From Herbaspirillum sp. SJZ106 (GTDB lineage: Bacteria; Pseudomonadota; Gammaproteobacteria; Burkholderiales; Burkholderiaceae_D), in the NCBI RefSeq assembly GCF_006715495.1, contig NZ_VFNI01000003.1, positions 310,001 through 374,000 of the forward strand: a DNA stretch of 64,000 nt. The letters run 5' to 3'. The position numbers and the translations under genes were made by a program. Positions 1 through 64,000 of this stretch are shown one piece after another; the first letter of the stretch is position 1, and each line of letters starts with the position of its first letter. The notes beneath the pieces are model-generated. The model saw only the letters and a program-made list of their open reading frames with translations, did no database searches and had not been told where the DNA came from.

Positions 1-1
1 C

Positions 2-1714
2 CGTCACGAAAGCTTGATTGCCTTCTCTAACTATCGCTACTACGACGGAGAGCTGGTCACGTTCCCGAGTCCCGTGACCAATGATAGGGCAGTGAGTTTC
101 AATCTTGTCTCCAGCGGCCAGTACGAACGTGGAGCATCGCGGACCAATAAGCCAGAGGCCAAGGCGTTAGTGGCGGATCTGGTTGCACGTCTGAAGGAGC
201 CTGATTTCAACGATGCAGGCTTGACTGTTGGTGTTGTAACCTTCAATTCGGAGCAGCAGCGACTCATCGAGGATTTGCTAGACGATGCGCGTCGCAAAGA
301 CTCCTCTATCGAACGGCACTTCGCTGATACAGCACTTGAGCCTGTGTTCGTGAAGAATCTGGAAAGCGTTCAGGGGGATGAGCGTGATGTTATGTATTTC
401 TCTGTGACCTATGGGCCAGGTTTGGATGGTGTGATGCCCATGAACTTTGGACCTATGAACCAACAGGGCGGGGAGCGTCGTTTGAACGTGGCTATTACTC
501 GGGCGAGGCAGGAGTTGCGTGTGTTTGGCAGCTTCCGCCCGGAGAAGATGGACCTCACTCGTACTCAAGCGCTGGGCGTTCGAGATTTGAAGCATTTCCT
601 CGAGTTTGCTGAGAAGGGGGCGCGTGCTTTGGGCGAATTTGTTGCTGGCAGTATCGGTGACTTCGATAGTCCATTTGAGAAGGCCGTATGCAGTGCTCTT
701 GCAGAACGAGGATGGGTTGTGCATCCACAGGTCGGCGTCTCTGCATTCCGTGTTGACCTGGGTGTGGTTGACCCAGATTCGCCAGGACGTTACTTGGCCG
801 GAGTGGAGTGTGATGGTGCTACCTATCACCGTTCTGCAACCGCCCGCGACCGTGACAAGCTCCGCGAGCAAGTCCTTCGTGGGCTTGGTTGGGATATCGT
901 CCGCATTTGGTCCACGGACTGGTGGGTCGATATGCCTGGGACTTTGGAAAAAATAGACGCTCAGCTTCGTCAGATTTTGGATGTCAAGCGTGAGACGGAA
1001 ATGGTCGCTGCTGAGCAAGCTGCGGAAATGAAGGAGCAGGTCGTCGCTATGGCCAACGCCGCTGACGACGAGGAGATTTCATCTGGAGAAGCACCATCGC
1101 ACGTGGCATCTGCGGTACCGGTTCCCGTGACTGCGCATTCAGTTGAAACCTCCGAGATGTACGCGCGTTCTGCGGCAGGTGAATTGATGCCTGAGCAAAA
1201 CTACTTCGTCGAGGTGGATCTGGCGACGACCGACCATGTTGCTGATCCCGACCTTTTCTTTTCTGACAGCTACGATGAGCGGTTGCTCGGGATGATTGCC
1301 GAGGTTGTTGAGGCGGAGGGGCCCGTCCGAGATGAGGTTCTTGCACGTCGCATTGCTCGTGCCCACGGTTGGGTGCGCACGGGGGCTCGTATCGTTAGTC
1401 GTGTCGTAGACTTGACTTCGCAGCATTTCGAAACTGAGGCTGAGTCAGTCGGTTTGTTCATTTGGCCAAAACGGCTGAAGGACCGTTCGATGATTTCGTT
1501 CAGAAAACCGGTTGCGGGCAGTGCTCGGCAGGTTGACGAGGTATCTCTTGCAGAGCTGAACGTGTTGGCAGGCCGCTACTGCGCCGAAGGAGATGATGAG
1601 GAGACTGCTCTCATTGGCATGAGTCGCGATTTGGGGTTGCAGCGGCCTAGGGCTATGAGCCGGGAGCGATTGATGGAAGCTTGGCGTATGGCAGAAAGAT
1701 CCCAAGTCAACTGA
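2..1714 (+). CDS. DUF4011-type superfamily 1 helicase with Vsr-like nuclease domain, 3' part only
   Basis: The reading frame is open to the left edge, so the start and most of the helicase lie outside the window. The visible part begins with R-H-E-S-L-I-A-F-S-N, the segment of the DUF4011 helicases that precedes the last motifs. About residues 110-165 hold a Q-G-D-E-R-D motif V region and RRLNVAITRAR, a motif VI. About residues 220-310 form a PD-(D/E)xK-like nuclease domain, with FRVDLGVV followed by GVECDG (acid...ExD). About residues 415-480 look like the DUF3320 C-terminal domain. This architecture is that of very large helicase-nuclease proteins, one lineage of which (Hhe, DUF4011-helicase-Vsr) is an anti-phage system. 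The base composition is clearly less GC-rich than valS next door, which suggests transfer. Defence function is inferred; the domain calls are by eye. Confidence 0.8.
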   Translation, partial: RHESLIAFSNYRYYDGELVTFPSPVTNDRAVSFNLVSSGQYERGASRTNKPEAKALVADLVARLKEPDFNDAGLTVGVVTFNSEQQRLIEDLLDDARRKDSSIERHFADTALEPVFVKNLESVQGDERDVMYFSVTYGPGLDGVMPMNFGPMNQQGGERRLNVAITRARQELRVFGSFRPEKMDLTRTQALGVRDLKHFLEFAEKGARALGEFVAGSIGDFDSPFEKAVCSALAERGWVVHPQVGVSAFRVDLGVVDPDSPGRYLAGVECDGATYHRSATARDRDKLREQVLRGLGWDIVRIWSTDWWVDMPGTLEKIDAQLRQILDVKRETEMVAAEQAAEMKEQVVAMANAADDEEISSGEAPSHVASAVPVPVTAHSVETSEMYARSAAGELMPEQNYFVEVDLATTDHVADPDLFFSDSYDERLLGMIAEVVEAEGPVRDEVLARRIARAHGWVRTGARIVSRVVDLTSQHFETEAESVGLFIWPKRLKDRSMISFRKPVAGSARQVDEVSLAELNVLAGRYCAEGDDEETALIGMSRDLGLQRPRAMSRERLMEAWRMAERSQVN

Positions 1715-1860
1715 GGATTGGTGGTAGGGGGAAGAGGTTGTCTGGTACAGGCCTTTTCGATCGTTATGCCGCTGTTAGCCACAGTGAGTGTATGGGGTAT
1801 TTTGTAAATAACCAAAGTCCAGATACTGTTTAAACACTTTAGTTATCTACGTAATATCCA

Positions 1861-1896
1861 AAACAAAAGCCGCCGTCCCTTGCGGAACGGCGGCTT
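1861..1896 (-). terminator. Rho-independent terminator of valS
   Basis: AGCCGCCGT at 1868-1876 pairs with ACGGCGGCT at 1887-1895, with one more A-T pair outside. Read on the minus strand, the stem is followed by TTTTGTTT. It lies just downstream of the valS stop codon. Confidence 0.85.
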
Positions 1897-1920
1897 GGCG
1901 ATAGCCGGATGCGGCGAAAC

Positions 1921-4731
1921 TTACTTCAGTTTCGCCAACTGCTCCTGCAGCTTCCCGACCGTGGCGGTGAAGGTGGCCAGGCGTTCCTTCTCCTGCGCCA
2001 CCACCGCTTCCGGCGCGCGCGCCACGAAGCTTTCGTTGGACAGCTTGCCGTTGGCCTTGGCGATCTCGCCAGTCAGGCGGGCGATTTCCTTGCCCAGGCG
2101 CTCGCGCTCGGCGGCCACGTCGATTTCCACCTTCAGCATCAGCTTGACGTCGCCGACGATGGCCACCGGCGCCGGCGACTCCGGCAGCTGCGCTACCACC
2201 TGCGTTTCCGACAGGCGCACCAGGCCCTGCAGGTAAGGCAGGAAGGACTGCACCGCCGAAGCGTCGGCCGCTTCCACGATCAGCGGCACGCGCAGCGACG
2301 GCGCCAGCTGCATCTCGCCGCGCAGGTTGCGGCAGGCGTCGGTGAGCGACTTGAACTGCGCCATCCAGGCCTCGGCTTCGGCATCGACCTTGTCCAGGTC
2401 GGCTTGCGGATACGGCTGGCGCATGATCGAGTCGCCGGCCGGGTCGAGCTTCTTGTCGGTCATCGGCGCCACGGTCTGCCACAACTGCTCGGTGATGAAC
2501 GGCAGCACCGGGTGCGCCAGGCGCAGGATCACTTCCAGCACGCGCAGCAGGGTGCGGCGGGTGGCGCGCTGCTGCGCCTCGTTGCCGGTCTGGATCTGGG
2601 CCTTGGCCATTTCCAGATACCAGTCGCAGTACTCGTCCCACACGAACTTGTAGATGGCGGTGGCGATGTTGTCGAAGCGGTAGTCGGCGAAACCCTTCGC
2701 CACCTCGGCTTCGGTACGCTGCAGCAGCGACACGATCCAGCGGTCGGCCTGCGAGAACTGCAGGTAGCTCTTGTCGCACACGCCCTTCTCATGGCCGTCG
2801 AAACCGCAGTCCTGGCCTTCGGTGTTCATCAGCACGAAGCGGGTGGCGTTCCACAGCTTGTTGCAGAAGTTGCGGTAGCCCTCGCAGCGGTTCAGGTCGA
2901 AGTTGATGTTGCGGCCCAGGGTCGCCAGCGAGGCGAAGGTGAAGCGCAGCGCATCGGTGCCGAAGGCCGGGATGCCATCGGCGAATTCGCGGCGGGTGGC
3001 CTTCTCGATGCTGGCCGCCTGCTTCGGGTTCATCAGGCCGGCCGTGCGCTTGGCCACCAGTGCATCCACGCCGATGCCGTCGATCAGGTCGATCGGGTCC
3101 AGCGTGTTGCCCTTGGACTTGGACATCTTCTGGCCGCTGCCGTCGCGCACCAGGCCGTGCACGTAGACGGTGTCGAACGGGACCTTACCGGTGAAATGCG
3201 TGGTCATCATGACCATGCGCGCCACCCAGAAGAAGATAATGTCGAAGCCGGTCACCAGCACCGACGACGGCAGGAACAGCTTGTAGTCCGGCGTTTCTTC
3301 CGGCCAGCCCAGCGTGGAGAACGGCACCAGCGCCGAGGAGAACCAGGTGTCCAGCACGTCCTCGTCGCGCTTGACGGCGCGGCCTCCGGCTTGCGCGCGG
3401 GCTTCTTCCTCGCTGCGCGCGACGTAGATGTTGCCTTCGTCGTCGTACCAGGCCGGGATCTGGTGGCCCCACCACAGCTGGCGCGAGATGCACCAGTCCT
3501 GGATGTTGTTGAGCCACTGGTTGTAGGTATTGGTCCAGTTTTCCGGCACGAACTTGATCTCGCCGGAAGCGACCTTCTCCAGCGCGGTCTCGGCGATCGA
3601 CTTGCCGGGGAAGTAGGTGCCTTCCGGCGCCGGCTTGCTCATCGCCACGAACCACTGGTCGGTCAGCATCGGCTCGATCACCACGCCGGTACGGTCGCCG
3701 CGCGGCACCATCAGCTTGTGCGGCTTGACCAGTTCCAGCAGGCCCAGCGCGTCGAGATCGGCCACGATCTGCTTGCGCGCCTCGAAGCGGTCCAGGCCCT
3801 GGTACTTGGCGGGCGCGTTTTCGTTGATCCTGGCGTCCAGCGTGAACACGCTGATCTTGTCCAGGTTGTGGCGTGCGCCGACCTGGTAGTCGTTGAAGTC
3901 GTGCGCCGGGGTGATCTTCACGCAGCCGGTGCCGAATTCCTTGTCGACGTATTCATCCTTGATGATGGGGATCTCGCGGCCCACCAGCGGCAGCTTGAGC
4001 ATCTTGCCCACCAGCGCGGCATAGCGCTCATCGGTCGGATCGACCGCCACGGCGACGTCGCCCAGCATGGTTTCAGGACGGGTGGTGGCGACCGTGATGG
4101 TGCCGCTGCCGTCGGCCAGCGGGTACTTGATGTGCCACATCGAGCCGTCTTCTTCCTCCGACACCACTTCCAGGTCGGACACCGCGGTGCCCAGCACCGG
4201 GTCCCAGTTGACCAGGCGCTTGCCGCGGTAGATCAGGCCCTGCTCGTACAGGCGCACGAACACTTCGGTGACGGCCTTGGACATCTTCGGGTCCATCGTG
4301 AAGTATTCGCGCTCCCAGTCGGTCGAGGCGCCCATGCGGCGCATCTGGCCGGTGATGGTGGAGCCGGATTTTTCCTTCCACTCCCACACCTTCTCGACGA
4401 ACTTTTCGCGGCCGAGGTCGTGGCGCGACACCTTTTGCGCATCGAGTTGGCGCTCCACCACGATCTGGGTGGCGATGCCGGCGTGGTCGGTGCCGGGGAT
4501 CCACGCGGTGTTGTAGCCGCGCATGCGGTGGTAGCGCGTCAGGCCGTCCATGATGGTCTGGTTGAACGCGTGGCCCATGTGCAGGGTGCCGGTCACGTTC
4601 GGCGGCGGCAGCTGGATGGAAAACGACGGTTTTTCGGCGTCGGTGGTGGCGGCGAAATAACCGCGCTTTTCCCATTCCTCGCGCCAGAATTTTTCAATCT
4701 CGGCAGGCTCGAACGACTTGGCTAATTCCAT
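1921..4731 (-). CDS. valS: Valyl-tRNA synthetase
   Basis: Charges tRNA-Val with valine in the cytoplasm and edits mischarged threonine. The 936-residue protein has the usual length for bacterial ValRS. The class I HIGH signature appears as LHMGH near residue 51 and the KMSKS loop as [10 protein letters not shown] near residue 532; the editing domain lies between them. The last ~65 residues, rich in Glu, Lys and Leu, form the C-terminal coiled-coil arm that contacts the tRNA elbow. The ATG at 4731 gives the family N-terminus MELAKSFEP. The gene appears monocistronic: it ends at its own terminator and has a -10-like TATAAT about 30 bp upstream. The antisense strand carries a long shadow reading frame that is not a gene. 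Confidence 0.98.
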
Positions 4732-4761
4732 GATTTGACGTGTGTTTTTGCGAAACCGTCC

Positions 4762-4767
4762 ATTATA
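4762..4767 (-). promoter_or_regulatory. Putative -10 element of valS
   Basis: A perfect TATAAT on the minus strand lies 30 bp before the valS ATG. No good -35 is visible at 16-18 bp spacing, so the assignment rests on the -10 and its position. Confidence 0.5.
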
Positions 4768-4931
4768 AGGGAGGCGGGGCCGGCAGTGGCGGCCGGTGGA
4801 ACTGGCGGGGGCCGGGAAGCGACTTATCCATTACCGCAGCCAAGTTTGTTGTTTGGCAGGCAAGGTTTCGCGGCATGCCTGGCCGCCGCGATGTGATTCC
4901 AGGCAATTTCATGATGAGTGGAGAACCGCAG

Positions 4932-5705
4932 ATGTCGAAGGTGTCGGATCAAGGCGTAACCTGGCAGGATCTGGCGGACAGGTGGTTCCGCGATCCTGCT
5001 TTCCAGAAGGAATATGCGGTCATCAAGCCAACCCTGGACCGGCTCGGCATTACGCCGGGCGGTGGCGGCCACGGTTCGCCGCCGGTGGAGTCGGTCGATA
5101 TCACGGTGGACATCACCACCACTTACCGACCGCCGGTGGTCTCCCGCAAGAGCGTCACGCCCGACGCCATCGGGGCCGACGCCGATGAGCCGTACCAGGG
5201 CAATGGTGACGGCTCCAGTCATCTGGGGCCGGGCCTGCCGCCGCAGGCCGAGCCCTACCGCGACATGATCGAGGAAGCGTCGCGTCGCAGCGGCGTCCCG
5301 GCCAGCCTGCTGGCCGGCCTGATCCATGACGAATCGCGCTGGGACCCGGGCGCCGCCACCAACAATCCGAACGGCAGGGGCGACACCGGACTGGTGCAGA
5401 TGAACGACAACACCTTCGCCGCATTGCAGGCGCGCCATCCCGAGCTGCAAGGGCGCGACAAGAACGACCCGGCCACCAACATCCTGGCCGGTGCCTTCTA
5501 CCTGGCCGACATGAAAGAGGAGATGAAACAGAAATACGGCAAGGACAGCTGGGAGATCGCGCTGCGCGCCTACAACTCCGGCGAGAACGGCGTCGATCCC
5601 AATAACCTGAGCAACTTGCCCGCCGGCACCGGCATCGCCAACTATGTCGAGAAGGTGATGCGCTACTGGAAGATCATCGACGAAGGCGGCACGCTGCCGG
5701 CTTGA
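4932..5705 (+). CDS. Small lytic transglycosylase (SLT fold)
   Basis: The C-terminal half (about residues 105-245 of 257) matches an SLT/GH23 lytic transglycosylase. It reads ASRRSGVPASLLAGLIHDES with the catalytic Glu near residue 134, then GLVQMN and a late AYNSG motif. Such enzymes cleave peptidoglycan with formation of 1,6-anhydro-MurNAc. The N-terminal ~100 residues are Gly/Pro-rich and unrecognised. No signal peptide is visible from this start. ATG 4932 is chosen because GGAG lies 8 nt upstream; an in-frame ATG at 4911 is possible, and the frame stays open back to 4740. Lytic transglycosylases without a signal peptide are known in type III secretion and phage contexts, but nothing nearby supports either. 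The role is unknown. Confidence 0.75.
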   Translation: MSKVSDQGVTWQDLADRWFRDPAFQKEYAVIKPTLDRLGITPGGGGHGSPPVESVDITVDITTTYRPPVVSRKSVTPDAIGADADEPYQGNGDGSSHLGPGLPPQAEPYRDMIEEASRRSGVPASLLAGLIHDESRWDPGAATNNPNGRGDTGLVQMNDNTFAALQARHPELQGRDKNDPATNILAGAFYLADMKEEMKQKYGKDSWEIALRAYNSGENGVDPNNLSNLPAGTGIANYVEKVMRYWKIIDEGGTLPA

Positions 5706-5793
5706 ACCTGTCGCCGACCACAGCCGGCGCTGCCCGGCGCGGATGAGTTCATGGCGGGCAGCGTTTCTGCTCGCCTGCTGCCACAAAGCGCCT

Positions 5794-5799
5794 TATAAT
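5794..5799 (+). promoter_or_regulatory. -10 element of the thiamine operon
   Basis: A perfect TATAAT lies about 35 bp upstream of the TPP aptamer. The -35 region is weak (TCGCCT at 17-bp spacing). Confidence 0.5.
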
Positions 5800-5831
5800 G
5801 GCCGCTCGCCGGTGTTTGCACCGGCGTAAAA

Positions 5832-8128
<2,297 letters not shown>

Positions 8129-8216
8129 GTTTTTTTATTAGGTAGTCTGGCCTTACTGCTGGTCGATGTACTGGCTCTATGCTTTTCTTTCTCCGGTCGG
8201 AGGTGAGCGCCGGGAG

Positions 8217-8408
8217 GCTGAAGCACTGCTTCAGCCGGCAGCCGCTCACTTTCTTTGCTCCGCCAAAGAAAGTAAGCAAAGAAAGGCGGCCCCTAAGTGC
8301 CAGCCCCTGCGGGGTTCCCGCCGAAGCGCGAGGAAAAATGGGAAAGGCAGAGTCGCTGCGCTCCGACTGCCTTTCTGATCCATTTTTCCCCGCGCTCCGG
8401 CGGCTGGC
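8217..8408. repeat. Nested palindromic intergenic element between thiS and thiG
   Basis: The gap 8129-8639 has no gene. It holds three dyads. GCTGAAGC (8217-8224) pairs with GCTTCAGC (8228-8235). ACTTTCTTTG (8248-8257) pairs with CAAAGAAAGT (8264-8273). A large interrupted palindrome follows: GCCAGCC (8299-8305) with GGCTGGC (8402-8408), CCGCCG (8319-8324) with CGGCGG (8398-8403), GGAAAAATGG (8332-8341) with CCATTTTTCC (8380-8389) and AAAGGCAG (8343-8350) with CTGCCTTT (8367-8374). It resembles mobile intergenic repeats seen across Burkholderiales; that link is from memory, not a search. Confidence 0.7.
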
Positions 8409-8539
8409 CCACAAGGGGAAAGCATGGCCGGCTCGCCTGCGGCATCGCGGTGCTTGTTACTCGCCTGCGGCTTCGGGGTGCAGGTTCGCTATCACCTAGT
8501 GCTGTCATTCCGATGATGTTTGTCGCGCTTCAAGTGATT

Positions 8540-8577
8540 CCGTTCGGACTGAGTAGCCGCAAAGCGGCGTATCGAAG
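8540..8577 (+). repeat. Intergenic repeat family, copy A
   Basis: It begins CCGTTCGGACTGAGTAG and ends GGCGTATCGAAG, with a small internal dyad (GCCGC/GCGGC). Related copies lie at 16824-16861 (+), 16894-16932 (-), 31747-31781 (-) and 31795-31834 (+). It is the last recognisable element before thiG. Confidence 0.7.
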
Positions 8578-8639
8578 TCTGCACACCAGCCGTATGCATT
8601 CCTTTTCGCACAATTGCAAGAGACATGAAAGGATTTGAA

Positions 8640-9449
8640 ATGAACATGAACGACACACCCGCGCTGGTACAGGACACAGGCCTGACCATCGCTGGAAAAA
8701 CCTACCGCTCGCGCCTCCTGGTGGGCAGCGGCAAGTACAAGGACCTGAACGAGACGCGCGCGGCGACTGTTGCCAGCGGCGCCGAGATCATCACCGTGGC
8801 GATCCGCCGCGTGAACATCGGCCAGGACCCCAATGCGCCCAGCCTGCTGGATGTGGTGCCGCCCTCGGAATTCACCATCCTGCCCAATACCGCCGGCTGC
8901 TACAACGCGGCCGATGCGGTCTACACGCTGCAACTGGCGCGCGAGCTGCTGGGCGGGCACAAGCTGGTGAAGCTGGAGGTGCTGGGCGACGAGAAGACGC
9001 TGTTCCCCAACATGCCGGAGACGCTCAAGGCCGCCGAGACCCTGGTCAAGGATGGTTTCGACGTGATGGTGTATTGCAGCGACGATCCGATCCAGGCGCG
9101 AATGCTGGAAGACCTGGGCGTGGCGGCGGTGATGCCGCTGGCTTCGCTGATCGGTTCCGGCATGGGCATCTTGAATCCGTGGAACCTGTCGCTGATCATC
9201 GAGCAGGCCAAGGTGCCGGTGCTGGTCGATGCCGGCGTGGGCACGGCGTCGGACGCGGCCATCGCGATGGAGCTGGGCTGCGACGGCGTGCTGATGAACA
9301 GCGCCATCGCCGGCGCGCGCGATCCCATCCGCATGGCGGGCGCGATGAAGCTGGCGGTGGAGGCGGGGCGCGAGGCTTTCCTCGCGGGCCGCATCCCGCG
9401 CAAGTTCCACGCATCGCCATCCTCGCCGATGGCCGGGCGCGTAGTGTGA
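8640..9449 (+). CDS. thiG: Thiazole synthase ThiG
   Basis: Condenses deoxyxylulose 5-phosphate, dehydroglycine and the ThiS thiocarboxylate into the thiazole phosphate of thiamine. The 269-residue TIM-barrel protein carries [11 protein letters not shown] near residue 25 and the Schiff-base Lys region [15 protein letters not shown] near residue 110. Phosphate-binding GVGTASDAA and [14 protein letters not shown] follow. ATG 8640 is preferred over ATG 8625 because AAAGGA lies 6 nt before it. Its stop overlaps the GTG of thiD. Confidence 0.97.
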
Positions 9450-10291
9450 ACGCCAGCTATCGTCCCACGCCGCCTTGCGTGCTGGTGTTTTCCGGCTCCG
9501 ACCCCAGCGGCGGCGCCGGCATGCAGGCCGATATCCCCGCCATCAGCGCGCTCGGCTGCCATCCGCTGTCGGTGCCGACCGCGCTGACGGTACAGGACAA
9601 CGTCAGCGTGTTCGCGGTGCATGCGCTCGATCCGGAACTGGTGCGCCACCAGGCCCAGGTGCTGATCGACCGTTTCGACATCGCCGCAGTCAAGCTGGGC
9701 ATCGCCGGCAGCCGCGACAACGCCGAGGCGATCGCGGCGCTGATCGGCCAGCTGCGCGCACGCAATCCGGCGCTGCCGGTGGTGCTGGACCCGGTGCTGG
9801 CCAATGGCAAAGGGGACAACCTCTCGAAGGACGACGCCGCGCGCGTGATCGAGCCCTTGTATGCGCTGGCCACCGTCATCACGCCCAACCTCAACGAGGC
9901 GCGGCGCCTGTGCGGCGACGTGCCGCCGGGGCGGCAGGCTGCGGCGCTGATGCGGCGCGGCTGCGGGCATGTGCTGCTCAAGGGCGGGCATGGCCCGCAG
10001 GAGTCCGACGTGGTCAACCGCTGGTACGGCCAGCCGCCGGACGCCGGGCAGGGCGAGGATGCCGACGCTGCCGAGGGAAGTGCGCGCTGGCGCTGGGCGC
10101 GCCTGCCCGATGAATTCCACGGCAGCGGCTGCACGCTGGCGGCGGCCTTGTCGGCCTTGTTGGCGCGAGGATTTGAGATGCACGATGCCATCGCAGGCGC
10201 GCAAGACTATTGCCAGCATGCGCTGGCGACGTCATATGCGATTGCGGCCGGGCAGCGCATTCCCAACCGCGTGCCGCCGTATCGGAAATAG
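9446..10291 (+). CDS. thiD: Hydroxymethylpyrimidine/phosphomethylpyrimidine kinase ThiD
   Basis: Phosphorylates HMP and HMP-P to HMP-PP, the pyrimidine donor for ThiE. The 281-residue ribokinase-like protein has [17 protein letters not shown] near residue 15 and the C-terminal anion-hole motif [11 protein letters not shown] near residue 225, with its conserved Cys. The start is a GTG at 9446 overlapping the thiG stop (GTGTGA), which implies coupled translation. It fits the thiamine operon between thiG and thiE. Confidence 0.95.
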
Positions 10292-10315
10292 AAACGCATT
10301 GAAGGGAGAACAGGA

Positions 10316-10951
10316 ATGGACCACACAGACAAGCAATGGCATGTGCGCGGTTTGTATATCGTCACGCCCGACTGGGATGACACGGAACAACTGGTGAGCG
10401 CAACGGAGCAGGCGATCCGGGGCGGCGCGGCCTTGGTGCAATACCGCCACAAGAACGCGGACGAGGTTTTGCGCCGGGAGCAGGCGAGCGCGCTGCTGCA
10501 TGTGTGCCGCCGCCACAACACGCCGTTCATCGTCAACGACCATGTCGAGCTGTGCCTCGCGCTGGATGCGGATGGCATCCATGTCGGCGGCACCGATGCC
10601 TCGGTCGCCGAGGTGCGCGCCAGGGTCGGTCGGGACAAGATCGTCGGCGCTTCGTGCTACGGCACGCTGCAACTGGCGCGCGACGCCCATGCGGCCGGAG
10701 CGAGCTATGTGGCTTTCGGCGGCTTCTATCCGTCGCGCGTGAAGAAATATGCATTCAAGACCGCGCCGGAAATCGTGGCCGAGTCGAAGCGGGAAATCCC
10801 GCTGCCGGTGGTGGTCATCGGCGGCATGACGCAAGAGAATTGCCTGCCGCTGATTGCGCAGGGCGCCGACATGGTGGCAGCGATCAGCAGCGTCTATATG
10901 GCGCCGCAGGATGCGCAGGCCGCCGCGCGCGGCTTTGCCGGCCTGTTCTGA
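10316..10951 (+). CDS. thiE: Thiamine-phosphate synthase ThiE
   Basis: Joins HMP-PP and thiazole phosphate to thiamine phosphate. The 211-residue TIM barrel shows GLYIVTPD near residue 12, LVQYRHKN near residue 40, FIVNDHVELCLALDADGIHV near residues 62-81 and VVVIGGMTQEN near residue 165, all in the family order. A GGGAGA Shine-Dalgarno lies 7-8 nt before the ATG. It is the last gene of the thiamine operon and is followed by a strong hairpin. Confidence 0.96.
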   Translation: MDHTDKQWHVRGLYIVTPDWDDTEQLVSATEQAIRGGAALVQYRHKNADEVLRREQASALLHVCRRHNTPFIVNDHVELCLALDADGIHVGGTDASVAEVRARVGRDKIVGASCYGTLQLARDAHAAGASYVAFGGFYPSRVKKYAFKTAPEIVAESKREIPLPVVVIGGMTQENCLPLIAQGADMVAAISSVYMAPQDAQAAARGFAGLF

Positions 10952-10958
10952 GCGCACA

Positions 10959-10991
10959 TGATGGCGGGGCCGGCGCGCTTGCCGGCGCCAT
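10959..10991. terminator. GC-rich hairpin after thiE
   Basis: GATGGC (10959-10964) pairs with GCCATC (10986-10991), and inner GCCGGC pairs with GCCGGC around a GCGCTT loop. There is no T run on either side. It lies between the convergent thiE and DUF4822 genes and may stop or protect both transcripts. Confidence 0.45.
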
Positions 10992-10994
10992 CGT

Positions 10995-11507
10995 TCAAGG
11001 CTGGGACAGTGGCGGGTTGAATGGCCCGGTGTAAGGCGTGTGCACCACATAGATCCGCACTGGGGGATTGCCCTGCACCATGTTGCGAGGCACCTCGCGC
11101 GAATAAGTGAACTCGGCCGTGGTCAGCTTCTCCAGCCGCCGGGGGAGCACCCTGACAGCGCCCGCGTCAGGCACCAGAACGTGATGCTTGCCGTCGCCGG
11201 TGATGAAGAAGTAACCGCCACCGCCCGCTTTCAGGCGCGATGCGCCGGTGGCCGGATCGAAAAATTCATAACGGTTGCGCGCGCTATCCCACCTCGACAG
11301 GCCGACGACGCCCATGTAGTCGGCTTGCACGTCCTGCTCCGGCGCGCCTTCAAGGTAGACCTTGGTGGTCAGCCAGAGCGTGGAGGAGAGGGCCTTGGCG
11401 GCGGAAACCGAGTCAGGCGTTTGCGCCCGGGAGGGGCTGGCGGCGAGCAAGCCGATGGCAAGGCACAGGCCGCCAACAAGTTTTGCCGTGGATCGCATGG
11501 TAGGCAT
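10995..11507 (-). CDS. Exported DUF4822-like protein
   Basis: A 170-residue protein with a clear signal peptide: short basic start, LVGGLCLAIGLLAAS core and SRA-Q cleavage near residue 29. The mature part resembles the DUF4822 family (ALSSTLWLTTKVYLEG, ...YMGVVGLSRWD, YEFFDPATG, GGGGYFFIT), a small secreted beta-rich domain of unknown function. MPTMRS is used as the start; MRS, three residues later, is equally possible. It is convergent with thiE and in the same direction as dps but is separated from it by a hairpin. The family assignment is by recognition only. Confidence 0.7.
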   Translation of the reverse strand: MPTMRSTAKLVGGLCLAIGLLAASPSRAQTPDSVSAAKALSSTLWLTTKVYLEGAPEQDVQADYMGVVGLSRWDSARNRYEFFDPATGASRLKAGGGGYFFITGDGKHHVLVPDAGAVRVLPRRLEKLTTAEFTYSREVPRNMVQGNPPVRIYVVHTPYTGPFNPPLSQP

Positions 11508-11525
11508 GGCCTTTCGCTTTCATGA

Positions 11526-11545
11526 TCAACAGATGTCAACAGATG
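11526..11545. repeat. Tandem 10-bp duplication
   Basis: TCAACAGATG occurs twice head-to-tail (11526-11535, 11536-11545), followed by a further TCA, in the gap between the DUF4822 gene and dps. Confidence 0.8.
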
Positions 11546-11558
11546 TCATTGGCCATCG

Positions 11559-11583
11559 CACGGGCGCGGCGGCCGCGCCCGTG
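11559..11583 (-). terminator. Hairpin downstream of dps
   Basis: CACGGGCGCGG (11559-11569) pairs perfectly with CCGCGCCCGTG (11573-11583) around a CGG loop, 19 bp after the dps stop. There is no U run on the minus strand, so termination may be imperfect. Confidence 0.6.
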
Positions 11584-11601
11584 CCGGTCGGTCACCGGCC
11601 A

Positions 11602-12096
11602 TCAGCCTTCCAGCAGGCTGCGCAGCATCCATGCGTTCTTTTCGTGCAACTGCATGCGCTGGGTCAGCAGGTCGGCGGTCGGCTCGTCGGCGGCGGCATC
11701 GACCGCCGGGAAGATCGAGCGCGCGGTGCGGGTCACGGCTTCCTGGCCGGCCACCAACTGGGCGATCATCTCTTGCGCCGACGGCACGCCTTCGGCTTCC
11801 GGGATGGACGACAGCTTGGCGAAGTCCTTGTACGAACCCGGGGCCGGATAACCCAGCGCGCGGATGCGTTCGGCAATCAGGTCGACCGCGGTGGCCAGTT
11901 CGGTGTACTGGCCTTCGAACATCAGGTGCAGGGTGTTGAACATCGGGCCGGTGACGTTCCAGTGGAAGTTGTGGGTCTTCAGGTAGAGCGTGTAGCTGTC
12001 GGCCAGCAGCCTGGACAGGCCGTCGGCGATCTTCTTGCGATCCTTGTCGCTGATGCCGATGTTGATCGATGTTGCCGCAACATTCTTCTTTGCCAT
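11602..12096 (-). CDS. dps: Dps family DNA-binding ferritin
   Basis: A 164-residue ferritin-like protein that forms dodecamers, oxidises and stores iron with peroxide and shields DNA in stress. The inter-subunit ferroxidase ligands are visible in [11 protein letters not shown] (His45) and [12 protein letters not shown] (His57, Glu61). The Lys-rich N-terminus (MAKKN) suits DNA binding. It appears monocistronic, with a hairpin after it and a 240-bp upstream region shared with the yhhS-type gene terminator. No sure OxyR site was identified. Confidence 0.95.
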
Positions 12097-12255
12097 TTTT
12101 CGCTCCTTCAGGTGTTTGGTTTTTCGTCAGCGGGTGAAAACAACATGGCGATTCTATTGCAAATCACGCACGCAGACAGTGTTCGATGCGACTGTATTGA
12201 TGGAAGAGATGGGGCAAGCGTTCCATATTTCAATAAAAATAGTGGATGAAAATGG

Positions 12256-12293
12256 CGATGGGGCCGATAGCGATCTTGCTATCGGCCCCATCG
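12256..12293 (-). terminator. Rho-independent terminator of the yhhS-type gene
   Basis: A 16-bp perfect stem pairs 12256-12271 with 12278-12293 (CGATGGGGCCGATAGC with its complement) around GATCTT. On the minus strand it is followed by CATTTTCATC. It lies 45 bp after the transporter stop codon. Confidence 0.85.
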
Positions 12294-12338
12294 TGTTGCC
12301 GTATCCCTGCGTGCGGCTTGCGGCGGATCAGGTCGGGA

Positions 12339-13559
12339 TCATTGCCCGTTGCGCTGCTGCGCGCTGCGGTACAGCGACAGCGACAAGGCTACCGCGCCGA
12401 TGGCGGCAATGGCGGCGAACAGGAACACTTGCGGATAGCCGAGCTGGCCCACGATCAGGCCGGCCAGCGGTCCGGTGAAGCCCAACGCCAGGTCGAGGAA
12501 TACCGAATAGGCCGCCAGCGCCGCGCCGCGGTTGGCCGCCGGCACCAGCTTGACCGCCTCCACGCCCAACGAAGGGAACACCAGCGCGAAGCCGAAGCCG
12601 GTCAGCGCCGCGCCCAGCATCGCCACCTCCGGCGCGCCGGCGACCCACAGCAGCAACAGGCCGACCGCTTCGGTGAGGAAGCTGACGATGGCTACGCGGT
12701 AGCCGCCGAAACGGTTGATGGCATTGGCGAACAGCAGGCGCGCGCCGACGAAGGCGGCGGAGAAGGCGGTCAACGCGAAGGCCGCGTTGCCCCATCGGTG
12801 GTCGGCGTAGTACAGCGTGATGAAGGTGGCAATCGAGCCGAAGCCGATGGTGCCGAACGCCAGGCCGAGGCCGTAGGCGAACACGCGGCGCAGCACCAGC
12901 TTGAACGACAGCTTTTCGCCGAGAACCACCGGCACGTTCGGGCCGCCGCGCGCCAGCAGGTAGCCGGTCGCGGTCAGCGCCGCGCCCGCCAGGCCGATCA
13001 CGGCGAAGCCCAGCGAGCGGTCCAGCATCACGCCCAGCGGCGCGCCGATGGCCAGCGCGGCGTAGGTGGCGATGCCGTTCCAGGAAATCATCTTGGCGGT
13101 ATTGTCGGCGCCGACGCGGCCGATGCCCCACATGATGGCGCCGGTGCCGACCAGGCTCTCGCCCAGGCCCAGCAAGGCACGGCTGGCGAACAGCAGCATC
13201 AGGCTGAGAAAGGGCAGCGATTGCGCCAGCGCCGCCAGCAACAGCAGGCCGCCGCTGGCGGTACACAGCAGCATGCCGCGCATCACGGTCTGCTTGGCGC
13301 CGACGGTGTCGATCATGCGGCCGGCGTTGGCGCGGCTGATGAAGGTGGCGAAATACTGGACGCTGATGCCCAGCCCGGCGATCACCGAGCTGTAACCGAG
13401 GTCGAGGTGGATGTAGCCCGGCAGCACCGCCATCGGGATGCCGATGGCCAGATAGACCAGGAACGTGAAGAAGGCGGTGGAAAGGATCTGCGTGGTGACC
13501 TTGGCCGGCGTCAGCGGACGCGCCGGCACAGGACTGGGACTACATGAATCGTCGGACAT
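12339..13559 (-). CDS. yhhS: MFS transporter, YhhS family
   Basis: A 406-residue major facilitator with about 12 hydrophobic helices. The sequence closely follows the E. coli YhhS family: [52 protein letters not shown] and [15 protein letters not shown]. YhhS-type carriers are drug or metabolite exporters of uncertain substrate. The start MSDDSCSPS at 13559 is the first Met that makes sense, but no Shine-Dalgarno lies near it. The frame stays open to 13658, with a GGAGGA around 13635, so a longer non-ATG start cannot be excluded. A strong terminator follows. Confidence 0.85.
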
Positions 13560-13725
13560 GATGGGGGAGTTCGGGATGTGGACGCTGCAGGCGCGGATGT
13601 GCGCGTGAACAGCTGTTCCGGATTTTACTCCTCCGGGGAAAATGCTGCAGGACAGCAAGCGTTTTCCTGTTTTTTAGTCGCTTTTGCGCGACGATAGCAA
13701 TCTGGCAAGGTGCGATGCAGGCGGT

Positions 13726-14289
13726 TTACTGTCTGCAGCGCAGCGCTTGCGTGGCTTTTTCCTGCGCCGCCGGCGCATAGTCGGCGCCCAGGATTTGCGG
13801 CGCCAGCTCATCCAGCGCGCCCGCCACATCCGGCTCGCACCAGCGGTCGTTGAGGCGCGCCAGTGCCGCCAGCAGCTCCGGCGTGAGCCGGTCCAGCACC
13901 GGCCTTACCTCACGGGCGAGGTCGGGCGGGTTGGCGAAGGGCGGGCGCTGCTCCAGCTTCCATTGCCGATGCAGGTCGCGTTGCACGATCTTGCCGGCGT
14001 CGAACTGGTCCTGGAAGAAGCCGCGCGCCCATTGCGCATCGAGCCCGAGTTGTTGCGCCCGTGCGCCGACATCGTCGAGAATCGCCTGCTCGCGCGCCGG
14101 ATCGTCGATCGGCGCGTGCGAATTCCACTTGCTGCGCGCCACCGGTGCGGCGACATCGAGGCGGGTCTTTTGCAGCGACAGCAGCTGGCTGACCTCGGTA
14201 CGGGGCGAGAACGCCGGGGCGGTGGGGGCGAAGCCGCAGGCCATCAGCAAGGCGGCAGTCAGGGCGGAAATCAGTCGCGAACGGAGCAT
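13726..14289 (-). CDS. aroQ: Secreted chorismate mutase, gamma AroQ type
   Basis: Converts chorismate to prephenate. The 187-residue protein starts with a signal peptide (basic start, SALTAALLMACGF core, cleavage near APA-F), so it is periplasmic. The mature sequence is an all-helical AroQ: RLDVAAPVARSKW, near residues 43-55, carries the active-site Arg and Lys region, and DQFDAGKIVQRDL follows. Two Cys (one in RWCEPD, one three residues from the end) could form the disulfide seen in the exported M. tuberculosis enzyme. It is divergent from uvrD. Exported forms occur in plant-associated bacteria and pathogens; their role is debated. Confidence 0.9.
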   Translation of the reverse strand: MLRSRLISALTAALLMACGFAPTAPAFSPRTEVSQLLSLQKTRLDVAAPVARSKWNSHAPIDDPAREQAILDDVGARAQQLGLDAQWARGFFQDQFDAGKIVQRDLHRQWKLEQRPPFANPPDLAREVRPVLDRLTPELLAALARLNDRWCEPDVAGALDELAPQILGADYAPAAQEKATQALRCRQ

Positions 14290-14405
14290 GGGGCACCATG
14301 ATGCAGGGCTGGTTGGGAGGGATTCGCAGGCCTGGCCGGCGAACGCGCCCGGAAGTATAGCGCGCCGCCGGGCGGCTTTGCGCCGCGCCGGGGAGCGCGC
14401 CGCCT

Positions 14406-14411
14406 TATAAT
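14406..14411 (+). promoter_or_regulatory. -10 element 6 nt before the uvrD start codon
   Basis: A perfect TATAAT is followed by CTCGGG and then ATG. Transcription from it would begin at or next to the ATG, giving a leaderless mRNA. No good -35 and no Shine-Dalgarno are visible. Confidence 0.55.
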
Positions 14412-14417
14412 CTCGGG

Positions 14418-16694
<2,277 letters not shown>

Positions 16695-16761
16695 GGCCCG
16701 TTTGGGGTTAGGCAGCCTCGGCTGCGCACTGGCGGCCCGGCAAGTAGGGCGCCGTGCTGCT

Positions 16762-16792
16762 AATGCCGTTCAGTTAAGCGCTGAACGGCATT
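16762..16792 (+). terminator. Terminator of uvrD
   Basis: AATGCCGTTCAG (16762-16773) pairs with CTGAACGGCATT (16781-16792) around TTAAGCG, followed by TGTATTTG. The left arm is also the left inverted repeat of the element around it. Confidence 0.7.
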
Positions 16793-16823
16793 TGTATTTG
16801 TGGCGGTTTGTGGAGTCCAGACT

Positions 16824-16861
16824 CCGTTCGCCCTGAGTAGCTGCGCAGCAGCGTATCGAAG
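16824..16861 (+). repeat. Intergenic repeat family, copy B
   Basis: It begins CCGTTCGCCCTGAGTAG and ends AGCGTATCGAAG, with an internal GCTGCGCAGC dyad. It faces copy C tail-to-tail. Confidence 0.7.
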
Positions 16862-16893
16862 GGCAGGCGAGGCCGCTGATGCTGGCGCGCTGG

Positions 16894-16932
16894 CTTCGAT
16901 ACGGCCCTGGCGGGCCTGTTCAGCCCGAACGG
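16894..16932 (-). repeat. Intergenic repeat family, copy C
   Basis: On the minus strand it begins CCGTTCGGGCTGAACAGG and ends GCCGTATCGAAG. Copies B and C together form a large inverted repeat. Confidence 0.7.
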
Positions 16933-17014
16933 GCTCGGGTGATGCGTGCTTCAGCATTAGTCTTAACTGAACGGCATTGGCGCCGTGCAGCCGGCTTTTA
17001 TTGGCTGGCGCCGG

Positions 17015-17461
17015 CTATTGCGGCTCGAAGATGCAGCGCAGGTGAATCAACGGATAGGCGCGCCCCTGCCCGTCCAGCAAGGAGCGTCCGGTTTCGGTGA
17101 AGCCCATGCGTTCATAGAAGCGCACGGCTTGCGTGTTCTGTTCGTTGACATCCGTTTCCAGCATCGGGTGCAGCGCCAGCGCATGGGCTACCAGCGCGCG
17201 GCCGATGCCGCGGCCGTGATGCGAAGGATCGATGAACAGCGCTTCCATCTTCGCGCCATCGAGCAGCATGAAGCCTAGTGCGAAATCATTGTCATCGACG
17301 GCAAGCCAGAGCGGTGCTGCGGGGAGGAAACCGCGCACGTCGTCTTCGATCGCGGCGCGGTCGGCCGGCGAGAGGAAGTCGTGGGTGGCGTCTACCGCCA
17401 GGCGCCAGATCTCGACGACGCGCGGGCCGTCTTCAGCGCGGGAAGGGCGTATGTTTGGCAT
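17015..17461 (-). CDS. yjaB: GNAT acetyltransferase, YjaB family
   Basis: A 148-residue GCN5-type N-acetyltransferase that uses acetyl-CoA; the acceptor is unknown. It matches E. coli YjaB along its length: VEIWRLAVDATHDFLS, LWLAVDDNDFALGFMLL, MEALFIDPSHHGRGIGRALV (acetyl-CoA loop RGIGRA, near residue 91) and DVNEQNTQAVRFYERMGF. ATG 17461 is chosen because MPNIRPSRAEDG lines up with the family start; the frame continues upstream only with a TTG at 17497. It stands alone between repeats and the fructokinase. Confidence 0.88.
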   Translation of the reverse strand: MPNIRPSRAEDGPRVVEIWRLAVDATHDFLSPADRAAIEDDVRGFLPAAPLWLAVDDNDFALGFMLLDGAKMEALFIDPSHHGRGIGRALVAHALALHPMLETDVNEQNTQAVRFYERMGFTETGRSLLDGQGRAYPLIHLRCIFEPQ

Positions 17462-17665
17462 GGGCGCAAGGATACGTGCCGTTTTCAGGTTTGGCAATCG
17501 CGAGCCTCAATGATCGGGCATGGCGCCGGCCGTGAGCAGGAGGAGAAGCATGGTGAGCCCGCTTCAATAGCCGGTCATGCGGTCATGATCGACATCCGGT
17601 GTCGGGGCGGATACAAGAAAATCGTAAAAATGCGCCAGCGCCGATGCGTTCGCGGCAGGGTTGCC

Positions 17666-18571
17666 TCAACCGCGTTCTATCATCGCCTGCACCTCATCCC
17701 AGGTCGCGGCATAGGCGCCTGGCTTGGAGGCTGCGATCGCCGCACCGGCCGCCGCGCATTGCAGGTGGACTTGCGCCGGCGCGTCCGGCTGGCGCAACTG
17801 GCTGGCGATCCAGCCGCCCATGGAGGCGTCGCCGCAACCCACCGTATCGACCACCTCGACCTTGTAGGCCGGCTGTTGCACCACCTGTTCCCCCTTGATC
17901 CAGCGCATGCCCTGTGCGCCCAGCGTGAGCAGGATCTCGGCCTTCGGCGCCATGTCCTGCAGCGTGGCCAGCGCGTTGCCGTCGCCGGGAAACAGCCTTT
18001 CCAGGTCCTCGTCCGAGACCTTGACGTAATCCGACAGCGCCAGCAATTCGCGCAGCAGGATGCGGTAGGACGGGCTGTCCATCAGCTTGCGCCAGTTGGG
18101 GTCGAAGGCGATCTTCTTGCCGCGCATGGCGCCGGCCTTGGCCACTTGAAGCAGGCGCGAGGCCAGCGGTTCGCGGGCCAGGCTGATGCAGCCGAAGTGC
18201 AGCACGCGCACCTGATCCATCCAGCCGCTCGGCAGGCGTTCAGGATTGAAGTGGAGGTCGGCGCTGTCGTCGCCGATGAAGAAGTAATCGGGCGGGGTGG
18301 TGGAGGTGACCATCGCCAGCAGCGGCGCCTTGGCGTACTGCTGGGTGAAGCGCATGTCGAGCCCGGCTTCGCGCGTGAGCGCGTGCAGTTCCTGGCCGAA
18401 CACATCGGTGCTGACGCTGCCGGCATAGCCGGTCGGCACGCCCAGGCGCGCAGCCGCGCGCGCCACGTTCCAGCAGGCGCCGCCGGGCATGGCGCGCCAT
18501 TGGCCGTCGCTCTGGCGGATGAAGTCGGTCAGGGCTTCGCCGAATACGACGAATTGTGCGGGCTGGGTCAT
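17666..18571 (-). CDS. PfkB-family fructokinase of the polyol regulon
   Basis: A 301-residue ribokinase-family sugar kinase. The N-terminal GEALTDFIR and the Gly-rich MPGGACWNVARAAARLG are substrate-binding signatures. The C-terminal PfkB signature DTVGCGDASMGG near residue 249 carries the catalytic Asp and anion hole. Next to polyol transport and dehydrogenase genes its likely job is fructose to fructose 6-phosphate, as for mtlZ in the Pseudomonas fluorescens mannitol operon. It lies 36 bp downstream of the SorC-type regulator and is probably cotranscribed with it. Confidence 0.85.
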   Translation of the reverse strand: MTQPAQFVVFGEALTDFIRQSDGQWRAMPGGACWNVARAAARLGVPTGYAGSVSTDVFGQELHALTREAGLDMRFTQQYAKAPLLAMVTSTTPPDYFFIGDDSADLHFNPERLPSGWMDQVRVLHFGCISLAREPLASRLLQVAKAGAMRGKKIAFDPNWRKLMDSPSYRILLRELLALSDYVKVSDEDLERLFPGDGNALATLQDMAPKAEILLTLGAQGMRWIKGEQVVQQPAYKVEVVDTVGCGDASMGGWIASQLRQPDAPAQVHLQCAAAGAAIAASKPGAYAATWDEVQAMIERG

Positions 18572-18607
18572 GCGGTGTCTCCGGAATGTAATGTGCGCGG
18601 GCGGGGT

Positions 18608-19573
18608 TCAGCCATCCTGCAAGGCATGGCGCGCGCACACCTCATCGGTCACCAGCCCGGTCAGCCAGCCGCCGCGCAGCGCCGCGCGCACCGCTTCGAT
18701 TTTCTTGCTGCCGCCGGCGAAGGCGATCACCGGACGCTGCGGGCGCGCCGCCAGCGGCGGCGTGGTGATGCGGGCGGCCAGCGCCGAGGCCAGCATGCGG
18801 CCTTCGGCATCGAAGGCGTGGCAGATCATTTCGCCCACCGCGCCTTGCTGCTGCAACTGCGCGACCTCGGCGTCGTCGATGAAGCCGTCTTCGTGCATCG
18901 CACCCTGCAGGGCGATGGTGCCGATGCCGAGGAAGGTGACGTCGGCGCGTTCGGCCAGGCCGGTGACGATCTTGTAGGCGCGGTGGTTGCACCATTGCTT
19001 GCGGTCGCTTTCGCTCTCGGCCACGCGCGGCGCCGGCAGCAGGTAGAAGCGCGCCTGCAATTTCTCGGCCGCCTGCAGCGCCACGTCATAGCGGTTGGCC
19101 GAGCCGTCCGCGGCGAAGGCGCCGATCATGGACACGATCTGGTGCTGCGGGCGGTCGATCTCGGCGATCTTCTCGATGGCGGCCTTGAGCGTGCGGCCGG
19201 AACCGACGTTGACCACCAGCGGCGTGGCCGAGCTGAGGTATTGGTCCATCAGTTCGGCCCCGGCCACGGCCAGCATCTGCTGCACTTCCTGCGATTCGTT
19301 GGGATTGTCGCTGCCGCCGGCGCCCGGCACCACGCGGCATACCTGCAAGCCGTAACGCTCCTGCAGGCCTTGCGCCAGTTCCAGGCAGGACGAGACCGGA
19401 TGGGTGATCTGCACCTTCACCAGGTTGGCGGCGCCGGCGTAGGCCACCATGCGCTGCGCCATCTGGCGCGAGATGCCCAGCCGTTCCGCGATTTCATTCT
19501 GGGTGTTGCCCGCCACGTAATACATCCAGGCGGCGCGTGCGGCCAGGTCGAGTTTGGATGCGCCAGATGACAT
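18608..19573 (-). CDS. SorC/DeoR-family sugar-responsive regulator
   Basis: A 321-residue transcription factor. The N-terminal helix-turn-helix reads YYVAGNTQNEIAERLGISRQ near residues 18-37. The rest is the sugar-phosphate-binding domain of SorC regulators, with VNVGSGRTL, FLGIGTIALQGAM and VIAFAGGSKKIEAVRAAL. ATG 19573 is chosen because GAGGAGA directly precedes it; the frame is open to 19756. It is divergent from the polyol ABC operon across a 329-bp gap that contains a good operator candidate. It probably senses a polyol-derived sugar or sugar phosphate. Confidence 0.88.
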   Translation of the reverse strand: MSSGASKLDLAARAAWMYYVAGNTQNEIAERLGISRQMAQRMVAYAGAANLVKVQITHPVSSCLELAQGLQERYGLQVCRVVPGAGGSDNPNESQEVQQMLAVAGAELMDQYLSSATPLVVNVGSGRTLKAAIEKIAEIDRPQHQIVSMIGAFAADGSANRYDVALQAAEKLQARFYLLPAPRVAESESDRKQWCNHRAYKIVTGLAERADVTFLGIGTIALQGAMHEDGFIDDAEVAQLQQQGAVGEMICHAFDAEGRMLASALAARITTPPLAARPQRPVIAFAGGSKKIEAVRAALRGGWLTGLVTDEVCARHALQDG

Positions 19574-19722
19574 ATTCTCCTCGTGTACCGCGGCATGGGC
19601 GGCAGCTATGTTGGTGATGCGGTGGTGGTCTTGGATCCCGGGCAGGTTCCTGGAACAGTTTGTCCGGTGTCGCGGGCGCCATTTTACGGCGAGTCCCGGG
19701 ATTCCATTATTCACAAGTTTGG

Positions 19723-19749
19723 GCATTTGCTCAATTAAATTGCAAATGC
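19723..19749. promoter_or_regulatory. Candidate operator of the polyol regulator
   Basis: GCATTTGC (19723-19730) and GCAAATGC (19742-19749) form a perfect inverted repeat with an 11-bp AT-rich spacer, next to the -35 of the ABC operon. The surrounding 19574-19902 gap is AT-rich and has no gene. Confidence 0.6.
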
Positions 19750-19778
19750 TTGACAAGTTTTGCCCGATGTCTGATTAT
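19750..19778 (+). promoter_or_regulatory. Promoter of the polyol ABC operon
   Basis: A consensus TTGACA (19750-19755) is followed 17 bp later by GATTAT (19773-19778). Position and strand fit the binding-protein gene starting at 19903. Confidence 0.6.
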
Positions 19779-19902
19779 TTGCTCACAAAAATAAAAAAAG
19801 CTCAAAACCAGCCGTTCGGAATACGCACGACAGCCAGGCGCGCAAGCTTGCCCGGCGCCCGGGGGAAGTGAGCCGGCGGCCCATAAAACTATGGAGACAA
19901 GC

Positions 19903-21255
19903 ATGCATAGCATTGCCCGCTGTATCACTGCCCGTTGCGGCGTTCGCCTGAGCGCGGTCGCCGTCGTCGTTTCCGCGCTGTTCCTGTCCGTCGCGGCCCA
20001 GGCCGAACCGGTCACCCTGAACATCGCGTCGATCAACAATCCCGACATGATCGAGCTGCAGAAGCTGGCGCCGCAGTTCGAAAAAGCCAACCCCGACATC
20101 AAGCTGCGCTGGGTCACGATGGAAGAAAGCGTGCTGCGCCAGCGCCTGACCACCGACATCGCCACCAACAGCGGCCAGTTCGACCTGATGACCATCGGCG
20201 CATATGAAGCGCCGATCTGGGCCAAGAAGGGCTGGCTGGCGCCGATGACCGGCTTGCCGGCCGACTACGACGAGGCCGACCTGATCAAGCCGGTGCGCGA
20301 GGGCCTGACGGTGGACGGCAAGCTGTACGCGCTGCCGTTCTATGCCGAAAGCTCGATGACTTATTACCGCAAGGACCTGTTCGAGCAAAAGAAGCTGACC
20401 ATGCCGAAGCAGCCGACCTGGGATGAAGTCGCCAAGCTGGCCGCGCAACTGCACGACCCGGCCAAGGGCGTCTATGGCATCTGCCTGCGCGGTCGAGCCG
20501 GCTGGGGCGAGAACATGGCGATCCTCACCACCATGGCCAACGCCTGGGGCGGCCGCTGGTTCGACGAGAAATGGCAGCCGCAGCTGTCGTCGCCGGAATG
20601 GAAGCAGGCGGTCGCCTTCTATGTCGACCTGATGCGCAAGTACGGTCCGCCGGGCGCCAGCTCCAACGGCTTCAATGAAAACCTGGTACTGTTCTCCAGC
20701 GGCAAGTGCGGCATGTGGGTGGACGCCACGGTGGCGGCCGGCATGCTCTACCACGGCAAGGATTCCAAGGTGTCCGACAAGACCGCTTTCGCGCCGGCGC
20801 CGATCGCCGCGACCGAGAAGGGTTCGCACTGGTTGTGGATCTGGTCGCTGGCGGTGCCGAAGTCCTCCAAGTCGCAGGATGCCGCCAGGAAGTTCGCCGC
20901 TTGGGCCACTTCCAGGGAATACATCAACCTGGTCGCCAAGGACAGCGGTTGGGCACTGGTGCCGCCGGGCACCCGCAGCTCGACCTACGCGTCGGCCGAG
21001 TACAAGAAAGTGTCGCCGTTCTCCGATTTCGTGCTCGATGCGATCCAGACCGCCGACGCCAACAACCCGACCGTCAAGCCGGTGCCCTATACCGGCGTGC
21101 AGTTCGCGACCATTCCCGAGTTCCAGTCGATCGGCACCGTGACCGGGCAGGCCATCGCCGGCGCGCTGGCCGGCAAGACCACCCCGGATGCCGCGCTGGA
21201 CGCCGCGCAGGCCCAGGCCGTGCGCATGATGCGCCAGGGCCGCTACATCAAGTAA
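19903..21255 (+). CDS. smoE: Polyol ABC transporter, periplasmic binding protein (SmoE/MtlE type)
   Basis: A 450-residue family 1 extracellular solute-binding protein. The signal peptide covers about residues 1-34, with the VAVVVSALFLSVAAQA core ending in AQA-E. Family features are TLNIASINNPDMIELQKLA, WVTMEESVLRQRLTTDIA and a late GVQFATIPEFQSIGT. It captures sorbitol, mannitol or arabitol for the SmoF/SmoG/SmoK importer; which polyol is inferred from the neighbours. ATG 19903 is chosen over ATG 19891 because GGAG lies 6 nt before it. A small GC hairpin near 21372-21385 separates it from the permease gene, as is usual for stabilising the more abundant binding-protein message. Confidence 0.9.
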   Translation: MHSIARCITARCGVRLSAVAVVVSALFLSVAAQAEPVTLNIASINNPDMIELQKLAPQFEKANPDIKLRWVTMEESVLRQRLTTDIATNSGQFDLMTIGAYEAPIWAKKGWLAPMTGLPADYDEADLIKPVREGLTVDGKLYALPFYAESSMTYYRKDLFEQKKLTMPKQPTWDEVAKLAAQLHDPAKGVYGICLRGRAGWGENMAILTTMANAWGGRWFDEKWQPQLSSPEWKQAVAFYVDLMRKYGPPGASSNGFNENLVLFSSGKCGMWVDATVAAGMLYHGKDSKVSDKTAFAPAPIAATEKGSHWLWIWSLAVPKSSKSQDAARKFAAWATSREYINLVAKDSGWALVPPGTRSSTYASAEYKKVSPFSDFVLDAIQTADANNPTVKPVPYTGVQFATIPEFQSIGTVTGQAIAGALAGKTTPDAALDAAQAQAVRMMRQGRYIK

Positions 21256-21426
21256 TTCAGGTAACGCAAGCAATTCAACATCGTCATCAACGCAGTCCCT
21301 CGCAACGCGGCCCGTTCCTTCCGTACGCCTGAATGTCGAAGGAGCGGCCGCGCCGCCTTCCCGGCCGGCCTGGCGCACATGCGCCGCGCCAGACGGTCCC
21401 GATTGCTCCGATTCGCCGAGGCCGCC

Positions 21427-22407
21427 ATGCCATCGATCCATCCCATCCATCCTCCCGCCATGCAGAGCCAACCGACCTCCGCACCCCGCACGCCGCCGCG
21501 CGCCACCAGGGCCGGCGGCCGCGCAAGCGCGCCGCAGCGCTTCAATCCCGTCCGCCTGCTGCAAACGCCGTCGGTGCTGATCCTGCTGGCCTGGATGATC
21601 GTGCCGCTGGCCATGACCATCTGGTTCTCGGTCAACCGCTACAACCTGATGGCGCCCGACCAGACCGGTTTCGTCGGCCTGGAGAACTACCAGTTCCTGC
21701 TGGAAGACCCGGCGTTCTGGCCCTCGATCGGCAATACCGCGCTGCTGATCGGTTCGGTGCTGGCCATCAGCGTGATCGGCGGCACCCTGCTGGCGGTGCT
21801 GTTCGACCAGCCATTCCGCGGCCGCGGCATCGCGCGCCTGCTGGTGATCGGGCCGTTCTTCGTGATGCCCACCGTGGCCGCGCTGATCTGGAAGAACATG
21901 ATCATGCACCCGGTCTACGGCATGCTGGCGTTCGTCATGCGCCACCTCGGGCTGGAGCCGGTCGACTGGCTGGCCCAATACCCGATGCTGTCGGTGATCG
22001 TCATCGTCGCCTGGCAGTGGATACCGTTCGCCTTCCTGATTTTGCTGACCGCGCTGCAGTCGCTCGACAACGACCAGAAGGAAGCCGCCCAGCTCGACGG
22101 CGCCGGGCCGGTGCGCATCTTCTTCTACATCGTGCTGCCGCACTTGAAGCGCGCCATCACGGTGGTGATCATGATCGAGACCATCTTCCTGCTGTCGGTC
22201 TTCGCCGAGATCTTCACCACCACCGCCGGCGGTCCCGGCACCGCCACCACCAACCTGACCTACCTGGTTTATTCCATCGGCCTGCAGCAGTTCGACATCG
22301 GCATCGCTTCGGCCGGCGGCATCATCGCCGTGGTGCTGGCCAACATCGTGTCTTTCTTCCTGGTGCGCATGCTGGCCAGGAACCTCAAAGGAGCGAACGA
22401 GAAATGA
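21427..22407 (+). CDS. smoF: Polyol ABC transporter permease 1 (SmoF/MtlF type)
   Basis: A 326-residue inner-membrane protein of the MalF-like family with about six transmembrane helices. The cytoplasmic EAA loop reads EAAQLDGAGPVRIFFYIVLP near residue 220 and docks the ATPase. The start is uncertain: ATG 21427 has GAGG upstream, while 21379 and 21460 are alternatives. The basic, Pro-rich leader before the first helix (RLLQTPSVLILLAWMIVPLA) is variable in the family. Its TGA overlaps the ATG of the next permease. Confidence 0.9.
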   Translation: MPSIHPIHPPAMQSQPTSAPRTPPRATRAGGRASAPQRFNPVRLLQTPSVLILLAWMIVPLAMTIWFSVNRYNLMAPDQTGFVGLENYQFLLEDPAFWPSIGNTALLIGSVLAISVIGGTLLAVLFDQPFRGRGIARLLVIGPFFVMPTVAALIWKNMIMHPVYGMLAFVMRHLGLEPVDWLAQYPMLSVIVIVAWQWIPFAFLILLTALQSLDNDQKEAAQLDGAGPVRIFFYIVLPHLKRAITVVIMIETIFLLSVFAEIFTTTAGGPGTATTNLTYLVYSIGLQQFDIGIASAGGIIAVVLANIVSFFLVRMLARNLKGANEK

Positions 22408-23219
22408 GCGCGCAAAAGAAAAGCCCCTGGTGGGTCGGCATCCTGGCGTGGAGCTGCGCCATCGTCCTGTTCTTCCCGATCTTCTGGGTGGCGATCACCG
22501 CCTTCAAGACCGAGCACCAGGCCTATAGCCCGACATTGCTCTTCCTGCCCACGCTGGACACATTCCGCGAGGTCTTCAGCCGCAGCCATTACCTCGGCTT
22601 CGTGCAGAACTCGCTGATCGTGTCGCTGGGCTCGACCGTGCTGAGTTTGCTGCTGGCGGTGCCGGCCGCATACTCGATGGCTTTCTTCCCGACCGGGCGC
22701 ACGCAGAAACTCTTGCTGTGGATGCTGTCGACCAAGATGATGCCGGCGGTGGGCGTGCTGATCCCGATCTACCTGCTGGCCAAGAACAGCGGCATGCTCG
22801 ACACCGTCACCGGCCTGACCCTGATCTACACGCTGATCAACTTGCCCATCGCGGTGTGGATGGCCTTCACCTACTTCAACGACGTGCCCAAGGAGATCCT
22901 GGAAGCGGCGCGCATCGACGGCGCCAACGCCTGGCAGGAGATGGTCTACCTGCTGCTGCCGACCGCCATGCCGGGCCTGGCCTCGACGGCGCTGCTGCTG
23001 GTCATCCTGTCCTGGAACGAGGCCTTCTGGAGCCTCAACCTGACCAGTGTCAATGCCGCGCCGCTGACGGTGTTCATCGCCTCCTATTCCAATCCGGAAG
23101 GGCTGTTCTGGGCCAAGTTGTCGGCCGCTTCGCTGCTGGCGATCGCGCCCATCATGGCGCTCGGCTGGCTGGCGCAGAAACAGCTGGTGCGCGGCCTGAC
23201 CTTCGGCGCGGTGAAGTGA
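22404..23219 (+). CDS. smoG: Polyol ABC transporter permease 2 (SmoG/MtlG type)
   Basis: A 271-residue MalG-like permease with six transmembrane helices. The EAA motif is EAARIDGANAWQEMVYLLLP near residue 170. The ATG overlaps the smoF stop (ATGA) and AAAGGAG lies upstream within smoF. The C-terminus LVRGLTFGAVK is the typical ending of this family. It pairs with SmoF to form the membrane channel. Confidence 0.93.
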   Translation: MSAQKKSPWWVGILAWSCAIVLFFPIFWVAITAFKTEHQAYSPTLLFLPTLDTFREVFSRSHYLGFVQNSLIVSLGSTVLSLLLAVPAAYSMAFFPTGRTQKLLLWMLSTKMMPAVGVLIPIYLLAKNSGMLDTVTGLTLIYTLINLPIAVWMAFTYFNDVPKEILEAARIDGANAWQEMVYLLLPTAMPGLASTALLLVILSWNEAFWSLNLTSVNAAPLTVFIASYSNPEGLFWAKLSAASLLAIAPIMALGWLAQKQLVRGLTFGAVK

Positions 23220-23935
23220 TGATGACGCGGCAAGCCATCACCCACCTGGTGTGCGATTGCGACGGCGTGCTGCTCGACAGCGAAAGCATCGCGCTGGGCG
23301 TACTGCACCGCGAACTGTTGCCGTTGCTGCCGGCTGCCGGCGCCCAGGCCGATGAGGAAAGCCGCAGCGCCGCCTTGCATGCGGCCATCGCCAACCGCCT
23401 CGGCATGTATACCGACCTGCTGCTGGCCGAGGTCGATGCCGAATTCGCATTGGGCTTGAGCGCGCAGCAGGTCGAGCGCCTGCATGAAAGCGTCGGCCGC
23501 GCCTGCGGCGAGGAAGCGCAACCGGTGCCGGGCATCGCCGAAGCCCTGCAGGCGATCCGCCTGCCGCGCGCGGTGGCCAGCAACAGCGACGCCCCGCGCA
23601 TCGAGAGCGGGCTGCGCCGCTGCGGCCTGTACGCGCAGTTCGAGGGACGCATCTACAGCGCGCACGACGTTGGCCAGCCCAAGCCGGCGCCTGACGTCTA
23701 CCTGGCGGCCGCGGCCGGCTTCGGCATCGAGCCGGCTCGCTGCGTGGCGGTCGACGACAGCGTCACCGGGGTGCGCGCGGCGGCGGCGGCCGGCATGCAT
23801 GTGCTGGGGTTTACCGGCGTGGCGCACGACCGCAAGGCGATGGCGCGCCGGTTGCTGGAGGCTGGCGCCAGCAAGGTGTTCGACGACATGAAGCAGTTTC
23901 CGCAGTTGATCTGCGAACTGGTCTGGCTGCGCTGA
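23219..23935 (+). CDS. HAD-superfamily phosphatase of the polyol operon
   Basis: A 238-residue haloacid-dehalogenase hydrolase of the beta-phosphoglucomutase/sugar phosphatase subgroup. Motif I is CDCDGVLLDSE (nucleophile Asp near residue 13), motif II VASNSDAPR, motif III QPKPAPDVY and motif IV VAVDDSVTGVRAA. It likely dephosphorylates a sugar or polyol phosphate, perhaps to remove toxic phosphorylated intermediates. The ATG (ATGATG at 23219) overlaps the smoG stop, so it belongs to the operon. The P. fluorescens mannitol operon as I remember it has no such gene. A long hairpin follows, before smoK. Confidence 0.88.
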   Translation: MMTRQAITHLVCDCDGVLLDSESIALGVLHRELLPLLPAAGAQADEESRSAALHAAIANRLGMYTDLLLAEVDAEFALGLSAQQVERLHESVGRACGEEAQPVPGIAEALQAIRLPRAVASNSDAPRIESGLRRCGLYAQFEGRIYSAHDVGQPKPAPDVYLAAAAGFGIEPARCVAVDDSVTGVRAAAAAGMHVLGFTGVAHDRKAMARRLLEAGASKVFDDMKQFPQLICELVWLR

Positions 23936-24001
23936 GAGCCGCTAAAAACGCCGCTGGCGGCGTTGCGCCTCCTTGCCGGCGGCGTTTTGTTAGCGACTCT
24001 C
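23934..24001 (+). terminator. Long hairpin between the HAD gene and smoK
   Basis: GAGAG and CTCTC, GCTAA and TTAGC, and ACGCCGC and GCGGCGT pair successively between 23934 and 24001. A second, inner palindrome is AACGCCGC-TG-GCGGCGTT. The right arm is followed by TTTTGTTAGC. It may partly terminate or process the mRNA, setting a lower level of downstream genes. Confidence 0.6.
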
Positions 24002-24035
24002 ATATGAAGCAAATATAGAAACAAAGGAGAACGAC

Positions 24036-25151
24036 ATGGCAGCAGTAAGCATCAGAAACCTGGCCAAGCGCTACGAAGACAACGAAGTCATGCGCGACAT
24101 CAACCTGGAGATCGAGGACGGCGAGTTCGTGGTCTTTGTCGGCCCTTCGGGCTGCGGCAAGTCGACCCTGCTGCGCATGATCGCCGGCCTGGAAGACATC
24201 AGCGACGGCGACCTCGATATCGGCGCGCGCCGCATGAACGATGTGCCTGCCGCCAAGCGCGGGGTGGCGATGGTGTTCCAGTCGTATGCGCTGTACCCGC
24301 ACATGAGCCTGTACGACAACATGGCCTTCGGCCTGAAGATCGCGGGCAAGTCCAGGGCAGAGATCGACGCCGCCGTGCAGCATGCCGCCAAGATCCTGCA
24401 CATCGACCACCTGCTCGACCGCAAGCCGCGCGCGCTGTCCGGAGGCCAGCGCCAGCGCGTGGCGATCGGCCGCGCCATCACGCGCCAACCCAGCGTGTTC
24501 CTGTTCGACGAGCCGCTGTCGAACCTCGATGCCGCGCTGCGCGTGAAGATGCGCCTGGAGTTCGCCAGGCTGCACGACGACCTCAAGACCACCATGATCT
24601 ACGTCACCCATGACCAGATCGAGGCGATGACGCTGGCCGACAAGATCGTGGTGCTGTCCGAGGGGCGCATCGAGCAGGTCGGCTCGCCCCAGCAGCTGTA
24701 CCATCATCCGGCCAACCGTTTCGTGGCCGGCTTCATCGGCTCGCCCAAGATGAACTTCATCGACGGCACGGTCGTGTCGGTGCAGGCCGGCGGCGTGCTG
24801 CTGCAGTTGTCCGGCGGCGGCCAGCAACTGGCGATGGTCGACGGCGCCGGCTTGCAGCCCGGCGAGCAGGTGACGCTGGGCGTGCGCCCCGAACACCTCA
24901 GTATCGCCCAGGGGCAGGCGGCGCTGCAGGCGCGCTGCACGGCGCTGGAACTGCTGGGCGACTTCTCCTACTTGTACGCGGCCTATGACGGCGCCGACGA
25001 AGCGCTGATCCTGCGCGTGCCCGACAGCCTCAACCCGGCGCATGGCAGCATGCTCGGGCTGGCCGCCGACCCGGCGCGCTGCCACCTGTTCCGCCAGGAT
25101 GGCAGCGCGCTGCCGCGCCTGGCCGCAGCGGCATCCGCAAGGCCGCACTGA
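24036..25151 (+). CDS. smoK: Polyol ABC transporter ATPase (SmoK/MtlK type)
   Basis: A 371-residue MalK/UgpC-type ATPase. Walker A is GPSGCGKST near residue 37, the Q-loop [10 protein letters not shown], the signature [14 protein letters not shown] near residue 135 and Walker B VFLFDEP, followed by the H-loop [14 protein letters not shown]. The C-terminal ~130 residues are the regulatory TOBE/OB domain ([10 protein letters not shown]). AAAGGAG precedes the ATG. It powers SmoE/F/G uptake and may also serve other sugar importers, as MsmK-type ATPases do. Confidence 0.95.
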
Positions 25152-25180
25152 ACCATCGCAGCAACGAACAAGGACACGGC

Positions 25181-26620
25181 ATGACAAGCACCGCCACCCC
25201 CATCCAGGACGAGCAAGCCGAAGACAGCCTGACCTGGCTGCACATCGGTGCCGGCTCCTTCCACCGCGCCCACCAGGCGGTCTACCTCAACGCCCTGCGC
25301 GAGAGCGGCGCCGACCGCCGCTGGCAACTGGCGCTGGCCAACATCCGGGCCGACATGGCGCCGCTGCTGGAGGCGCTGGCGCGCCAGCACGGGCGCTACA
25401 CGCTGGAAACCGTCACCCCGCAGGGCGAGCGCAGCTACCAGACCATCGACGTCATCGGCCGCATCATCCCCTGGGATGAACAGCTCACGCAGCTGATCGC
25501 GGCCGGCGCCGAGGAGCGCACCCGCATCATCTCCTTTACCGTGACCGAGGGCGGCTACTATCTCGACCACCAGCACCGGCTCGATACCGCCAACATCGAC
25601 TTGGCCGACGACCTGCGCTGCGCGCTCGACGGCAGCGGCCGTCCGCGCACCATCTATGGCGCCATCGCCGCGATCCTGCAGGCGCGCCGCGCCGCGCATG
25701 CGCAGGCCGGGCTGACGCTGCTCAACTGCGACAACCTGCGCCACAACGGCGAGCGCTTCCGCGACGGCCTGCTGCAGTTCCTAGCGCTGCGCGGCGAGGC
25801 GCAACTGGCCGCCTGGGTGGAGCGCTGCACCACCAGCCCCAACGCCATGGTCGACCGCATCACGCCGCGCCCGACCCCGGCCGTGGCCGAGCGCGTCAAG
25901 GCCGTCATCGGCATGGACGACCCCTGCGCACTGATGGGCGAATCCTTCATCCAGTGGGTGATCGAGGACGACTTCAAGGCCGGCCGCCCGCGCCTGGAGC
26001 GGGCCGGCGTCGAGATGGTGGCATCGGTGCTGCCCTATGAAGAGGCCAAGATCCGCATCCTCAACGCCAGCCATAGCTGCATCGCCTGGGCCGGCACGCT
26101 GGCCGGGTTACAGTACATCCACGAGGGCACGCTGCGCGACGACATCCGCCAGATGGCCTACGATTACGTCACGCAGGACGTGATCCCGTGCCTGACGCCC
26201 AGCCCGCTCGACCTGGCCGCCTATCGCGACACCACGCTGGCGCGCTTCGGCAATCCGGCCATCCAGGACACCAACCAGCGCGTCGCCGCCGACGGCTATT
26301 CCAAGATCCCGGGCTTCATCCGGCCGACGCTGCAGGAGAGCCTGGCGGCTGGCCGCGCGCCGCGCGCCACGGCCATGCTGCCGGCGCTGTTCTTCGTGTT
26401 CCTGCAGCGCTGGAACGCAGGGAAGTTGCCCTACGCATACCAGGACGGCATCTTCGATCCGGCGGCCGTGCGCGCCATGCTGTCGGCGGCCGATCCGGTC
26501 AGGGCCTTCTGCAACGATGCGGTACTGTGGGGCGAGCTGGCCGGCGACGAGCGCCTGCTGGCCCTGGTGCGCGAGGGCGTGGAGCGTGTCGGGCAGTGGC
26601 TGGCGCGAGGAAAAAAATAG
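25181..26620 (+). CDS. dalD: D-arabinitol 4-dehydrogenase (mannitol dehydrogenase family)
   Basis: A 479-residue polyol-specific long-chain dehydrogenase. [17 protein letters not shown] near residue 20 is the NAD-binding start; [32 protein letters not shown] and [13 protein letters not shown] follow. These segments resemble Klebsiella DalD, which oxidises D-arabinitol to D-xylulose, more than the fructose-forming mannitol dehydrogenases. The xylulokinase next door supports that product. The fructokinase in the same regulon suggests mannitol or sorbitol oxidation to fructose as well, so a broad-range enzyme is possible. The N-terminal ~16 residues extend beyond the usual start. Confidence 0.85.
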
Positions 26621-26677
26621 GCCGTAATATGGCCCACGATAGAATCCCCCATCGCACAACGAAAAAAGAGGAGCGCC

Positions 26678-28153
26678 ATGTATCTCGGTATCGACCTGGG
26701 TACGTCGGAAGTCAAGGCGGTAGTGATCGGCGCCGACGGTGCATTGCTGGCGCTGGCCGGCAGCGCGCTGAACGTGTCGCGCCCGCATCCGCGCTGGTCG
26801 GAACAGGCGCCGGCCGACTGGTGGCAGGCTGCCTGCGATACCGTGGCCAAGCTGCGTGCGCAGCTGGGGGAGGAGCGTTTTGCCGGCGTGCGCGCCATCG
26901 GCCTGTCGGGCCAGATGCACGGCGCCGTGCTGCTGGATGAAGACAACCATGTGCTGCGCCCGGCCATCCTGTGGAGCGATTCTCGCAGCGCGCCGGAATG
27001 CGCCGAGCTGAGCCGGCGCGCGCCGCGCCTGCACGGCATCGCCGGCAACCTGGCCATGCCCGGTTTTACCGCGCCCAAGCTGATGTGGGTGGCGCGCCAT
27101 GAGCCGGCGCTGTTTGCCCGCATCGCCACCGTGCTGCTGCCCAAGGACTGGCTGCGGCTGCAGATGACCGGGCGCAAGGTGTCCGACCCGTCGGATGCGG
27201 CTGGCACCTTGTGGCTGGATGTGGAAGGGCGCAACTGGTCCGATGAACTGCTGGCCGCCAGCGGCATGCGGCGCGACCAGATGCCGGCGCTGGTGGATGG
27301 CAGCGCCGCATCCGGCACGTTGCTGCCGGCAGTAGCGCGGGCCTGGGGGCTGAAGGAGGGCGTGATCGTGGCTGGCGGCGCCGGCGACGGCGCCGCCAGC
27401 GCGGTGGGCATCGGCGCGGTCAATCCGGGCGATGGCTTCCTCTCGCTGGGCACGTCGGGGGTGCTGTTCGTGGTCAACGACCGCTTCCGTCCCAATCCCG
27501 CGCGCGCCATCCATGCCTTTTGCCACACGCTGCCGCAACGCTGGCACCAGATGAGCGTGATGCTGTCGGCCGCCAGTTGCCTGCGCTGGTTCTGCCGCTT
27601 GTGTTCGGTCGACGAGAAAAACCTGCTGGCCGAAATCGAGCAGCTCGATGCGGAGCAACTGGCCAACGCGCCCTTGTTCCTGCCGTACTTGTCGGGCGAG
27701 CGCACGCCGCACAATGATCCTTATGCGCTGGGCGTGTTCCACGGCCTGTCGCCGGACCACCAGCGCGCCGCGCTGGGCTACGCGGTACTGGAAGGCGTGG
27801 CCTTCGGCATGGTCGACGGCCTGGATGCGCTGCGCGCGGCCGGCACCGATGTCAGCCAGCTCTCGCTGGTGGGCGGCGGCGCGCGCAGCGCCTACTGGGC
27901 GCAACTGATTGCCGACGCGCTCAACGTGCGCATCGTCACCCATGTCGGCAGCGAAGCCGGCGGGGCATTGGGCGCGGCGCGCCTGGCCTGGCTGGCCGAT
28001 GGCGGCGAAGAGGCGCAGGTCTGCCGCAAGCCGGAACAGTTGGCGTCGTTCGCGCCGGATGCGCGCCGGCATGTCGCGTTGCTGGTGAGGCTGCGGCGCT
28101 ATCGCGACATCTACGCGCCGTATCCGCCCTTGCAGGGGGAAGCGGGCGGCTGA
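26678..28153 (+). CDS. xylB: Xylulokinase
   Basis: A 491-residue FGGY-family kinase that makes D-xylulose 5-phosphate. The N-terminal GIDLGTSEVKAVV phosphate loop, LSGQMHGAVLLD, SDPSDAAGTLWLDV and the catalytic Asp in GGAGDGAASAVG near residue 232 are all present, as are the C-terminal SLVGGGARSAYWAQ adenosine motif and SEAGGALGAA. AGAGGAG precedes the ATG. With the dehydrogenase upstream it completes D-arabinitol to D-xylulose to D-xylulose 5-phosphate. It is the last gene of the operon. Confidence 0.95.
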   Translation: MYLGIDLGTSEVKAVVIGADGALLALAGSALNVSRPHPRWSEQAPADWWQAACDTVAKLRAQLGEERFAGVRAIGLSGQMHGAVLLDEDNHVLRPAILWSDSRSAPECAELSRRAPRLHGIAGNLAMPGFTAPKLMWVARHEPALFARIATVLLPKDWLRLQMTGRKVSDPSDAAGTLWLDVEGRNWSDELLAASGMRRDQMPALVDGSAASGTLLPAVARAWGLKEGVIVAGGAGDGAASAVGIGAVNPGDGFLSLGTSGVLFVVNDRFRPNPARAIHAFCHTLPQRWHQMSVMLSAASCLRWFCRLCSVDEKNLLAEIEQLDAEQLANAPLFLPYLSGERTPHNDPYALGVFHGLSPDHQRAALGYAVLEGVAFGMVDGLDALRAAGTDVSQLSLVGGGARSAYWAQLIADALNVRIVTHVGSEAGGALGAARLAWLADGGEEAQVCRKPEQLASFAPDARRHVALLVRLRRYRDIYAPYPPLQGEAGG

Positions 28154-28181
28154 AATCCGTCGATACTTTGAATAGGTTCTA

Positions 28182-28224
28182 AAAACGCCACCGGTCCTGG
28201 CCGAAGTCAGGAGCCGGTGGCGTT
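28182..28224 (-). terminator. Terminator between xylB and the convergent chemoreceptor gene
   Basis: AACGCCACCGG (28184-28194) pairs with CCGGTGGCGTT (28214-28224), and inner TCCTG pairs with CAGGA. The minus strand continues into TTTTTAGAA, so it serves mainly the chemoreceptor gene; it may also slow xylB transcription. Confidence 0.8.
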
Positions 28225-28244
28225 GGTCTTGATGCCGTACCGGT

Positions 28245-29807
28245 TTACTTCTTGCTGAACTTGAATACCGATACCGCCTGCAGCAGCCGCATGGTCTGCT
28301 CTTCCAGGCTGGCCGCCGCTGCCGCCGCCTGTTCCACCAGCGCCGCGTTTTGCTGGGTGCCGGCATCCATCTGCGTCACCGCTTCGTGCACCTGGCCGAT
28401 GCCAGCGCTTTGCTGCAGCGTGGCTTCGCTGATTTCGCCCATGATGCCGCACACGCGCTGCACCGAGTTGACGATCTCGCGCATGGTGTTGCCCGCGTCC
28501 TCGACCTGGCGGTTGCCCACCGCGACCTTTTCCACCGAATCGTCGATCAGCTTCTTGATCTCCTTGGCGGCGCCCGCCGAACGTTGCGCCAGGCTGCGCA
28601 CCTCAGAGGCCACCACCGCGAAGCCGCGTCCTTGTTCCCCGGCGCGGGCCGCTTCCACCGCGGCGTTCAGGGCCAGGATGTTGGTCTGGAAGGCGATGCT
28701 GTCGATCAGGCCGATGATGTCGACGATCTTGTTGGAAGAGTCGCTGATCTCGTTCATCGTGGCGCCGGTGCTGGCCACCACGTCGCCGCCCTTGGTCGCG
28801 ATCGACGAGGCCGAGCCGGCCAGCTGGTTGGCCTGCAGCGCGTGTTCGGCGTTTTGCTTCACGGTCGAGGCCAGTTGCTGCATGCTCGAGGCGGTTTCCT
28901 CGATGTTGGCCGCCTGCGCTTCGGTGCGGCGCGACAGATCCTGGTTGCCGGTTGCGATTTCATGCGTGGCGACATTGATGCTTTCCACGTTGGCGCGCAC
29001 GTCGCCGATGATGGCCGTGAGGTTGACGTTCATCTGGCGCAGCGCGCCCAGCAGTTGGCCCAGTTCGTCATGCCGGCCGGTGTCGATGCGCGAGGACAGG
29101 TCGCCGCCGGTAATCGCATGGGTGACATCGAGCGCCTGGCGCAGCGGCTTGATCAGCGCGCCGCGCAGGGCCAGCCACAGCGCTATGCTGATCAAGCCGG
29201 ACGCCGCGGCCAGGCCGCCGATCCACCATTGGCGCAGGGTTGCGAAGCTGGCGAACATCACCGCCAGCTGGATGGCCAGCATGGAAGCCATGCACAGGTT
29301 GATGCGAGTGCCGAGCCGGATGCGCGCCAGTTTGCCGATCCAGCCGGCCAGGCCGGTGCGCACCACTTCCCCGCGATGCAAGGCAATGCCTTTGGCCTTG
29401 CCGCGTCGGATCGACGCATAGAGTTGTTCGGCGGCAGCCACCGCGGCGCGCTCGGGCTTGGTGCGGACCGACATGTAGCCGACCGCCTGCCCGTTTTCAC
29501 GGATGGGGGTGACGTTGGCGCATACCCAATAGTGGTCGCCGTTCTTGCTGCGGTTCTTCACCAGGCCGGTCCAGGGCGTGCCGCCCTTGATGGTGGCCCA
29601 CATGTCGGCAAAGGCTGCGCCGGGCATATCGGGGTGGCGGATGAGGTTTTGCGGCGCGCCCAGCAATTCTTCTTCCTCGAAACCGCTGATCTCGATGAAG
29701 TAGGGGTTGACGTAGGTGATATTGCCCTTGAGGTCGGTCTTTGAAACGATCGCCTTGCCATCGACCAGCAGGCGTTCCACGCCGCTGACCGGCATGTTCA
29801 TGCGCAT
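28245..29807 (-). CDS. Aer-like PAS-HAMP methyl-accepting chemotaxis protein
   Basis: A 520-residue sensor. An N-terminal PAS domain ([20 protein letters not shown], then [14 protein letters not shown], residues 20-120) resembles the FAD-binding redox sensor of Aer. A hydrophobic hairpin near residues 170-215 anchors it to the membrane, followed by HAMP and the MCP signalling domain with its hairpin tip [20 protein letters not shown]. It lacks a large periplasmic domain, so it probably reports energy or redox state to CheA/CheW. No C-terminal CheR-binding pentapeptide is present. It starts at 29807 with [14 protein letters not shown]. Confidence 0.92.
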
Positions 29808-29910
29808 CTGTTGCTCCCGTGCAGAGAAGTTCTGTTTTCTGGATGAAAACCGCCAAGCGCGGGTGGCGCATGCCGCTGGCGTTCACCTTCCCGGTGTGAA
29901 CGCCAGAGGC

Positions 29911-30735
29911 TTAGTAGGGCTGGTCTGCTGCCTGTGCCGGGTCGTTGGACCCGTTCTGGGGTTTTCCGAAGACGGCAGTGTATGTCGGGTAGAAAGAGCA
30001 GTACATGACTACCGTCAATATTATCGAGATTGGCAGCAGGATAAAGATGACGGCGTTGATGCTGCCGGTCAGCAGGCTGATGACCAGGCTGATGAGCGTG
30101 GGCACCATGATCGCGATCACGATCCAGGCCAGCGCATACAGCAGGAAGGCGGCGCCGGCGCGGCGCACGGTGAAGAAGCTGTAGAACAGCGCCTTGCCCA
30201 GCGGCATCTTTTGCCACATGATCAGCGGCGCCGCGTACCAGAAGGCCATGGCGGCCGGCACGTACAGCGCGGCGGCAACCAGCATGGCCATGCGCATGCT
30301 GCCGGCGGCGCTCTCCAGGTCCTTGGCTTCCAGGCCGCCGCCCATCATGGCTTTCCAGAAGATGCCGCCGTCGGCCAGCGCGGATGCGGCGACCGCCAGC
30401 GTGGCGGCCAGCAGGTACAGCAGGCCCAGCTTGAGCAGGGTGTTGCGCGCCGGATCGCGGAAAGCGACCAGCAGCAGGTTGGGATAGACGCGCTGGCCCT
30501 TTTCGATCTGCACGCAGGCTTGCATGAACGGCATCGCAAACAGCGGGATCAGGATCAGCGGCAGGATCTGGCCGAACACCGGGATGAGGCCCAGCGCCAG
30601 CATCAGGAACATGTAGGTCAGGAACAGCGTGGACATCTCGGCCGGCTGCTTGCGAAACAGCGCGAAGCCTTGCTTGACCCAGAGCCAGCCGTCTTTTGCG
30701 GGAATTTTTTCCATATCGCTTGCTGAATCGCTCAC
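29911..30735 (-). CDS. BPSS1780-family integral membrane protein
   Basis: A 274-residue protein with about six hydrophobic helices and no recognised catalytic motif. The sequence near the N-terminus (GWLWVKQGFALFRKQPAEM) and the later YAAPLIMWQKMPLGKALFYS are typical of the BPSS1780 family found in Betaproteobacteria, function unknown. MSDSASDMEK is taken as the start; MEKIPAKDG, seven residues in, is possible. It is 3 bp downstream of thrB on the same strand, so the two are probably cotranscribed. Confidence 0.8.
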   Translation of the reverse strand: MSDSASDMEKIPAKDGWLWVKQGFALFRKQPAEMSTLFLTYMFLMLALGLIPVFGQILPLILIPLFAMPFMQACVQIEKGQRVYPNLLLVAFRDPARNTLLKLGLLYLLAATLAVAASALADGGIFWKAMMGGGLEAKDLESAAGSMRMAMLVAAALYVPAAMAFWYAAPLIMWQKMPLGKALFYSFFTVRRAGAAFLLYALAWIVIAIMVPTLISLVISLLTGSINAVIFILLPISIILTVVMYCSFYPTYTAVFGKPQNGSNDPAQAADQPY

Positions 30736-30738
30736 TTG

Positions 30739-31701
30739 TCAGGGGAGCTGCAGGGGAGGCGGCGCCTCCCCGATGCGCAGCCGCAGGATGCGTTCGAAAT
30801 GCGTCGGGTCATGCGGCGTGAGCATTTCGGCTTCACGCGGCATGTAGTAGTCGAACAGGCGCGACAGCCAGAAGCGCAGCGCGGCCGCGCGCAGCATCGG
30901 TTGCCAGGCCTGGCGCTCGGCCTCGGAGAACGGCCGCACCGCGCGGTAGGCCGCCAGCATGGCCTCGGTGCGTTCGAGATCGAGCGCGCCGCTGTCCAGG
31001 TCCACGCACCAGTCGTTGACCGTCACTGCCAGGTCGAACAGCCAGGTGTCGCAGCCGGCGAAGTAAAAGTCGAAGATGCCGGAGAGCCGGTCGCCGGTGA
31101 ACATCGCATTGTTGCGGAACAGGTCGGCGTGCACCGGTCCGCGCGGCAGGGCGCGGTAGGCGGCGGTGGCGGCGAAGTCCTTCTGGTATTGCACCTCGTC
31201 GGCCAGCAGGCGTCCCAGTTCGGCCGGCAGGAAAGGCAGCACCGCCGGCGTGGTTTCCAGCCACCACGCCAGGCCGCGCAGGTTGGGTTGCATGATCTTG
31301 AAGTCCTGGGCCGCCATGTGCATGCGCGCCAGCATGTCGCCCAGCGAGGCGCAGTGCACCGGTTGCGGATCGAGTTGCGATTCGCCTTCCAGCTTGCTGA
31401 CGATGGCCGCCGGTTTGCCGTTGAGCAGGTTGGCGATGGCGCCGCGGTCGTTGGGAACCGGCGCCGGCACCGGGATGCCGCGCTGCGCCAGGTGGCGCAT
31501 CAGTTCCAGGTAGAACGGCAATTGCTCGATATGCAGTTTTTCAAACAGGGTCAGCACGTACTCGCCGCGCTCGGTGCCGATGAAGAAGTTGCTGTTCTCG
31601 ATGCCGGAAGAGATGCCCTTGATCGAGGTGGCTTTGCCGAGCGGGAATTGCTTGATCCAGTCGGAGAGCTGTTCAAGACTGACCGGTGTAAAGACTGCCA
31701 T
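30739..31701 (-). CDS. thrB: Homoserine kinase (APH-fold ThrB)
   Basis: A 320-residue kinase converting homoserine to O-phosphohomoserine on the threonine branch. It belongs to the aminoglycoside-phosphotransferase-fold type used by Pseudomonas and Betaproteobacteria, not the GHMP type of E. coli. Features are the N-terminal [36 protein letters not shown], catalytic loop [11 protein letters not shown] near residue 187 and metal-binding [14 protein letters not shown] near residue 210. It is followed closely by the BPSS1780-type gene. Upstream lie two copies of the intergenic repeat. Confidence 0.95.
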
Positions 31702-31746
31702 GACGAAAGAGAAAGAAGTGGTGCTTTAAAGTCGTCGGCGCGCCTG

Positions 31747-31781
31747 CGATACGCGGCGTTGCCGTTGCTCAGTCCGAACGG
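31747..31781 (-). repeat. Intergenic repeat family, copy E
   Basis: On the minus strand it begins CCGTTCGGACTGAGCAAC, identical to copy A over the first 14 bases, and ends CGCGTATCG. It is head-to-head with copy D, 13 bp away. Confidence 0.65.
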
Positions 31782-31794
31782 TCGTCCATCAAAG

Positions 31795-31834
31795 CCGTTC
31801 GGGCTGGGCAGCCGCGTTGGCGGCGTAATCGAAG
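31795..31834 (+). repeat. Intergenic repeat family, copy D
   Basis: It begins CCGTTCGGGCTGGGCAGC and ends GGCGTAATCGAAGG, a one-base insertion relative to the other copies. With copy E it fills the thrB upstream gap. Confidence 0.65.
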
Positions 31835-31862
31835 GCGCACCGGCTATCGATGCAGGAGGTGC

Positions 31863-32306
31863 TTACTTTGCGTTGGCGTCGCCGCTGTCGTTGCCGCTGC
31901 CGTCGGGCTTCTTCTTGACGCCCCAGTCGAACTCGCCGACCTTCCATTGGGCATTGGTCGGCGGGCCGCTCTGGGCATCGCCCGGCGTGGAGCTGCCGAG
32001 GTTCTGGTTGGGGCGCAGGTAATAGGTGCTGGGGCCGGACTTGACCTCGATTTCCTTGGTCTGGCCGTGGTCGCGGTGTTCCTTGATGCTGTTGCCGCTG
32101 CCCTTGCCATCATCGCCGGGCTTGCGGATGGTCACGGCCGGCGGCTCGCCTTCTTCCAGCTTTTCCAGTTCGGGCGGCGGCGCCGGCTGGGCGGAAGGCG
32201 CCTGCTGGGGCTGCTGCGCCACGGCCAGCGGGGCAGCCAGGCCGGCGGCGGCGCACAGCAAGGCGGCAGCCAGGGACTCTTTGGACCAGACGTTGGTTGG
32301 TTTCAT
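31863..32306 (-). CDS. Exported DUF2782 protein
   Basis: A 147-residue protein with a signal peptide (ESLAAALLCAAAGLAAPLAVAQ, cleavage near residue 30). A Pro/Gln-rich linker and the DUF2782 core follow: PAVTIRKPGDDG, then IKEHRDHGQTKEIEVKSGPS, YYLRPNQN and a late FDWG. The family is small, periplasmic and common in Betaproteobacteria near thrB and polA; its function is unknown. The charged C-terminal tail is low-complexity. Confidence 0.85.
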   Translation of the reverse strand: MKPTNVWSKESLAAALLCAAAGLAAPLAVAQQPQQAPSAQPAPPPELEKLEEGEPPAVTIRKPGDDGKGSGNSIKEHRDHGQTKEIEVKSGPSTYYLRPNQNLGSSTPGDAQSGPPTNAQWKVGEFDWGVKKKPDGSGNDSGDANAK

Positions 32307-32416
32307 GATCTTTTAGGAAAGGAGTGGTGTCGTTTCCGGCCATTGTAGCAAACCATCGTTGCAGGCTTGCCGCGTTTCAATGCGGAAATGGCCTTTGTTG
32401 CAGGATCTGGCATGAA

Positions 32417-32445
32417 AAAGCCCGCGGCTGGCCGTCGCGGGCTTT
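32417..32445 (-). terminator. Terminator of the LOG-family gene
   Basis: AAAGCCCGCG (32417-32426) pairs with CGCGGGCTTT (32436-32445) around a 9-nt loop. On the minus strand it continues into TTTTTCATG, 28 bp after the stop codon. It could act in both directions. Confidence 0.85.
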
Positions 32446-32472
32446 GGAGGGCAGCCTCCGAGGGGGCGCCGA

Positions 32473-33219
32473 TTACAGGAACATGCCGCTTTGCCGTTCG
32501 ATCTCCACATGGCTGTCGGCGGGTTTTTCCTTCTCTGCGTGGAATTTCTGGATGGCCCTGACGACCTCGGCCGGTTCGTCGATGACCTGCAGCAGGTTCA
32601 GGTCCTTGGGCGAGATCATGCCATCGTCGACCAGGCGGGTCTTGATCCAGTCGACCAGGCCGGCCCAGAACTGGCTGCCCACCAGGATCACCGGCATCAG
32701 GCGCGACTTGCCGGTCTGCATCAGGGTCAGCGCCTCGGTCAGCTCATCCAGCGTGCCGAAGCCGCCGGGCAGCACCACATAGGCGTCGGCATACTTGACG
32801 AAGGCCACCTTGCGCGCGAAGAAGTGGCGGAACGACAGCGAGATGTCCTGCCAGCCGTTGCCATGCTGCTCATGCGGCAGTTCGATGTTCAGGCCCACCG
32901 ACGGCGAGGCGCCGTCGAAGGCGCCCTTGTTGGCCGCTTCCATGATGCCGGGGCCGCCGCCGGAGATCACGGCAAAGCCGGCGTCGGACAGGCGGCGCGC
33001 GATGTCGATGCACAGCGCGTAATGAGGATCGTCGGGTTTGGTGCGGGCGGAACCGAAGATGGAAACGGCGGGACGCAGCTCGGACAGGCGTTCGGTCGAT
33101 TCGATGAATTCTGCCATAATCGTGAGTACATGCCACGACTCGCGCGCCTTCTTGGCCGTGGCGCGCTCAATGTCGTTCACTTCCCGCAGTCGCGGTACTT
33201 TTTTTCCTCTTTGTTCCAT
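32473..33219 (-). CDS. LOG-family nucleotide phosphoribohydrolase (TIGR00730)
   Basis: A 248-residue Rossmann-fold protein of the LONELY GUY family, which releases free bases from nucleoside 5'-monophosphates, including cytokinin ribotides in some members. The two signature motifs are present: GGGPGIMEAANKG near residues 85-97 and PGGFGTLDELTEAL near residues 151-164. The N-terminal ~50 residues (KKARESWHVLTIMAEFIEST) are the extension of the larger bacterial subgroup. The start is an ATG at 33219 that directly abuts the ATG of the divergent polA, so its promoter must lie inside polA. Physiological substrate not known. Confidence 0.88.
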   Translation of the reverse strand: MEQRGKKVPRLREVNDIERATAKKARESWHVLTIMAEFIESTERLSELRPAVSIFGSARTKPDDPHYALCIDIARRLSDAGFAVISGGGPGIMEAANKGAFDGASPSVGLNIELPHEQHGNGWQDISLSFRHFFARKVAFVKYADAYVVLPGGFGTLDELTEALTLMQTGKSRLMPVILVGSQFWAGLVDWIKTRLVDDGMISPKDLNLLQVIDEPAEVVRAIQKFHAEKEKPADSHVEIERQSGMFL

Positions 33220-35988
33220 ATGCAAAAAACCTTGTTGTTAGTTGATGGTTCCAGTTACCTGTATCGCGCGTTCCATGCCCTGCCCGATATGCGTAACGCG
33301 GAAGGCGCGCCCACCGGTGCGCTGTACGGCATCATCAATATGCTGCGCCGACTGCGCAACGATTATCCCGCAAGTTACGTCGCCTGTGTGTTCGATGCCA
33401 AGGGGAAGACCTTCCGCGACGATCTCTATGCCGACTACAAGGCCACCCGCAAGTCGATGCCGGAAGACCTGGCGCTGCAGATCGAACCCATCCATGCCGC
33501 GGTGCGCGCGCTGGGCTGGCCGATCCTGATGGTCGAAGGCATCGAGGCCGACGACGTCATCGGCACGCTGTCGGTGCAGGCCACCGCCGCCGGGCTCGAC
33601 ACCATCGTCTCCACCGGCGACAAGGACATGGCGCAACTGGTCAACGAGCATGTCACGCTGGTCAACACCATGAGCAACGAGATACTGGACGTCAAGGGCG
33701 TGACCGAGAAATTCGGCGTGCCGCCGGATCGTATCGTGGATTATCTCAGCCTCATCGGCGACACCGTCGATAACGTTCCCGGCGTCGAAAAATGTGGGCC
33801 CAAGACCGCGGTGAAATGGCTGACCGCCTACGGCTCGCTGGACGGCGTGATGGCCAACGCCGACAAGATCGGCGGCGTGGTCGGCGACAACCTGCGCCGT
33901 GCCCTGGACTGGCTGCCGCAGGGCAGGGTCCTGGTGACTGTCAAGACCGACTGCGACCTGTCGGCGCACATGTCGACCATCCTGGAGTCGCTGACCATGG
34001 CGCCGCAGGACAAGGCCGCGCTCAAGGAACTGTTCACCCGCTATAACTTCCGCACCTGGCTGCGCGAGATCAGCGAAGACGCCGCTCCGTCAGGCGCTGG
34101 TTCGGCGGCCGCGTCGCCTGCGGCCGGTTCCCCCGCTGCGGCCGGCGATCCGGCCCAAGGCGGCCTGTTCGCGCCGGTCGCGCCCGTCGAGTACGAGACC
34201 GTGCTGACCGACGCGCAACTGGATCAATGGATTGCCATCATCGATGCCGCCGCGTTGACCGCGGTCGATACCGAAACCACCTCGCTGGAAGCGATGCAGG
34301 CCACGCTGGTCGGCATCTCGCTGTGCTGCGAGCTGGGCCGCGCCGCCTATATCCCGGTCGGCCACAACTACCAGGACGCGCCGCCGCAGCTGGCGCGCGA
34401 GCATGTGCTGGCAAAGCTCAAGCCCTGGCTGGAAGACGCCGCCAAGCCCAAGCTCGGCCAGAACCTGAAATACGACAGCCACATCTTTGCCAACTACGGC
34501 ATCCAGGTCGCCGGCATCCGGCACGACACGCTGCTGGAGTCCTACGTATTCGAGTCGCATCGCACGCACGACATGGACAGCCTGGCCGCGCGCCACCTCG
34601 ACCGCAAGACCATCACCTACGCCGAGGTATGCGGCAAGGGCGTTTCGCAGATCGGCTTCAACGAAGTGGCGCTTGAGCGCGCCACCGCCTACGCGGCCGA
34701 AGACGCCGATGTCACGCTGGCGCTGCATCGCGCCATGTGGCCGCAGATCGAGCACGACGACAAGTTGCGCTTCATCTACGAACAGATCGAAGTGCCGACC
34801 TCGGTGGTGCTGCAGAAGATCGAACGCAACGGCGTGCTGATCGACAGCGAACGCCTGGCGCAGCAGTCGCACGACCTCGGCCGCCGCATGCTGGAAATCG
34901 AGCAGCAGGCCTACGACCTGGCCGGCCAGCCGTTCAACCTGAATTCGCCCAAGCAGCTGGGCGAGATCCTGTTCGGCAAGCTGGAGCTGCCGGTGGTGAA
35001 GAAGACCGCCTCCGGCGCGCCGTCCACCGACGAGGAAGTGCTGCAGAAGCTGGCCGAGGATTACCCGCTGCCCAAGGTGCTGCTGGACTACCGCGGCCTG
35101 GCCAAGCTGAAGTCGACCTACACCGACAAGCTGCCCAAGATGGTCAACCCGGACACCGGCCGCGTGCACACCAACTACGCGCAGGCGGTGGCGGTGACCG
35201 GCCGCCTGGCCTCCAACGATCCCAACCTGCAGAACATCCCGATCCGCACCGCCGAAGGCCGCCGCATCCGCGAAGCCTTCGTGGCGCCGGAGGGCAGCGT
35301 GATCGTCTCGGCCGACTATTCGCAGATCGAGTTGCGCATCATGGCGCACATCTCGGAAGACGAAAACATGTTGAAGGCCTTCGCCGACGGCGAAGACATC
35401 CACCGCGCCACCGCCGCCGAGATCTTCGGCATCGCGCCCGACAAGGTCGAGTCCGAGCAGCGCCGCTACGCCAAGGTGATCAACTTCGGCCTGATCTACG
35501 GCATGAGCGCCTTCGGCCTGGCCGGCAACCTCGGCATCGAGCGCTCCGCCGCGCAGATGTACATCGATAAATACTTCCAGCGTTTCTCGGGCGTGAAGCG
35601 CTACATGGACGAGACGCGCATGCAGGCCAAGGCGCGCGGTTATGTCGAAACCGTGTTCGGCCGCCGCCTGTGGCTGCCCGAGATCAACTCGCCCAACGGC
35701 CCGCGCCGCCAGGGCGCCGAACGGGCGGCGATCAACGCGCCGATGCAGGGTACCGCCGCCGATCTGATCAAACTGGCAATGATCGCCGTGCAAGGCTGGC
35801 TGGAGTCGGAGCGGCTGGCCACCCGCATGATCATGCAGGTGCATGACGAACTGGTGTTGGAAGTCCCGCAACAAGAACTCGATTTGGTGCGCGAAAAGCT
35901 GCCCGAACTGATGAAAAATGTTGCGGAGCTGAAAGTTCCCTTGCTTGCGGAGGTCGGAATCGGTAAGAATTGGGACGAGGCGCATTAA
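33220..35988 (+). CDS. polA: DNA polymerase I
   Basis: A 922-residue protein with all three domains. The 5'-3' exonuclease (about 1-290) starts LLLVDGSSYLYRAFHALPD and has the acidic GIEADDVIG cluster. The 3'-5' proofreading domain keeps its Asp/Glu pair in DTETTSLEA near residue 349. The polymerase has motif A SADYSQIELRIMAHIS near 696, motif B RRYAKVINFGLIYG near 747 and motif C QVHDELVLEVP near 873. It fills gaps in repair and removes RNA primers. The ATG at 33220 fits the conserved N-terminus but has no Shine-Dalgarno and no space to the divergent LOG gene. Confidence 0.97.
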   Translation: MQKTLLLVDGSSYLYRAFHALPDMRNAEGAPTGALYGIINMLRRLRNDYPASYVACVFDAKGKTFRDDLYADYKATRKSMPEDLALQIEPIHAAVRALGWPILMVEGIEADDVIGTLSVQATAAGLDTIVSTGDKDMAQLVNEHVTLVNTMSNEILDVKGVTEKFGVPPDRIVDYLSLIGDTVDNVPGVEKCGPKTAVKWLTAYGSLDGVMANADKIGGVVGDNLRRALDWLPQGRVLVTVKTDCDLSAHMSTILESLTMAPQDKAALKELFTRYNFRTWLREISEDAAPSGAGSAAASPAAGSPAAAGDPAQGGLFAPVAPVEYETVLTDAQLDQWIAIIDAAALTAVDTETTSLEAMQATLVGISLCCELGRAAYIPVGHNYQDAPPQLAREHVLAKLKPWLEDAAKPKLGQNLKYDSHIFANYGIQVAGIRHDTLLESYVFESHRTHDMDSLAARHLDRKTITYAEVCGKGVSQIGFNEVALERATAYAAEDADVTLALHRAMWPQIEHDDKLRFIYEQIEVPTSVVLQKIERNGVLIDSERLAQQSHDLGRRMLEIEQQAYDLAGQPFNLNSPKQLGEILFGKLELPVVKKTASGAPSTDEEVLQKLAEDYPLPKVLLDYRGLAKLKSTYTDKLPKMVNPDTGRVHTNYAQAVAVTGRLASNDPNLQNIPIRTAEGRRIREAFVAPEGSVIVSADYSQIELRIMAHISEDENMLKAFADGEDIHRATAAEIFGIAPDKVESEQRRYAKVINFGLIYGMSAFGLAGNLGIERSAAQMYIDKYFQRFSGVKRYMDETRMQAKARGYVETVFGRRLWLPEINSPNGPRRQGAERAAINAPMQGTAADLIKLAMIAVQGWLESERLATRMIMQVHDELVLEVPQQELDLVREKLPELMKNVAELKVPLLAEVGIGKNWDEAH

Positions 35989-36364
35989 TTTCCGCCTGGC
36001 ACAAGCTGCGCAACAAAAAAGCATGTCATTCGGACAAGCCGGTTCCGTCAGTACCCGTGGCGCGCCGACAAGGACAAACGACAAGGCAGCGCAAGGCCGT
36101 AGCACCGCAACATCAATAACAATAAGTCAGACAATAAGTCAGGAAGCATCCGCCGCGACCGCCCCAATAACCACAAGACGGCGCGCACGGATGGAGGGAA
36201 GGCCGGATCGGATCCGGCACAGGAAGGAGGCTGCGGCGAAGGCGCCGGCAGGGGATAGGGACGCATCAAGGCAGGCAGGCGCGCAGGGATAGCGCGCGGC
36301 GCGTGCCGCATCTCCCCGGCTTTTCGTTCAATGCCCCCCGGTGATGACACTAGGAGGAGACGTA
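35989..36364. other. 376-bp gap between polA and a chemoreceptor gene
   Basis: No gene is seen. It contains a 12-bp tandem repeat (36119-36142) and GGATCGGATCC-like dyads near 36207. No clear polA terminator and no good sigma-28 flagellar promoter were found. Confidence 0.5.
36119..36142. repeat. Tandem 12-bp repeat upstream of a chemoreceptor
   Basis: ACAATAAGTCAG occurs twice head-to-tail (36119-36130, 36131-36142) about 220 bp before the chemoreceptor ATG. Confidence 0.85.
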
Positions 36365-38041
36365 ATGAAGTCAGGGATCAAAGTGGGTACGCGCCTGGGG
36401 CTCGGGTTTGCGTGGGTGGTGCTGCTGCTGGTGCTGGTGACCGCTTTCGGCATCTACAACATGCACCAGCTGCAGGCGCGCTTCAATAACGTGGTGGAGG
36501 TCAAGAACCCTGAAAGCGCGCTGGTCAAGGACATGATGGACACCGTGGCCGAGCGCTCCATCTCGCTGCGCAACCTGATGCTGCCGGCCGCGCCCGAGGA
36601 TGTCGACATCGAGGCGCAATACATCGACGCCCAGACCCTCAAGTACAAGATGTCGGTGCAGAAGCTGCAGCAACTATTCGAGCAATCGCACGGCACCACC
36701 GACGAGGAAATGGCCGCCCTGCCCAAAATCAAGGCCCAGGCCGACAACGCTGAAAAACTGATCGTCCAGGCGGTGGAGTTCGGCCAGCGCCGCGAAGCCT
36801 ATGAGCTGGCGCAGTTCCTGAAGGACCAATACCTGCCGGTGCAAAAGTCGTGGCAAGTCGAGCTGAAGTCGCTGGCCGTGCTGGAAGACCGGCTCAACAA
36901 GGAGGCCGCCGCCGCCAGCGCCGCCGCCTACGCCCAGGCGCGCCTGCTGATGCTCATCACCAGCGCCATCGGCGTGGTGACCGCCATCCTGGCCGCCATT
37001 TGGCTGACCCGCCACCTGCTGCGCAAGCTGGGCGGCGAACCCGACTATGCGGTGAAGATCGCCGGCCAGATCGCCGAGGGCGACCTGGCGGTGCGCATCA
37101 ATACCCGTCCGGGCGATACCGACAGCCTCATGGTGGCCATGCGCGCCATGCGCGACAAGCTGGCGGCCATCGTGGCCGAGGTACGCAACGGTTCCGAAAC
37201 CATCACCACTGCCTCCTCGGAAATCGCGCGCGGCAACCTCGACCTGTCCTCCCGCACCGAGCAGCAGGCGGGCGCCCTGGAAGAGACCGCCTCTTCGATG
37301 GAACAGCTCAATTCCACCGTCAAGCAGAATGCCGAGAACGCGCACCAGGCCAACGGCCTGGCCCTGGCGGCGTCCGACGTGGCGGTGCAGGGCGGCTCGA
37401 TCGTCTCGCAGGTGGTGGAAACCATGCAGTCGATCAATGCCTCTTCGCAAAAGGTGGCCGACATTGTCAGCGTGATCGACGGCATCGCCTTCCAGACCAA
37501 CATCCTGGCCTTGAACGCGGCGGTGGAAGCCGCGCGCGCCGGCGAGCAGGGGCGCGGCTTCGCGGTGGTGGCATCGGAAGTGCGTTCGCTGGCGCAGCGT
37601 TCGGCGGCGGCGGCCAAGGAGATCAAGGTATTGATCGGCGACTCGGTGGGCAAGGTGGAGAACGGCAGCAAGCTGGTCGAGCAGGCCGGCAGCACCATGA
37701 ACGATATTGTCGCCAGCATCAAGCGCGTGACCGAAGTGATGACCGAGATCACCCACGCCAACAGCGAACAGAGCAGCGGCATCGAGCAGGTCAATGAAGC
37801 CATCATCCAGATCGACGACATGACCCAGCAGAATGCGGCGCTGGTGGAGCAGGCAGCGGCCGCCGCGCGCTCGCTGCAGGAGCAGGCTTCCGGCCTGCAG
37901 CAACTGGTCAGCGTGTTCCGCCTGGATGCCAGCCAGAGCTTGGCCGCGCAAACCTATGCCGGTGACGAGCGCACCATCGATGTCACGCCGGCGGCGCCGG
38001 AGCTGCCGGCCGGCGGCAAGGTGCTGGCGGTGCAGGCCTGA
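36365..38041 (+). CDS. Methyl-accepting chemotaxis protein, Tar/Tsr type
   Basis: A 558-residue transmembrane chemoreceptor. Helix 1 ([20 protein letters not shown]) is near residues 13-32. A ~155-residue periplasmic four-helix-bundle ligand domain follows, then helix 2 ([20 protein letters not shown] near 196-215), HAMP, and the MCP signalling domain with tip [20 protein letters not shown]. The periplasmic sequence [11 protein letters not shown] is common in Oxalobacteraceae receptors. ATG 36365 is chosen for the AGGAGG 7 nt upstream. The ligand is unknown. It lacks a CheR-binding pentapeptide. A strong terminator follows at 38144. Confidence 0.93.
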
Positions 38042-38043
38042 GG

Positions 38044-38074
38044 TTGACATCGTGCGTCCGTTTGCGGGTAGTAT
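38044..38074 (+). promoter_or_regulatory. Promoter-like sequence downstream of the chemoreceptor gene
   Basis: TTGACA (38044-38049), starting 3 nt after the stop codon, and TAGTAT (38069-38074) are separated by 19 bp, slightly longer than optimal. It points to the candidate small RNA. Confidence 0.45.
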
Positions 38075-38172
38075 CCGGCTTGGGATGCAAGCCGGTCTGC
38101 CAGGAATGTGAGACGCCGTAGCAACTGAAGTCTCTCTTCCGCCAAAGCGGCCCGCATGCGGGCCGCTTTTTC
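38075..38172 (+). ncRNA. Candidate small RNA (independent or 3'-UTR-derived)
   Basis: There is no open frame here, but there is ordered RNA structure. A 5' hairpin pairs CCGGCTT (38075-38081) with AAGCCGG (38089-38095). A ~48-nt pyrimidine/purine mixed linker without strong structure follows, then a perfect terminator hairpin with a T run. This is the usual layout of a Hfq-type sRNA. If TAGTAT is the -10, transcription would begin near 38081, inside the first hairpin; processing from the chemoreceptor mRNA is the alternative. I know no matching RNA family. Confidence 0.4.
38144..38172 (+). terminator. Rho-independent terminator after the chemoreceptor gene / candidate sRNA
   Basis: A 26-bp perfect palindrome (38144-38169, AAAGCGGCCCGCA and its complement) is followed by TTTC, giving a run of five Ts. 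Confidence 0.93.
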
Positions 38173-38295
38173 ATTGGCGCGGCCGCGATGCGCCGCCAGC
38201 CAGCATTTCCGCCATTGCCGGTTTTCAGCAGGCTGTTGGAACCGCCATCACAACCGATCCACCCCAGGACACTCGTCCGAACCATGGAGAACCCG

Positions 38296-39180
38296 ATGAA
38301 CGACTTTCGCAAAGACCTCGACAGTTTGCTGGGCCAGAGCAGCCTGTCCGGCGCCCCCGATCGCCGTACTTTCCTCAAGACCGCGCTGGGCACAGGGTTT
38401 GCCGCCGCGGTGCTGCCGGTGTGCGCGCAGACCATGATCAAGACCGACACCGCCGGCCTGACCGCGGGCGAGGTGGCGATCACCTTCAACGGCCAGCGCG
38501 TGCCGGCCTACCGCGCCCAGCCGGAAGGCAAGACCAACCTGCCGGTGGTGATCGTGGTATCGGAGATCTTCGGCGTGCACGAGCACATCGCCGACATCGC
38601 CCGCCGTTTCGCCAAGCTCGGCTACCTGGCCATCGCGCCGGACTTCTTCATCCGCCAGGGCAACCCGCTGGCCTACACCTCGATCGCCGAGCTGCAGAAG
38701 GACATCATCTCCAAGGTGCCTGACGAGCAAGTCATGGGCGACATCGACGCCTTTGTCGCGTGGGCCGGCGAAAACGGCGGCGACACCAGGCGCCTGGGCA
38801 TCACCGGCTTTTGCTGGGGCGGACGCATCGTCTGGCTGTACAGCGCCCACAATCCCAAGGTCAAGGCCGGCGCGGCCTGGTACGGCCGCCTCGTCGGCGA
38901 CAAGAGCGCGCTGTTCCCGCAGCAGCCGATCGATATCGCCCCTTCGCTGAAGGTGCCGGTGATCGGACTGTACGGCGCCAAGGACCAGGGTATCCCGGTG
39001 TCTACCGTCGAGCAGATGAAGGAGGCGCTGCAGAAGGCCGGCAACAAGTCGGAATTCCACGTCTACCCGAATTCCGGCCACGCCTTCAACGCCGACTACC
39101 GGCCGAGCTATGTCGAGGCCGATGCCAAGGATGCCTGGGCCCATGTGGTGGCCTGGTTCAAGAGCCATGGCGTGATTTGA
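38296..39180 (+). CDS. Tat-exported dienelactone hydrolase family protein
   Basis: A 294-residue alpha/beta hydrolase. A twin-arginine signal is visible: DRRTFLKTALGTGFAAAVLP with the Arg pair at residues 23-24. The catalytic triad is Cys in GITGFCWGG near 173, Asp in GAKDQGI near 230 and His in NSGHAF near 262, as in dienelactone hydrolases. The SEIFGVHEHIADIARRFA segment and DFFIRQG are typical of the YghX-like/carboxymethylenebutenolidase group. ATG 38296 is chosen because GGAG lies 6 nt upstream; ATG 38284 is an alternative. Natural substrate unknown; the periplasmic location argues against a role in cytoplasmic chlorocatechol breakdown. Confidence 0.87.
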   Translation: MNDFRKDLDSLLGQSSLSGAPDRRTFLKTALGTGFAAAVLPVCAQTMIKTDTAGLTAGEVAITFNGQRVPAYRAQPEGKTNLPVVIVVSEIFGVHEHIADIARRFAKLGYLAIAPDFFIRQGNPLAYTSIAELQKDIISKVPDEQVMGDIDAFVAWAGENGGDTRRLGITGFCWGGRIVWLYSAHNPKVKAGAAWYGRLVGDKSALFPQQPIDIAPSLKVPVIGLYGAKDQGIPVSTVEQMKEALQKAGNKSEFHVYPNSGHAFNADYRPSYVEADAKDAWAHVVAWFKSHGVI

Positions 39181-39272
39181 TGACGCACCGGCGCGCCGAC
39201 GCCGGCATCGCATTGGTGCGGGTCTGATTCGCATCAATGCGGCGCGCACCAATTTGTGCCGGCAGCATGCGC

Positions 39273-39302
39273 AGGGGACGGAAATTTCCGTCCCCTTTTT
39301 TA
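39273..39302 (+). terminator. Rho-independent terminator of the dienelactone hydrolase gene
   Basis: AGGGGACGGAA and TTCCGTCCCCT pair perfectly (39273-39294), followed by TTTTTTTA. Confidence 0.92.
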
Positions 39303-39316
39303 TTTTCCTGGGCAGT

Positions 39317-39330
39317 AAACACATGTGTTT
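39317..39330. promoter_or_regulatory. Perfect 14-bp palindrome, candidate operator
   Basis: AAACACATGTGTTT, flanked by GGGCA and GCCC, lies in the gene-free 39303-39596 leader of the oxygenase cluster. A second dyad (CCATCGGA/TCCGATGG) lies near 39440-39459. It is a plausible regulator site, but no regulator gene is in the cluster. Confidence 0.45.
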
Positions 39331-39596
39331 GCCCCGCAAAGCAGCGTCGCCGAAGCTGGCACGCGGTTTGCATCATCGTTACCTGAGTAGAAGCGGCTAG
39401 CAGTCGGTTTCACCAGACTTGCGGGGCATTGCTCGTGATGCCATCGGATCCTTCCGATGGTCCTGTGCAATTCGATAGGACACGAGACCATGATCAGCGC
39501 CCATGCCCATCATCCCTTGTTTTTTTCCATGCAGCGGCAGCGTCCATCTGCCATGCACTCCCTTCTTTTAGTGCTGCGTTCCCGGCGAGGCGCGCG

Positions 39597-40622
39597 ATGA
39601 ATGCCGTCGCCGATGCTTCCGCCGATGTTTTCGTTTCCGCCGGGGCGGCGCCGGCACTGTTGCCTTTGCGCGTGGCTGCCGTGCGCGAGATCGCAGCCGA
39701 TGTCCGGCTGTTCGAGCTGCATGCCGCCGATGGCGCGCCGCTGCCGCCGTGGACGCCGGGTGCGCATCTCCGGCTGCACCTGGCCGATGGCCTGGCGCGC
39801 AGCTATTCGCTGTGCAATACGCCGCATGAGCGCGGCTGCTATCGCATCGCCGTCAAGCGCGAAGAGGCTTCGCGCGGCGGTTCTTCCTATTTGCATGAGC
39901 GGGTCGGCGCAGGCGACGTCATCGTCGCGGCGCCGCCGGCCAATGCCTTCGCGCTGGCCGATGACGGACGCGCGCCGGTGCTGCTGGCCGCAGGCATCGG
40001 CATCACGCCGATCTATGCGATGGCCGCCGCGCTGGCCCATGCCGGGCGCAGCCATCGCCTGCACTATTTCGCGCGCAGCTTGCGGCACGCGGCCTTTTTC
40101 GATGAGCTGGCCGTGGCGCAGGCGGGCCTGAGCCTGCACCTGAGGCTGGATGCGGCCGAGACGCAGCTTGCCATCCGCGCCGCGCTGGCGGCTTTGCCGG
40201 CACCCGCGCCGCTGTATGTGTGCGGGCCGCCGCCCTTCATCGATGCCGCGCGCGACGCCGCCCGGCAGGGCGGCTGGCGCGATGCCGATGTGCATGCCGA
40301 ATTGTTCGCCGCGCCGGTCGGCGTTGCTCCCACGGTTGCGGGGCATGCCGGGCAGGACAGCTTCGAGCTGGTGCTGCAGCGCTCCGGCGTGCGCTGCACC
40401 GTGCAGCCCGGACAGAGCATCGTGGACGCGGCGGCCGGGGCCGGCGTGCACATCGCCACCTCCTGCGGCGAAGGATTTTGCGGCAGTTGCGAGAGCATCG
40501 TCATCGAGGGCCAGCCGGTACACCGCGACAGCGTGCTGTCGGCCGCCGAGCGCGCGGCCGGGCGCAGCATCATGCCCTGCGTGTCGCGTTGCGGCGGGCC
40601 GCGGCTGGTGCTGGACCTCTGA
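39597..40622 (+). CDS. PDR/VanB-family oxidoreductase (FMN, NAD, 2Fe-2S)
   Basis: A 341-residue reductase that passes electrons from NAD(P)H through FMN and a plant-type 2Fe-2S centre to a Rieske oxygenase, as VanB does. The flavin-binding RSYSLCNTPHE and the NAD-binding LAAGIGITPIYAMA are near residues 79 and 127. The C-terminal ferredoxin motif SCGEGFCGSC is near residues 289-298, with a further Cys in IMPCVSRC. The ATG has GAGG 6 nt upstream. It is the first gene of the cluster and the obvious redox partner of the Rieske protein encoded 2.2 kb downstream. Confidence 0.92.
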   Translation: MNAVADASADVFVSAGAAPALLPLRVAAVREIAADVRLFELHAADGAPLPPWTPGAHLRLHLADGLARSYSLCNTPHERGCYRIAVKREEASRGGSSYLHERVGAGDVIVAAPPANAFALADDGRAPVLLAAGIGITPIYAMAAALAHAGRSHRLHYFARSLRHAAFFDELAVAQAGLSLHLRLDAAETQLAIRAALAALPAPAPLYVCGPPPFIDAARDAARQGGWRDADVHAELFAAPVGVAPTVAGHAGQDSFELVLQRSGVRCTVQPGQSIVDAAAGAGVHIATSCGEGFCGSCESIVIEGQPVHRDSVLSAAERAAGRSIMPCVSRCGGPRLVLDL

Positions 40623-40658
40623 TTCCATCTTCGATCAACCCACCAAAAGAGGAAGGCT

Positions 40659-41693
40659 ATGAAAAAGCAAGCGCAAGGCAGGCAAGCGATGGACCAGCGG
40701 ACATTCATGATGCGCACCCTGCGCGCAGCCGGCGCCCTGTTGGGCGCGGCGGCGCTGCAGTTTGCGATGGCGGCCGGCGCGCATGCCGAGGACAAGGTCA
40801 CGCTGCTGTCCAACTGGTACGCGCAGGCCGAGCACGGCGGCTTTTACCAGGCCGTGGCCAAGGGCATCTACAAGAAGTACGGCATGGATGTCACCATCAA
40901 GATGGGCGGCCCGCAGGTCAATAACATGCAGATCCTGGTGGCCGGGCAGGCCGACTTCAGCATGGGCTACGACTTCACCGTGATGAAGGGCGTCGAGCAG
41001 GGCTTGCCGCTGGTGACGGTCGGCACTTCGTTCCAGTCCGACCTGCAGGGCATGATGACGCATGACGATGTCGGCAGCCTGGGCGGGCTGAAGAACAAGA
41101 CGATCCTGGTCGCCGGTTCCGGCCAGGCCAGCTGGTGGCCATGGCTGAAATCCAAGTACGGCTACACCGACGCGCAGTCCAAGGCCTATACCTTCAACCT
41201 GCAGCCGTTCTTCGCCGACCCCAATATCGCGCAGCAGGCTTATCCTTCATCGGAACTGTTCCAGGCCGACAAGGCCGGCGCCAAGAGCAAGTTCTTCCTG
41301 TTCGCCAATGACGGCTATCCGCCCTACGGCACCACCATCATCACGCTGCAGAAGACGGTCGCCGCCAGGCCCGACCTGGTGCAGCGCTTCGTCAAGGCCA
41401 CCGCCGAGGGCTGGAAGAGCTACCTGGAAGATCCGGCGCCGGCCAATGCGCTGATCAAGCAAGACAACAAGAACATGAGCGACGAACAGCTGGCCTATGC
41501 GGTGGCCAAGCTCAAGGAATTGAAGGTGGTGACCGGCGGCGACGCCGCCAGGTACGGCATCGGCATCATGACCGACGAGCGCTGGAAGCAGACCTATGAA
41601 GTCATGGTCGCCACCGGTCTGCTCAAGCCCGGCACCGACTACCGCAAGGCCTACACCACCCAGTTCGTCAAGGACATGAAGGTCATGCCTTGA
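40659..41693 (+). CDS. ABC transporter substrate-binding protein, NMT1/ThiY-like
   Basis: A 344-residue exported binding protein. The signal peptide spans about residues 1-43 (LRAAGALLGAAALQFAMAAGAHA-E). The mature start KVTLLSNWYAQAEHGGFYQA matches the NMT1/THI5-like family, whose members bind pyrimidines, riboflavin precursors, sulfonates or nitrate-like anions. Later segments are YKKYGMDVTIKMGGPQVNN, GQADFSMGYDF and LKNKTILVAGSGQ. GAGGA precedes the ATG. With the ATPase and permease downstream it makes a complete importer. The ligand is unknown; neighbours suggest an N-heterocycle. Confidence 0.88.
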   Translation: MKKQAQGRQAMDQRTFMMRTLRAAGALLGAAALQFAMAAGAHAEDKVTLLSNWYAQAEHGGFYQAVAKGIYKKYGMDVTIKMGGPQVNNMQILVAGQADFSMGYDFTVMKGVEQGLPLVTVGTSFQSDLQGMMTHDDVGSLGGLKNKTILVAGSGQASWWPWLKSKYGYTDAQSKAYTFNLQPFFADPNIAQQAYPSSELFQADKAGAKSKFFLFANDGYPPYGTTIITLQKTVAARPDLVQRFVKATAEGWKSYLEDPAPANALIKQDNKNMSDEQLAYAVAKLKELKVVTGGDAARYGIGIMTDERWKQTYEVMVATGLLKPGTDYRKAYTTQFVKDMKVMP

Positions 41694-41749
41694 TGTGAGA
41701 AGGGAGGCGGCGATGCCGCTCCCCGTTTCCCTGCCAGCGTGAGGACGCC

Positions 41750-42739
41750 ATGATCCCCTATACCCCGCCCGGCACCGCGCGCACGATTCCGGTGATCGAC
41801 TTTGCCGACGCCTTCTCTTCCGAGAAAGCCAAGCGCGAAGCGGTCGCCTGGGAAATCCACAAGATCTCGCGCGATGTCGGCTTCTTCTACATCGTCAACC
41901 ATGGCGTGCCGCAAGCGCTCATCGACGGCCAGTTCGACTGGGCGTGCCGCTTCTTCGCATTGCCTCAGGCCAGCAAGTCGGCCATCGACATGCGGCATTC
42001 GCCCTCGGGCTACGGCTACGAGCGCATGGGCGCGCAGGCGCTGGACGACGGCGCGCCGGCCGACCTGAAGGAGGGCTTCCAGTTCGGCTTCGACATCGAT
42101 CCGGCGCATCCCTATGTGCGGCGCGGCCTGCTGCGCTATGGCCACAATCTGTGGCCGGCCGGGCTGCCGGGATTCGAGCAGCATTCGCGCCGCTATTACG
42201 ACGCCATGCGCGCGCTGTCGCACCGCCTGCTGTCGGTGATCGCGCTGTCGCTGCAGATGCCGGAGGACTTTTTCGAGCCGGTGCTGCAAACGCCGATCGC
42301 CACCCAGCGCATGCTGCATTACCCGCCGCAACCGGTGGACGCGCAAGCCAACCAGATCGGCGCCGGTGCGCATACCGACTGGGGCCTGGTCACCATCCTG
42401 GCGCAGGACGAGACCGGCGGCCTGGAAATCTGCAATGCCGATGGCCAATGGGTGCGCGCCACGCCGATTCGCGGCAGCTTCGTGGTCAACATCGGCGATT
42501 TGCTGCAGCGCTGGAGCAACGACCTCTACCACAGCAATCCGCACCGCGTGCTCAACGGCGGCTCGGCGCCGCGCTATTCGCTGCCGTTCTTCCAGGACGG
42601 CGACCAGGCAGCCACCGTGGCCTGCCTGCCGAGCTGTTGCTCGGCGCAACGGCCGGCGCGTTATGCGCCATGCACCATCGGCGACTATCTGGACATGAAG
42701 GTGCGCGAGACCCTCGGCGCCGCCGCGGTACAGGACTAG
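41750..42739 (+). CDS. Isopenicillin N synthase-like Fe(II)/2-oxoglutarate oxygenase
   Basis: A 329-residue oxygenase with the DIOX_N domain (IPVIDFADAF, VGFFYIVNHGVP) and the 2OG-FeII core. The iron ligands are His and Asp in GAHTDWG (near residues 207-209) and His in NPHRV (near 265). The RYSLPFF Arg-x-Ser near 275 binds 2-oxoglutarate. Family members hydroxylate small molecules; thymine 7-hydroxylase and plant hormone oxidases belong here. In this cluster it may hydroxylate the imported heterocycle or a side chain. Its own substrate cannot be read from the sequence. Confidence 0.88.
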   Translation: MIPYTPPGTARTIPVIDFADAFSSEKAKREAVAWEIHKISRDVGFFYIVNHGVPQALIDGQFDWACRFFALPQASKSAIDMRHSPSGYGYERMGAQALDDGAPADLKEGFQFGFDIDPAHPYVRRGLLRYGHNLWPAGLPGFEQHSRRYYDAMRALSHRLLSVIALSLQMPEDFFEPVLQTPIATQRMLHYPPQPVDAQANQIGAGAHTDWGLVTILAQDETGGLEICNADGQWVRATPIRGSFVVNIGDLLQRWSNDLYHSNPHRVLNGGSAPRYSLPFFQDGDQAATVACLPSCCSAQRPARYAPCTIGDYLDMKVRETLGAAAVQD

Positions 42740-42836
42740 ATTTTTTGCATCACCCGGCGAAGGCGACCGTATTGGCGCGCCGGCCGGAGCGCCGCGGCAC
42801 CATGACATCCGCGGCCGACAAGGAAGGAGCAACACC

Positions 42837-43862
42837 ATGCTGGTTACCCAACAAAAAGTCTTGCGCAGGTTCTGGTACGCACTGATGCCCATCTCGATGC
42901 TCAAGGACGGCCCGCAGCCGTTCACGCTGTTGGGCGAGAAGCTGGTCGTCTGGCTGAAGGAAGACGGCACGCCGGCCGCGCTGCAGGACCGCTGCTGCCA
43001 CCGCACCGCCAGGCTGTCCAAAGGCTTCGTCGAGAACGGCAACATCGTCTGCGGCTACCACGGCTGGACTTTCAACGGCGCCGGCGCCTGCGTGCGCGTG
43101 CCGCAAAGCGTGGACGGCAGCGTGCCCTCGGGCGCCTGCGTCAAGTCCTACCATTGCAAGGAACGCTACGGCTACGTGTGGGTGGCGCTGGAAGACCCGC
43201 TGCGCGACATTCCCGACTTTCCCGAGGACGGCGCCCCCGGCTACCGCCGCATCTTCCAGTTCTACGAGCGCTGGGAGACCAGCCCGCTGCGCATGATGGA
43301 AAACTCTTTCGACAACTCGCACTTCAGCTATGTGCATCGCGCCACCTTCGGCCTGTACGACCAGCCCAAGCCGGAGAAGTACGAGATCAACGAGACCGAT
43401 TACGGCTTCGAGGCCGAGACGCGGGTGCCGATCAAGAACGTGCCGGCCAGCTACCGCGTCACCGGCAGCCAGGCCGACACCACCGTGCGCCACATGTTCA
43501 ACCGCTGGTACCTGCCGTTCGTGCGGCGCTTCGGCTGCGAGTATCCGGAAAGCGGCCGCCACCACATCATCTACAACTGCGCCACGCCGATCGACGATGG
43601 TTCCATCATGCTGGCGCAATGGCTGTACCGCAACGACACCGAGGAGGATTGCCCGGAAGCCGAGCTGGTGGCCTGGGATGCGCCCATCCTGGTGGAGGAC
43701 CGCGAGATCCTGGAAGCCACCGATCCGGATGCCTGCGTCGACGTGCGGCGGCGCCAGGAATTCCACATGGCCTCCGACCGCCCCGGCCTGATCATGCGCC
43801 GCATGCTGCTGCAGCTGCTGGAGGAGCATGGCGAGCAGGAAGTCTTCCGCAGCAACGTCTGA
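42837..43862 (+). CDS. Rieske non-haem iron oxygenase, VanA/N-demethylase-like
   Basis: A 341-residue oxygenase component. The Rieske 2Fe-2S motif is C-C-H near residues 53-55 and CGYH near 72-75, 16 residues apart. The mononuclear iron site is NSFDNSHFSYVH near residues 157-168 (bridging Asp, two His). The length and domain order match one-component alpha subunits such as vanillate and dicamba demethylases and the N-demethylases of methylxanthines. O- or N-dealkylation or ring hydroxylation is therefore likely, with electrons from the VanB-type reductase of the same cluster. AAGGAAGGAG precedes the ATG. Confidence 0.92.
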   Translation: MLVTQQKVLRRFWYALMPISMLKDGPQPFTLLGEKLVVWLKEDGTPAALQDRCCHRTARLSKGFVENGNIVCGYHGWTFNGAGACVRVPQSVDGSVPSGACVKSYHCKERYGYVWVALEDPLRDIPDFPEDGAPGYRRIFQFYERWETSPLRMMENSFDNSHFSYVHRATFGLYDQPKPEKYEINETDYGFEAETRVPIKNVPASYRVTGSQADTTVRHMFNRWYLPFVRRFGCEYPESGRHHIIYNCATPIDDGSIMLAQWLYRNDTEEDCPEAELVAWDAPILVEDREILEATDPDACVDVRRRQEFHMASDRPGLIMRRMLLQLLEEHGEQEVFRSNV

Positions 43863-43876
43863 CACGGCAGGGAGCA

Positions 43877-44737
43877 ATGATGCACAGAGACGATTACGCG
43901 ATGTCGCAGGCCGCGGCATTGGACGACACGGGGAGCGGCGGCGAAGATGCGCCGGTGCTGTCGGCGCAGCGGGTGGAGAAAACCTACCGCAACGGCACGC
44001 GCGCGCTGGACGAGGTGAGGCTGGATATCCGGCGCGGCGAGTTCGTCTCGCTGCTCGGGCCTTCCGGCTGCGGCAAGAGCACCTTGCTGAAGATGTTCGC
44101 CGGGCTGGAAGAGCCTTCGCACGGGCATATCCGTTGGTGGGGCAAGAACCTGGCCACGGTCGGCACGCCCGGGCATACGCTGGCCATGGTGTTCCAGGAG
44201 GCCACGCTGATGCCCTGGGCCACGGTGGAACAGAATGCGCGCCTGCCGCTGGACTTGCGCCATATGCCGCGCGCGCAGAGCGAGCCGCGCGTGCGTGAGG
44301 CATTGCAGCTGGTTGGGCTGGAGAAATTCCACCAGGTGCTGCCGCGCGAACTCTCGGGCGGCATGCAGATGCGCGCCTCGATCGCCCGGGCGCTGGCTAC
44401 GCAACCCAACCTGCTGCTGATGGACGAGCCCTTCGGCGCGCTCGACGAATTTACCCGCAACAAGCTCGACGCCGACCTGCGCGACATCTGGAGCAGGCAG
44501 GACCTGACGGTGGTGTTCGTCACCCACAGCATCTACGAGGCGGTGTTCCTGTCCTCGCGCGTGATCGTGATGGCGGCGCGCCCGGGACGGGTGATCGCGG
44601 ACGTGGCGATCGACGCGCCCGGCCCGCGCGACGAGGCCTTCCGCATCTCGGCGCCGTTCATGCAGTACTGCAAGACCCTTTCCGATTACCTGACGCTGGC
44701 CAACCAGCAAGGAGGCGGCCATGCCGGCGAACATTAA
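43877..44737 (+). CDS. ABC transporter ATPase, SsuB/TauB/ThiZ-like
   Basis: A 286-residue ATPase of the nitrate/sulfonate/pyrimidine class. Walker A is GPSGCGKST near residue 60, the Q-loop FQEATLMPWATV, the signature ELSGGMQMRASIARAL near 158 (Met replaces Gln, usual in this class) and Walker B LLLMDEPFGALD near 178. GGGAG precedes ATGATG at 43877. It overlaps the permease gene by 17 bp, so the two are translationally coupled. Confidence 0.93.
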   Translation: MMHRDDYAMSQAAALDDTGSGGEDAPVLSAQRVEKTYRNGTRALDEVRLDIRRGEFVSLLGPSGCGKSTLLKMFAGLEEPSHGHIRWWGKNLATVGTPGHTLAMVFQEATLMPWATVEQNARLPLDLRHMPRAQSEPRVREALQLVGLEKFHQVLPRELSGGMQMRASIARALATQPNLLLMDEPFGALDEFTRNKLDADLRDIWSRQDLTVVFVTHSIYEAVFLSSRVIVMAARPGRVIADVAIDAPGPRDEAFRISAPFMQYCKTLSDYLTLANQQGGGHAGEH

Positions 44738-45524
44738 CCCCCTGGTCAACCGGCCCGGTTTCTGGCGCGTGGCCGCGCCGCTGGGCATCGGCGCGTGCCT
44801 GCTGCTGGCCTGGCAACTGGTGTGCATGTTGCTGGAGGTGCCGGATTACCTGGTGCCGACGCCGGCGGTGATCGCCAGGACGCTGGCGGCGGACTGGGGC
44901 ATGCTGCTGGAGTCGCTGCTGGTGACGCTGAAGATCACTTTCCTGGCCTTCGCGTTCGCGGTGCTGCTGGGCGTGGCGATCGCTTTCCTGTTCGTGCAGA
45001 GTCGCTTCATCGAGATCAGCTTTTTTCCCTACGCGATCATCCTGCAGGTCACGCCCATCGTCGCCATCGCGCCGCTGATCATCATCTGGGTCAAGGACAC
45101 CACGGCGGCGCTGACCGTGTGCGCCACCATCATGGCGCTGTTCCCGATCATCTCCAACACCACGCTGGGACTGCGCAGCGTCAACGCCGGCCTGCTCAAC
45201 CTGTTCAGGCTGAACAAGGCCACGCGCTGGCAGACCCTGAGGCGCCTGCGCATCCCCAGCGCCTTGCCGTACTTCTTCGGCGGTTTGCGCATCTCCAGCG
45301 GCTTGGCGCTGATCGGCGCGGTGGTGGCCGAGTTCGTGGCCGGCACCGGCGGCACCGGTTCGGGGCTGGCCTACCAGATCCTGCAGGCGGGCTTCCAGCT
45401 CAATATTCCGCGGTTGTTTGCGGCCTTGTTCCTGATCACGCTGACCGGCATCCTGCTGTTCTGGATGATGAGCGCCTTGTCGCGCGCCGTGCTGGCGGGA
45501 TGGCATGAGAGCGAAATGGGGTAG
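44721..45524 (+). CDS. ABC transporter permease, SsuC/TauC/ThiX-like
   Basis: A 267-residue inner-membrane permease with about six helices and the typical PTPAVIARTL near residue 50. ATPIVAIAPLIIIW-like sequence (here QVTPIVAIAPLIIIW) and TLGLRSVNAGLLNLFRLN precede the coupling-helix segment LRRLRIPSALPYFFGGLRIS. It forms the channel for the cluster's binding protein and ATPase. The start overlaps the ATPase gene; AAGGAGG lies just before the ATG. Confidence 0.92.
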   Translation: MPANINPLVNRPGFWRVAAPLGIGACLLLAWQLVCMLLEVPDYLVPTPAVIARTLAADWGMLLESLLVTLKITFLAFAFAVLLGVAIAFLFVQSRFIEISFFPYAIILQVTPIVAIAPLIIIWVKDTTAALTVCATIMALFPIISNTTLGLRSVNAGLLNLFRLNKATRWQTLRRLRIPSALPYFFGGLRISSGLALIGAVVAEFVAGTGGTGSGLAYQILQAGFQLNIPRLFAALFLITLTGILLFWMMSALSRAVLAGWHESEMG

Positions 45525-45532
45525 TGCGTGTT

Positions 45533-45560
45533 GCGCGACAACTTTAGCGCGACAACTTTA
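45533..45560. repeat. Exact 14-bp tandem duplication
   Basis: GCGCGACAACTTTA occurs twice head-to-tail (45533-45546, 45547-45560) right after the permease stop and before the composite inverted repeat. Confidence 0.9.
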
Positions 45561-45563
45561 CGC

Positions 45564-45664
45564 CGTCGTCCCGGCGAAGGCCGGGACCCAGCGTCGTGCG
45601 CGGCGTCCGATGTAAAAGCGAACCGCATCAACGCCGCTGGATCCTGACTTTCGTCAGGACGACG
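45564..45664. repeat. Composite inverted-repeat element before the amidohydrolase gene
   Basis: Outer arms CGTCGTC and GACGACG (45564-45570, 45658-45664) enclose two hairpins: GTCCCGGC/GCCGGGAC (45568-45575, 45580-45587) and TCCTGAC/GTCAGGA (45642-45648, 45653-45659). CCAGCG (45588-45593) also pairs with CGCTGG (45635-45640). The pattern is that of widespread proteobacterial mobile intergenic palindromes. It ends 24 bp before the next ATG. Confidence 0.75.
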
Positions 45665-45688
45665 AAGCATCCATCTGGAGTGTCTTGA

Positions 45689-47107
45689 ATGAGTGAATCC
45701 ATCCTTATCCGCAACCTGCAAGCCATCATGACCGGCTTGCCCGGCGCCGCCTCGCGCCACGCCGGCCCGGATATCCGCATCGATGGCGGCACGGTGGCCG
45801 CCATCGGCAAGCTGGCGCCGCAGCCCGGCGAGCGCATCATCGATGCGACCGACTGCGTGGCCTACCCGGCCTGGGTCAACACCCACCACCATCTGTTCCA
45901 GTCGCTGTTGAAGGGCGACCCGATGGGCATCAACGCCAGCCTGACGCCGTGGCTGGCGGCCACGCCTTACCGCTACCGCGCGAAATTCGACGCCGAACTG
46001 TTCCGCCTGGCGGCGCGCATCGGCATGGTCGAACTGATGCGCTCGGGTTGCGGCACCATCGCCGACCACAATTACCTGTACTACCCCGGCATGCCTTTCG
46101 ACACCTCGGAGATCCTGTTCGACGAAGCCGAAAAACTCGGCCTGCGCTTCGTCCTGTGCCGCGGCACCGCCACCCGCACGCGCCAGCTGGAGGCCGAGCT
46201 GCCGAGCGCGCTGCGGCCGGAGACGCTGGACGGTTTCCTGCAGGACATGGCGCGGCTGGCCAAGCGTTTCCACGATCCTTCGCCGGCGGCGCTGCGGCGT
46301 GTGGTGATGGCACCCACCACGCCGCTGTATTCGGCATCTCCCGAGGAATTGCGCGAGATGGCGCAAGCCGGGCGCGCACTCGGCCTGCGCCTGCACAGCC
46401 ATTTGTCAGAAACCGTCGGCTACCAGGACAGCGCGTACAGCATGCATGGCTGCTCGCCGGTGGCGTTCTGCGAGCGCATCGGCTGGCTGGGCCAAGACGT
46501 GTGGTTCGCCCACCTGGTGCAGCTGGACGAGGAGGAGATCCGCCTGCTGGGCGTGACCGGCACCGGCATCGCCCATTGCCCGCAGAGCAACGGCCGGCTG
46601 GGCAGCGGCATTGCGCCGATCCGGGCGCTGGAGGCGGCCGGGGTGCCGGTGTCGATCGGGGTCGATGGCGCAGCTTCCAACGAAGCGGCCGACATGATCT
46701 CGGAAACCCATGCGGCCTGGCTGATGCAGCGCGCGCGGCGCGGCCAGCAGGCCATCCCGGCCTTTCGCGGCGGCGCCTACGAAGGCGGGGCGGACGAGGC
46801 CACGGTGGAAGACGTGGTGCGCTGGGGCAGCAGCGGCGGCGCCAGGGTGCTGGGATTGGGCGCACTGGACGGTTTGCGCATCGGGCAGCAGGCCGATATC
46901 GCGCTCTATCGGCTGGACGATCCGCGCTACTTCGGCTTGCACGACCCGGCCATCGGGCCGGTGGTTGCGGGCGGCCGGCCCGGGCTCAAGTCCCTGCTGG
47001 TCGCCGGCAGGGAAGTGGTGCGCGACGACGCCATTCCCGGCGTCGAACTGGCGGCGCTGGGACGCCAGGCGCGCGATGCCGTGCGGAAACTGTTGGGTAG
47101 TTGCTGA
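45689..47107 (+). CDS. COG0402 amidohydrolase, 8-oxoguanine deaminase-like
   Basis: A 472-residue metal-dependent hydrolase of the TrzA/GuaD/AtzB group. NTHHHLFQSLLKGDPM near residue 63 carries the first His-x-His. Further ligands are in LHSHLSET (near 235) and in the conserved GVDGAASNE (near 324), and IAHCPQSNGRLGSGIAPI is a family hallmark. Such enzymes deaminate purines, pterins or s-triazines; the NTHHHLFQSL segment recalls 8-oxoguanine deaminase. CTGGAG lies 8 nt before the ATG. It closes the oxygenase/ABC cluster although an inverted-repeat element separates it from the permease gene. Confidence 0.87.
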   Translation: MSESILIRNLQAIMTGLPGAASRHAGPDIRIDGGTVAAIGKLAPQPGERIIDATDCVAYPAWVNTHHHLFQSLLKGDPMGINASLTPWLAATPYRYRAKFDAELFRLAARIGMVELMRSGCGTIADHNYLYYPGMPFDTSEILFDEAEKLGLRFVLCRGTATRTRQLEAELPSALRPETLDGFLQDMARLAKRFHDPSPAALRRVVMAPTTPLYSASPEELREMAQAGRALGLRLHSHLSETVGYQDSAYSMHGCSPVAFCERIGWLGQDVWFAHLVQLDEEEIRLLGVTGTGIAHCPQSNGRLGSGIAPIRALEAAGVPVSIGVDGAASNEAADMISETHAAWLMQRARRGQQAIPAFRGGAYEGGADEATVEDVVRWGSSGGARVLGLGALDGLRIGQQADIALYRLDDPRYFGLHDPAIGPVVAGGRPGLKSLLVAGREVVRDDAIPGVELAALGRQARDAVRKLLGSC

Positions 47108-47173
47108 GCAGTCATTGACGTTTTGCTATTGCCGCTGCCCGGCCCGGTTGCATGGGGCGGCAGCCAAAACTGC

Positions 47174-47179
47174 TAAAAT
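47174..47179 (+). promoter_or_regulatory. Extended -10 element 6 nt before the yqgE start codon
   Basis: TGC-TAAAAT (extended -10) is followed by GCGGGG and then ATG, predicting a leaderless transcript. A hairpin with GCTGCC/GGCAGC arms lies just upstream. Confidence 0.5.
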
Positions 47180-47185
47180 GCGGGG

Positions 47186-47971
47186 ATGATCAAGAGACGT
47201 AACGTTCCCTTCAGTTTCTCTGCCGAGGATTTCGACGAATCCGCGGATTCCTTTGGCGGTTTCGATCCTTTCGGCCGCATCCAGGCCCGCCGCGCGGCCA
47301 CAGCTGCAGCCGCGGCAAGCGAGGACGAGGCAGCCGGGGCCGGCGACGATGCCGCCGCCGAAGAGGCCAAGGCTCCGCTGGACCTGGACCTGACCAACCA
47401 TTTCCTGATCGCCATGCCATCCATGCTGGACCCGATCTTCGGCGGCACCGTGGTCTACCTGTGCGAACACAACCACAACGGCGCGCTCGGCGTGGTCATC
47501 AACAAGCCGACCGACATGACCATGGACGTGCTGTTGGATCGCATCAACCTCAAGCTCGAAATCAAGCCCGACACGCCCGACGCCATGCCCGAGGTGTACC
47601 GCCGCCCGGTGATGTTCGGCGGCCCGGTGCAGGTCGAGCGCGGCTTCGTACTGCACTCGGTGCCGCATTCGGCGCCGGATTCCTTTTCTTCCACGCTGCA
47701 GGTGACCGACGGCATCGCCCTGACCACTTCCAAGGACGTGCTGGAAGCGGTGGCGCTGGGCAACGGCCCGGCGCAGGTGCTGGTCAGCCTGGGTTGCTCG
47801 GGCTGGAGCGCCGGCCAGCTGGAAGACGAACTCGGCCGCAACGGCTGGCTGACGGTGAAGGCCGACCCGGCCATCATCTTCGAGCTGCCGGTGGAAGAAC
47901 GTTTCACCGCCGCGCTGGCCTTGCTGGGCATCGACCCGGTGATGCTGTCCGGCGACGCCGGACGCGCCTAG
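47186..47971 (+). CDS. yqgE: YqgE/AlgH family protein with an N-terminal extension
   Basis: A 261-residue member of UPF0301. The conserved domain starts at LTNHFLIAMPSMLDPIFGGT near residue 69 and ends near LLGIDPVMLSG. The family is usually ~185 residues; here ~65 extra residues precede it, including an Ala/Glu/Asp-rich stretch. The upstream -10 element placed right at ATG 47186 supports this long start, and no Met is near the domain border. Function is unclear (AlgH has been linked to alginate regulation). It is followed by ruvX, the conserved order in Betaproteobacteria. Confidence 0.9.
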   Translation: MIKRRNVPFSFSAEDFDESADSFGGFDPFGRIQARRAATAAAAASEDEAAGAGDDAAAEEAKAPLDLDLTNHFLIAMPSMLDPIFGGTVVYLCEHNHNGALGVVINKPTDMTMDVLLDRINLKLEIKPDTPDAMPEVYRRPVMFGGPVQVERGFVLHSVPHSAPDSFSSTLQVTDGIALTTSKDVLEAVALGNGPAQVLVSLGCSGWSAGQLEDELGRNGWLTVKADPAIIFELPVEERFTAALALLGIDPVMLSGDAGRA

Positions 47972-47987
47972 GTTCGGAGCGCGCCGC

Positions 47988-48374
47988 TTGGAGACTTTGC
48001 TTGCCTTCGACTTCGGCCTGAAACGCATCGGCGTGGCCGTGGGCAACACCGGCCTGAAGCAGGCGCAGCCGCTGGCGGTGATCAGCGAGCCGACCAACGA
48101 CGGCAAGTTCGCCGCCGTCGGCCGGTTGATCGCAGAATGGCAGCCCAGCCGCTGCGTGGTCGGCCTGCCGCTGCATCCGGACGGCGCCGAGCACGAGATG
48201 AGCGTGCGCTGCCGGCGTTTCGCCAACCAATTGCATGGCCGCTTCGGCGTCGAGGTGGCGCTGGTCGATGAGCGCTACTCGTCGGCCGTGATCGCGCAGC
48301 AGCGCGGCGAGCAGATCGACGACCAGGCGGCCGCCATCATTTTGCAGCAATACTTTGACGAGTCCGACTCATGA
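47988..48374 (+). CDS. ruvX: Holliday junction resolvase-like protein RuvX/YqgF
   Basis: A 128-residue RNase H-fold nuclease implicated in pre-16S rRNA 5' end processing and anti-termination. LLAFDFGLKRIGVAVGN near residue 4 holds the first catalytic Asp, VVGLPLHPDG the second region with conserved Asp, and VDERYSSAVI the third acidic motif. The start is a TTG at 47988 with GGAG 8 nt upstream. Its TGA overlaps the pyrR ATG, placing it in the yqgE-ruvX-pyrRBC' run. Confidence 0.93.
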   Translation: METLLAFDFGLKRIGVAVGNTGLKQAQPLAVISEPTNDGKFAAVGRLIAEWQPSRCVVGLPLHPDGAEHEMSVRCRRFANQLHGRFGVEVALVDERYSSAVIAQQRGEQIDDQAAAIILQQYFDESDS

Positions 48375-48892
48375 GCACAACAACCTCTACGCCTTCCGCG
48401 CTCGATGCGGAAGCGCTGTACCTGAAGCTGGCGCAGCAGGTCAAGGCCGGCTTGCAGGGCGCGTCCGATGTCGCGCTGGTGGGCATCCATTCCGGCGGCG
48501 CCTGGCTGGCCGAGCGCCTGGCCGATGAGCTCAAGCTGGGCCAGCGCCTGGGTTTCATCGACGTTTCCTTTTACCGCGACGACTTCGCCGAGAAGGGCCT
48601 GCGCCCCGACGTCAAGCCCAGCCAGATCCCGTTCGATGTCGAAGGCGCCACCATCGTGCTGATCGACGACGTGCTCTATACCGGGCGCACCACGCGCGCG
48701 GCGATCAACGAGCTGTTCGACTATGGTCGCCCGGCGCGCGTGCTGCTGGCGGCGCTGGTCGACCGCGGCGGGCGCGAGCTGCCGATCGCCGCCGATTTCC
48801 TGGCCGGGACGGTCACGCTGTCCAAACAAGAAAACCTGCAATTGCAACGCGCCGACGATGGCCGATTCTCCCTGACGGTGGTCCATGCTTAA
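48371..48892 (+). CDS. pyrR: PyrR bifunctional regulator/uracil phosphoribosyltransferase
   Basis: A 173-residue phosphoribosyltransferase-fold protein. The PRPP loop is [20 protein letters not shown] near residue 96, the family signature. Gram-negative PyrR proteins make UMP from uracil and PRPP and may regulate pyr genes; no attenuator hairpin with a PyrR box was recognised here. ATG overlaps the ruvX stop, and its 3' end overlaps the pyrB start by 8 bp, so expression is coupled to aspartate carbamoyltransferase. Confidence 0.95.
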
Positions 48893-49844
48893 TCCACAAC
48901 TGAACAAAAACGGCGAACTGCAACACCTGCTGACCATCGAAGGTCTGCCCAAAGCGATCCTGAACCATATCCTCGACACCGCCTCGTCCTTCGTCAGCAT
49001 CGGCGACCGTGAGGTGAAGAAGGTGCCGCTGATGCGGGGAAAAAGCGTGTTCAACCTGTTCTTCGAGAACTCCACGCGCACCCGCACCACCTTCGAGATC
49101 GCCTCCAAGCGCCTGTCGGCCGACGTGATCAACCTCAACATCCAGGCATCGAGCACCAGCAAGGGCGAGTCGCTGCTGGACACCATCGACAACCTGGCGG
49201 CGATGCACGCCGACATGTTCGTGGTGCGCCACGCGCAATCCGGCGCGCCGTTCCTGATCGCCAAGCACCTGATCGACACCAAGCAGTCGCATGTCCACGT
49301 GGTCAACGCCGGCGACGGTCGCCACGCGCACCCGACCCAGGGCTTGCTGGACATGTACACCATCCGCCACTACAAGAAGGATTTCACCAACTTGCGCGTG
49401 GCGATCGTGGGCGACATCCTGCACAGCCGCGTGGCGCGCTCCGACATCCACGCGCTGACCACGCTGGGCGTGCCCGAAGTGCGCGCCATCGGCCCGCGCA
49501 CCTTGCTGCCCGGCGGCCTGGAGCAGATGGGCGTGCGCGTGTTCCACAACATGGAAGAAGGCCTGAAGGACGTCGACGTCATCATCATGCTGCGCCTGCA
49601 GAACGAGCGCATGAGCGGCGCCCTGCTGCCCTCGGCGCAGGAGTTCTTCAAGAGCTACGGCCTCACGCCCGAGCGCCTGGCGCTGGCCAAGCCGGACGCG
49701 ATCGTGATGCACCCGGGCCCGATGAACCGCGGCGTGGAAATCGATTCGGCCGTGGCCGACGGCGCCCAGGCGGTGATTCTGCCGCAGGTGACCTTCGGCA
49801 TCGCGGTGCGCATGGCGGTGATGAGCATCGTGGCGGGTAATTGA
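48885..49844 (+). CDS. pyrB: Aspartate carbamoyltransferase catalytic chain
   Basis: A 319-residue enzyme joining carbamoyl phosphate and aspartate. The carbamoyl-phosphate signature [20 protein letters not shown] is near residues 60-79; [14 protein letters not shown] (near 146) and [13 protein letters not shown] (near 274) follow. It belongs to the class that assembles with an inactive dihydroorotase homologue rather than with PyrI. The following pyrC' gene supports that. [12 protein letters not shown] is the start, overlapping pyrR. Confidence 0.97.
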
Positions 49845-49917
49845 ATTGCCGGAAACAGCAACACAAGCGAAATAACAGCGACGTTTTGGACGACCTCGTT
49901 AAGAAAATACTGAACTG

Positions 49918-51204
49918 ATGAAACTGCATATCAAGAACGGCCGGCTGATCGACCCGGCCAACGGCATCGATGCGCAACAGGATGTGTATGTGGCGGCCGG
50001 CAAGATCGTCGGCATCGGCCAGGCGCCTGCCGACTTCACCGCCAACAAGACGCTCGACGCCACCGGCCTGGTGGTCGCGCCCGGCTTGGTCGACCTCTCG
50101 GCGCGCCTGCGCGAGCCGGGCTACGAATACAAGGCCACGCTGGAATCCGAAATGCAAGCCGCGATGCAGGGCGGCGTGACCAGCCTGGTGTGCCCGCCGG
50201 ATACCGATCCGGTGCTGGACGAGCCGGGCCTGGTGGAGATGCTGAAACATCGCGCCAAGTCGCTCAACCAGGCGCACGTCTACCCGCTGGGCGCGCTGAC
50301 CGCCGGCCTCAAGGGCCAGGCATTGACCGAAATGGCCGAGCTGACCGAAGCCGGCTGCATCGGCTTCTCGCAAGCCGAAGAGCCGATCACCGACACCACC
50401 GTGCTGATGAGCGCGCTGCAATACGCCAAGACCTTCAACTACACCGTCTGGCTGCGTCCGCAAGACCCGCACCTGGGGCGCTCCGGCATCGCCCACAGCG
50501 GCCCGGCGGCGTCGCGCCTGGGCCTGTCCGGCGTGCCGGTGATGTCGGAAACCATCGCGCTGTACACGTTGTTCGAGCTCATGCGCGCCACCGGCGCGCG
50601 CGTGCACCTGTGCCGCATGTCGTCCGCCGCCGGCCTGGAGCTGGTGCGCCAGGCCAAGAGCGAAGGCCTGCCGGTTACCTGCGACGTCGGCGTGCATCAC
50701 ATCCACCTGTGCGACCTGGACATCGGTTTCTTCGATTCCAACGCCCGCCTGACCCCGCCGCTGCGCTCGCAGCGCGACCGCGAGGCGATCCGCACGGCGC
50801 TGCTGGACGGCACCATCGACGCGGTCTGCTCCGACCATACCCCGGTCGACGACGACGAGAAGCTATTGCCTTTCGGCGAAGCCTCGCCCGGCGCCACCGG
50901 TTTGGAACTGCTGTTGTCGCTGTCGCTGAAATGGGCGCTGGAGTCAGACGGGCAGGGCAAGGATGTGCTGTCCAAGGCGATCGCCAAGGTCACCCACCGC
51001 GCCGCCAAGGTGGCTGGCCTGAAAGCCGGCAACCTGGCGCTGGGCAGCCCGGCCGACCTGTGCCTGTTCGACCCCAATGCGATGTGGAAGGTGGAAGGCG
51101 CGGCGCTGGCCAGCCAGGGCAAGCACACGCCTTTCCTCGGCTATGAACTGCCCGGCGTGGTCAAGGCCACCATCGTGTCCGGCCATATCGCGTTCGAGCG
51201 CTGA
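49918..51204 (+). CDS. pyrC': Dihydroorotase-like PyrC', probably catalytically inactive
   Basis: A 428-residue amidohydrolase-fold protein of the type I dihydroorotase family. The first metal motif, normally D-x-H-x-H-L-R-E-P-G, reads VDLSARLREPG near residues 57-67, so both His ligands are lost. The usual VHCE is replaced by GFSQAEEP. CSDHTP near residue 303 remains. Such proteins in Pseudomonas (pyrC') have no dihydroorotase activity but are needed for assembly of the dodecameric aspartate carbamoyltransferase. A true dihydroorotase must lie elsewhere in the genome. It is 73 bp after pyrB and 41 bp before plsC. Confidence 0.9.
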   Translation: MKLHIKNGRLIDPANGIDAQQDVYVAAGKIVGIGQAPADFTANKTLDATGLVVAPGLVDLSARLREPGYEYKATLESEMQAAMQGGVTSLVCPPDTDPVLDEPGLVEMLKHRAKSLNQAHVYPLGALTAGLKGQALTEMAELTEAGCIGFSQAEEPITDTTVLMSALQYAKTFNYTVWLRPQDPHLGRSGIAHSGPAASRLGLSGVPVMSETIALYTLFELMRATGARVHLCRMSSAAGLELVRQAKSEGLPVTCDVGVHHIHLCDLDIGFFDSNARLTPPLRSQRDREAIRTALLDGTIDAVCSDHTPVDDDEKLLPFGEASPGATGLELLLSLSLKWALESDGQGKDVLSKAIAKVTHRAAKVAGLKAGNLALGSPADLCLFDPNAMWKVEGAALASQGKHTPFLGYELPGVVKATIVSGHIAFER

Positions 51205-51245
51205 TCCCAACCACAGCCGCCGAAGCCACGCCAGCCAGGATCTTC

Positions 51246-52046
51246 ATGTTCGTCTTCCGTCTGCTGCGCCTGATTGCGCATTTGTTCCTCGGCATGGCGA
51301 TCTGCGCCATCCTGTTCCCGTTCACCTCGGCCAAGGGGCAGGAGGCGCACATCCGCCGCTGGTCGCGCAAGCTGCTGCGCATCTGCGGCATCGCCGTGAA
51401 GATCGACAGCCCGCAGCCGATCCCGCGTGCGCTGCTGGTGTCCAACCACGTCAGCTGGCTGGACATCTTCGTGGTCAATTCGCTGCAGCCTTGCCGTTTC
51501 GTGGCCAAGTCGGATATCCGCGGCTGGCCGCTGATCGGCTGGCTGTGCGCCAAGACCGGCACCATCTTCATCTCGCGCGGCAAGGCCAGCGACGTGCGCC
51601 GCATCTTCAAGGGACTGGTGGAAAGCATCGAAAAGGGCGAGCGCGTGGCCTTCTTCCCGGAAGGCACGACGGCGCCGCAAGGCACGCTGCTGCCGTTCCA
51701 CGCCAACCTGTTCGAGGCGGCGATCGACGCCAGGGCGCCGGTGCAGCCGTATGCGCTGCGTTACGTGGATCGCAAAGGCAAGCTGCACCCGGCCGCCGAC
51801 TTCATCGGCGACATGAGCATCGTGGAGAGTATCCTGGCCATCCTGAAATCGCGCGGCATGACGGCCGAGCTGAAGCAGCTCCCCATCATCCCGACCGAAG
51901 GCGCGCACCGGCGCGACCTGGCGCGCGTTTCGCACGCCGCCATCGCCGCGGGCCTGGGCTATGCGGTGGAAGATCTCAGCCCGGCTTCTGCGCCTGCGGA
52001 CATTGGACCTGGAACAGCGCCCGATCCTCAAGCCGTACCGCGGTAA
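51246..52046 (+). CDS. plsC: 1-acyl-sn-glycerol-3-phosphate acyltransferase
   Basis: A 266-residue membrane-bound acyltransferase that makes phosphatidic acid. An N-terminal hydrophobic helix ([19 protein letters not shown]) is followed by the catalytic NHxxxxD motif SNHVSWLD near residue 66. Acceptor-binding FISRGKASD near 112 and FFPEGTT near 135 follow. It is the last gene of the pyr run. Its 3' end overlaps the convergent apaH gene by 71 bp. Confidence 0.92.
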
Positions 52047-52791
52047 GCTTGCCGCCCCAGACGCAGCCGGTATCCAGCGCGATCAGGTTGGGACGCAGCA
52101 TCAGCCCCAGCGTCGACCAGTGACCGAACACCACGGTCACATCCTCGGTGCGCCGGCCCGGTACCTCGAACCACGGCACCAGCCCCTCCGGCGCCGAATC
52201 GGCCCCTTCCTTCACTGAAAAATCCATCGTGCCATCGGCCTGGCAGAAACGCACCCGCGTGAAGGCATTGATGATGCAGCGCAGGCGGTCGTAGCCGGCC
52301 AGGTCGTCGCTCCAGCGCGCCGGCTGGTTGCCGTACATGTGCGTGAGGAAGTCCACCCATTGGTCGCTCTGCAGCATGGCCTCCACTTCGCCGGCCAAGG
52401 CCAGGGCCTGTTCGAGATTCCATTGCGGCAACACGCCGGCATGCACGATCAGGTGACCCTGCTCATGGATCGCCAGCGGCCGGTGACGTAGCCAGTCGAT
52501 CAATTCCTCGCGGTCAGGCGCGTCGAGGATGTCGTGCAGGGTGTCGTCCTTGTGCAGCGGGCGGATGCCTTGGGACACCGCCAGCAGGTGCAGGTCGTGG
52601 TTGCCCAGCACGGCCTGGGCACGATCGCCCATGGCCATGACGGTGCGCAGGGTTTGCAGGGATTGGGGGCCGCGGTTGATTAGGTCGCCGGCGAAGACAA
52701 CTTGCTGATGCATATCTTGCTCGATGGTCGCCAGTAGTTTGCTGAACTGGCTGGCACATCCTTGGAGGTCGCCGATGGCATAGGTTGGCAT
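51976..52791 (-). CDS. apaH: Symmetrical bis(5'-nucleosyl)-tetraphosphatase ApaH
   Basis: Hydrolyses Ap4A to two ADP and can remove Np4 caps from RNA. The 271-residue metallophosphatase has [13 protein letters not shown] near residue 4, [15 protein letters not shown] near residue 33 and [12 protein letters not shown] near residue 63, the D-H, G-D-x-x-x-R-G and G-N-H-D-L-H motifs. The C-terminal [19 protein letters not shown] is also conserved and lies just before the overlap with pls[12 protein letters not shown] at 52791 fits the family start; the frame continues upstream without support. Confidence 0.95.
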
Positions 52792-53210
52792 AGTGTCGCT
52801 ATGGCAATGGAGGGTATGTATCTGTTGACCTGTTATCGATGACAGAGAAAGACGGCTACGGGTAAGCGACATCTTGTCATCTTGTTAAATGGTGGGGGAA
52901 TAAATGCAATATCGCTTATTGTAGCCGGGTAACCCTAGGGATTTTTCGCTCTTTGTCTGACACTTTGCTTGAATTTCCTGAGGTTATTTTTCGAATGGGA
53001 AAAGTAAAGTAATTTTACTGATCGGAAAATTTCAAGAAAAAACAGGTAAGAGGCCAAGAGCGTCGTTCGCAAGAATAGTAGCTCTGACGGATCAAAATAG
53101 CCCGGATTCCTGCATGTTGGCTGATAGTCTAAGGATATAATCGCTCTTTTTTGCAGACGATAGCGATATCTTCTAGGGGAAAGCGCTCGCCAAGGGCATT
53201 AACGATAACC
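52792..53210. other. AT-rich gap upstream of the polysaccharide genes
   Basis: No gene is seen in these ~420 bp. The AT content rises sharply against the flanking pyr genes. It holds the promoters of divergent apaH and the WecA-type gene. A clear JUMPstart/ops (RfaH) element was not found. Confidence 0.5.
53136..53141 (+). promoter_or_regulatory. -10 element upstream of the WecA-type gene
   Basis: A perfect TATAAT (53136-53141) lies 70 bp before the ATG. The -35 is weak. Confidence 0.5.
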
Positions 53211-54305
53211 ATGTCATCTTTCATCATCAGTTTTGTTATTTCCGCTTTGCTCACATTGCTGGTTATCAGGCATTCCCATTTTCACGGAGCGGGTCTGGAT
53301 GTCGACCTGCATGGAGTGCAAAAGGTGCATTCGCATGCCGTTCCGCGCATTGGAGGCTTGTGCATCTTTGCTACGGTAATTGTCAGTGCTGCCGTTTCGG
53401 TCATCCGTACCAATCAACTAAGTATCGGCACGGCTTATCTGCTGTTGTGCGCATCGGTGGCGTTTTTCGGGGGCTTGCTGGAAGATTTCACACGCAAGGT
53501 CAGTCCCACACGTCGCCTGGGGTTGACCCTAATCGCAGCGTTGATGGGATATTTCTTGCTCGATGCACGTATTAACCACATCCACCTGGGCTATATGGAT
53601 TTGGTGATTACATCAATTTGGATTTCTTTGCCGATCACAATCGTTGCAGTCGCGGGTGTGGCCCATGCTGTCAATATCATTGATGGATTCAATGGACTTG
53701 CCGGAGCCGTGACGATCTGTATGCTGATGTCGCTCGGCTATGTTGCCTTGCAAGTCAATGACACATTCGTGCTGGTGATGGCTTTGATTGTGGCGGGCGC
53801 AACGGCCGGGTTTTTTATTTGGAACTTCCCGGCAGGGATGATCTTCTTAGGTGATGGTGGCGCTTATTTTCTTGGGTTTGTCTTGGCGGAATTGTCTATT
53901 CTTCTCGTCATGCGCAATCCCGAAGTGTCTTCTTGGTATGCCTTGTTATTGCTGATTTATCCGGTGTTCGAGACGCTGTTCTCTGCTTATCGGAGGTTGT
54001 TTCTTCGCGGAAAATCTCCCGGGATGCCGGATGGGATCCATTTGCACAGTCTGATTTTTCGGCGGATGGTGCTATGGGCTGTCGGAAGGGAAGATGCAAG
54101 GGCGCTAACCCGGCGCAATTCGATGACATCGCCTTATCTTTGGTTGCTGTCACTATTGGCCGTGGTTCCTGCTACGTTGTTCTGGAGGCAGACATGGATA
54201 TTGATGTTCTGCTCTTTTGTCTTTATCTCAGTTTATTTGTGGCTGTATGCTCGTATCGTCCGCTTCAAGGCGCCGCGCTGGATGATCGTGAAAAAGAAAA
54301 AATAG
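53211..54305 (+). CDS. WecA/WbpL-type polyprenyl-phosphate N-acetylaminosugar-1-P transferase
   Basis: A 364-residue polytopic membrane enzyme with about 10 helices. It transfers a UDP-HexNAc sugar phosphate to undecaprenyl phosphate, starting O-antigen or similar glycans. The acidic motif FFGGLLEDFTRK is near residue 85, AVNIIDGFNGLAGA near 155, FLGDGGAYFLGF near 213 and the HLHSLIFRR loop near 277, all typical of the MraY/WecA family. ATG 53211 (MSSFIISFVISALL) is preferred over an upstream TTG at 53151. The gene is AT-richer than its neighbours, a sign of transfer. Confidence 0.88.
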   Translation: MSSFIISFVISALLTLLVIRHSHFHGAGLDVDLHGVQKVHSHAVPRIGGLCIFATVIVSAAVSVIRTNQLSIGTAYLLLCASVAFFGGLLEDFTRKVSPTRRLGLTLIAALMGYFLLDARINHIHLGYMDLVITSIWISLPITIVAVAGVAHAVNIIDGFNGLAGAVTICMLMSLGYVALQVNDTFVLVMALIVAGATAGFFIWNFPAGMIFLGDGGAYFLGFVLAELSILLVMRNPEVSSWYALLLLIYPVFETLFSAYRRLFLRGKSPGMPDGIHLHSLIFRRMVLWAVGREDARALTRRNSMTSPYLWLLSLLAVVPATLFWRQTWILMFCSFVFISVYLWLYARIVRFKAPRWMIVKKKK

Positions 54306-54342
54306 GTGCTTAACGTTTGCGTTGCTACGATCACATCATTTC

Positions 54343-55719
54343 ATGAGCGAGCTTTCTTTTTCCATCTTCAAAGCCTATGACATTCGTGGCATCGTCGGTA
54401 AGACCCTGAATGGCCATGTTGCCTTCCAGATCGGTCAGGCATTCGGTACGGCAGCACTGGCAAAAGGGCAAAAAAAGGTCGTAATCGGTCGTGATGGTCG
54501 CCTTTCCGGCCCCGAGTTGGCGGGTGAACTGGCCAAGGGCTTGCAGTCGGTTGGAGCAAGTGTGATCGACCTCGGCATGGTCGCCACACCGATGGTCTAC
54601 TTCGGCACCAATGTGCTTGACACTCAATCCGGCATCATGGTCACCGGCAGCCACAACCCGCCAGATTACAACGGTTTCAAGATGGTGCTGGCCGGCGAGG
54701 CGATCCATGGCGAGACCATCCAGGCGCTGTACCACGCCATCGTCAAGGGCGAGTTTCCGCAGGGCGCCGGCACCTATTCGACGCATGACATCAAGGATGC
54801 CTACATCAAGCGCATGATCAGCGACGTCAAGCTGGCGCGTCCGCTGAAGATCGCGGTGGATTGCGGCAACGGCGTGGCAGGGGCCTTCGCCGGCGAGATT
54901 TACCGCGCGTTGGGCTGCGAAGTGACCGAGCTGTTCTGCGAAGTCGACGGCACCTTCCCCAACCACCATCCCGATCCGGCTCATCCGGAAAACCTGCAGG
55001 ACCTGATCCGTTGCCTGCGGGAGACCGACAACGAGCTGGGCCTGGCTTTCGACGGCGATGGCGACCGCCTGGGCCTGGTGACCAAGGATGGCCAGATCAT
55101 TTACCCCGACCGCCAACTGATGCTGTTCGCCGCCGATGTGCTGACCCGCAACCCGGGCAAGGAGATCCTGTACGACGTGAAGTGCACCCGCCATCTGGCG
55201 CCGTGGATTTCGGCGCGCGGCGGCAAGCCGTTGATGTGGAAGACCGGCCATTCGCTGGTCAAGGCCAAGCTGCGCGAGACCGGCGCCCCGCTGGGCGGCG
55301 AGATGAGCGGCCATATCTTCTTCAAGGATCGCTGGTTCGGTTTCGACGACGGCCTGTACGCCGGCGTGCGCATGCTGGAGTTGTTGGCGCGCGAGGCCGA
55401 TCCGTCGGCGTTGCTCAATTCGCTGCCGCAATCGGTCAGCACGCCCGAGTTGCAGCTGAAGTTGCAGGAAGGCGAGAACTTCGCGCTGATCGGCAAGCTG
55501 CAAAGCGAGGCCAAGTTCGACGGTGCGCAGGACATCATCACTATCGACGGCCTGCGCGTGGAATATGCCGATGGTTTCGGCCTGGCGCGCTCGTCCAACA
55601 CCACGCCGGTGGTGGTGCTGCGCTTCGAGGCCGAGACGCCGGAGGCGCTGGAACGCATCCAGGGCGAGTTCCGCAAGGTGATCCTGGCCGCGCGTCCGGA
55701 CGTGGCATTGCCGTTTTGA
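54343..55719 (+). CDS. manB: Phosphomannomutase/phosphoglucomutase
   Basis: A 458-residue alpha-D-phosphohexomutase of the AlgC/ManB type interconverting hexose 6- and 1-phosphates for nucleotide-sugar synthesis. The phosphoserine loop is VTGSHNPPDYNGFKM near residues 99-113, the metal loop FDGDGDRLG near 238-246 and the sugar-binding loop GEMSGHIFFKD near 319. The start MSELSFSIFKAYDIRGI at 54343 matches the family. It feeds mannose or glucose precursors to the surrounding LPS genes. Confidence 0.94.
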   Translation: MSELSFSIFKAYDIRGIVGKTLNGHVAFQIGQAFGTAALAKGQKKVVIGRDGRLSGPELAGELAKGLQSVGASVIDLGMVATPMVYFGTNVLDTQSGIMVTGSHNPPDYNGFKMVLAGEAIHGETIQALYHAIVKGEFPQGAGTYSTHDIKDAYIKRMISDVKLARPLKIAVDCGNGVAGAFAGEIYRALGCEVTELFCEVDGTFPNHHPDPAHPENLQDLIRCLRETDNELGLAFDGDGDRLGLVTKDGQIIYPDRQLMLFAADVLTRNPGKEILYDVKCTRHLAPWISARGGKPLMWKTGHSLVKAKLRETGAPLGGEMSGHIFFKDRWFGFDDGLYAGVRMLELLAREADPSALLNSLPQSVSTPELQLKLQEGENFALIGKLQSEAKFDGAQDIITIDGLRVEYADGFGLARSSNTTPVVVLRFEAETPEALERIQGEFRKVILAARPDVALPF

Positions 55720-55730
55720 TGAGGTAAGAT

Positions 55731-55764
55731 GCTGGCCCACAGAACAACGTAACCGTGGGCCAGC
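55731..55764 (+). promoter_or_regulatory. Perfect hairpin touching the waaC start codon
   Basis: GCTGGCCCAC (55731-55740) pairs perfectly with GTGGGCCAGC (55755-55764) around a 14-nt loop. The 3' arm ends 1 nt before the TTG start codon, where a Shine-Dalgarno would be expected. It may limit translation of waaC or terminate manB transcription in part. Confidence 0.6.
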
Positions 55765-55765
55765 C

Positions 55766-56746
55766 TTGAAGATCCTGATCGTACGCGTTTCCTCGCTGGG
55801 AGACGTCGTCCATAACATGCCGATGGTGGCCGACATCCGCCGCCATTTTCCCGGCGCCCAGATCGACTGGGTGGTGGAAGAGGGCTATACCAGCCTGGTT
55901 CGCCTCAATCCCCACGTCCGCCATATCATTCCCATCGCGCTGCGGCGCTGGCGCAAGACGCTGTTCTCGGCGGCCACGCGCGTCGAGATTTCCGCCTTCT
56001 GGCACGCCTTGCGCGCAGACCAATACGACGTTGTGTTCGATACCCAGGGCCTGCTCAAGACCAGTGTCGTGATGCGCATGGCGCGCCTGGCGCCGGGCGG
56101 CAGGCGCGTCGGGCTGGCCAATGCCACCGAGGGTTCCGGTTATGAGCCTATCTCGCGCATCTTTCATGATCAAAGCATCAAGGTTGGACTGCATACGCAT
56201 GCGGTAATGCGGGCGCGCCTGGTGGCGGCGGATGCGCTCGGCTATACGCTGGACGATGCCGCCGACTTCGCGCTGCAAGCCCCCATTCAGCAGCGTTTCC
56301 CCTGGATGCCGGAGCAGCCGTACGCGGTGTTCTTCCACGGCACCGCGCGCGCGGCCAAGCAGTGGCCGCAGGCCGAGTGGGTCAAGCTGGGGCAGGCCTT
56401 GGCCGCGCGCGGCTTGCCGGTGCTGCTGCCCTGGGGCAGCAAGAAAGAGCAGCAAGCCGCCCAGGTGCTTGCCGCGCAGATTCCCGGCGCCCAGGTACTG
56501 CCGGCGCTGCCGCTGATGGAAGCGGCCAGCCTGGTGCAGCAGGCGCGCCTGGTGGTCGGCCTGGACACCGGCCTGACCCATATCGCTGCCGCCTATTGCA
56601 AGCCGACCGTCGAGCTTTATTGCGACTCGCCGCGCTGGAAGACCGAGGGCAACTGGTCGTCCAATATCATCAACCTGGGCGAGACCGGTACCCCGCCAAG
56701 GGGTGAAGCGGTGCTCGACGCCGTGGAAAAATTGCTTTCCCGGTAA
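55766..56746 (+). CDS. waaC: Lipopolysaccharide heptosyltransferase I
   Basis: A 326-residue GT9 enzyme adding the first heptose to Kdo2-lipid A at the cytoplasmic face of the inner membrane. KILIVRVSSLGDVVHNMP is the classic start, with SSLGD the acceptor loop. VFFHGTARAAKQWP near residue 188 and GLDTGLTHIAAAYCKPTVEL near 266 are the ADP-heptose-binding motifs. The start is a TTG at 55766; no ATG is available, and a hairpin directly precedes it. With kdoO and waaA it forms an inner-core block. Confidence 0.94.
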   Translation: MKILIVRVSSLGDVVHNMPMVADIRRHFPGAQIDWVVEEGYTSLVRLNPHVRHIIPIALRRWRKTLFSAATRVEISAFWHALRADQYDVVFDTQGLLKTSVVMRMARLAPGGRRVGLANATEGSGYEPISRIFHDQSIKVGLHTHAVMRARLVAADALGYTLDDAADFALQAPIQQRFPWMPEQPYAVFFHGTARAAKQWPQAEWVKLGQALAARGLPVLLPWGSKKEQQAAQVLAAQIPGAQVLPALPLMEAASLVQQARLVVGLDTGLTHIAAAYCKPTVELYCDSPRWKTEGNWSSNIINLGETGTPPRGEAVLDAVEKLLSR

Positions 56747-56889
56747 CTGGAAAGTGCATCGCGCGCATGCGTTGAGGCACGTCAAAGTCCCGCTTCAAAC
56801 CGCCGTCTTGGCCAGCCTGTCCGCCTGTGGCGGGCGTTTTCACTGCTTTTTACACGGCCGGACGGATACACGGCGGAGATGCTTGCGGG

Positions 56890-56895
56890 CATAAT
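56890..56895 (+). promoter_or_regulatory. -10-like element 6 nt before the kdoO start codon
   Basis: CATAAT is followed by GTCGGG and then ATG, the same geometry as at uvrD and yqgE. No Shine-Dalgarno at normal spacing is visible. Confidence 0.4.
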
Positions 56896-56901
56896 GTCGG
56901 G

Positions 56902-57771
56902 ATGGAATCGCAAATCATCGAGATCGACTTGGCCAAGTGGCAAGTCGACACCCCCAACGACCAATGGATCGCCGCGCTCGAAGCCGGCAAGATACTGTAT
57001 TTCCCGCACCTGGCCTTCGAATTGCTGGCGTCCGAACTCGATCTGCTCACTCCTGCCGTGCGCGATCCCAAGGCCCGCAACATCAGCCTGGATGCGCGCG
57101 GGCACCTCAAGGGCGCGGCTGGCGACGCCGAGCAGCAACTGGCGCTGGCGGCGATGGTCGGGCGCTTCCGTGAACAGGCCCTGTCGCTGGTGCATACGCT
57201 CTTGCCCAAGTACCGCGAGGCCTTGCGCGTGGCGCCCACCAGCTACCGCCCGATGCAGGTGGAGACGCGCAGCCAGTCCTGGCGCGCCGACGACCGCCGC
57301 ATGCACGTCGACGCCTTTCCGTCGCGCCCCAATTACGGCGAGCGCATCTTGCGTGTATTTACCAACGTCAACCCGGATGGCGCGCCGCGCGTGTGGCGTG
57401 TAGGCGAGCCTTTCGAAACCGTGGCGCGGCGCTTCCTGCCGCGCGCCAAGCCTTATGTGCGCTGGCAGGCCAGCCTGCTCAAGGCGCTGCACATCACCAA
57501 GTCCTTTCGCAGCGAATACGATCACCTGATGCTGCAACTGCATGACGGCATGAAGGGCGACATGCAATACCAGCAAGATGCCGAGCAGGTCACCATGCCC
57601 TTTGCCGCCGGTTCGGTGTGGGTGTGTTTCTCCGACCAGGCCTCGCACGCGGTCATGTCCGGCCAGTACATGCTGGAGCAGACACTGCACTTGCCGCCGG
57701 AAAAACAATACGATCCGCAATCCAGTCCGCTGGCGATCCTGACGCGCCTGGTCGGCCACCCGCTGGTCTGA
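56902..57771 (+). CDS. kdoO: Kdo 3-hydroxylase (Fe(II)/2-oxoglutarate dioxygenase)
   Basis: A 289-residue non-haem dioxygenase that converts Kdo to Ko in the lipopolysaccharide inner core, as known from Burkholderia and Yersinia. The iron ligands are His and Asp in RMHVDAFPSRP (near residues 134-136) and a distal His in ASHAVMSGQ (near 249). TNVNPDGAPRVWRVGEPF is another family segment. It lies between waaC and waaA, the neighbourhood expected for this enzyme, and 3 bp before waaA. Ko linkage resists acid hydrolysis. Confidence 0.92.
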   Translation: MESQIIEIDLAKWQVDTPNDQWIAALEAGKILYFPHLAFELLASELDLLTPAVRDPKARNISLDARGHLKGAAGDAEQQLALAAMVGRFREQALSLVHTLLPKYREALRVAPTSYRPMQVETRSQSWRADDRRMHVDAFPSRPNYGERILRVFTNVNPDGAPRVWRVGEPFETVARRFLPRAKPYVRWQASLLKALHITKSFRSEYDHLMLQLHDGMKGDMQYQQDAEQVTMPFAAGSVWVCFSDQASHAVMSGQYMLEQTLHLPPEKQYDPQSSPLAILTRLVGHPLV

Positions 57772-57774
57772 CGC

Positions 57775-59067
57775 ATGCGCCTGCTTTACTCCGCATTATG
57801 GTGGTTCGCCATGCCGCTGGTGCTGCTACGCCTGTGGCGGCGCGGGCGCAAGGAACCCGGTTACCGGCAGCATGTCGGCGAGCGCCTGGGTTTCTATCCG
57901 CGCCTGAGCGAGCCGGCGCCTCGCTTCATCTGGGTTCACGCCGTGTCGGTGGGCGAGACGCGCGCGGCCGAGCCGCTGATCGACGCCCTGCTGCGCGACT
58001 ATCCGCAGCACGCCATTCTCCTCACCTGCATGACCGCCACCGGCCGCGCGACCGGCGCGCAGCTGTTCGGCAAGCATGGCGCGCACGTGGTGCAAAGCTT
58101 CCTGCCTTACGACACCGGCTGGATGTGCGCGCGTTTCCTGCGCCACTTTAAGCCTGATGTATGCGTGTTGATGGAAACCGAGGTTTGGCCCAACCTGGTG
58201 GCGCAGTGCAAGCGATACGGCGTTCCGGTCTTGCTAGCCAATGCGCGCCTGTCGGAACGGTCCCTGCGCCGTGGCAAGCGTTTTGCTTCTTTGCTGCGGC
58301 CGGCTGCCGAGGCCATTGATATGGTCGGCGCGCAGTCGGAGGCTGACGCAGCGCGCCTGCGTGAGTTTGGTGCGCGTCATGTGGAGGTAACCGGGAGCCT
58401 GAAGTTTGACGTGAAGCCGCCGGACGATATGGTAGAGCGTGGTTTGGCCTGGAAGCGCGAGATTGGTGCGCGCAAGGTGCTCTTGTGCGTCAGCACGCGC
58501 GAGGGGGAGGAAAAATTGATCCTTGACGCGCTAGCCAAGCAGGGCCAGGTGGAGTGGCTGACGGTGATCGTACCGCGCCATCCGCAGCGCTTCGACGAAG
58601 TGGCGGAGATGATATGCGCACATGGCTTATCGTTTGGACGCAGGTCGGAGTTGCGGGAGGATTTTCGCGTCGAGGGGGTTGACGTGATGCTGGGCGATTC
58701 GATGGGAGAGATGTTCGCCTACTACGCGGCCTGCGACGCAGCCTTTATCGGCGGTAGTTTGTTGCCCTTAGGCGGGCAGAATCTGATTGAGGCGTTTGCG
58801 CTCGGGAAACCGGTACTGATCGGGCCGCATACCTTTAATTTCCAGACAATCACCAATAGCGCCATCGAGAAGGGTGTTGCCATACGTGTGGCTGATGCAC
58901 AAGAGCTGATTCAGGTTTGGGAGCGTCTGCAGGCCGATGGTGCGGCCAGGATAGGACTGGGTATTGCCGCTCAGGATTTTGCGCATGAGCAGCAGGGCGC
59001 TACCTCGCGCACGATAGATCTGCTGACCTCATTATCCGAACGACGCGCTGGAATCCACGGCACATGA
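57775..59067 (+). CDS. waaA: Kdo transferase WaaA
   Basis: A 430-residue GT30 enzyme adding Kdo to lipid IVA. An N-terminal membrane helix (LWWFAMPLVLLRLW) precedes WVHAVSVGETRAAEPLI, which holds the catalytic Glu near residue 60. METEVWPNL near 131, TGSLKFDV near 205 and GGQNLIEAFALGKPVLIGPH near 330 are the other family motifs. ATG is 3 bp after kdoO. The 3' third has lower GC and more varied codons than the start, where it meets the convergent O-antigen genes. Confidence 0.95.
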   Translation: MRLLYSALWWFAMPLVLLRLWRRGRKEPGYRQHVGERLGFYPRLSEPAPRFIWVHAVSVGETRAAEPLIDALLRDYPQHAILLTCMTATGRATGAQLFGKHGAHVVQSFLPYDTGWMCARFLRHFKPDVCVLMETEVWPNLVAQCKRYGVPVLLANARLSERSLRRGKRFASLLRPAAEAIDMVGAQSEADAARLREFGARHVEVTGSLKFDVKPPDDMVERGLAWKREIGARKVLLCVSTREGEEKLILDALAKQGQVEWLTVIVPRHPQRFDEVAEMICAHGLSFGRRSELREDFRVEGVDVMLGDSMGEMFAYYAACDAAFIGGSLLPLGGQNLIEAFALGKPVLIGPHTFNFQTITNSAIEKGVAIRVADAQELIQVWERLQADGAARIGLGIAAQDFAHEQQGATSRTIDLLTSLSERRAGIHGT

Positions 59068-59145
59068 CCGAATCGTGGGCTCTGATTGTTCACTGGTTTG
59101 AGGCGTAGAGATGATCAAATAAGTATGTTTGTTAGTGAGCTTTCC

Positions 59146-61089
59146 TCACATTCCCAACTCCAGTGTCTGGGCCTCTGCTTCCTGCTCCAAGTACACCCAA
59201 TCAACGATCTCGTCGCTGGATGTATAACCAATCACCAGCTCTTTCATCATCAGCCGGATTACGCCGACGTCATTGACATTGAGAGCAATTTCCAGCGCTT
59301 TCAACTTGTCCTCCAGTTCTACCCAAGGGATGAACGCCTCGTTGGCTTTCATGAGCTGCGGATGGGAGGTCGGCTTGGGGTCGTCGCCGATTAGCAATTC
59401 TTTGTAAAGCTTTTCGCCGGGTCGCAGTCCTGTCAGTTTGATTTCGATGTCTCCATCGGGATTTTGCCCATCTTTCAGTGTCAGGCCCGAGAGTTCGATC
59501 ATCCGCCGGGCTAAATCCATGATTTTGACCGACTGGCCCATATCGAGGATGAATACATCGCCACCCTTGGCCATAGCGCCGGCTTGGATCACCAATTGAG
59601 AGGCTTCAGGGATTGTCATGAAGTAGCGCGTGATCTCCGGATGGGGCAGCGTGATCGGGCCTCCATCACGGATTTGCTGTCGAAACTTTGGCACTACCGA
59701 ACCCGATGGGCCGAGCACATTGCCGAATCTCACCATGCTGAATTTAGTGCCTGGGGCAGTCGCGGCAAGCGCCTGCAGCACCATTTCCGCTAGCCGCTTG
59801 CTGGCTCCCATAATATTGGTCGGACGGACCGCCTTGTCAGTGCTGATCAGAACGAAGTTGGACACGCCGTTCTCGGCGGCCGCTTGGGCTGCGCGCAGTG
59901 TGCCCAGCACGTTGTTTTTGATGCCTTCGGCGGGGTTGTGTTCAACTAGTGGCACATGCTTGTAAGCGGCGGCGTGGTAGACGGTGTCCGGATGCCATGT
60001 CGACATGATCTCGCGCATGCGCTCTTCGTCTTGCACGGAGGCTAGTAAGGGCACCAGAACGACATTGCCGACAAGCCTTGTCTCAAGCTCCCGATGGATG
60101 CCGTAAAGAGCGAACTCACTCTGTTCGATTAACAGCAGTTTGCTCGGAGTAAGGGAAAGAATTTGGCGACAGAGTTCGCCGCCGACTGAGCCTCCAGCAC
60201 CCGTTACCATTACAACCTTGTTGTGCACATTCATCGCCAGCAAGATGTGATTGGGCATGACAGGTTCACGGCCCAGCAGGTCATCAATGTCCAGTTCACG
60301 CAGGTCGGAAATACTAACCTTGCCTTGAGCTAAATCAGCCACGCTGGGGAGTGTGCGCACTGCCACGCGAGCGGTTCGGATCATGGCTAAAATTTCATTG
60401 CGGCGCTTGCGGTTCAGGTTCGGCATAGCCAGCAACACGTCGCTGACAGCCAGTGTTGCAGCAAGATTGGCCAGATCGGCGGGGTTATAAATGGGGTGGC
60501 CATTCAGTATATGGCCGTGCAGTCGATCATCGTCGTCCAGAAAGCCGATGACTTGCATCTCGTGGCTGTTGGCCGTAGCGGCGACTAATTGACGTCCGGT
60601 GCTTCCTGCGCCATAAATAAGCACCTTGGGACGGCTGGCGCGTTTCAAAATGTTCAGGTACTGGTCACTCAGCCAGACACGGGCCAACGCCCGCGACGCG
60701 CCAACGAACAATAGCAACAGGATAGGTTGGATGAGGCCGATGGTCCGAGGCACACCGGCCATGCCAATGGCGGTGAAGATGGAGGCAAACAGCAAGCCGT
60801 AAATGCTCACGGCACGAGCTACCGCTAGTAATGCTGGCCAGCCGCTGTAGCGGAAAATGGCGCGGTACAGGCCTGAGGCCATGAAGATGGGCAGAGCGAG
60901 TCCTATGGATACCGCTGCAGTCCACAACGTATTTCCTGAAAGGGGGGAGAATTCCCCTAGCCGCAAGTAGTGAGCAAGCCAGACGGTGAGGATGCAAAGC
61001 CCAAAATCGACTGACAATACAATCAAACGCTTCGCTGTTCTCGGCAAGGCCAGGATCGGAATTGCCAGTTTAAACAGTGGTTTATTCAT
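59146..61089 (-). CDS. WbpM/CapD-type nucleotide-sugar 4,6-dehydratase
   Basis: A 647-residue membrane protein. Four hydrophobic helices fill about residues 15-130. A first Rossmann-like domain starts at VLIYGAGSTGRQLVAA near 155, and the catalytic dehydratase domain at VVMVTGAGGSVGGELC near 290. The catalytic segment is NIMGASKRLAE near residue 425, where Met replaces the Tyr of ordinary SDR enzymes, as in WbpM. It makes UDP-4-keto-6-deoxy-GlcNAc for QuiNAc- or FucNAc-type sugars. ATG 61089 has AAGGAG 9 nt upstream; an upstream TTG at 61143 is less likely. GC is lower than in the core genes. Confidence 0.92.
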   Translation of the reverse strand: MNKPLFKLAIPILALPRTAKRLIVLSVDFGLCILTVWLAHYLRLGEFSPLSGNTLWTAAVSIGLALPIFMASGLYRAIFRYSGWPALLAVARAVSIYGLLFASIFTAIGMAGVPRTIGLIQPILLLLFVGASRALARVWLSDQYLNILKRASRPKVLIYGAGSTGRQLVAATANSHEMQVIGFLDDDDRLHGHILNGHPIYNPADLANLAATLAVSDVLLAMPNLNRKRRNEILAMIRTARVAVRTLPSVADLAQGKVSISDLRELDIDDLLGREPVMPNHILLAMNVHNKVVMVTGAGGSVGGELCRQILSLTPSKLLLIEQSEFALYGIHRELETRLVGNVVLVPLLASVQDEERMREIMSTWHPDTVYHAAAYKHVPLVEHNPAEGIKNNVLGTLRAAQAAAENGVSNFVLISTDKAVRPTNIMGASKRLAEMVLQALAATAPGTKFSMVRFGNVLGPSGSVVPKFRQQIRDGGPITLPHPEITRYFMTIPEASQLVIQAGAMAKGGDVFILDMGQSVKIMDLARRMIELSGLTLKDGQNPDGDIEIKLTGLRPGEKLYKELLIGDDPKPTSHPQLMKANEAFIPWVELEDKLKALEIALNVNDVGVIRLMMKELVIGYTSSDEIVDWVYLEQEAEAQTLELGM

Positions 61090-61139
61090 GGAGTGCAGCT
61101 CCTTGAATTCGGAGTCTTCAAGATGCTCCGTGTTTCTCT

Positions 61140-61700
61140 TCAATGTAACACTCCGTCTCTAGCTAGAACCCTCAATGTCGTTATCCACATTATTTTCAGG
61201 TCAAACAACAAAGAGCACCGCTTCAGATACTCCACATCCAATTCCACCTTTTGAGGAATGGGTAATTCATCGCGCCCATTTATTTGCGCCCAACCAGTTA
61301 GACCAGGCACCAGTTCATGAACCCCTTGTTGTGTTCGCAAAGAGATCAGATCGTATTGATTGAACAATGCGGGACGGGGTCCCACAAAGCTCATGTCTCC
61401 CTTGAGGATGCTCCACAACTGCGGCAGTTCATCTATGCTGGATTTGCGCAGAAACGAGCCAATGGGAGTCAGGTGTTGGTTGGGGTTTTCCAGCAAATGA
61501 GTAGCCACTGTAGGCGTGTCGATCAGCATGCTACGGAACTTTGGCATTTTGAAAATAACGTTGTTGCGTCCCACCCGTTCGCTCCAATAGAATATTGCTC
61601 CTTGCGAAGTGAGCCAGACAGCTAGAGCCGCGATTAGAATGGGAAGCGCCAGAAGCGCTGTGGCTGCCAAGGCCAAAGTCAGGTCAAATAAGCGCTTCAT
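61140..61700 (-). CDS. PglC-type sugar-1-phosphate transferase
   Basis: A 186-residue monotopic phosphoglycosyl transferase with the catalytic domain only. The N-terminal re-entrant hydrophobic segment (LALAATALLALPILIAALAV) is followed by FKMPKFRSM near residue 52, SSIDELPQLWSILKGDMSFV near 87 and GPRPALF near 107. PGLTGWAQINGRDELP is another signature. It transfers a sugar phosphate to undecaprenyl phosphate and so starts the O-unit. Its ATG overlaps the TGA of the decayed epimerase frame upstream. It ends 51 bp before the dehydratase start. Confidence 0.92.
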   Translation of the reverse strand: MKRLFDLTLALAATALLALPILIAALAVWLTSQGAIFYWSERVGRNNVIFKMPKFRSMLIDTPTVATHLLENPNQHLTPIGSFLRKSSIDELPQLWSILKGDMSFVGPRPALFNQYDLISLRTQQGVHELVPGLTGWAQINGRDELPIPQKVELDVEYLKRCSLLFDLKIMWITTLRVLARDGVLH

Positions 61701-61974
61701 TGACGAAACCTCTCTGCCGTACGATGCAAGCTTTCTTCAACTGAATCTGATGGGTTCCAGTTGAGCGGTTGCTGTGTTTTAGAATGCCCAGTTGCTGCGA
61801 TCCGTGCAAGTGCCGATGTGGACAATAGATCACCCGCCTATATGGGCCTGGCGCCAACTGGCGAATTCGGGCCAAGTACTTTGCTGTTGCGCCAAGACCA
61901 ATAGATTTATCAGCAGTAAGGCGTTTGGCTAAAGTATTGCCTGCAAAACCGGTGACTCTCGTCACCAAAATCAT
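61697..61974 (-). pseudogene. Decayed NAD-dependent sugar epimerase
   Basis: The segment begins with an epimerase N-terminus (MILVTRVTGFAGNTLAKRL, a Rossmann start in which the usual first Gly is Arg) and then loses similarity. In another frame its last ~40 codons read ALARIAATG, PLNWNPSDSVEESLHRTAER and a stop, a typical epimerase C-terminus. About 200 codons of the middle are missing and the two ends are out of frame. The old start still overlaps the glycosyltransferase stop and the old stop overlaps the sugar-transferase ATG (both ATGA), so an intact gene once filled this operon slot, probably like wbjF. Confidence 0.7.
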
Positions 61975-63221
61975 ATTTGAGCTTTTTTCGCGTTTTCAGC
62001 TTTGCTGATCGTCATCGCCTCGTCTAACAATGCTTCTAGCCGGTCCATCAGTTGGTCACGCCCAAACTCTTTTTGGGCATACAGACGTCCATTAACGCCC
62101 AACTGCCGCCGCTCTTCTGGTGACATGGCGGCCAGCGCCAAAACCGCTTTGGCCAAACTGGCGCTATCGCCCGCATCGCAAGCCAGGCCGGCGTTGGCGT
62201 CGCGTATGACAGCGGCTCCCTCGCCGTCCAGCATACCTAGTAATGGAATCCCGGCCATGAGATACGATTGCACTTTGCCAGGTATGGTCATGCTGAATAC
62301 GGGATCGCGTTTCAGTGACACCAGCAATGCGTCAGCATGAGCGTAAAAAGAAGGCATTCGCTCTACCGGGAAACGACCGGGCAGCAACACCCTATCGTGC
62401 AAGCCTCGCTTATCAACTTCTGCCTGCAGCCATTTCGACTTTCGTCCATCGCCTACGATGACCCAGCGGATAGCGGAATCGTCAATCAATTGCACGGCAT
62501 CAAGCACCGCTGGCATATCCTGCGCTTCGCCGATGTTCCCGGCAAATAGCACGGTAAACCCTTCGTCTAGCCTGGTGAGCTCTGGTGCGGGCATCGCATT
62601 TTCATCCATGAACACATTTTCCGCCCAGCTGGGAAAGTAGCGAATCTTGCGCTTGTCGTTACAGTAGTTGGCAATGCTGCCCAAAAAACTTCGCGATTGG
62701 CCCAGTACCAAGGTACAGCGGTTGTATATGAAGCTCACCATGCGGCCCACCCAGTTCAACACGTGGGGCGACCGAACTACACCGACGGCTGCTAAAGTTT
62801 CCGGCCAAAGGTCAAGCACCCAGAACACAACGGGAGTCTTCTTAATCTTGCCTAGCCAAACTGCGGGTAAACCGACGGTGACAGGCGACGGCTCGAACAC
62901 AAAAATGACGTCAGCCTCAATACCGCGCAGATACCACGGCCCCCAAATTATTCCGCCCACCAAGAAACTCAGGTAATTCAGGGCCAGGCGGATGGTACCG
63001 GAACCGCGTGGCAGCATGGGAACCCGTACCACCCGAGCTCCTTCGTAACGAGCAAAAGCCTCTGGCTGCTGACGATACGCCGCGAATACAGTGCCCGCAG
63101 GGTAATTAGGTATGCCGGTCAGTACAGTGACCTCGTGCCCGCGCTGTGCCCATTCTTTGACAAGGTCGTTGATTCGGAAATTTTCTGGCCAAAAGTATTG
63201 GCTGACAACGAGAATACGCAA
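61971..63221 (-). CDS. wbuB: WbuB-like glycosyltransferase family 4 protein
   Basis: A 416-residue GT-B enzyme. The N-terminal RILVVSQYFWPENFRINDLV and GHEVTVLTGIPNYPAGTVF match WbuB/WbjE, which transfer N-acetyl-L-fucosamine in O-antigen units. The C-terminal nucleotide-binding half has VLFAGNIGEAQDMPAVLDA near residue 235 and SMTIPGKVQSYLMAGIPLL near 318. The start is a TTG at 63221 with GAGGA upstream. The gene lies 7 bp after the 2-epimerase, the order expected for L-FucNAc loci. GC is lower than in core genes. Confidence 0.85.
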   Translation of the reverse strand: MRILVVSQYFWPENFRINDLVKEWAQRGHEVTVLTGIPNYPAGTVFAAYRQQPEAFARYEGARVVRVPMLPRGSGTIRLALNYLSFLVGGIIWGPWYLRGIEADVIFVFEPSPVTVGLPAVWLGKIKKTPVVFWVLDLWPETLAAVGVVRSPHVLNWVGRMVSFIYNRCTLVLGQSRSFLGSIANYCNDKRKIRYFPSWAENVFMDENAMPAPELTRLDEGFTVLFAGNIGEAQDMPAVLDAVQLIDDSAIRWVIVGDGRKSKWLQAEVDKRGLHDRVLLPGRFPVERMPSFYAHADALLVSLKRDPVFSMTIPGKVQSYLMAGIPLLGMLDGEGAAVIRDANAGLACDAGDSASLAKAVLALAAMSPEERRQLGVNGRLYAQKEFGRDQLMDRLEALLDEAMTISKAENAKKAQI

Positions 63222-63228
63222 GTCTTCC

Positions 63229-64000
63229 TCAGTACTTCTTCCACACTACGCGATTGATGTAATCGACGTAGCTGTGGATGATCCGGACAACTTTATGGCT
63301 GACGTTGGGCATACTGTAGTCAGCTACCAAGCGCAAGCTGCGGTCTGCACCGCGAGACTGGGTCTGCAAAATAGCTAACGTTTGGCGAACCCGCTCTATT
63401 TCCAATCCCACCATCATCACGGCAGCTTCTTCCATGCCTTCGGGGCGCTCATGTGCTTCACGCAGATTGAGCGCCGGGAAATTGAGGATGGACGATTCTT
63501 CATTGATGGTGCCGCTGTCGGACAATACAGCCTTTGCCTGCATCTGCAAGTTCACATAATCATGAAACCCCAAGGGTTTCATCATGCGTACTTGAGGATG
63601 AAACTTGGCGCCCGTGGCATCTATTCGCTTTTGCGTGCGAGGGTGGGTGCTCACAACTACCGGCAAGTCATGGTCTTCGGCGACGGCATTGAGCACTCCT
63701 ATCAATTTGGTGAAGGATTTATCCGATTCGATATTTTCTTCGCGATGGGCGCTGACGACAAAGTATTGTCCTTGCTGCAAGCCAAGACGGTCCAATGCAT
63801 CAGACGCTTTGATCTGGGGGAGGTAATGATGCAATACTTCGTACATTGGACTCCCCGTTTTGATGACTTGGTCAGGTGGTAACCCTTCGCGCAAAAGATA
63901 GTCGCGTGCAATAGTGCTATATGTCAGGTTGATGTCGGCCGTGTGGTCGACGATGCGGCGGTTGGTTTCTTCGGGGACGCGTTGGTCAAAACAGCGGTTC
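63229..64000 (-). CDS. UDP-N-acetyl sugar 2-epimerase, WbjD/FnlC-like, 5' end outside the window
   Basis: About 256 C-terminal residues are visible; the frame runs through the right edge. NRCFDQRVPEETNRRIVDH and TADINLTYSTIARDYLL are the non-hydrolysing UDP-GlcNAc 2-epimerase core, followed by VVSAHREENI, VSTHPRT, SDSGTINEESS and LNLREAHERPEG. The REGLPPD and VIKTGSPMYEVL segment resembles WbjD/FnlC, the last step of UDP-N-acetyl-L-fucosamine synthesis, more than WecB. The adjacent WbuB-like transferase supports this. WecB activity remains possible. Confidence 0.88.
   Translation of the reverse strand, partial: NRCFDQRVPEETNRRIVDHTADINLTYSTIARDYLLREGLPPDQVIKTGSPMYEVLHHYLPQIKASDALDRLGLQQGQYFVVSAHREENIESDKSFTKLIGVLNAVAEDHDLPVVVSTHPRTQKRIDATGAKFHPQVRMMKPLGFHDYVNLQMQAKAVLSDSGTINEESSILNFPALNLREAHERPEGMEEAAVMMVGLEIERVRQTLAILQTQSRGADRSLRLVADYSMPNVSHKVVRIIHSYVDYINRVVWKKY

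Follow-up and report, generated by a model that had tools for sequence, protein, structure and literature searches.

The xanthine riboswitch (NMT1 RNA) is an OFF switch that binds xanthine and urate and rejects methylated xanthines, as set out in the retrieved text of Yu & Breaker 2020 (PMC7373994). The class has 649 members in their count, and the regulon listed there includes pcbC-like, NMT1/THI5-like, hcaE, PDR and PRK12393 genes, which the same text reads as a purine oxidation system while leaving the dioxygenase functions not established (PMC7373994). Excerpts on the aptamer crystal structure describe ligand position C8 alone as exposed to solvent (PMC8266621).

We analyzed a window (the whole stretch of DNA studied) of 64,000 nt from Herbaspirillum sp. 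SJZ106 (GCF_006715495.1, contig NZ_VFNI01000003.1, positions 310,001-374,000, forward strand). Its predicted seven-gene operon has the aptamer family and gene types of the Yu & Breaker operons. The differences are a deaminase with a threonine motif, which points to pterins rather than to purine oxidation, and a leader open reading frame (ORF) that follows the aptamer. The first-pass annotation had not recognized this exact gene set as a described pathway; the retrieved text of Yu & Breaker 2020 (PMC7373994) puts the class already in print.

Operon organization and linkage in relatives

Domain searches bear out the seven same-strand ORFs that the first-pass annotation had listed and place each in the family it named (Table 1). 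The reductase is the predicted electron partner of the Rieske oxygenase.

Table 1. Features of the operon and its leader, in window positions
Feature	Coordinates	Strand	Evidence
Xanthine riboswitch aptamer (NMT1 RNA, RF03054)	39380..39439	+	cmscan 48.8 bits (gathering cut-off 36), E 1.5e-8
Leader ORF, 36 codons	39490..39600	+	TGA overlaps reductase ATG (ATGA)
VanB-type reductase	39597..40622	+	PF00111, PF00970, PF00175 (Fer2, FAD, NAD domains; FAD, NAD, 2Fe-2S)
NMT1/THI5-like periplasmic binding protein	40659..41693	+	PF09084, 101.7 bits
Isopenicillin-N-synthase-like Fe(II)/2OG oxygenase	41750..42739	+	PF14226 (DIOX_N), PF03171 (2OG-FeII_Oxy)
Rieske oxygenase, predicted to hydroxylate a pterin (or purine) ring	42837..43862	+	PF00355, PF19112 (VanA_C)
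ABC transporter ATPase	43877..44737	+	PF00005, 122 bits
ABC transporter permease	44721..45524	+	PF00528, 90.6 bits
COG0402 amidohydrolase, 2PAJ type, predicted isoxanthopterin/pterin deaminase	45689..47107	+	Amidohydro_1; NF009059/PRK12393, 759.4 bits (cut-off 543)

Among 294 genomes of the family, a Rieske ortholog occurs in 30 and the aptamer in 32, with both in 29. We gathered 80 loci with the Rieske protein, calling genes with a codon score, and 53 of these extend at least 6 kb upstream and at least 7 kb downstream of the Rieske gene. Within 7 kb and on the Rieske strand, these 53 loci carry the deaminase in 50 cases, the ABC ATPase in 50, the binding protein in 49 and the permease in 49, and a same-strand aptamer match lies near the Rieske gene in 50. 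The reductase was detected in 24 and the 2OG gene in 8; outside Herbaspirillum, none of 43 loci has the 2OG gene at 38% identity or above. This arrangement exceeds chance, and the genes remain linked in relatives, where the first-pass annotation had allowed that they might prove unlinked. With synteny conserved, we share its view of a self-contained import, oxygenase and deaminase unit for an N-heterocycle.

The number of oxygenases varies. Two or three Rieske genes are present in 14 of the 80 loci, and at one locus a 2OG gene stands where a Rieske gene would (L157); the majority of loci, within the limits of the 53-locus survey, have a single Rieske gene and lack the 2OG gene. Neighbors in other genera are purine-like (a Tsx-like channel, a xanthine permease, a nucleoside ABC transporter), and purine genes flank the operon in Pseudomonas. 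At one locus from a metagenome-assembled genome (L062) the Rieske gene sits beside xdhABC, a PRK08203-type 8-oxoguanine deaminase and Urate_ox_N; no threonine-type deaminase is seen there, but the contig stops 1.7 kb beyond that Rieske gene. A similar cluster elsewhere (L087) also holds a threonine-type deaminase (54% identity).

Aptamer and leader ORF

The aptamer lies a short way upstream of the seven genes and is the sole RF03054 match in the SJZ106 genome. Both it and the leader ORF lie outside the interval covered by the first-pass annotation, which does not mention them; the aptamer is the strongest clue at the locus. Across the 80 loci its family yields 82 matches, with standard pairs in 96.7% of pair cells and a junction core conserved in relatives. 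Six of 14 pairs are changed on both sides, all within P2, in a covariance check that used a model (R1) itself built from members of the same 80-locus set.

Among relatives in the genus, 19 of 21 distinct cases have a leader ORF 3' of the aptamer that runs into the reductase start, either overlapping it or being fused to it, and the motif GG(A/G)CACGA..ATG, about 50 nt past the aptamer, is kept in 21 distinct leaders. Judged from these sequences, an ORF between aptamer and first gene is a new detail relative to the published riboswitch operons.

In many loci, the nucleotides that follow the aptamer show complementarity to the Shine-Dalgarno region. A locus's own pairs beat swapped pairs, the observed mean being reached by 191 of 20,000 group permutations (70 distinct loci in 16 groups, with start codons chosen by a rough rule). 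When P1 was forced in folding, accessibility of the site rose by more than 0.1 in 11 and fell in 4 of the 38 loci, out of the 70, whose aptamer-to-start distance is at most 140 nt. Such modeling favors neither an ON nor an OFF direction for the switch, and the published OFF result stands.

Enzymes and importer

The deaminase matches PDB 2PAJ at 735 bits and 70% identity (327 of 466 aligned residues), against 255 bits for 3hpa and 245 bits for 7ww2, which are named 8-oxoguanine deaminase / hydroxydechloroatrazine ethylaminohydrolase. It shares the THHHLFQ and APTT motifs with 2PAJ, which we take to be Sgx9339a, the Sargasso Sea isoxanthopterin deaminase; the enzyme was reportedly found by Hall et al. 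in 2010 to be active on isoxanthopterin and pterin-6-carboxylate. The operon context is a feature of the window deaminase, and we met none for the Sargasso Sea enzyme.

The first-pass annotation had likened this protein to 8-oxoguanine deaminase. It does share the COG0402 fold and the HxHxxQ motif with 8-oxoguanine deaminases of the PRK08203 (Pa0142) type, but it scores 388.2 bits against their profile (NF006055), below the cut-off of 532, and reads APTTP where enzymes of that type carry APCSP. The threonine replaces what is presumably their active-site cysteine. It is present in all 69 deaminase orthologs above 55% identity (T-T in 57, T-S in 12), while C-S stands at the matching site in all six paralogs of the other type, three of which pass the PRK08203 cut-off in a scan covering those three. 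We therefore set the likeness aside, together with the candidate view of 2PAJ itself as an 8-oxoguanine deaminase, which was dropped after the Cys/Thr comparison, on the reported work of Hall et al. and on an excerpt that names isoxanthopterin and pterin-6-carboxylate as substrates deaminated by Sargasso Sea members of this amidohydrolase family (PMC5270733). Nine among the 120 relatives listed bear the source name 8-oxoguanine deaminase.

The Rieske protein scores 152 bits against SxtDIOX and 123 bits against NdmA, its predicted model is nearest to NdmA and SxtT, tied, and it is 24-31% identical to NdmA/NdmB and SxtT/GxtA. The motifs CCH 53-55 and CGYH 72-75, which we take to be the 2Fe-2S ligands, are present, as are His162, His167 and Asp288, presumably the iron site. 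Asp281 aligns with NdmA Asn282, and Leu285 stands where NdmA has Phe286; neither the NdmA pair nor that of NdmB (Gln/Leu) occurs. Asp281 is kept in 97 of 97 Rieske rows at 56% identity or above, and as an acceptor it would fit the 2-amino-4-oxo edge common to pterin and guanine. The best solved relatives of the 2OG oxygenase are 9ovh (212 bits), 6jyv (184 bits) and the thymine dioxygenase 5c3p (137 bits).

For the binding protein, the nearest folds to the predicted one are 3ix1, a pyrimidine binder (E 3e-18), and 4nmy, a thiamin binder (E 1.1e-17); TauA is more distant (E 3.5e-11), fold likeness being no proof of ligand. In NCBIfam searches for subfamilies of sulfonate, taurine or nitrate importers, the SsuA profile reached 39.8 bits (cut-off 163.5), the NtrCD ATPase profile 202.7 bits (cut-off 291.8) and the NtrB profile 68.3 bits (cut-off 209), each below its threshold. 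The sulfonate or nitrate ligand that the first-pass annotation had raised against its own proposal is thus not favored by the modeled fold. The literature search returned no NMT1-type solute-binding proteins for purines.

Candidate routes through the operon

The sequence itself shows the aptamer and the leader ORF, the seven genes with their conserved linkage, and the deaminase type. Building on this, we tentatively put forward as the best explanation that the operon imports a pterin-like compound and oxidizes and deaminates it toward xanthine, which would serve as the feedback signal. The binding protein, ATPase and permease would bring in pterin (2-amino-4-oxopteridine), and the Rieske oxygenase, with electrons from the reductase, would oxidize it at C7 (to isoxanthopterin) or at C6. 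For the remaining position a further oxygenase would be used, the 2OG enzyme in this operon and an additional Rieske protein in other genera, and the deaminase would remove the 2-amino group of the oxidized pterin. The resulting tetrahydroxypteridine would undergo ring contraction to xanthine-8-carboxylate and yield xanthine, as in the pteridine degradation of Alcaligenes described in the 1960s, where EC 5.5.1.3 catalyzes the contraction. We identified no gene for a cycloisomerase. A creatininase-family gene present in Ramlibacter-type loci was weighed as a ring opener and rejected, having no match in the SJZ106 genome in a search run without a positive control.

If xanthine is the end product, an OFF switch sensing it would be plain feedback, and the aptamer's presence in 29 of 30 Rieske genomes, with the published OFF response to xanthine and urate, is as end-product feedback needs. 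The Herbaspirillum aptamer would control how the leader ORF is translated, and the ATGA overlap would couple this to the reductase. Tandem Rieske genes and the 2OG substitute at L157 fit a substrate with two oxidizable ring positions, and the modeled likeness of the binding protein to pyrimidine and thiamin binders may lend further support. Counting against the pterin route are the purine-like surroundings in other genera, the equal suitability of Asp281 for guanine, L062, the single-Rieske, 2OG-less majority of loci, and the nine relatives labeled 8-oxoguanine deaminase.

A wider claim, which we regard as doubtful, is that the riboswitch operons at large serve pterin catabolism rather than purine oxidation. 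They would supply what the pteridine-to-xanthine pathway of the 1960s has long lacked, an importer, ring hydroxylases and a deaminase. The RNA would sense xanthine or xanthine-8-carboxylate, which could fit given the exposed C8, and in Herbaspirillum would work through translation of the leader peptide, which would be coupled to the first gene. The listings and excerpts retrieved on xanthine riboswitch operons with a dioxygenase and on 8-oxoguanine deaminase show no pterin reading of the gene set.

We consider it unlikely that guanine is instead imported, hydroxylated at C8 by the Rieske enzyme and deaminated to urate, a molybdenum-free bypass of xanthine dehydrogenase shut off by urate and xanthine. 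Both ligands bind the aptamer (PMC7373994), COG0402 deaminases act on guanine and 8-oxoguanine, with 8-oxoguanine deaminase relatives converting both in the excerpts of PMC6186785, and Asp281, the purine genes in Pseudomonas and L062 are in keeping with such a route. Against it stand the threonine in 69 of 69 orthologs, the sub-threshold PRK08203 score, and the fact that a single C-H position would not call for tandem Rieske genes. The SJZ106 genome also separately encodes GuaD (582 bits), xdhA, xdhB and xdhC, a protein of the xanthine/uracil permease family and a PRK08203 enzyme (751.6 bits), which leaves little need for another purine deaminase and also speaks for the pterin route. Replacement of xanthine dehydrogenase as the reason for the operon's presence was rejected because TIGR02965, matched in 267 of the 294 family genomes, is matched in 31 of the 32 aptamer genomes at E <= 0.001 (over the cut-off in at least 28 of those 31).

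It is improbable that, as reported for the Klebsiella hpx genes, urate is formed from hypoxanthine or xanthine by molybdenum-free Rieske hydroxylation, with the deaminase making xanthine from guanine. A link between the dioxygenases of the regulon and hpxDE is drawn in the retrieved text of Yu & Breaker (PMC7373994), and a reductase with a Rieske protein is the sort of pair that such a route needs. HpxD (AP028202.1), annotated as a molybdenum-independent xanthine hydroxylase, is likewise a Rieske oxygenase, its annotated substrate being a purine; however, identity to this one annotated HpxD is 30% and its residue pair is Asn/Phe, against Asp with Leu, Thr, Val or Ile here, which does not indicate orthology. 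Its neighbors are a rubredoxin and an FAD oxidoreductase, and its stretch holds neither an importer nor a deaminase. Xanthine, as the substrate of this hydroxylation, would moreover be a strange signal for an OFF switch. It is very improbable that methylxanthines or cytokinins, the candidates of the first-pass annotation, or methylguanines are imported and dealkylated before deamination: NdmA/NdmB are among the Rieske relatives, but the model is equally near the hydroxylases SxtT and GxtA, the NdmA pair is absent, the aptamer rejects methylated xanthines (PMC7373994), and the cytokinin papers retrieved concerned plants, with no link to bacterial Rieske enzymes among them.

If the pterin route is true, its ending in xanthine would explain two points that Yu & Breaker did not settle, the role of the regulated dioxygenases and why a xanthine sensor silences them without controlling xanthine breakdown. 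It would also provide genes for a pathway that is, to our knowledge, known from old enzymology only, and would correct the 8-oxoguanine deaminase label for this enzyme family.

Pterin and guanine as candidate substrates

We propose that the operon serves a pterin route, in which the importer would bring in pterin and the ring would be oxidized at C7 and C6 and then deaminated to tetrahydroxypteridine. Alcaligenes converts tetrahydroxypteridine via xanthine-8-carboxylate to xanthine (EC 5.5.1.3). Xanthine would thus be the end product of the pterin route, which would explain a riboswitch turned off by xanthine. The main rival is a guanine route (guanine import, C8 hydroxylation to 8-oxoguanine, deamination to urate), and one locus speaks for it: L062, in which xdhABC, a PRK08203 enzyme and Urate_ox_N surround the Rieske gene, with the reservation that a contig end is near. 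The first-pass annotation described the amidohydrolase of the window as resembling 8-oxoguanine deaminase, a reading we abandon because the protein falls below the PRK08203 cut-off (388.2 vs 532 bits) and carries Thr at the Cys position. It lies above the cut-off of NF009059 (PRK12393; 759.4 vs 543 bits), and its best solved relative, at 735 bits and 70% identity, is 2PAJ, which we take to be the Sargasso Sea isoxanthopterin deaminase. Hall et al. (2010, two papers) reportedly found that the Cys binds O8 of 8-oxoguanine in 8-oxoguanine deaminase, and that Thr residues bind isoxanthopterin in 2PAJ. AP is followed by T-T in 57 and by T-S in 12 of the 69 deaminases with more than 55% identity, a set that contains the window protein, and by C-S in six paralogs of the other type below 55%; the remaining rows below 55% are L087 (T-T), a fragment in L044 (a gap) and the genome's own GuaD (T-S, poorly aligned). 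In the accessible portions of two papers, Sargasso Sea members of the deaminase family act on isoxanthopterin and pterin-6-carboxylate (PMC5270733), and enzymes of the 8-oxoguanine type are described as having an active-site cysteine (PMC6186785).

The nearest structures to the Rieske model (mean pLDDT 84.2) are NdmA with caffeine and SxtT, tied. Its Asp281 occupies the position of NdmA Asn282 and is kept in 97/97 rows of at least 56% identity, whereas an annotated HpxD shares the Asn/Phe pair of NdmA. Asp281 would suit the 2-amino-4-oxo edge of a substrate, which both pterin and guanine possess and xanthine lacks. The 2OG protein is nearest to an ethylene-forming-type enzyme and more distant from thymine dioxygenase. 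For the binding protein (model with mean pLDDT 88.1), the nearest folds are 3ix1, which binds formylaminopyrimidine, and 4nmy, which binds thiamin; since both compounds, like one half of pterin, are aminopyrimidines, these modeled neighbors hint at a pterin ligand.

The xanthine aptamer and the leader ORF

A cmscan of 38000-48500 found a single Rfam family, the xanthine riboswitch aptamer RF03054 (NMT1 RNA), and this match is the only one in the genome. Among 294 family genomes, the aptamer occurs in 32 at E <= 0.001 (29 above the Rfam cut-off), a Rieske ortholog in 30 at E <= 1e-80, and both in 29; Fisher's exact test gives p = 1.4e-35, which overstates the association because the genomes share kinship. 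By match positions, the two lie at most 5 kb apart on one contig in 28 of the 29, with separate contigs in G275. One genome (G010) has the Rieske ortholog without the aptamer, and three (G212, G246, G254) the aptamer without the ortholog. From over 500 loci the 80 top-scoring ones were kept, and in 69 of these our own covariance model, built from 40 aptamers, has a match on the same strand as the Rieske gene; with Rfam's own model, 7/7 lower-scoring loci tried exceed its cut-off, in a recheck that left out the weakest ten (<=41.9 bits, except L044). The P2 stem covaries among relatives. At some loci, two divergent xanthine aptamers share one intergenic region, one facing the operon and the other the opposite side, and Tsx-like channel genes were called next to many of these operons.

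According to the available text of Yu & Breaker 2020 (PMC7373994), the class has 649 members in Proteobacteria, binds xanthine at ~3.7 uM and urate at ~25 uM, and behaves as an OFF switch in a reporter; the associated gene types match those of the window operon. The same text states that the precise dioxygenase functions are not established and that the regulon showed no genes that would break down oxidised purines. The words pterin, lumazine and pteridine are absent from its main text, as are pterin and lumazine from the available part of the structure paper (PMC8266621).

The Shine-Dalgarno region is complementary to the aptamer's 3' P1 strand and the next three bases (e.g., CTCGTG/CACGAG) in the window and other loci, with matching changes between genera; judged by sequence, this pairing could set the direction of the switch. 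When 38 loci were folded with P1 forced, accessibility of the site rose by more than 0.1 in 11 and fell in 4. A leader ORF lies between aptamer and first gene in the window and in L009-L021 and L091-L119, and within the genus GG(A/G)CACGA..ATG is kept ~50 nt 3' of the aptamer. The motif is present in 33 of 44 stretches (21 distinct sequences); eight have the aptamer but not the motif in its strict form, two of which (L091, L095) show a looser motif with ATGA overlap, and in three the aptamer pattern was unmatched. Among the 21 distinct leaders, 16 (31-61 codons) overlap the reductase by an ATGA stop/start, three are fused to it in frame, one has ATGA at the binding-protein gene, and one (L017) has TGATG at an ORF running into the binding protein. 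That the 16 ATGA leaders have nine different lengths, all in the coupling frame, argues for translation of the leader. Folding predicts the reductase's own ribosome site in the window to be closed (unpaired 0.01), as coupling to the leader would need.

Gene order among relatives and other purine genes

The first-pass annotation's seven same-strand genes are borne out by ORFs and domain families. The synteny that it proposed to search for is conserved, with a varying oxygenase module, in the 80 top-scoring loci, out of over 500, from a scan of genome contigs with the Rieske protein (orders from our own gene calls). The order SBP-Rieske-ATPase-permease-deaminase, with or without reductase, occurs in 34 loci and the Herbaspirillum order (reductase first, 2OG gene) in 9. 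Another 8 show a Ramlibacter/Polaromonas order that includes a pair of Rieske genes; in all, 14 of the 80 loci have two or three such genes. Importer and deaminase also follow an aptamer where the Rieske gene is missing, in L157 (G246) with a 2OG gene and in L159 (G254) with neither within the operon, a 33% identical 2OG gene lying divergently. From these orders and L157/L159, importer and deaminase form the constant part of the operon, and the variation lies in its oxygenase module. In the same 80 loci, Rieske identity to Herbaspirillum, the nearest named relatives, reaches at most 96%. Ramlibacter/Polaromonas loci also have two binding proteins and, as steady neighbors, creatininase-family, RidA-family, FAD_binding_4 oxidase, flavodoxin-like and RutR-like TetR genes. 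The gene order 3' of the window operon was also called beside it in many Herbaspirillum loci.

Features and loci of the operon, its relatives and the source genome
Feature	Record	Position	Remark
RF03054 aptamer	window	39380-39439	
P1-3'/Shine-Dalgarno complementarity	window	39430-39490	
Leader ORF	window	39490-39600	
Seven-gene operon	window	39597-47107	
yqgE/algH-like (PF02622), ruvX, pyrR, pyrB (aspartate carbamoyltransferase), dihydroorotase	window	47186-51204	3' of operon
Dienelactone-hydrolase-family gene	window		upstream of operon
GuaD, xdhC, xdhB, xdhA, xanthine/uracil permease family gene, PRK08203 enzyme	C1	864-896 kb	
Second COG0402 deaminase	L126	8846-10216	
xdhA-xdhB-xdhC, PRK08203 8-oxoguanine deaminase, ATPase, permease, binding protein, Rieske, Urate_ox_N	L062	800-12240	MAG
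Rieske relative, 55% identity	L090	10001-11044	Variovorax plasmid record
Two divergent aptamers	L029, L030, L031, L038, L045, L046, L050, L051, L053, L054, L056, L059		
Ramlibacter/Polaromonas order	L040, L049, L052, L055, L061, L067, L072, L081		

The source genome (4.58 Mb; window on contig C3) has a second COG0402 deaminase that exceeds the PRK08203 cut-off (751.6 bits). By its gene content it has every step of the ordinary purine route up to urate; the operon would add something else or a bypass.
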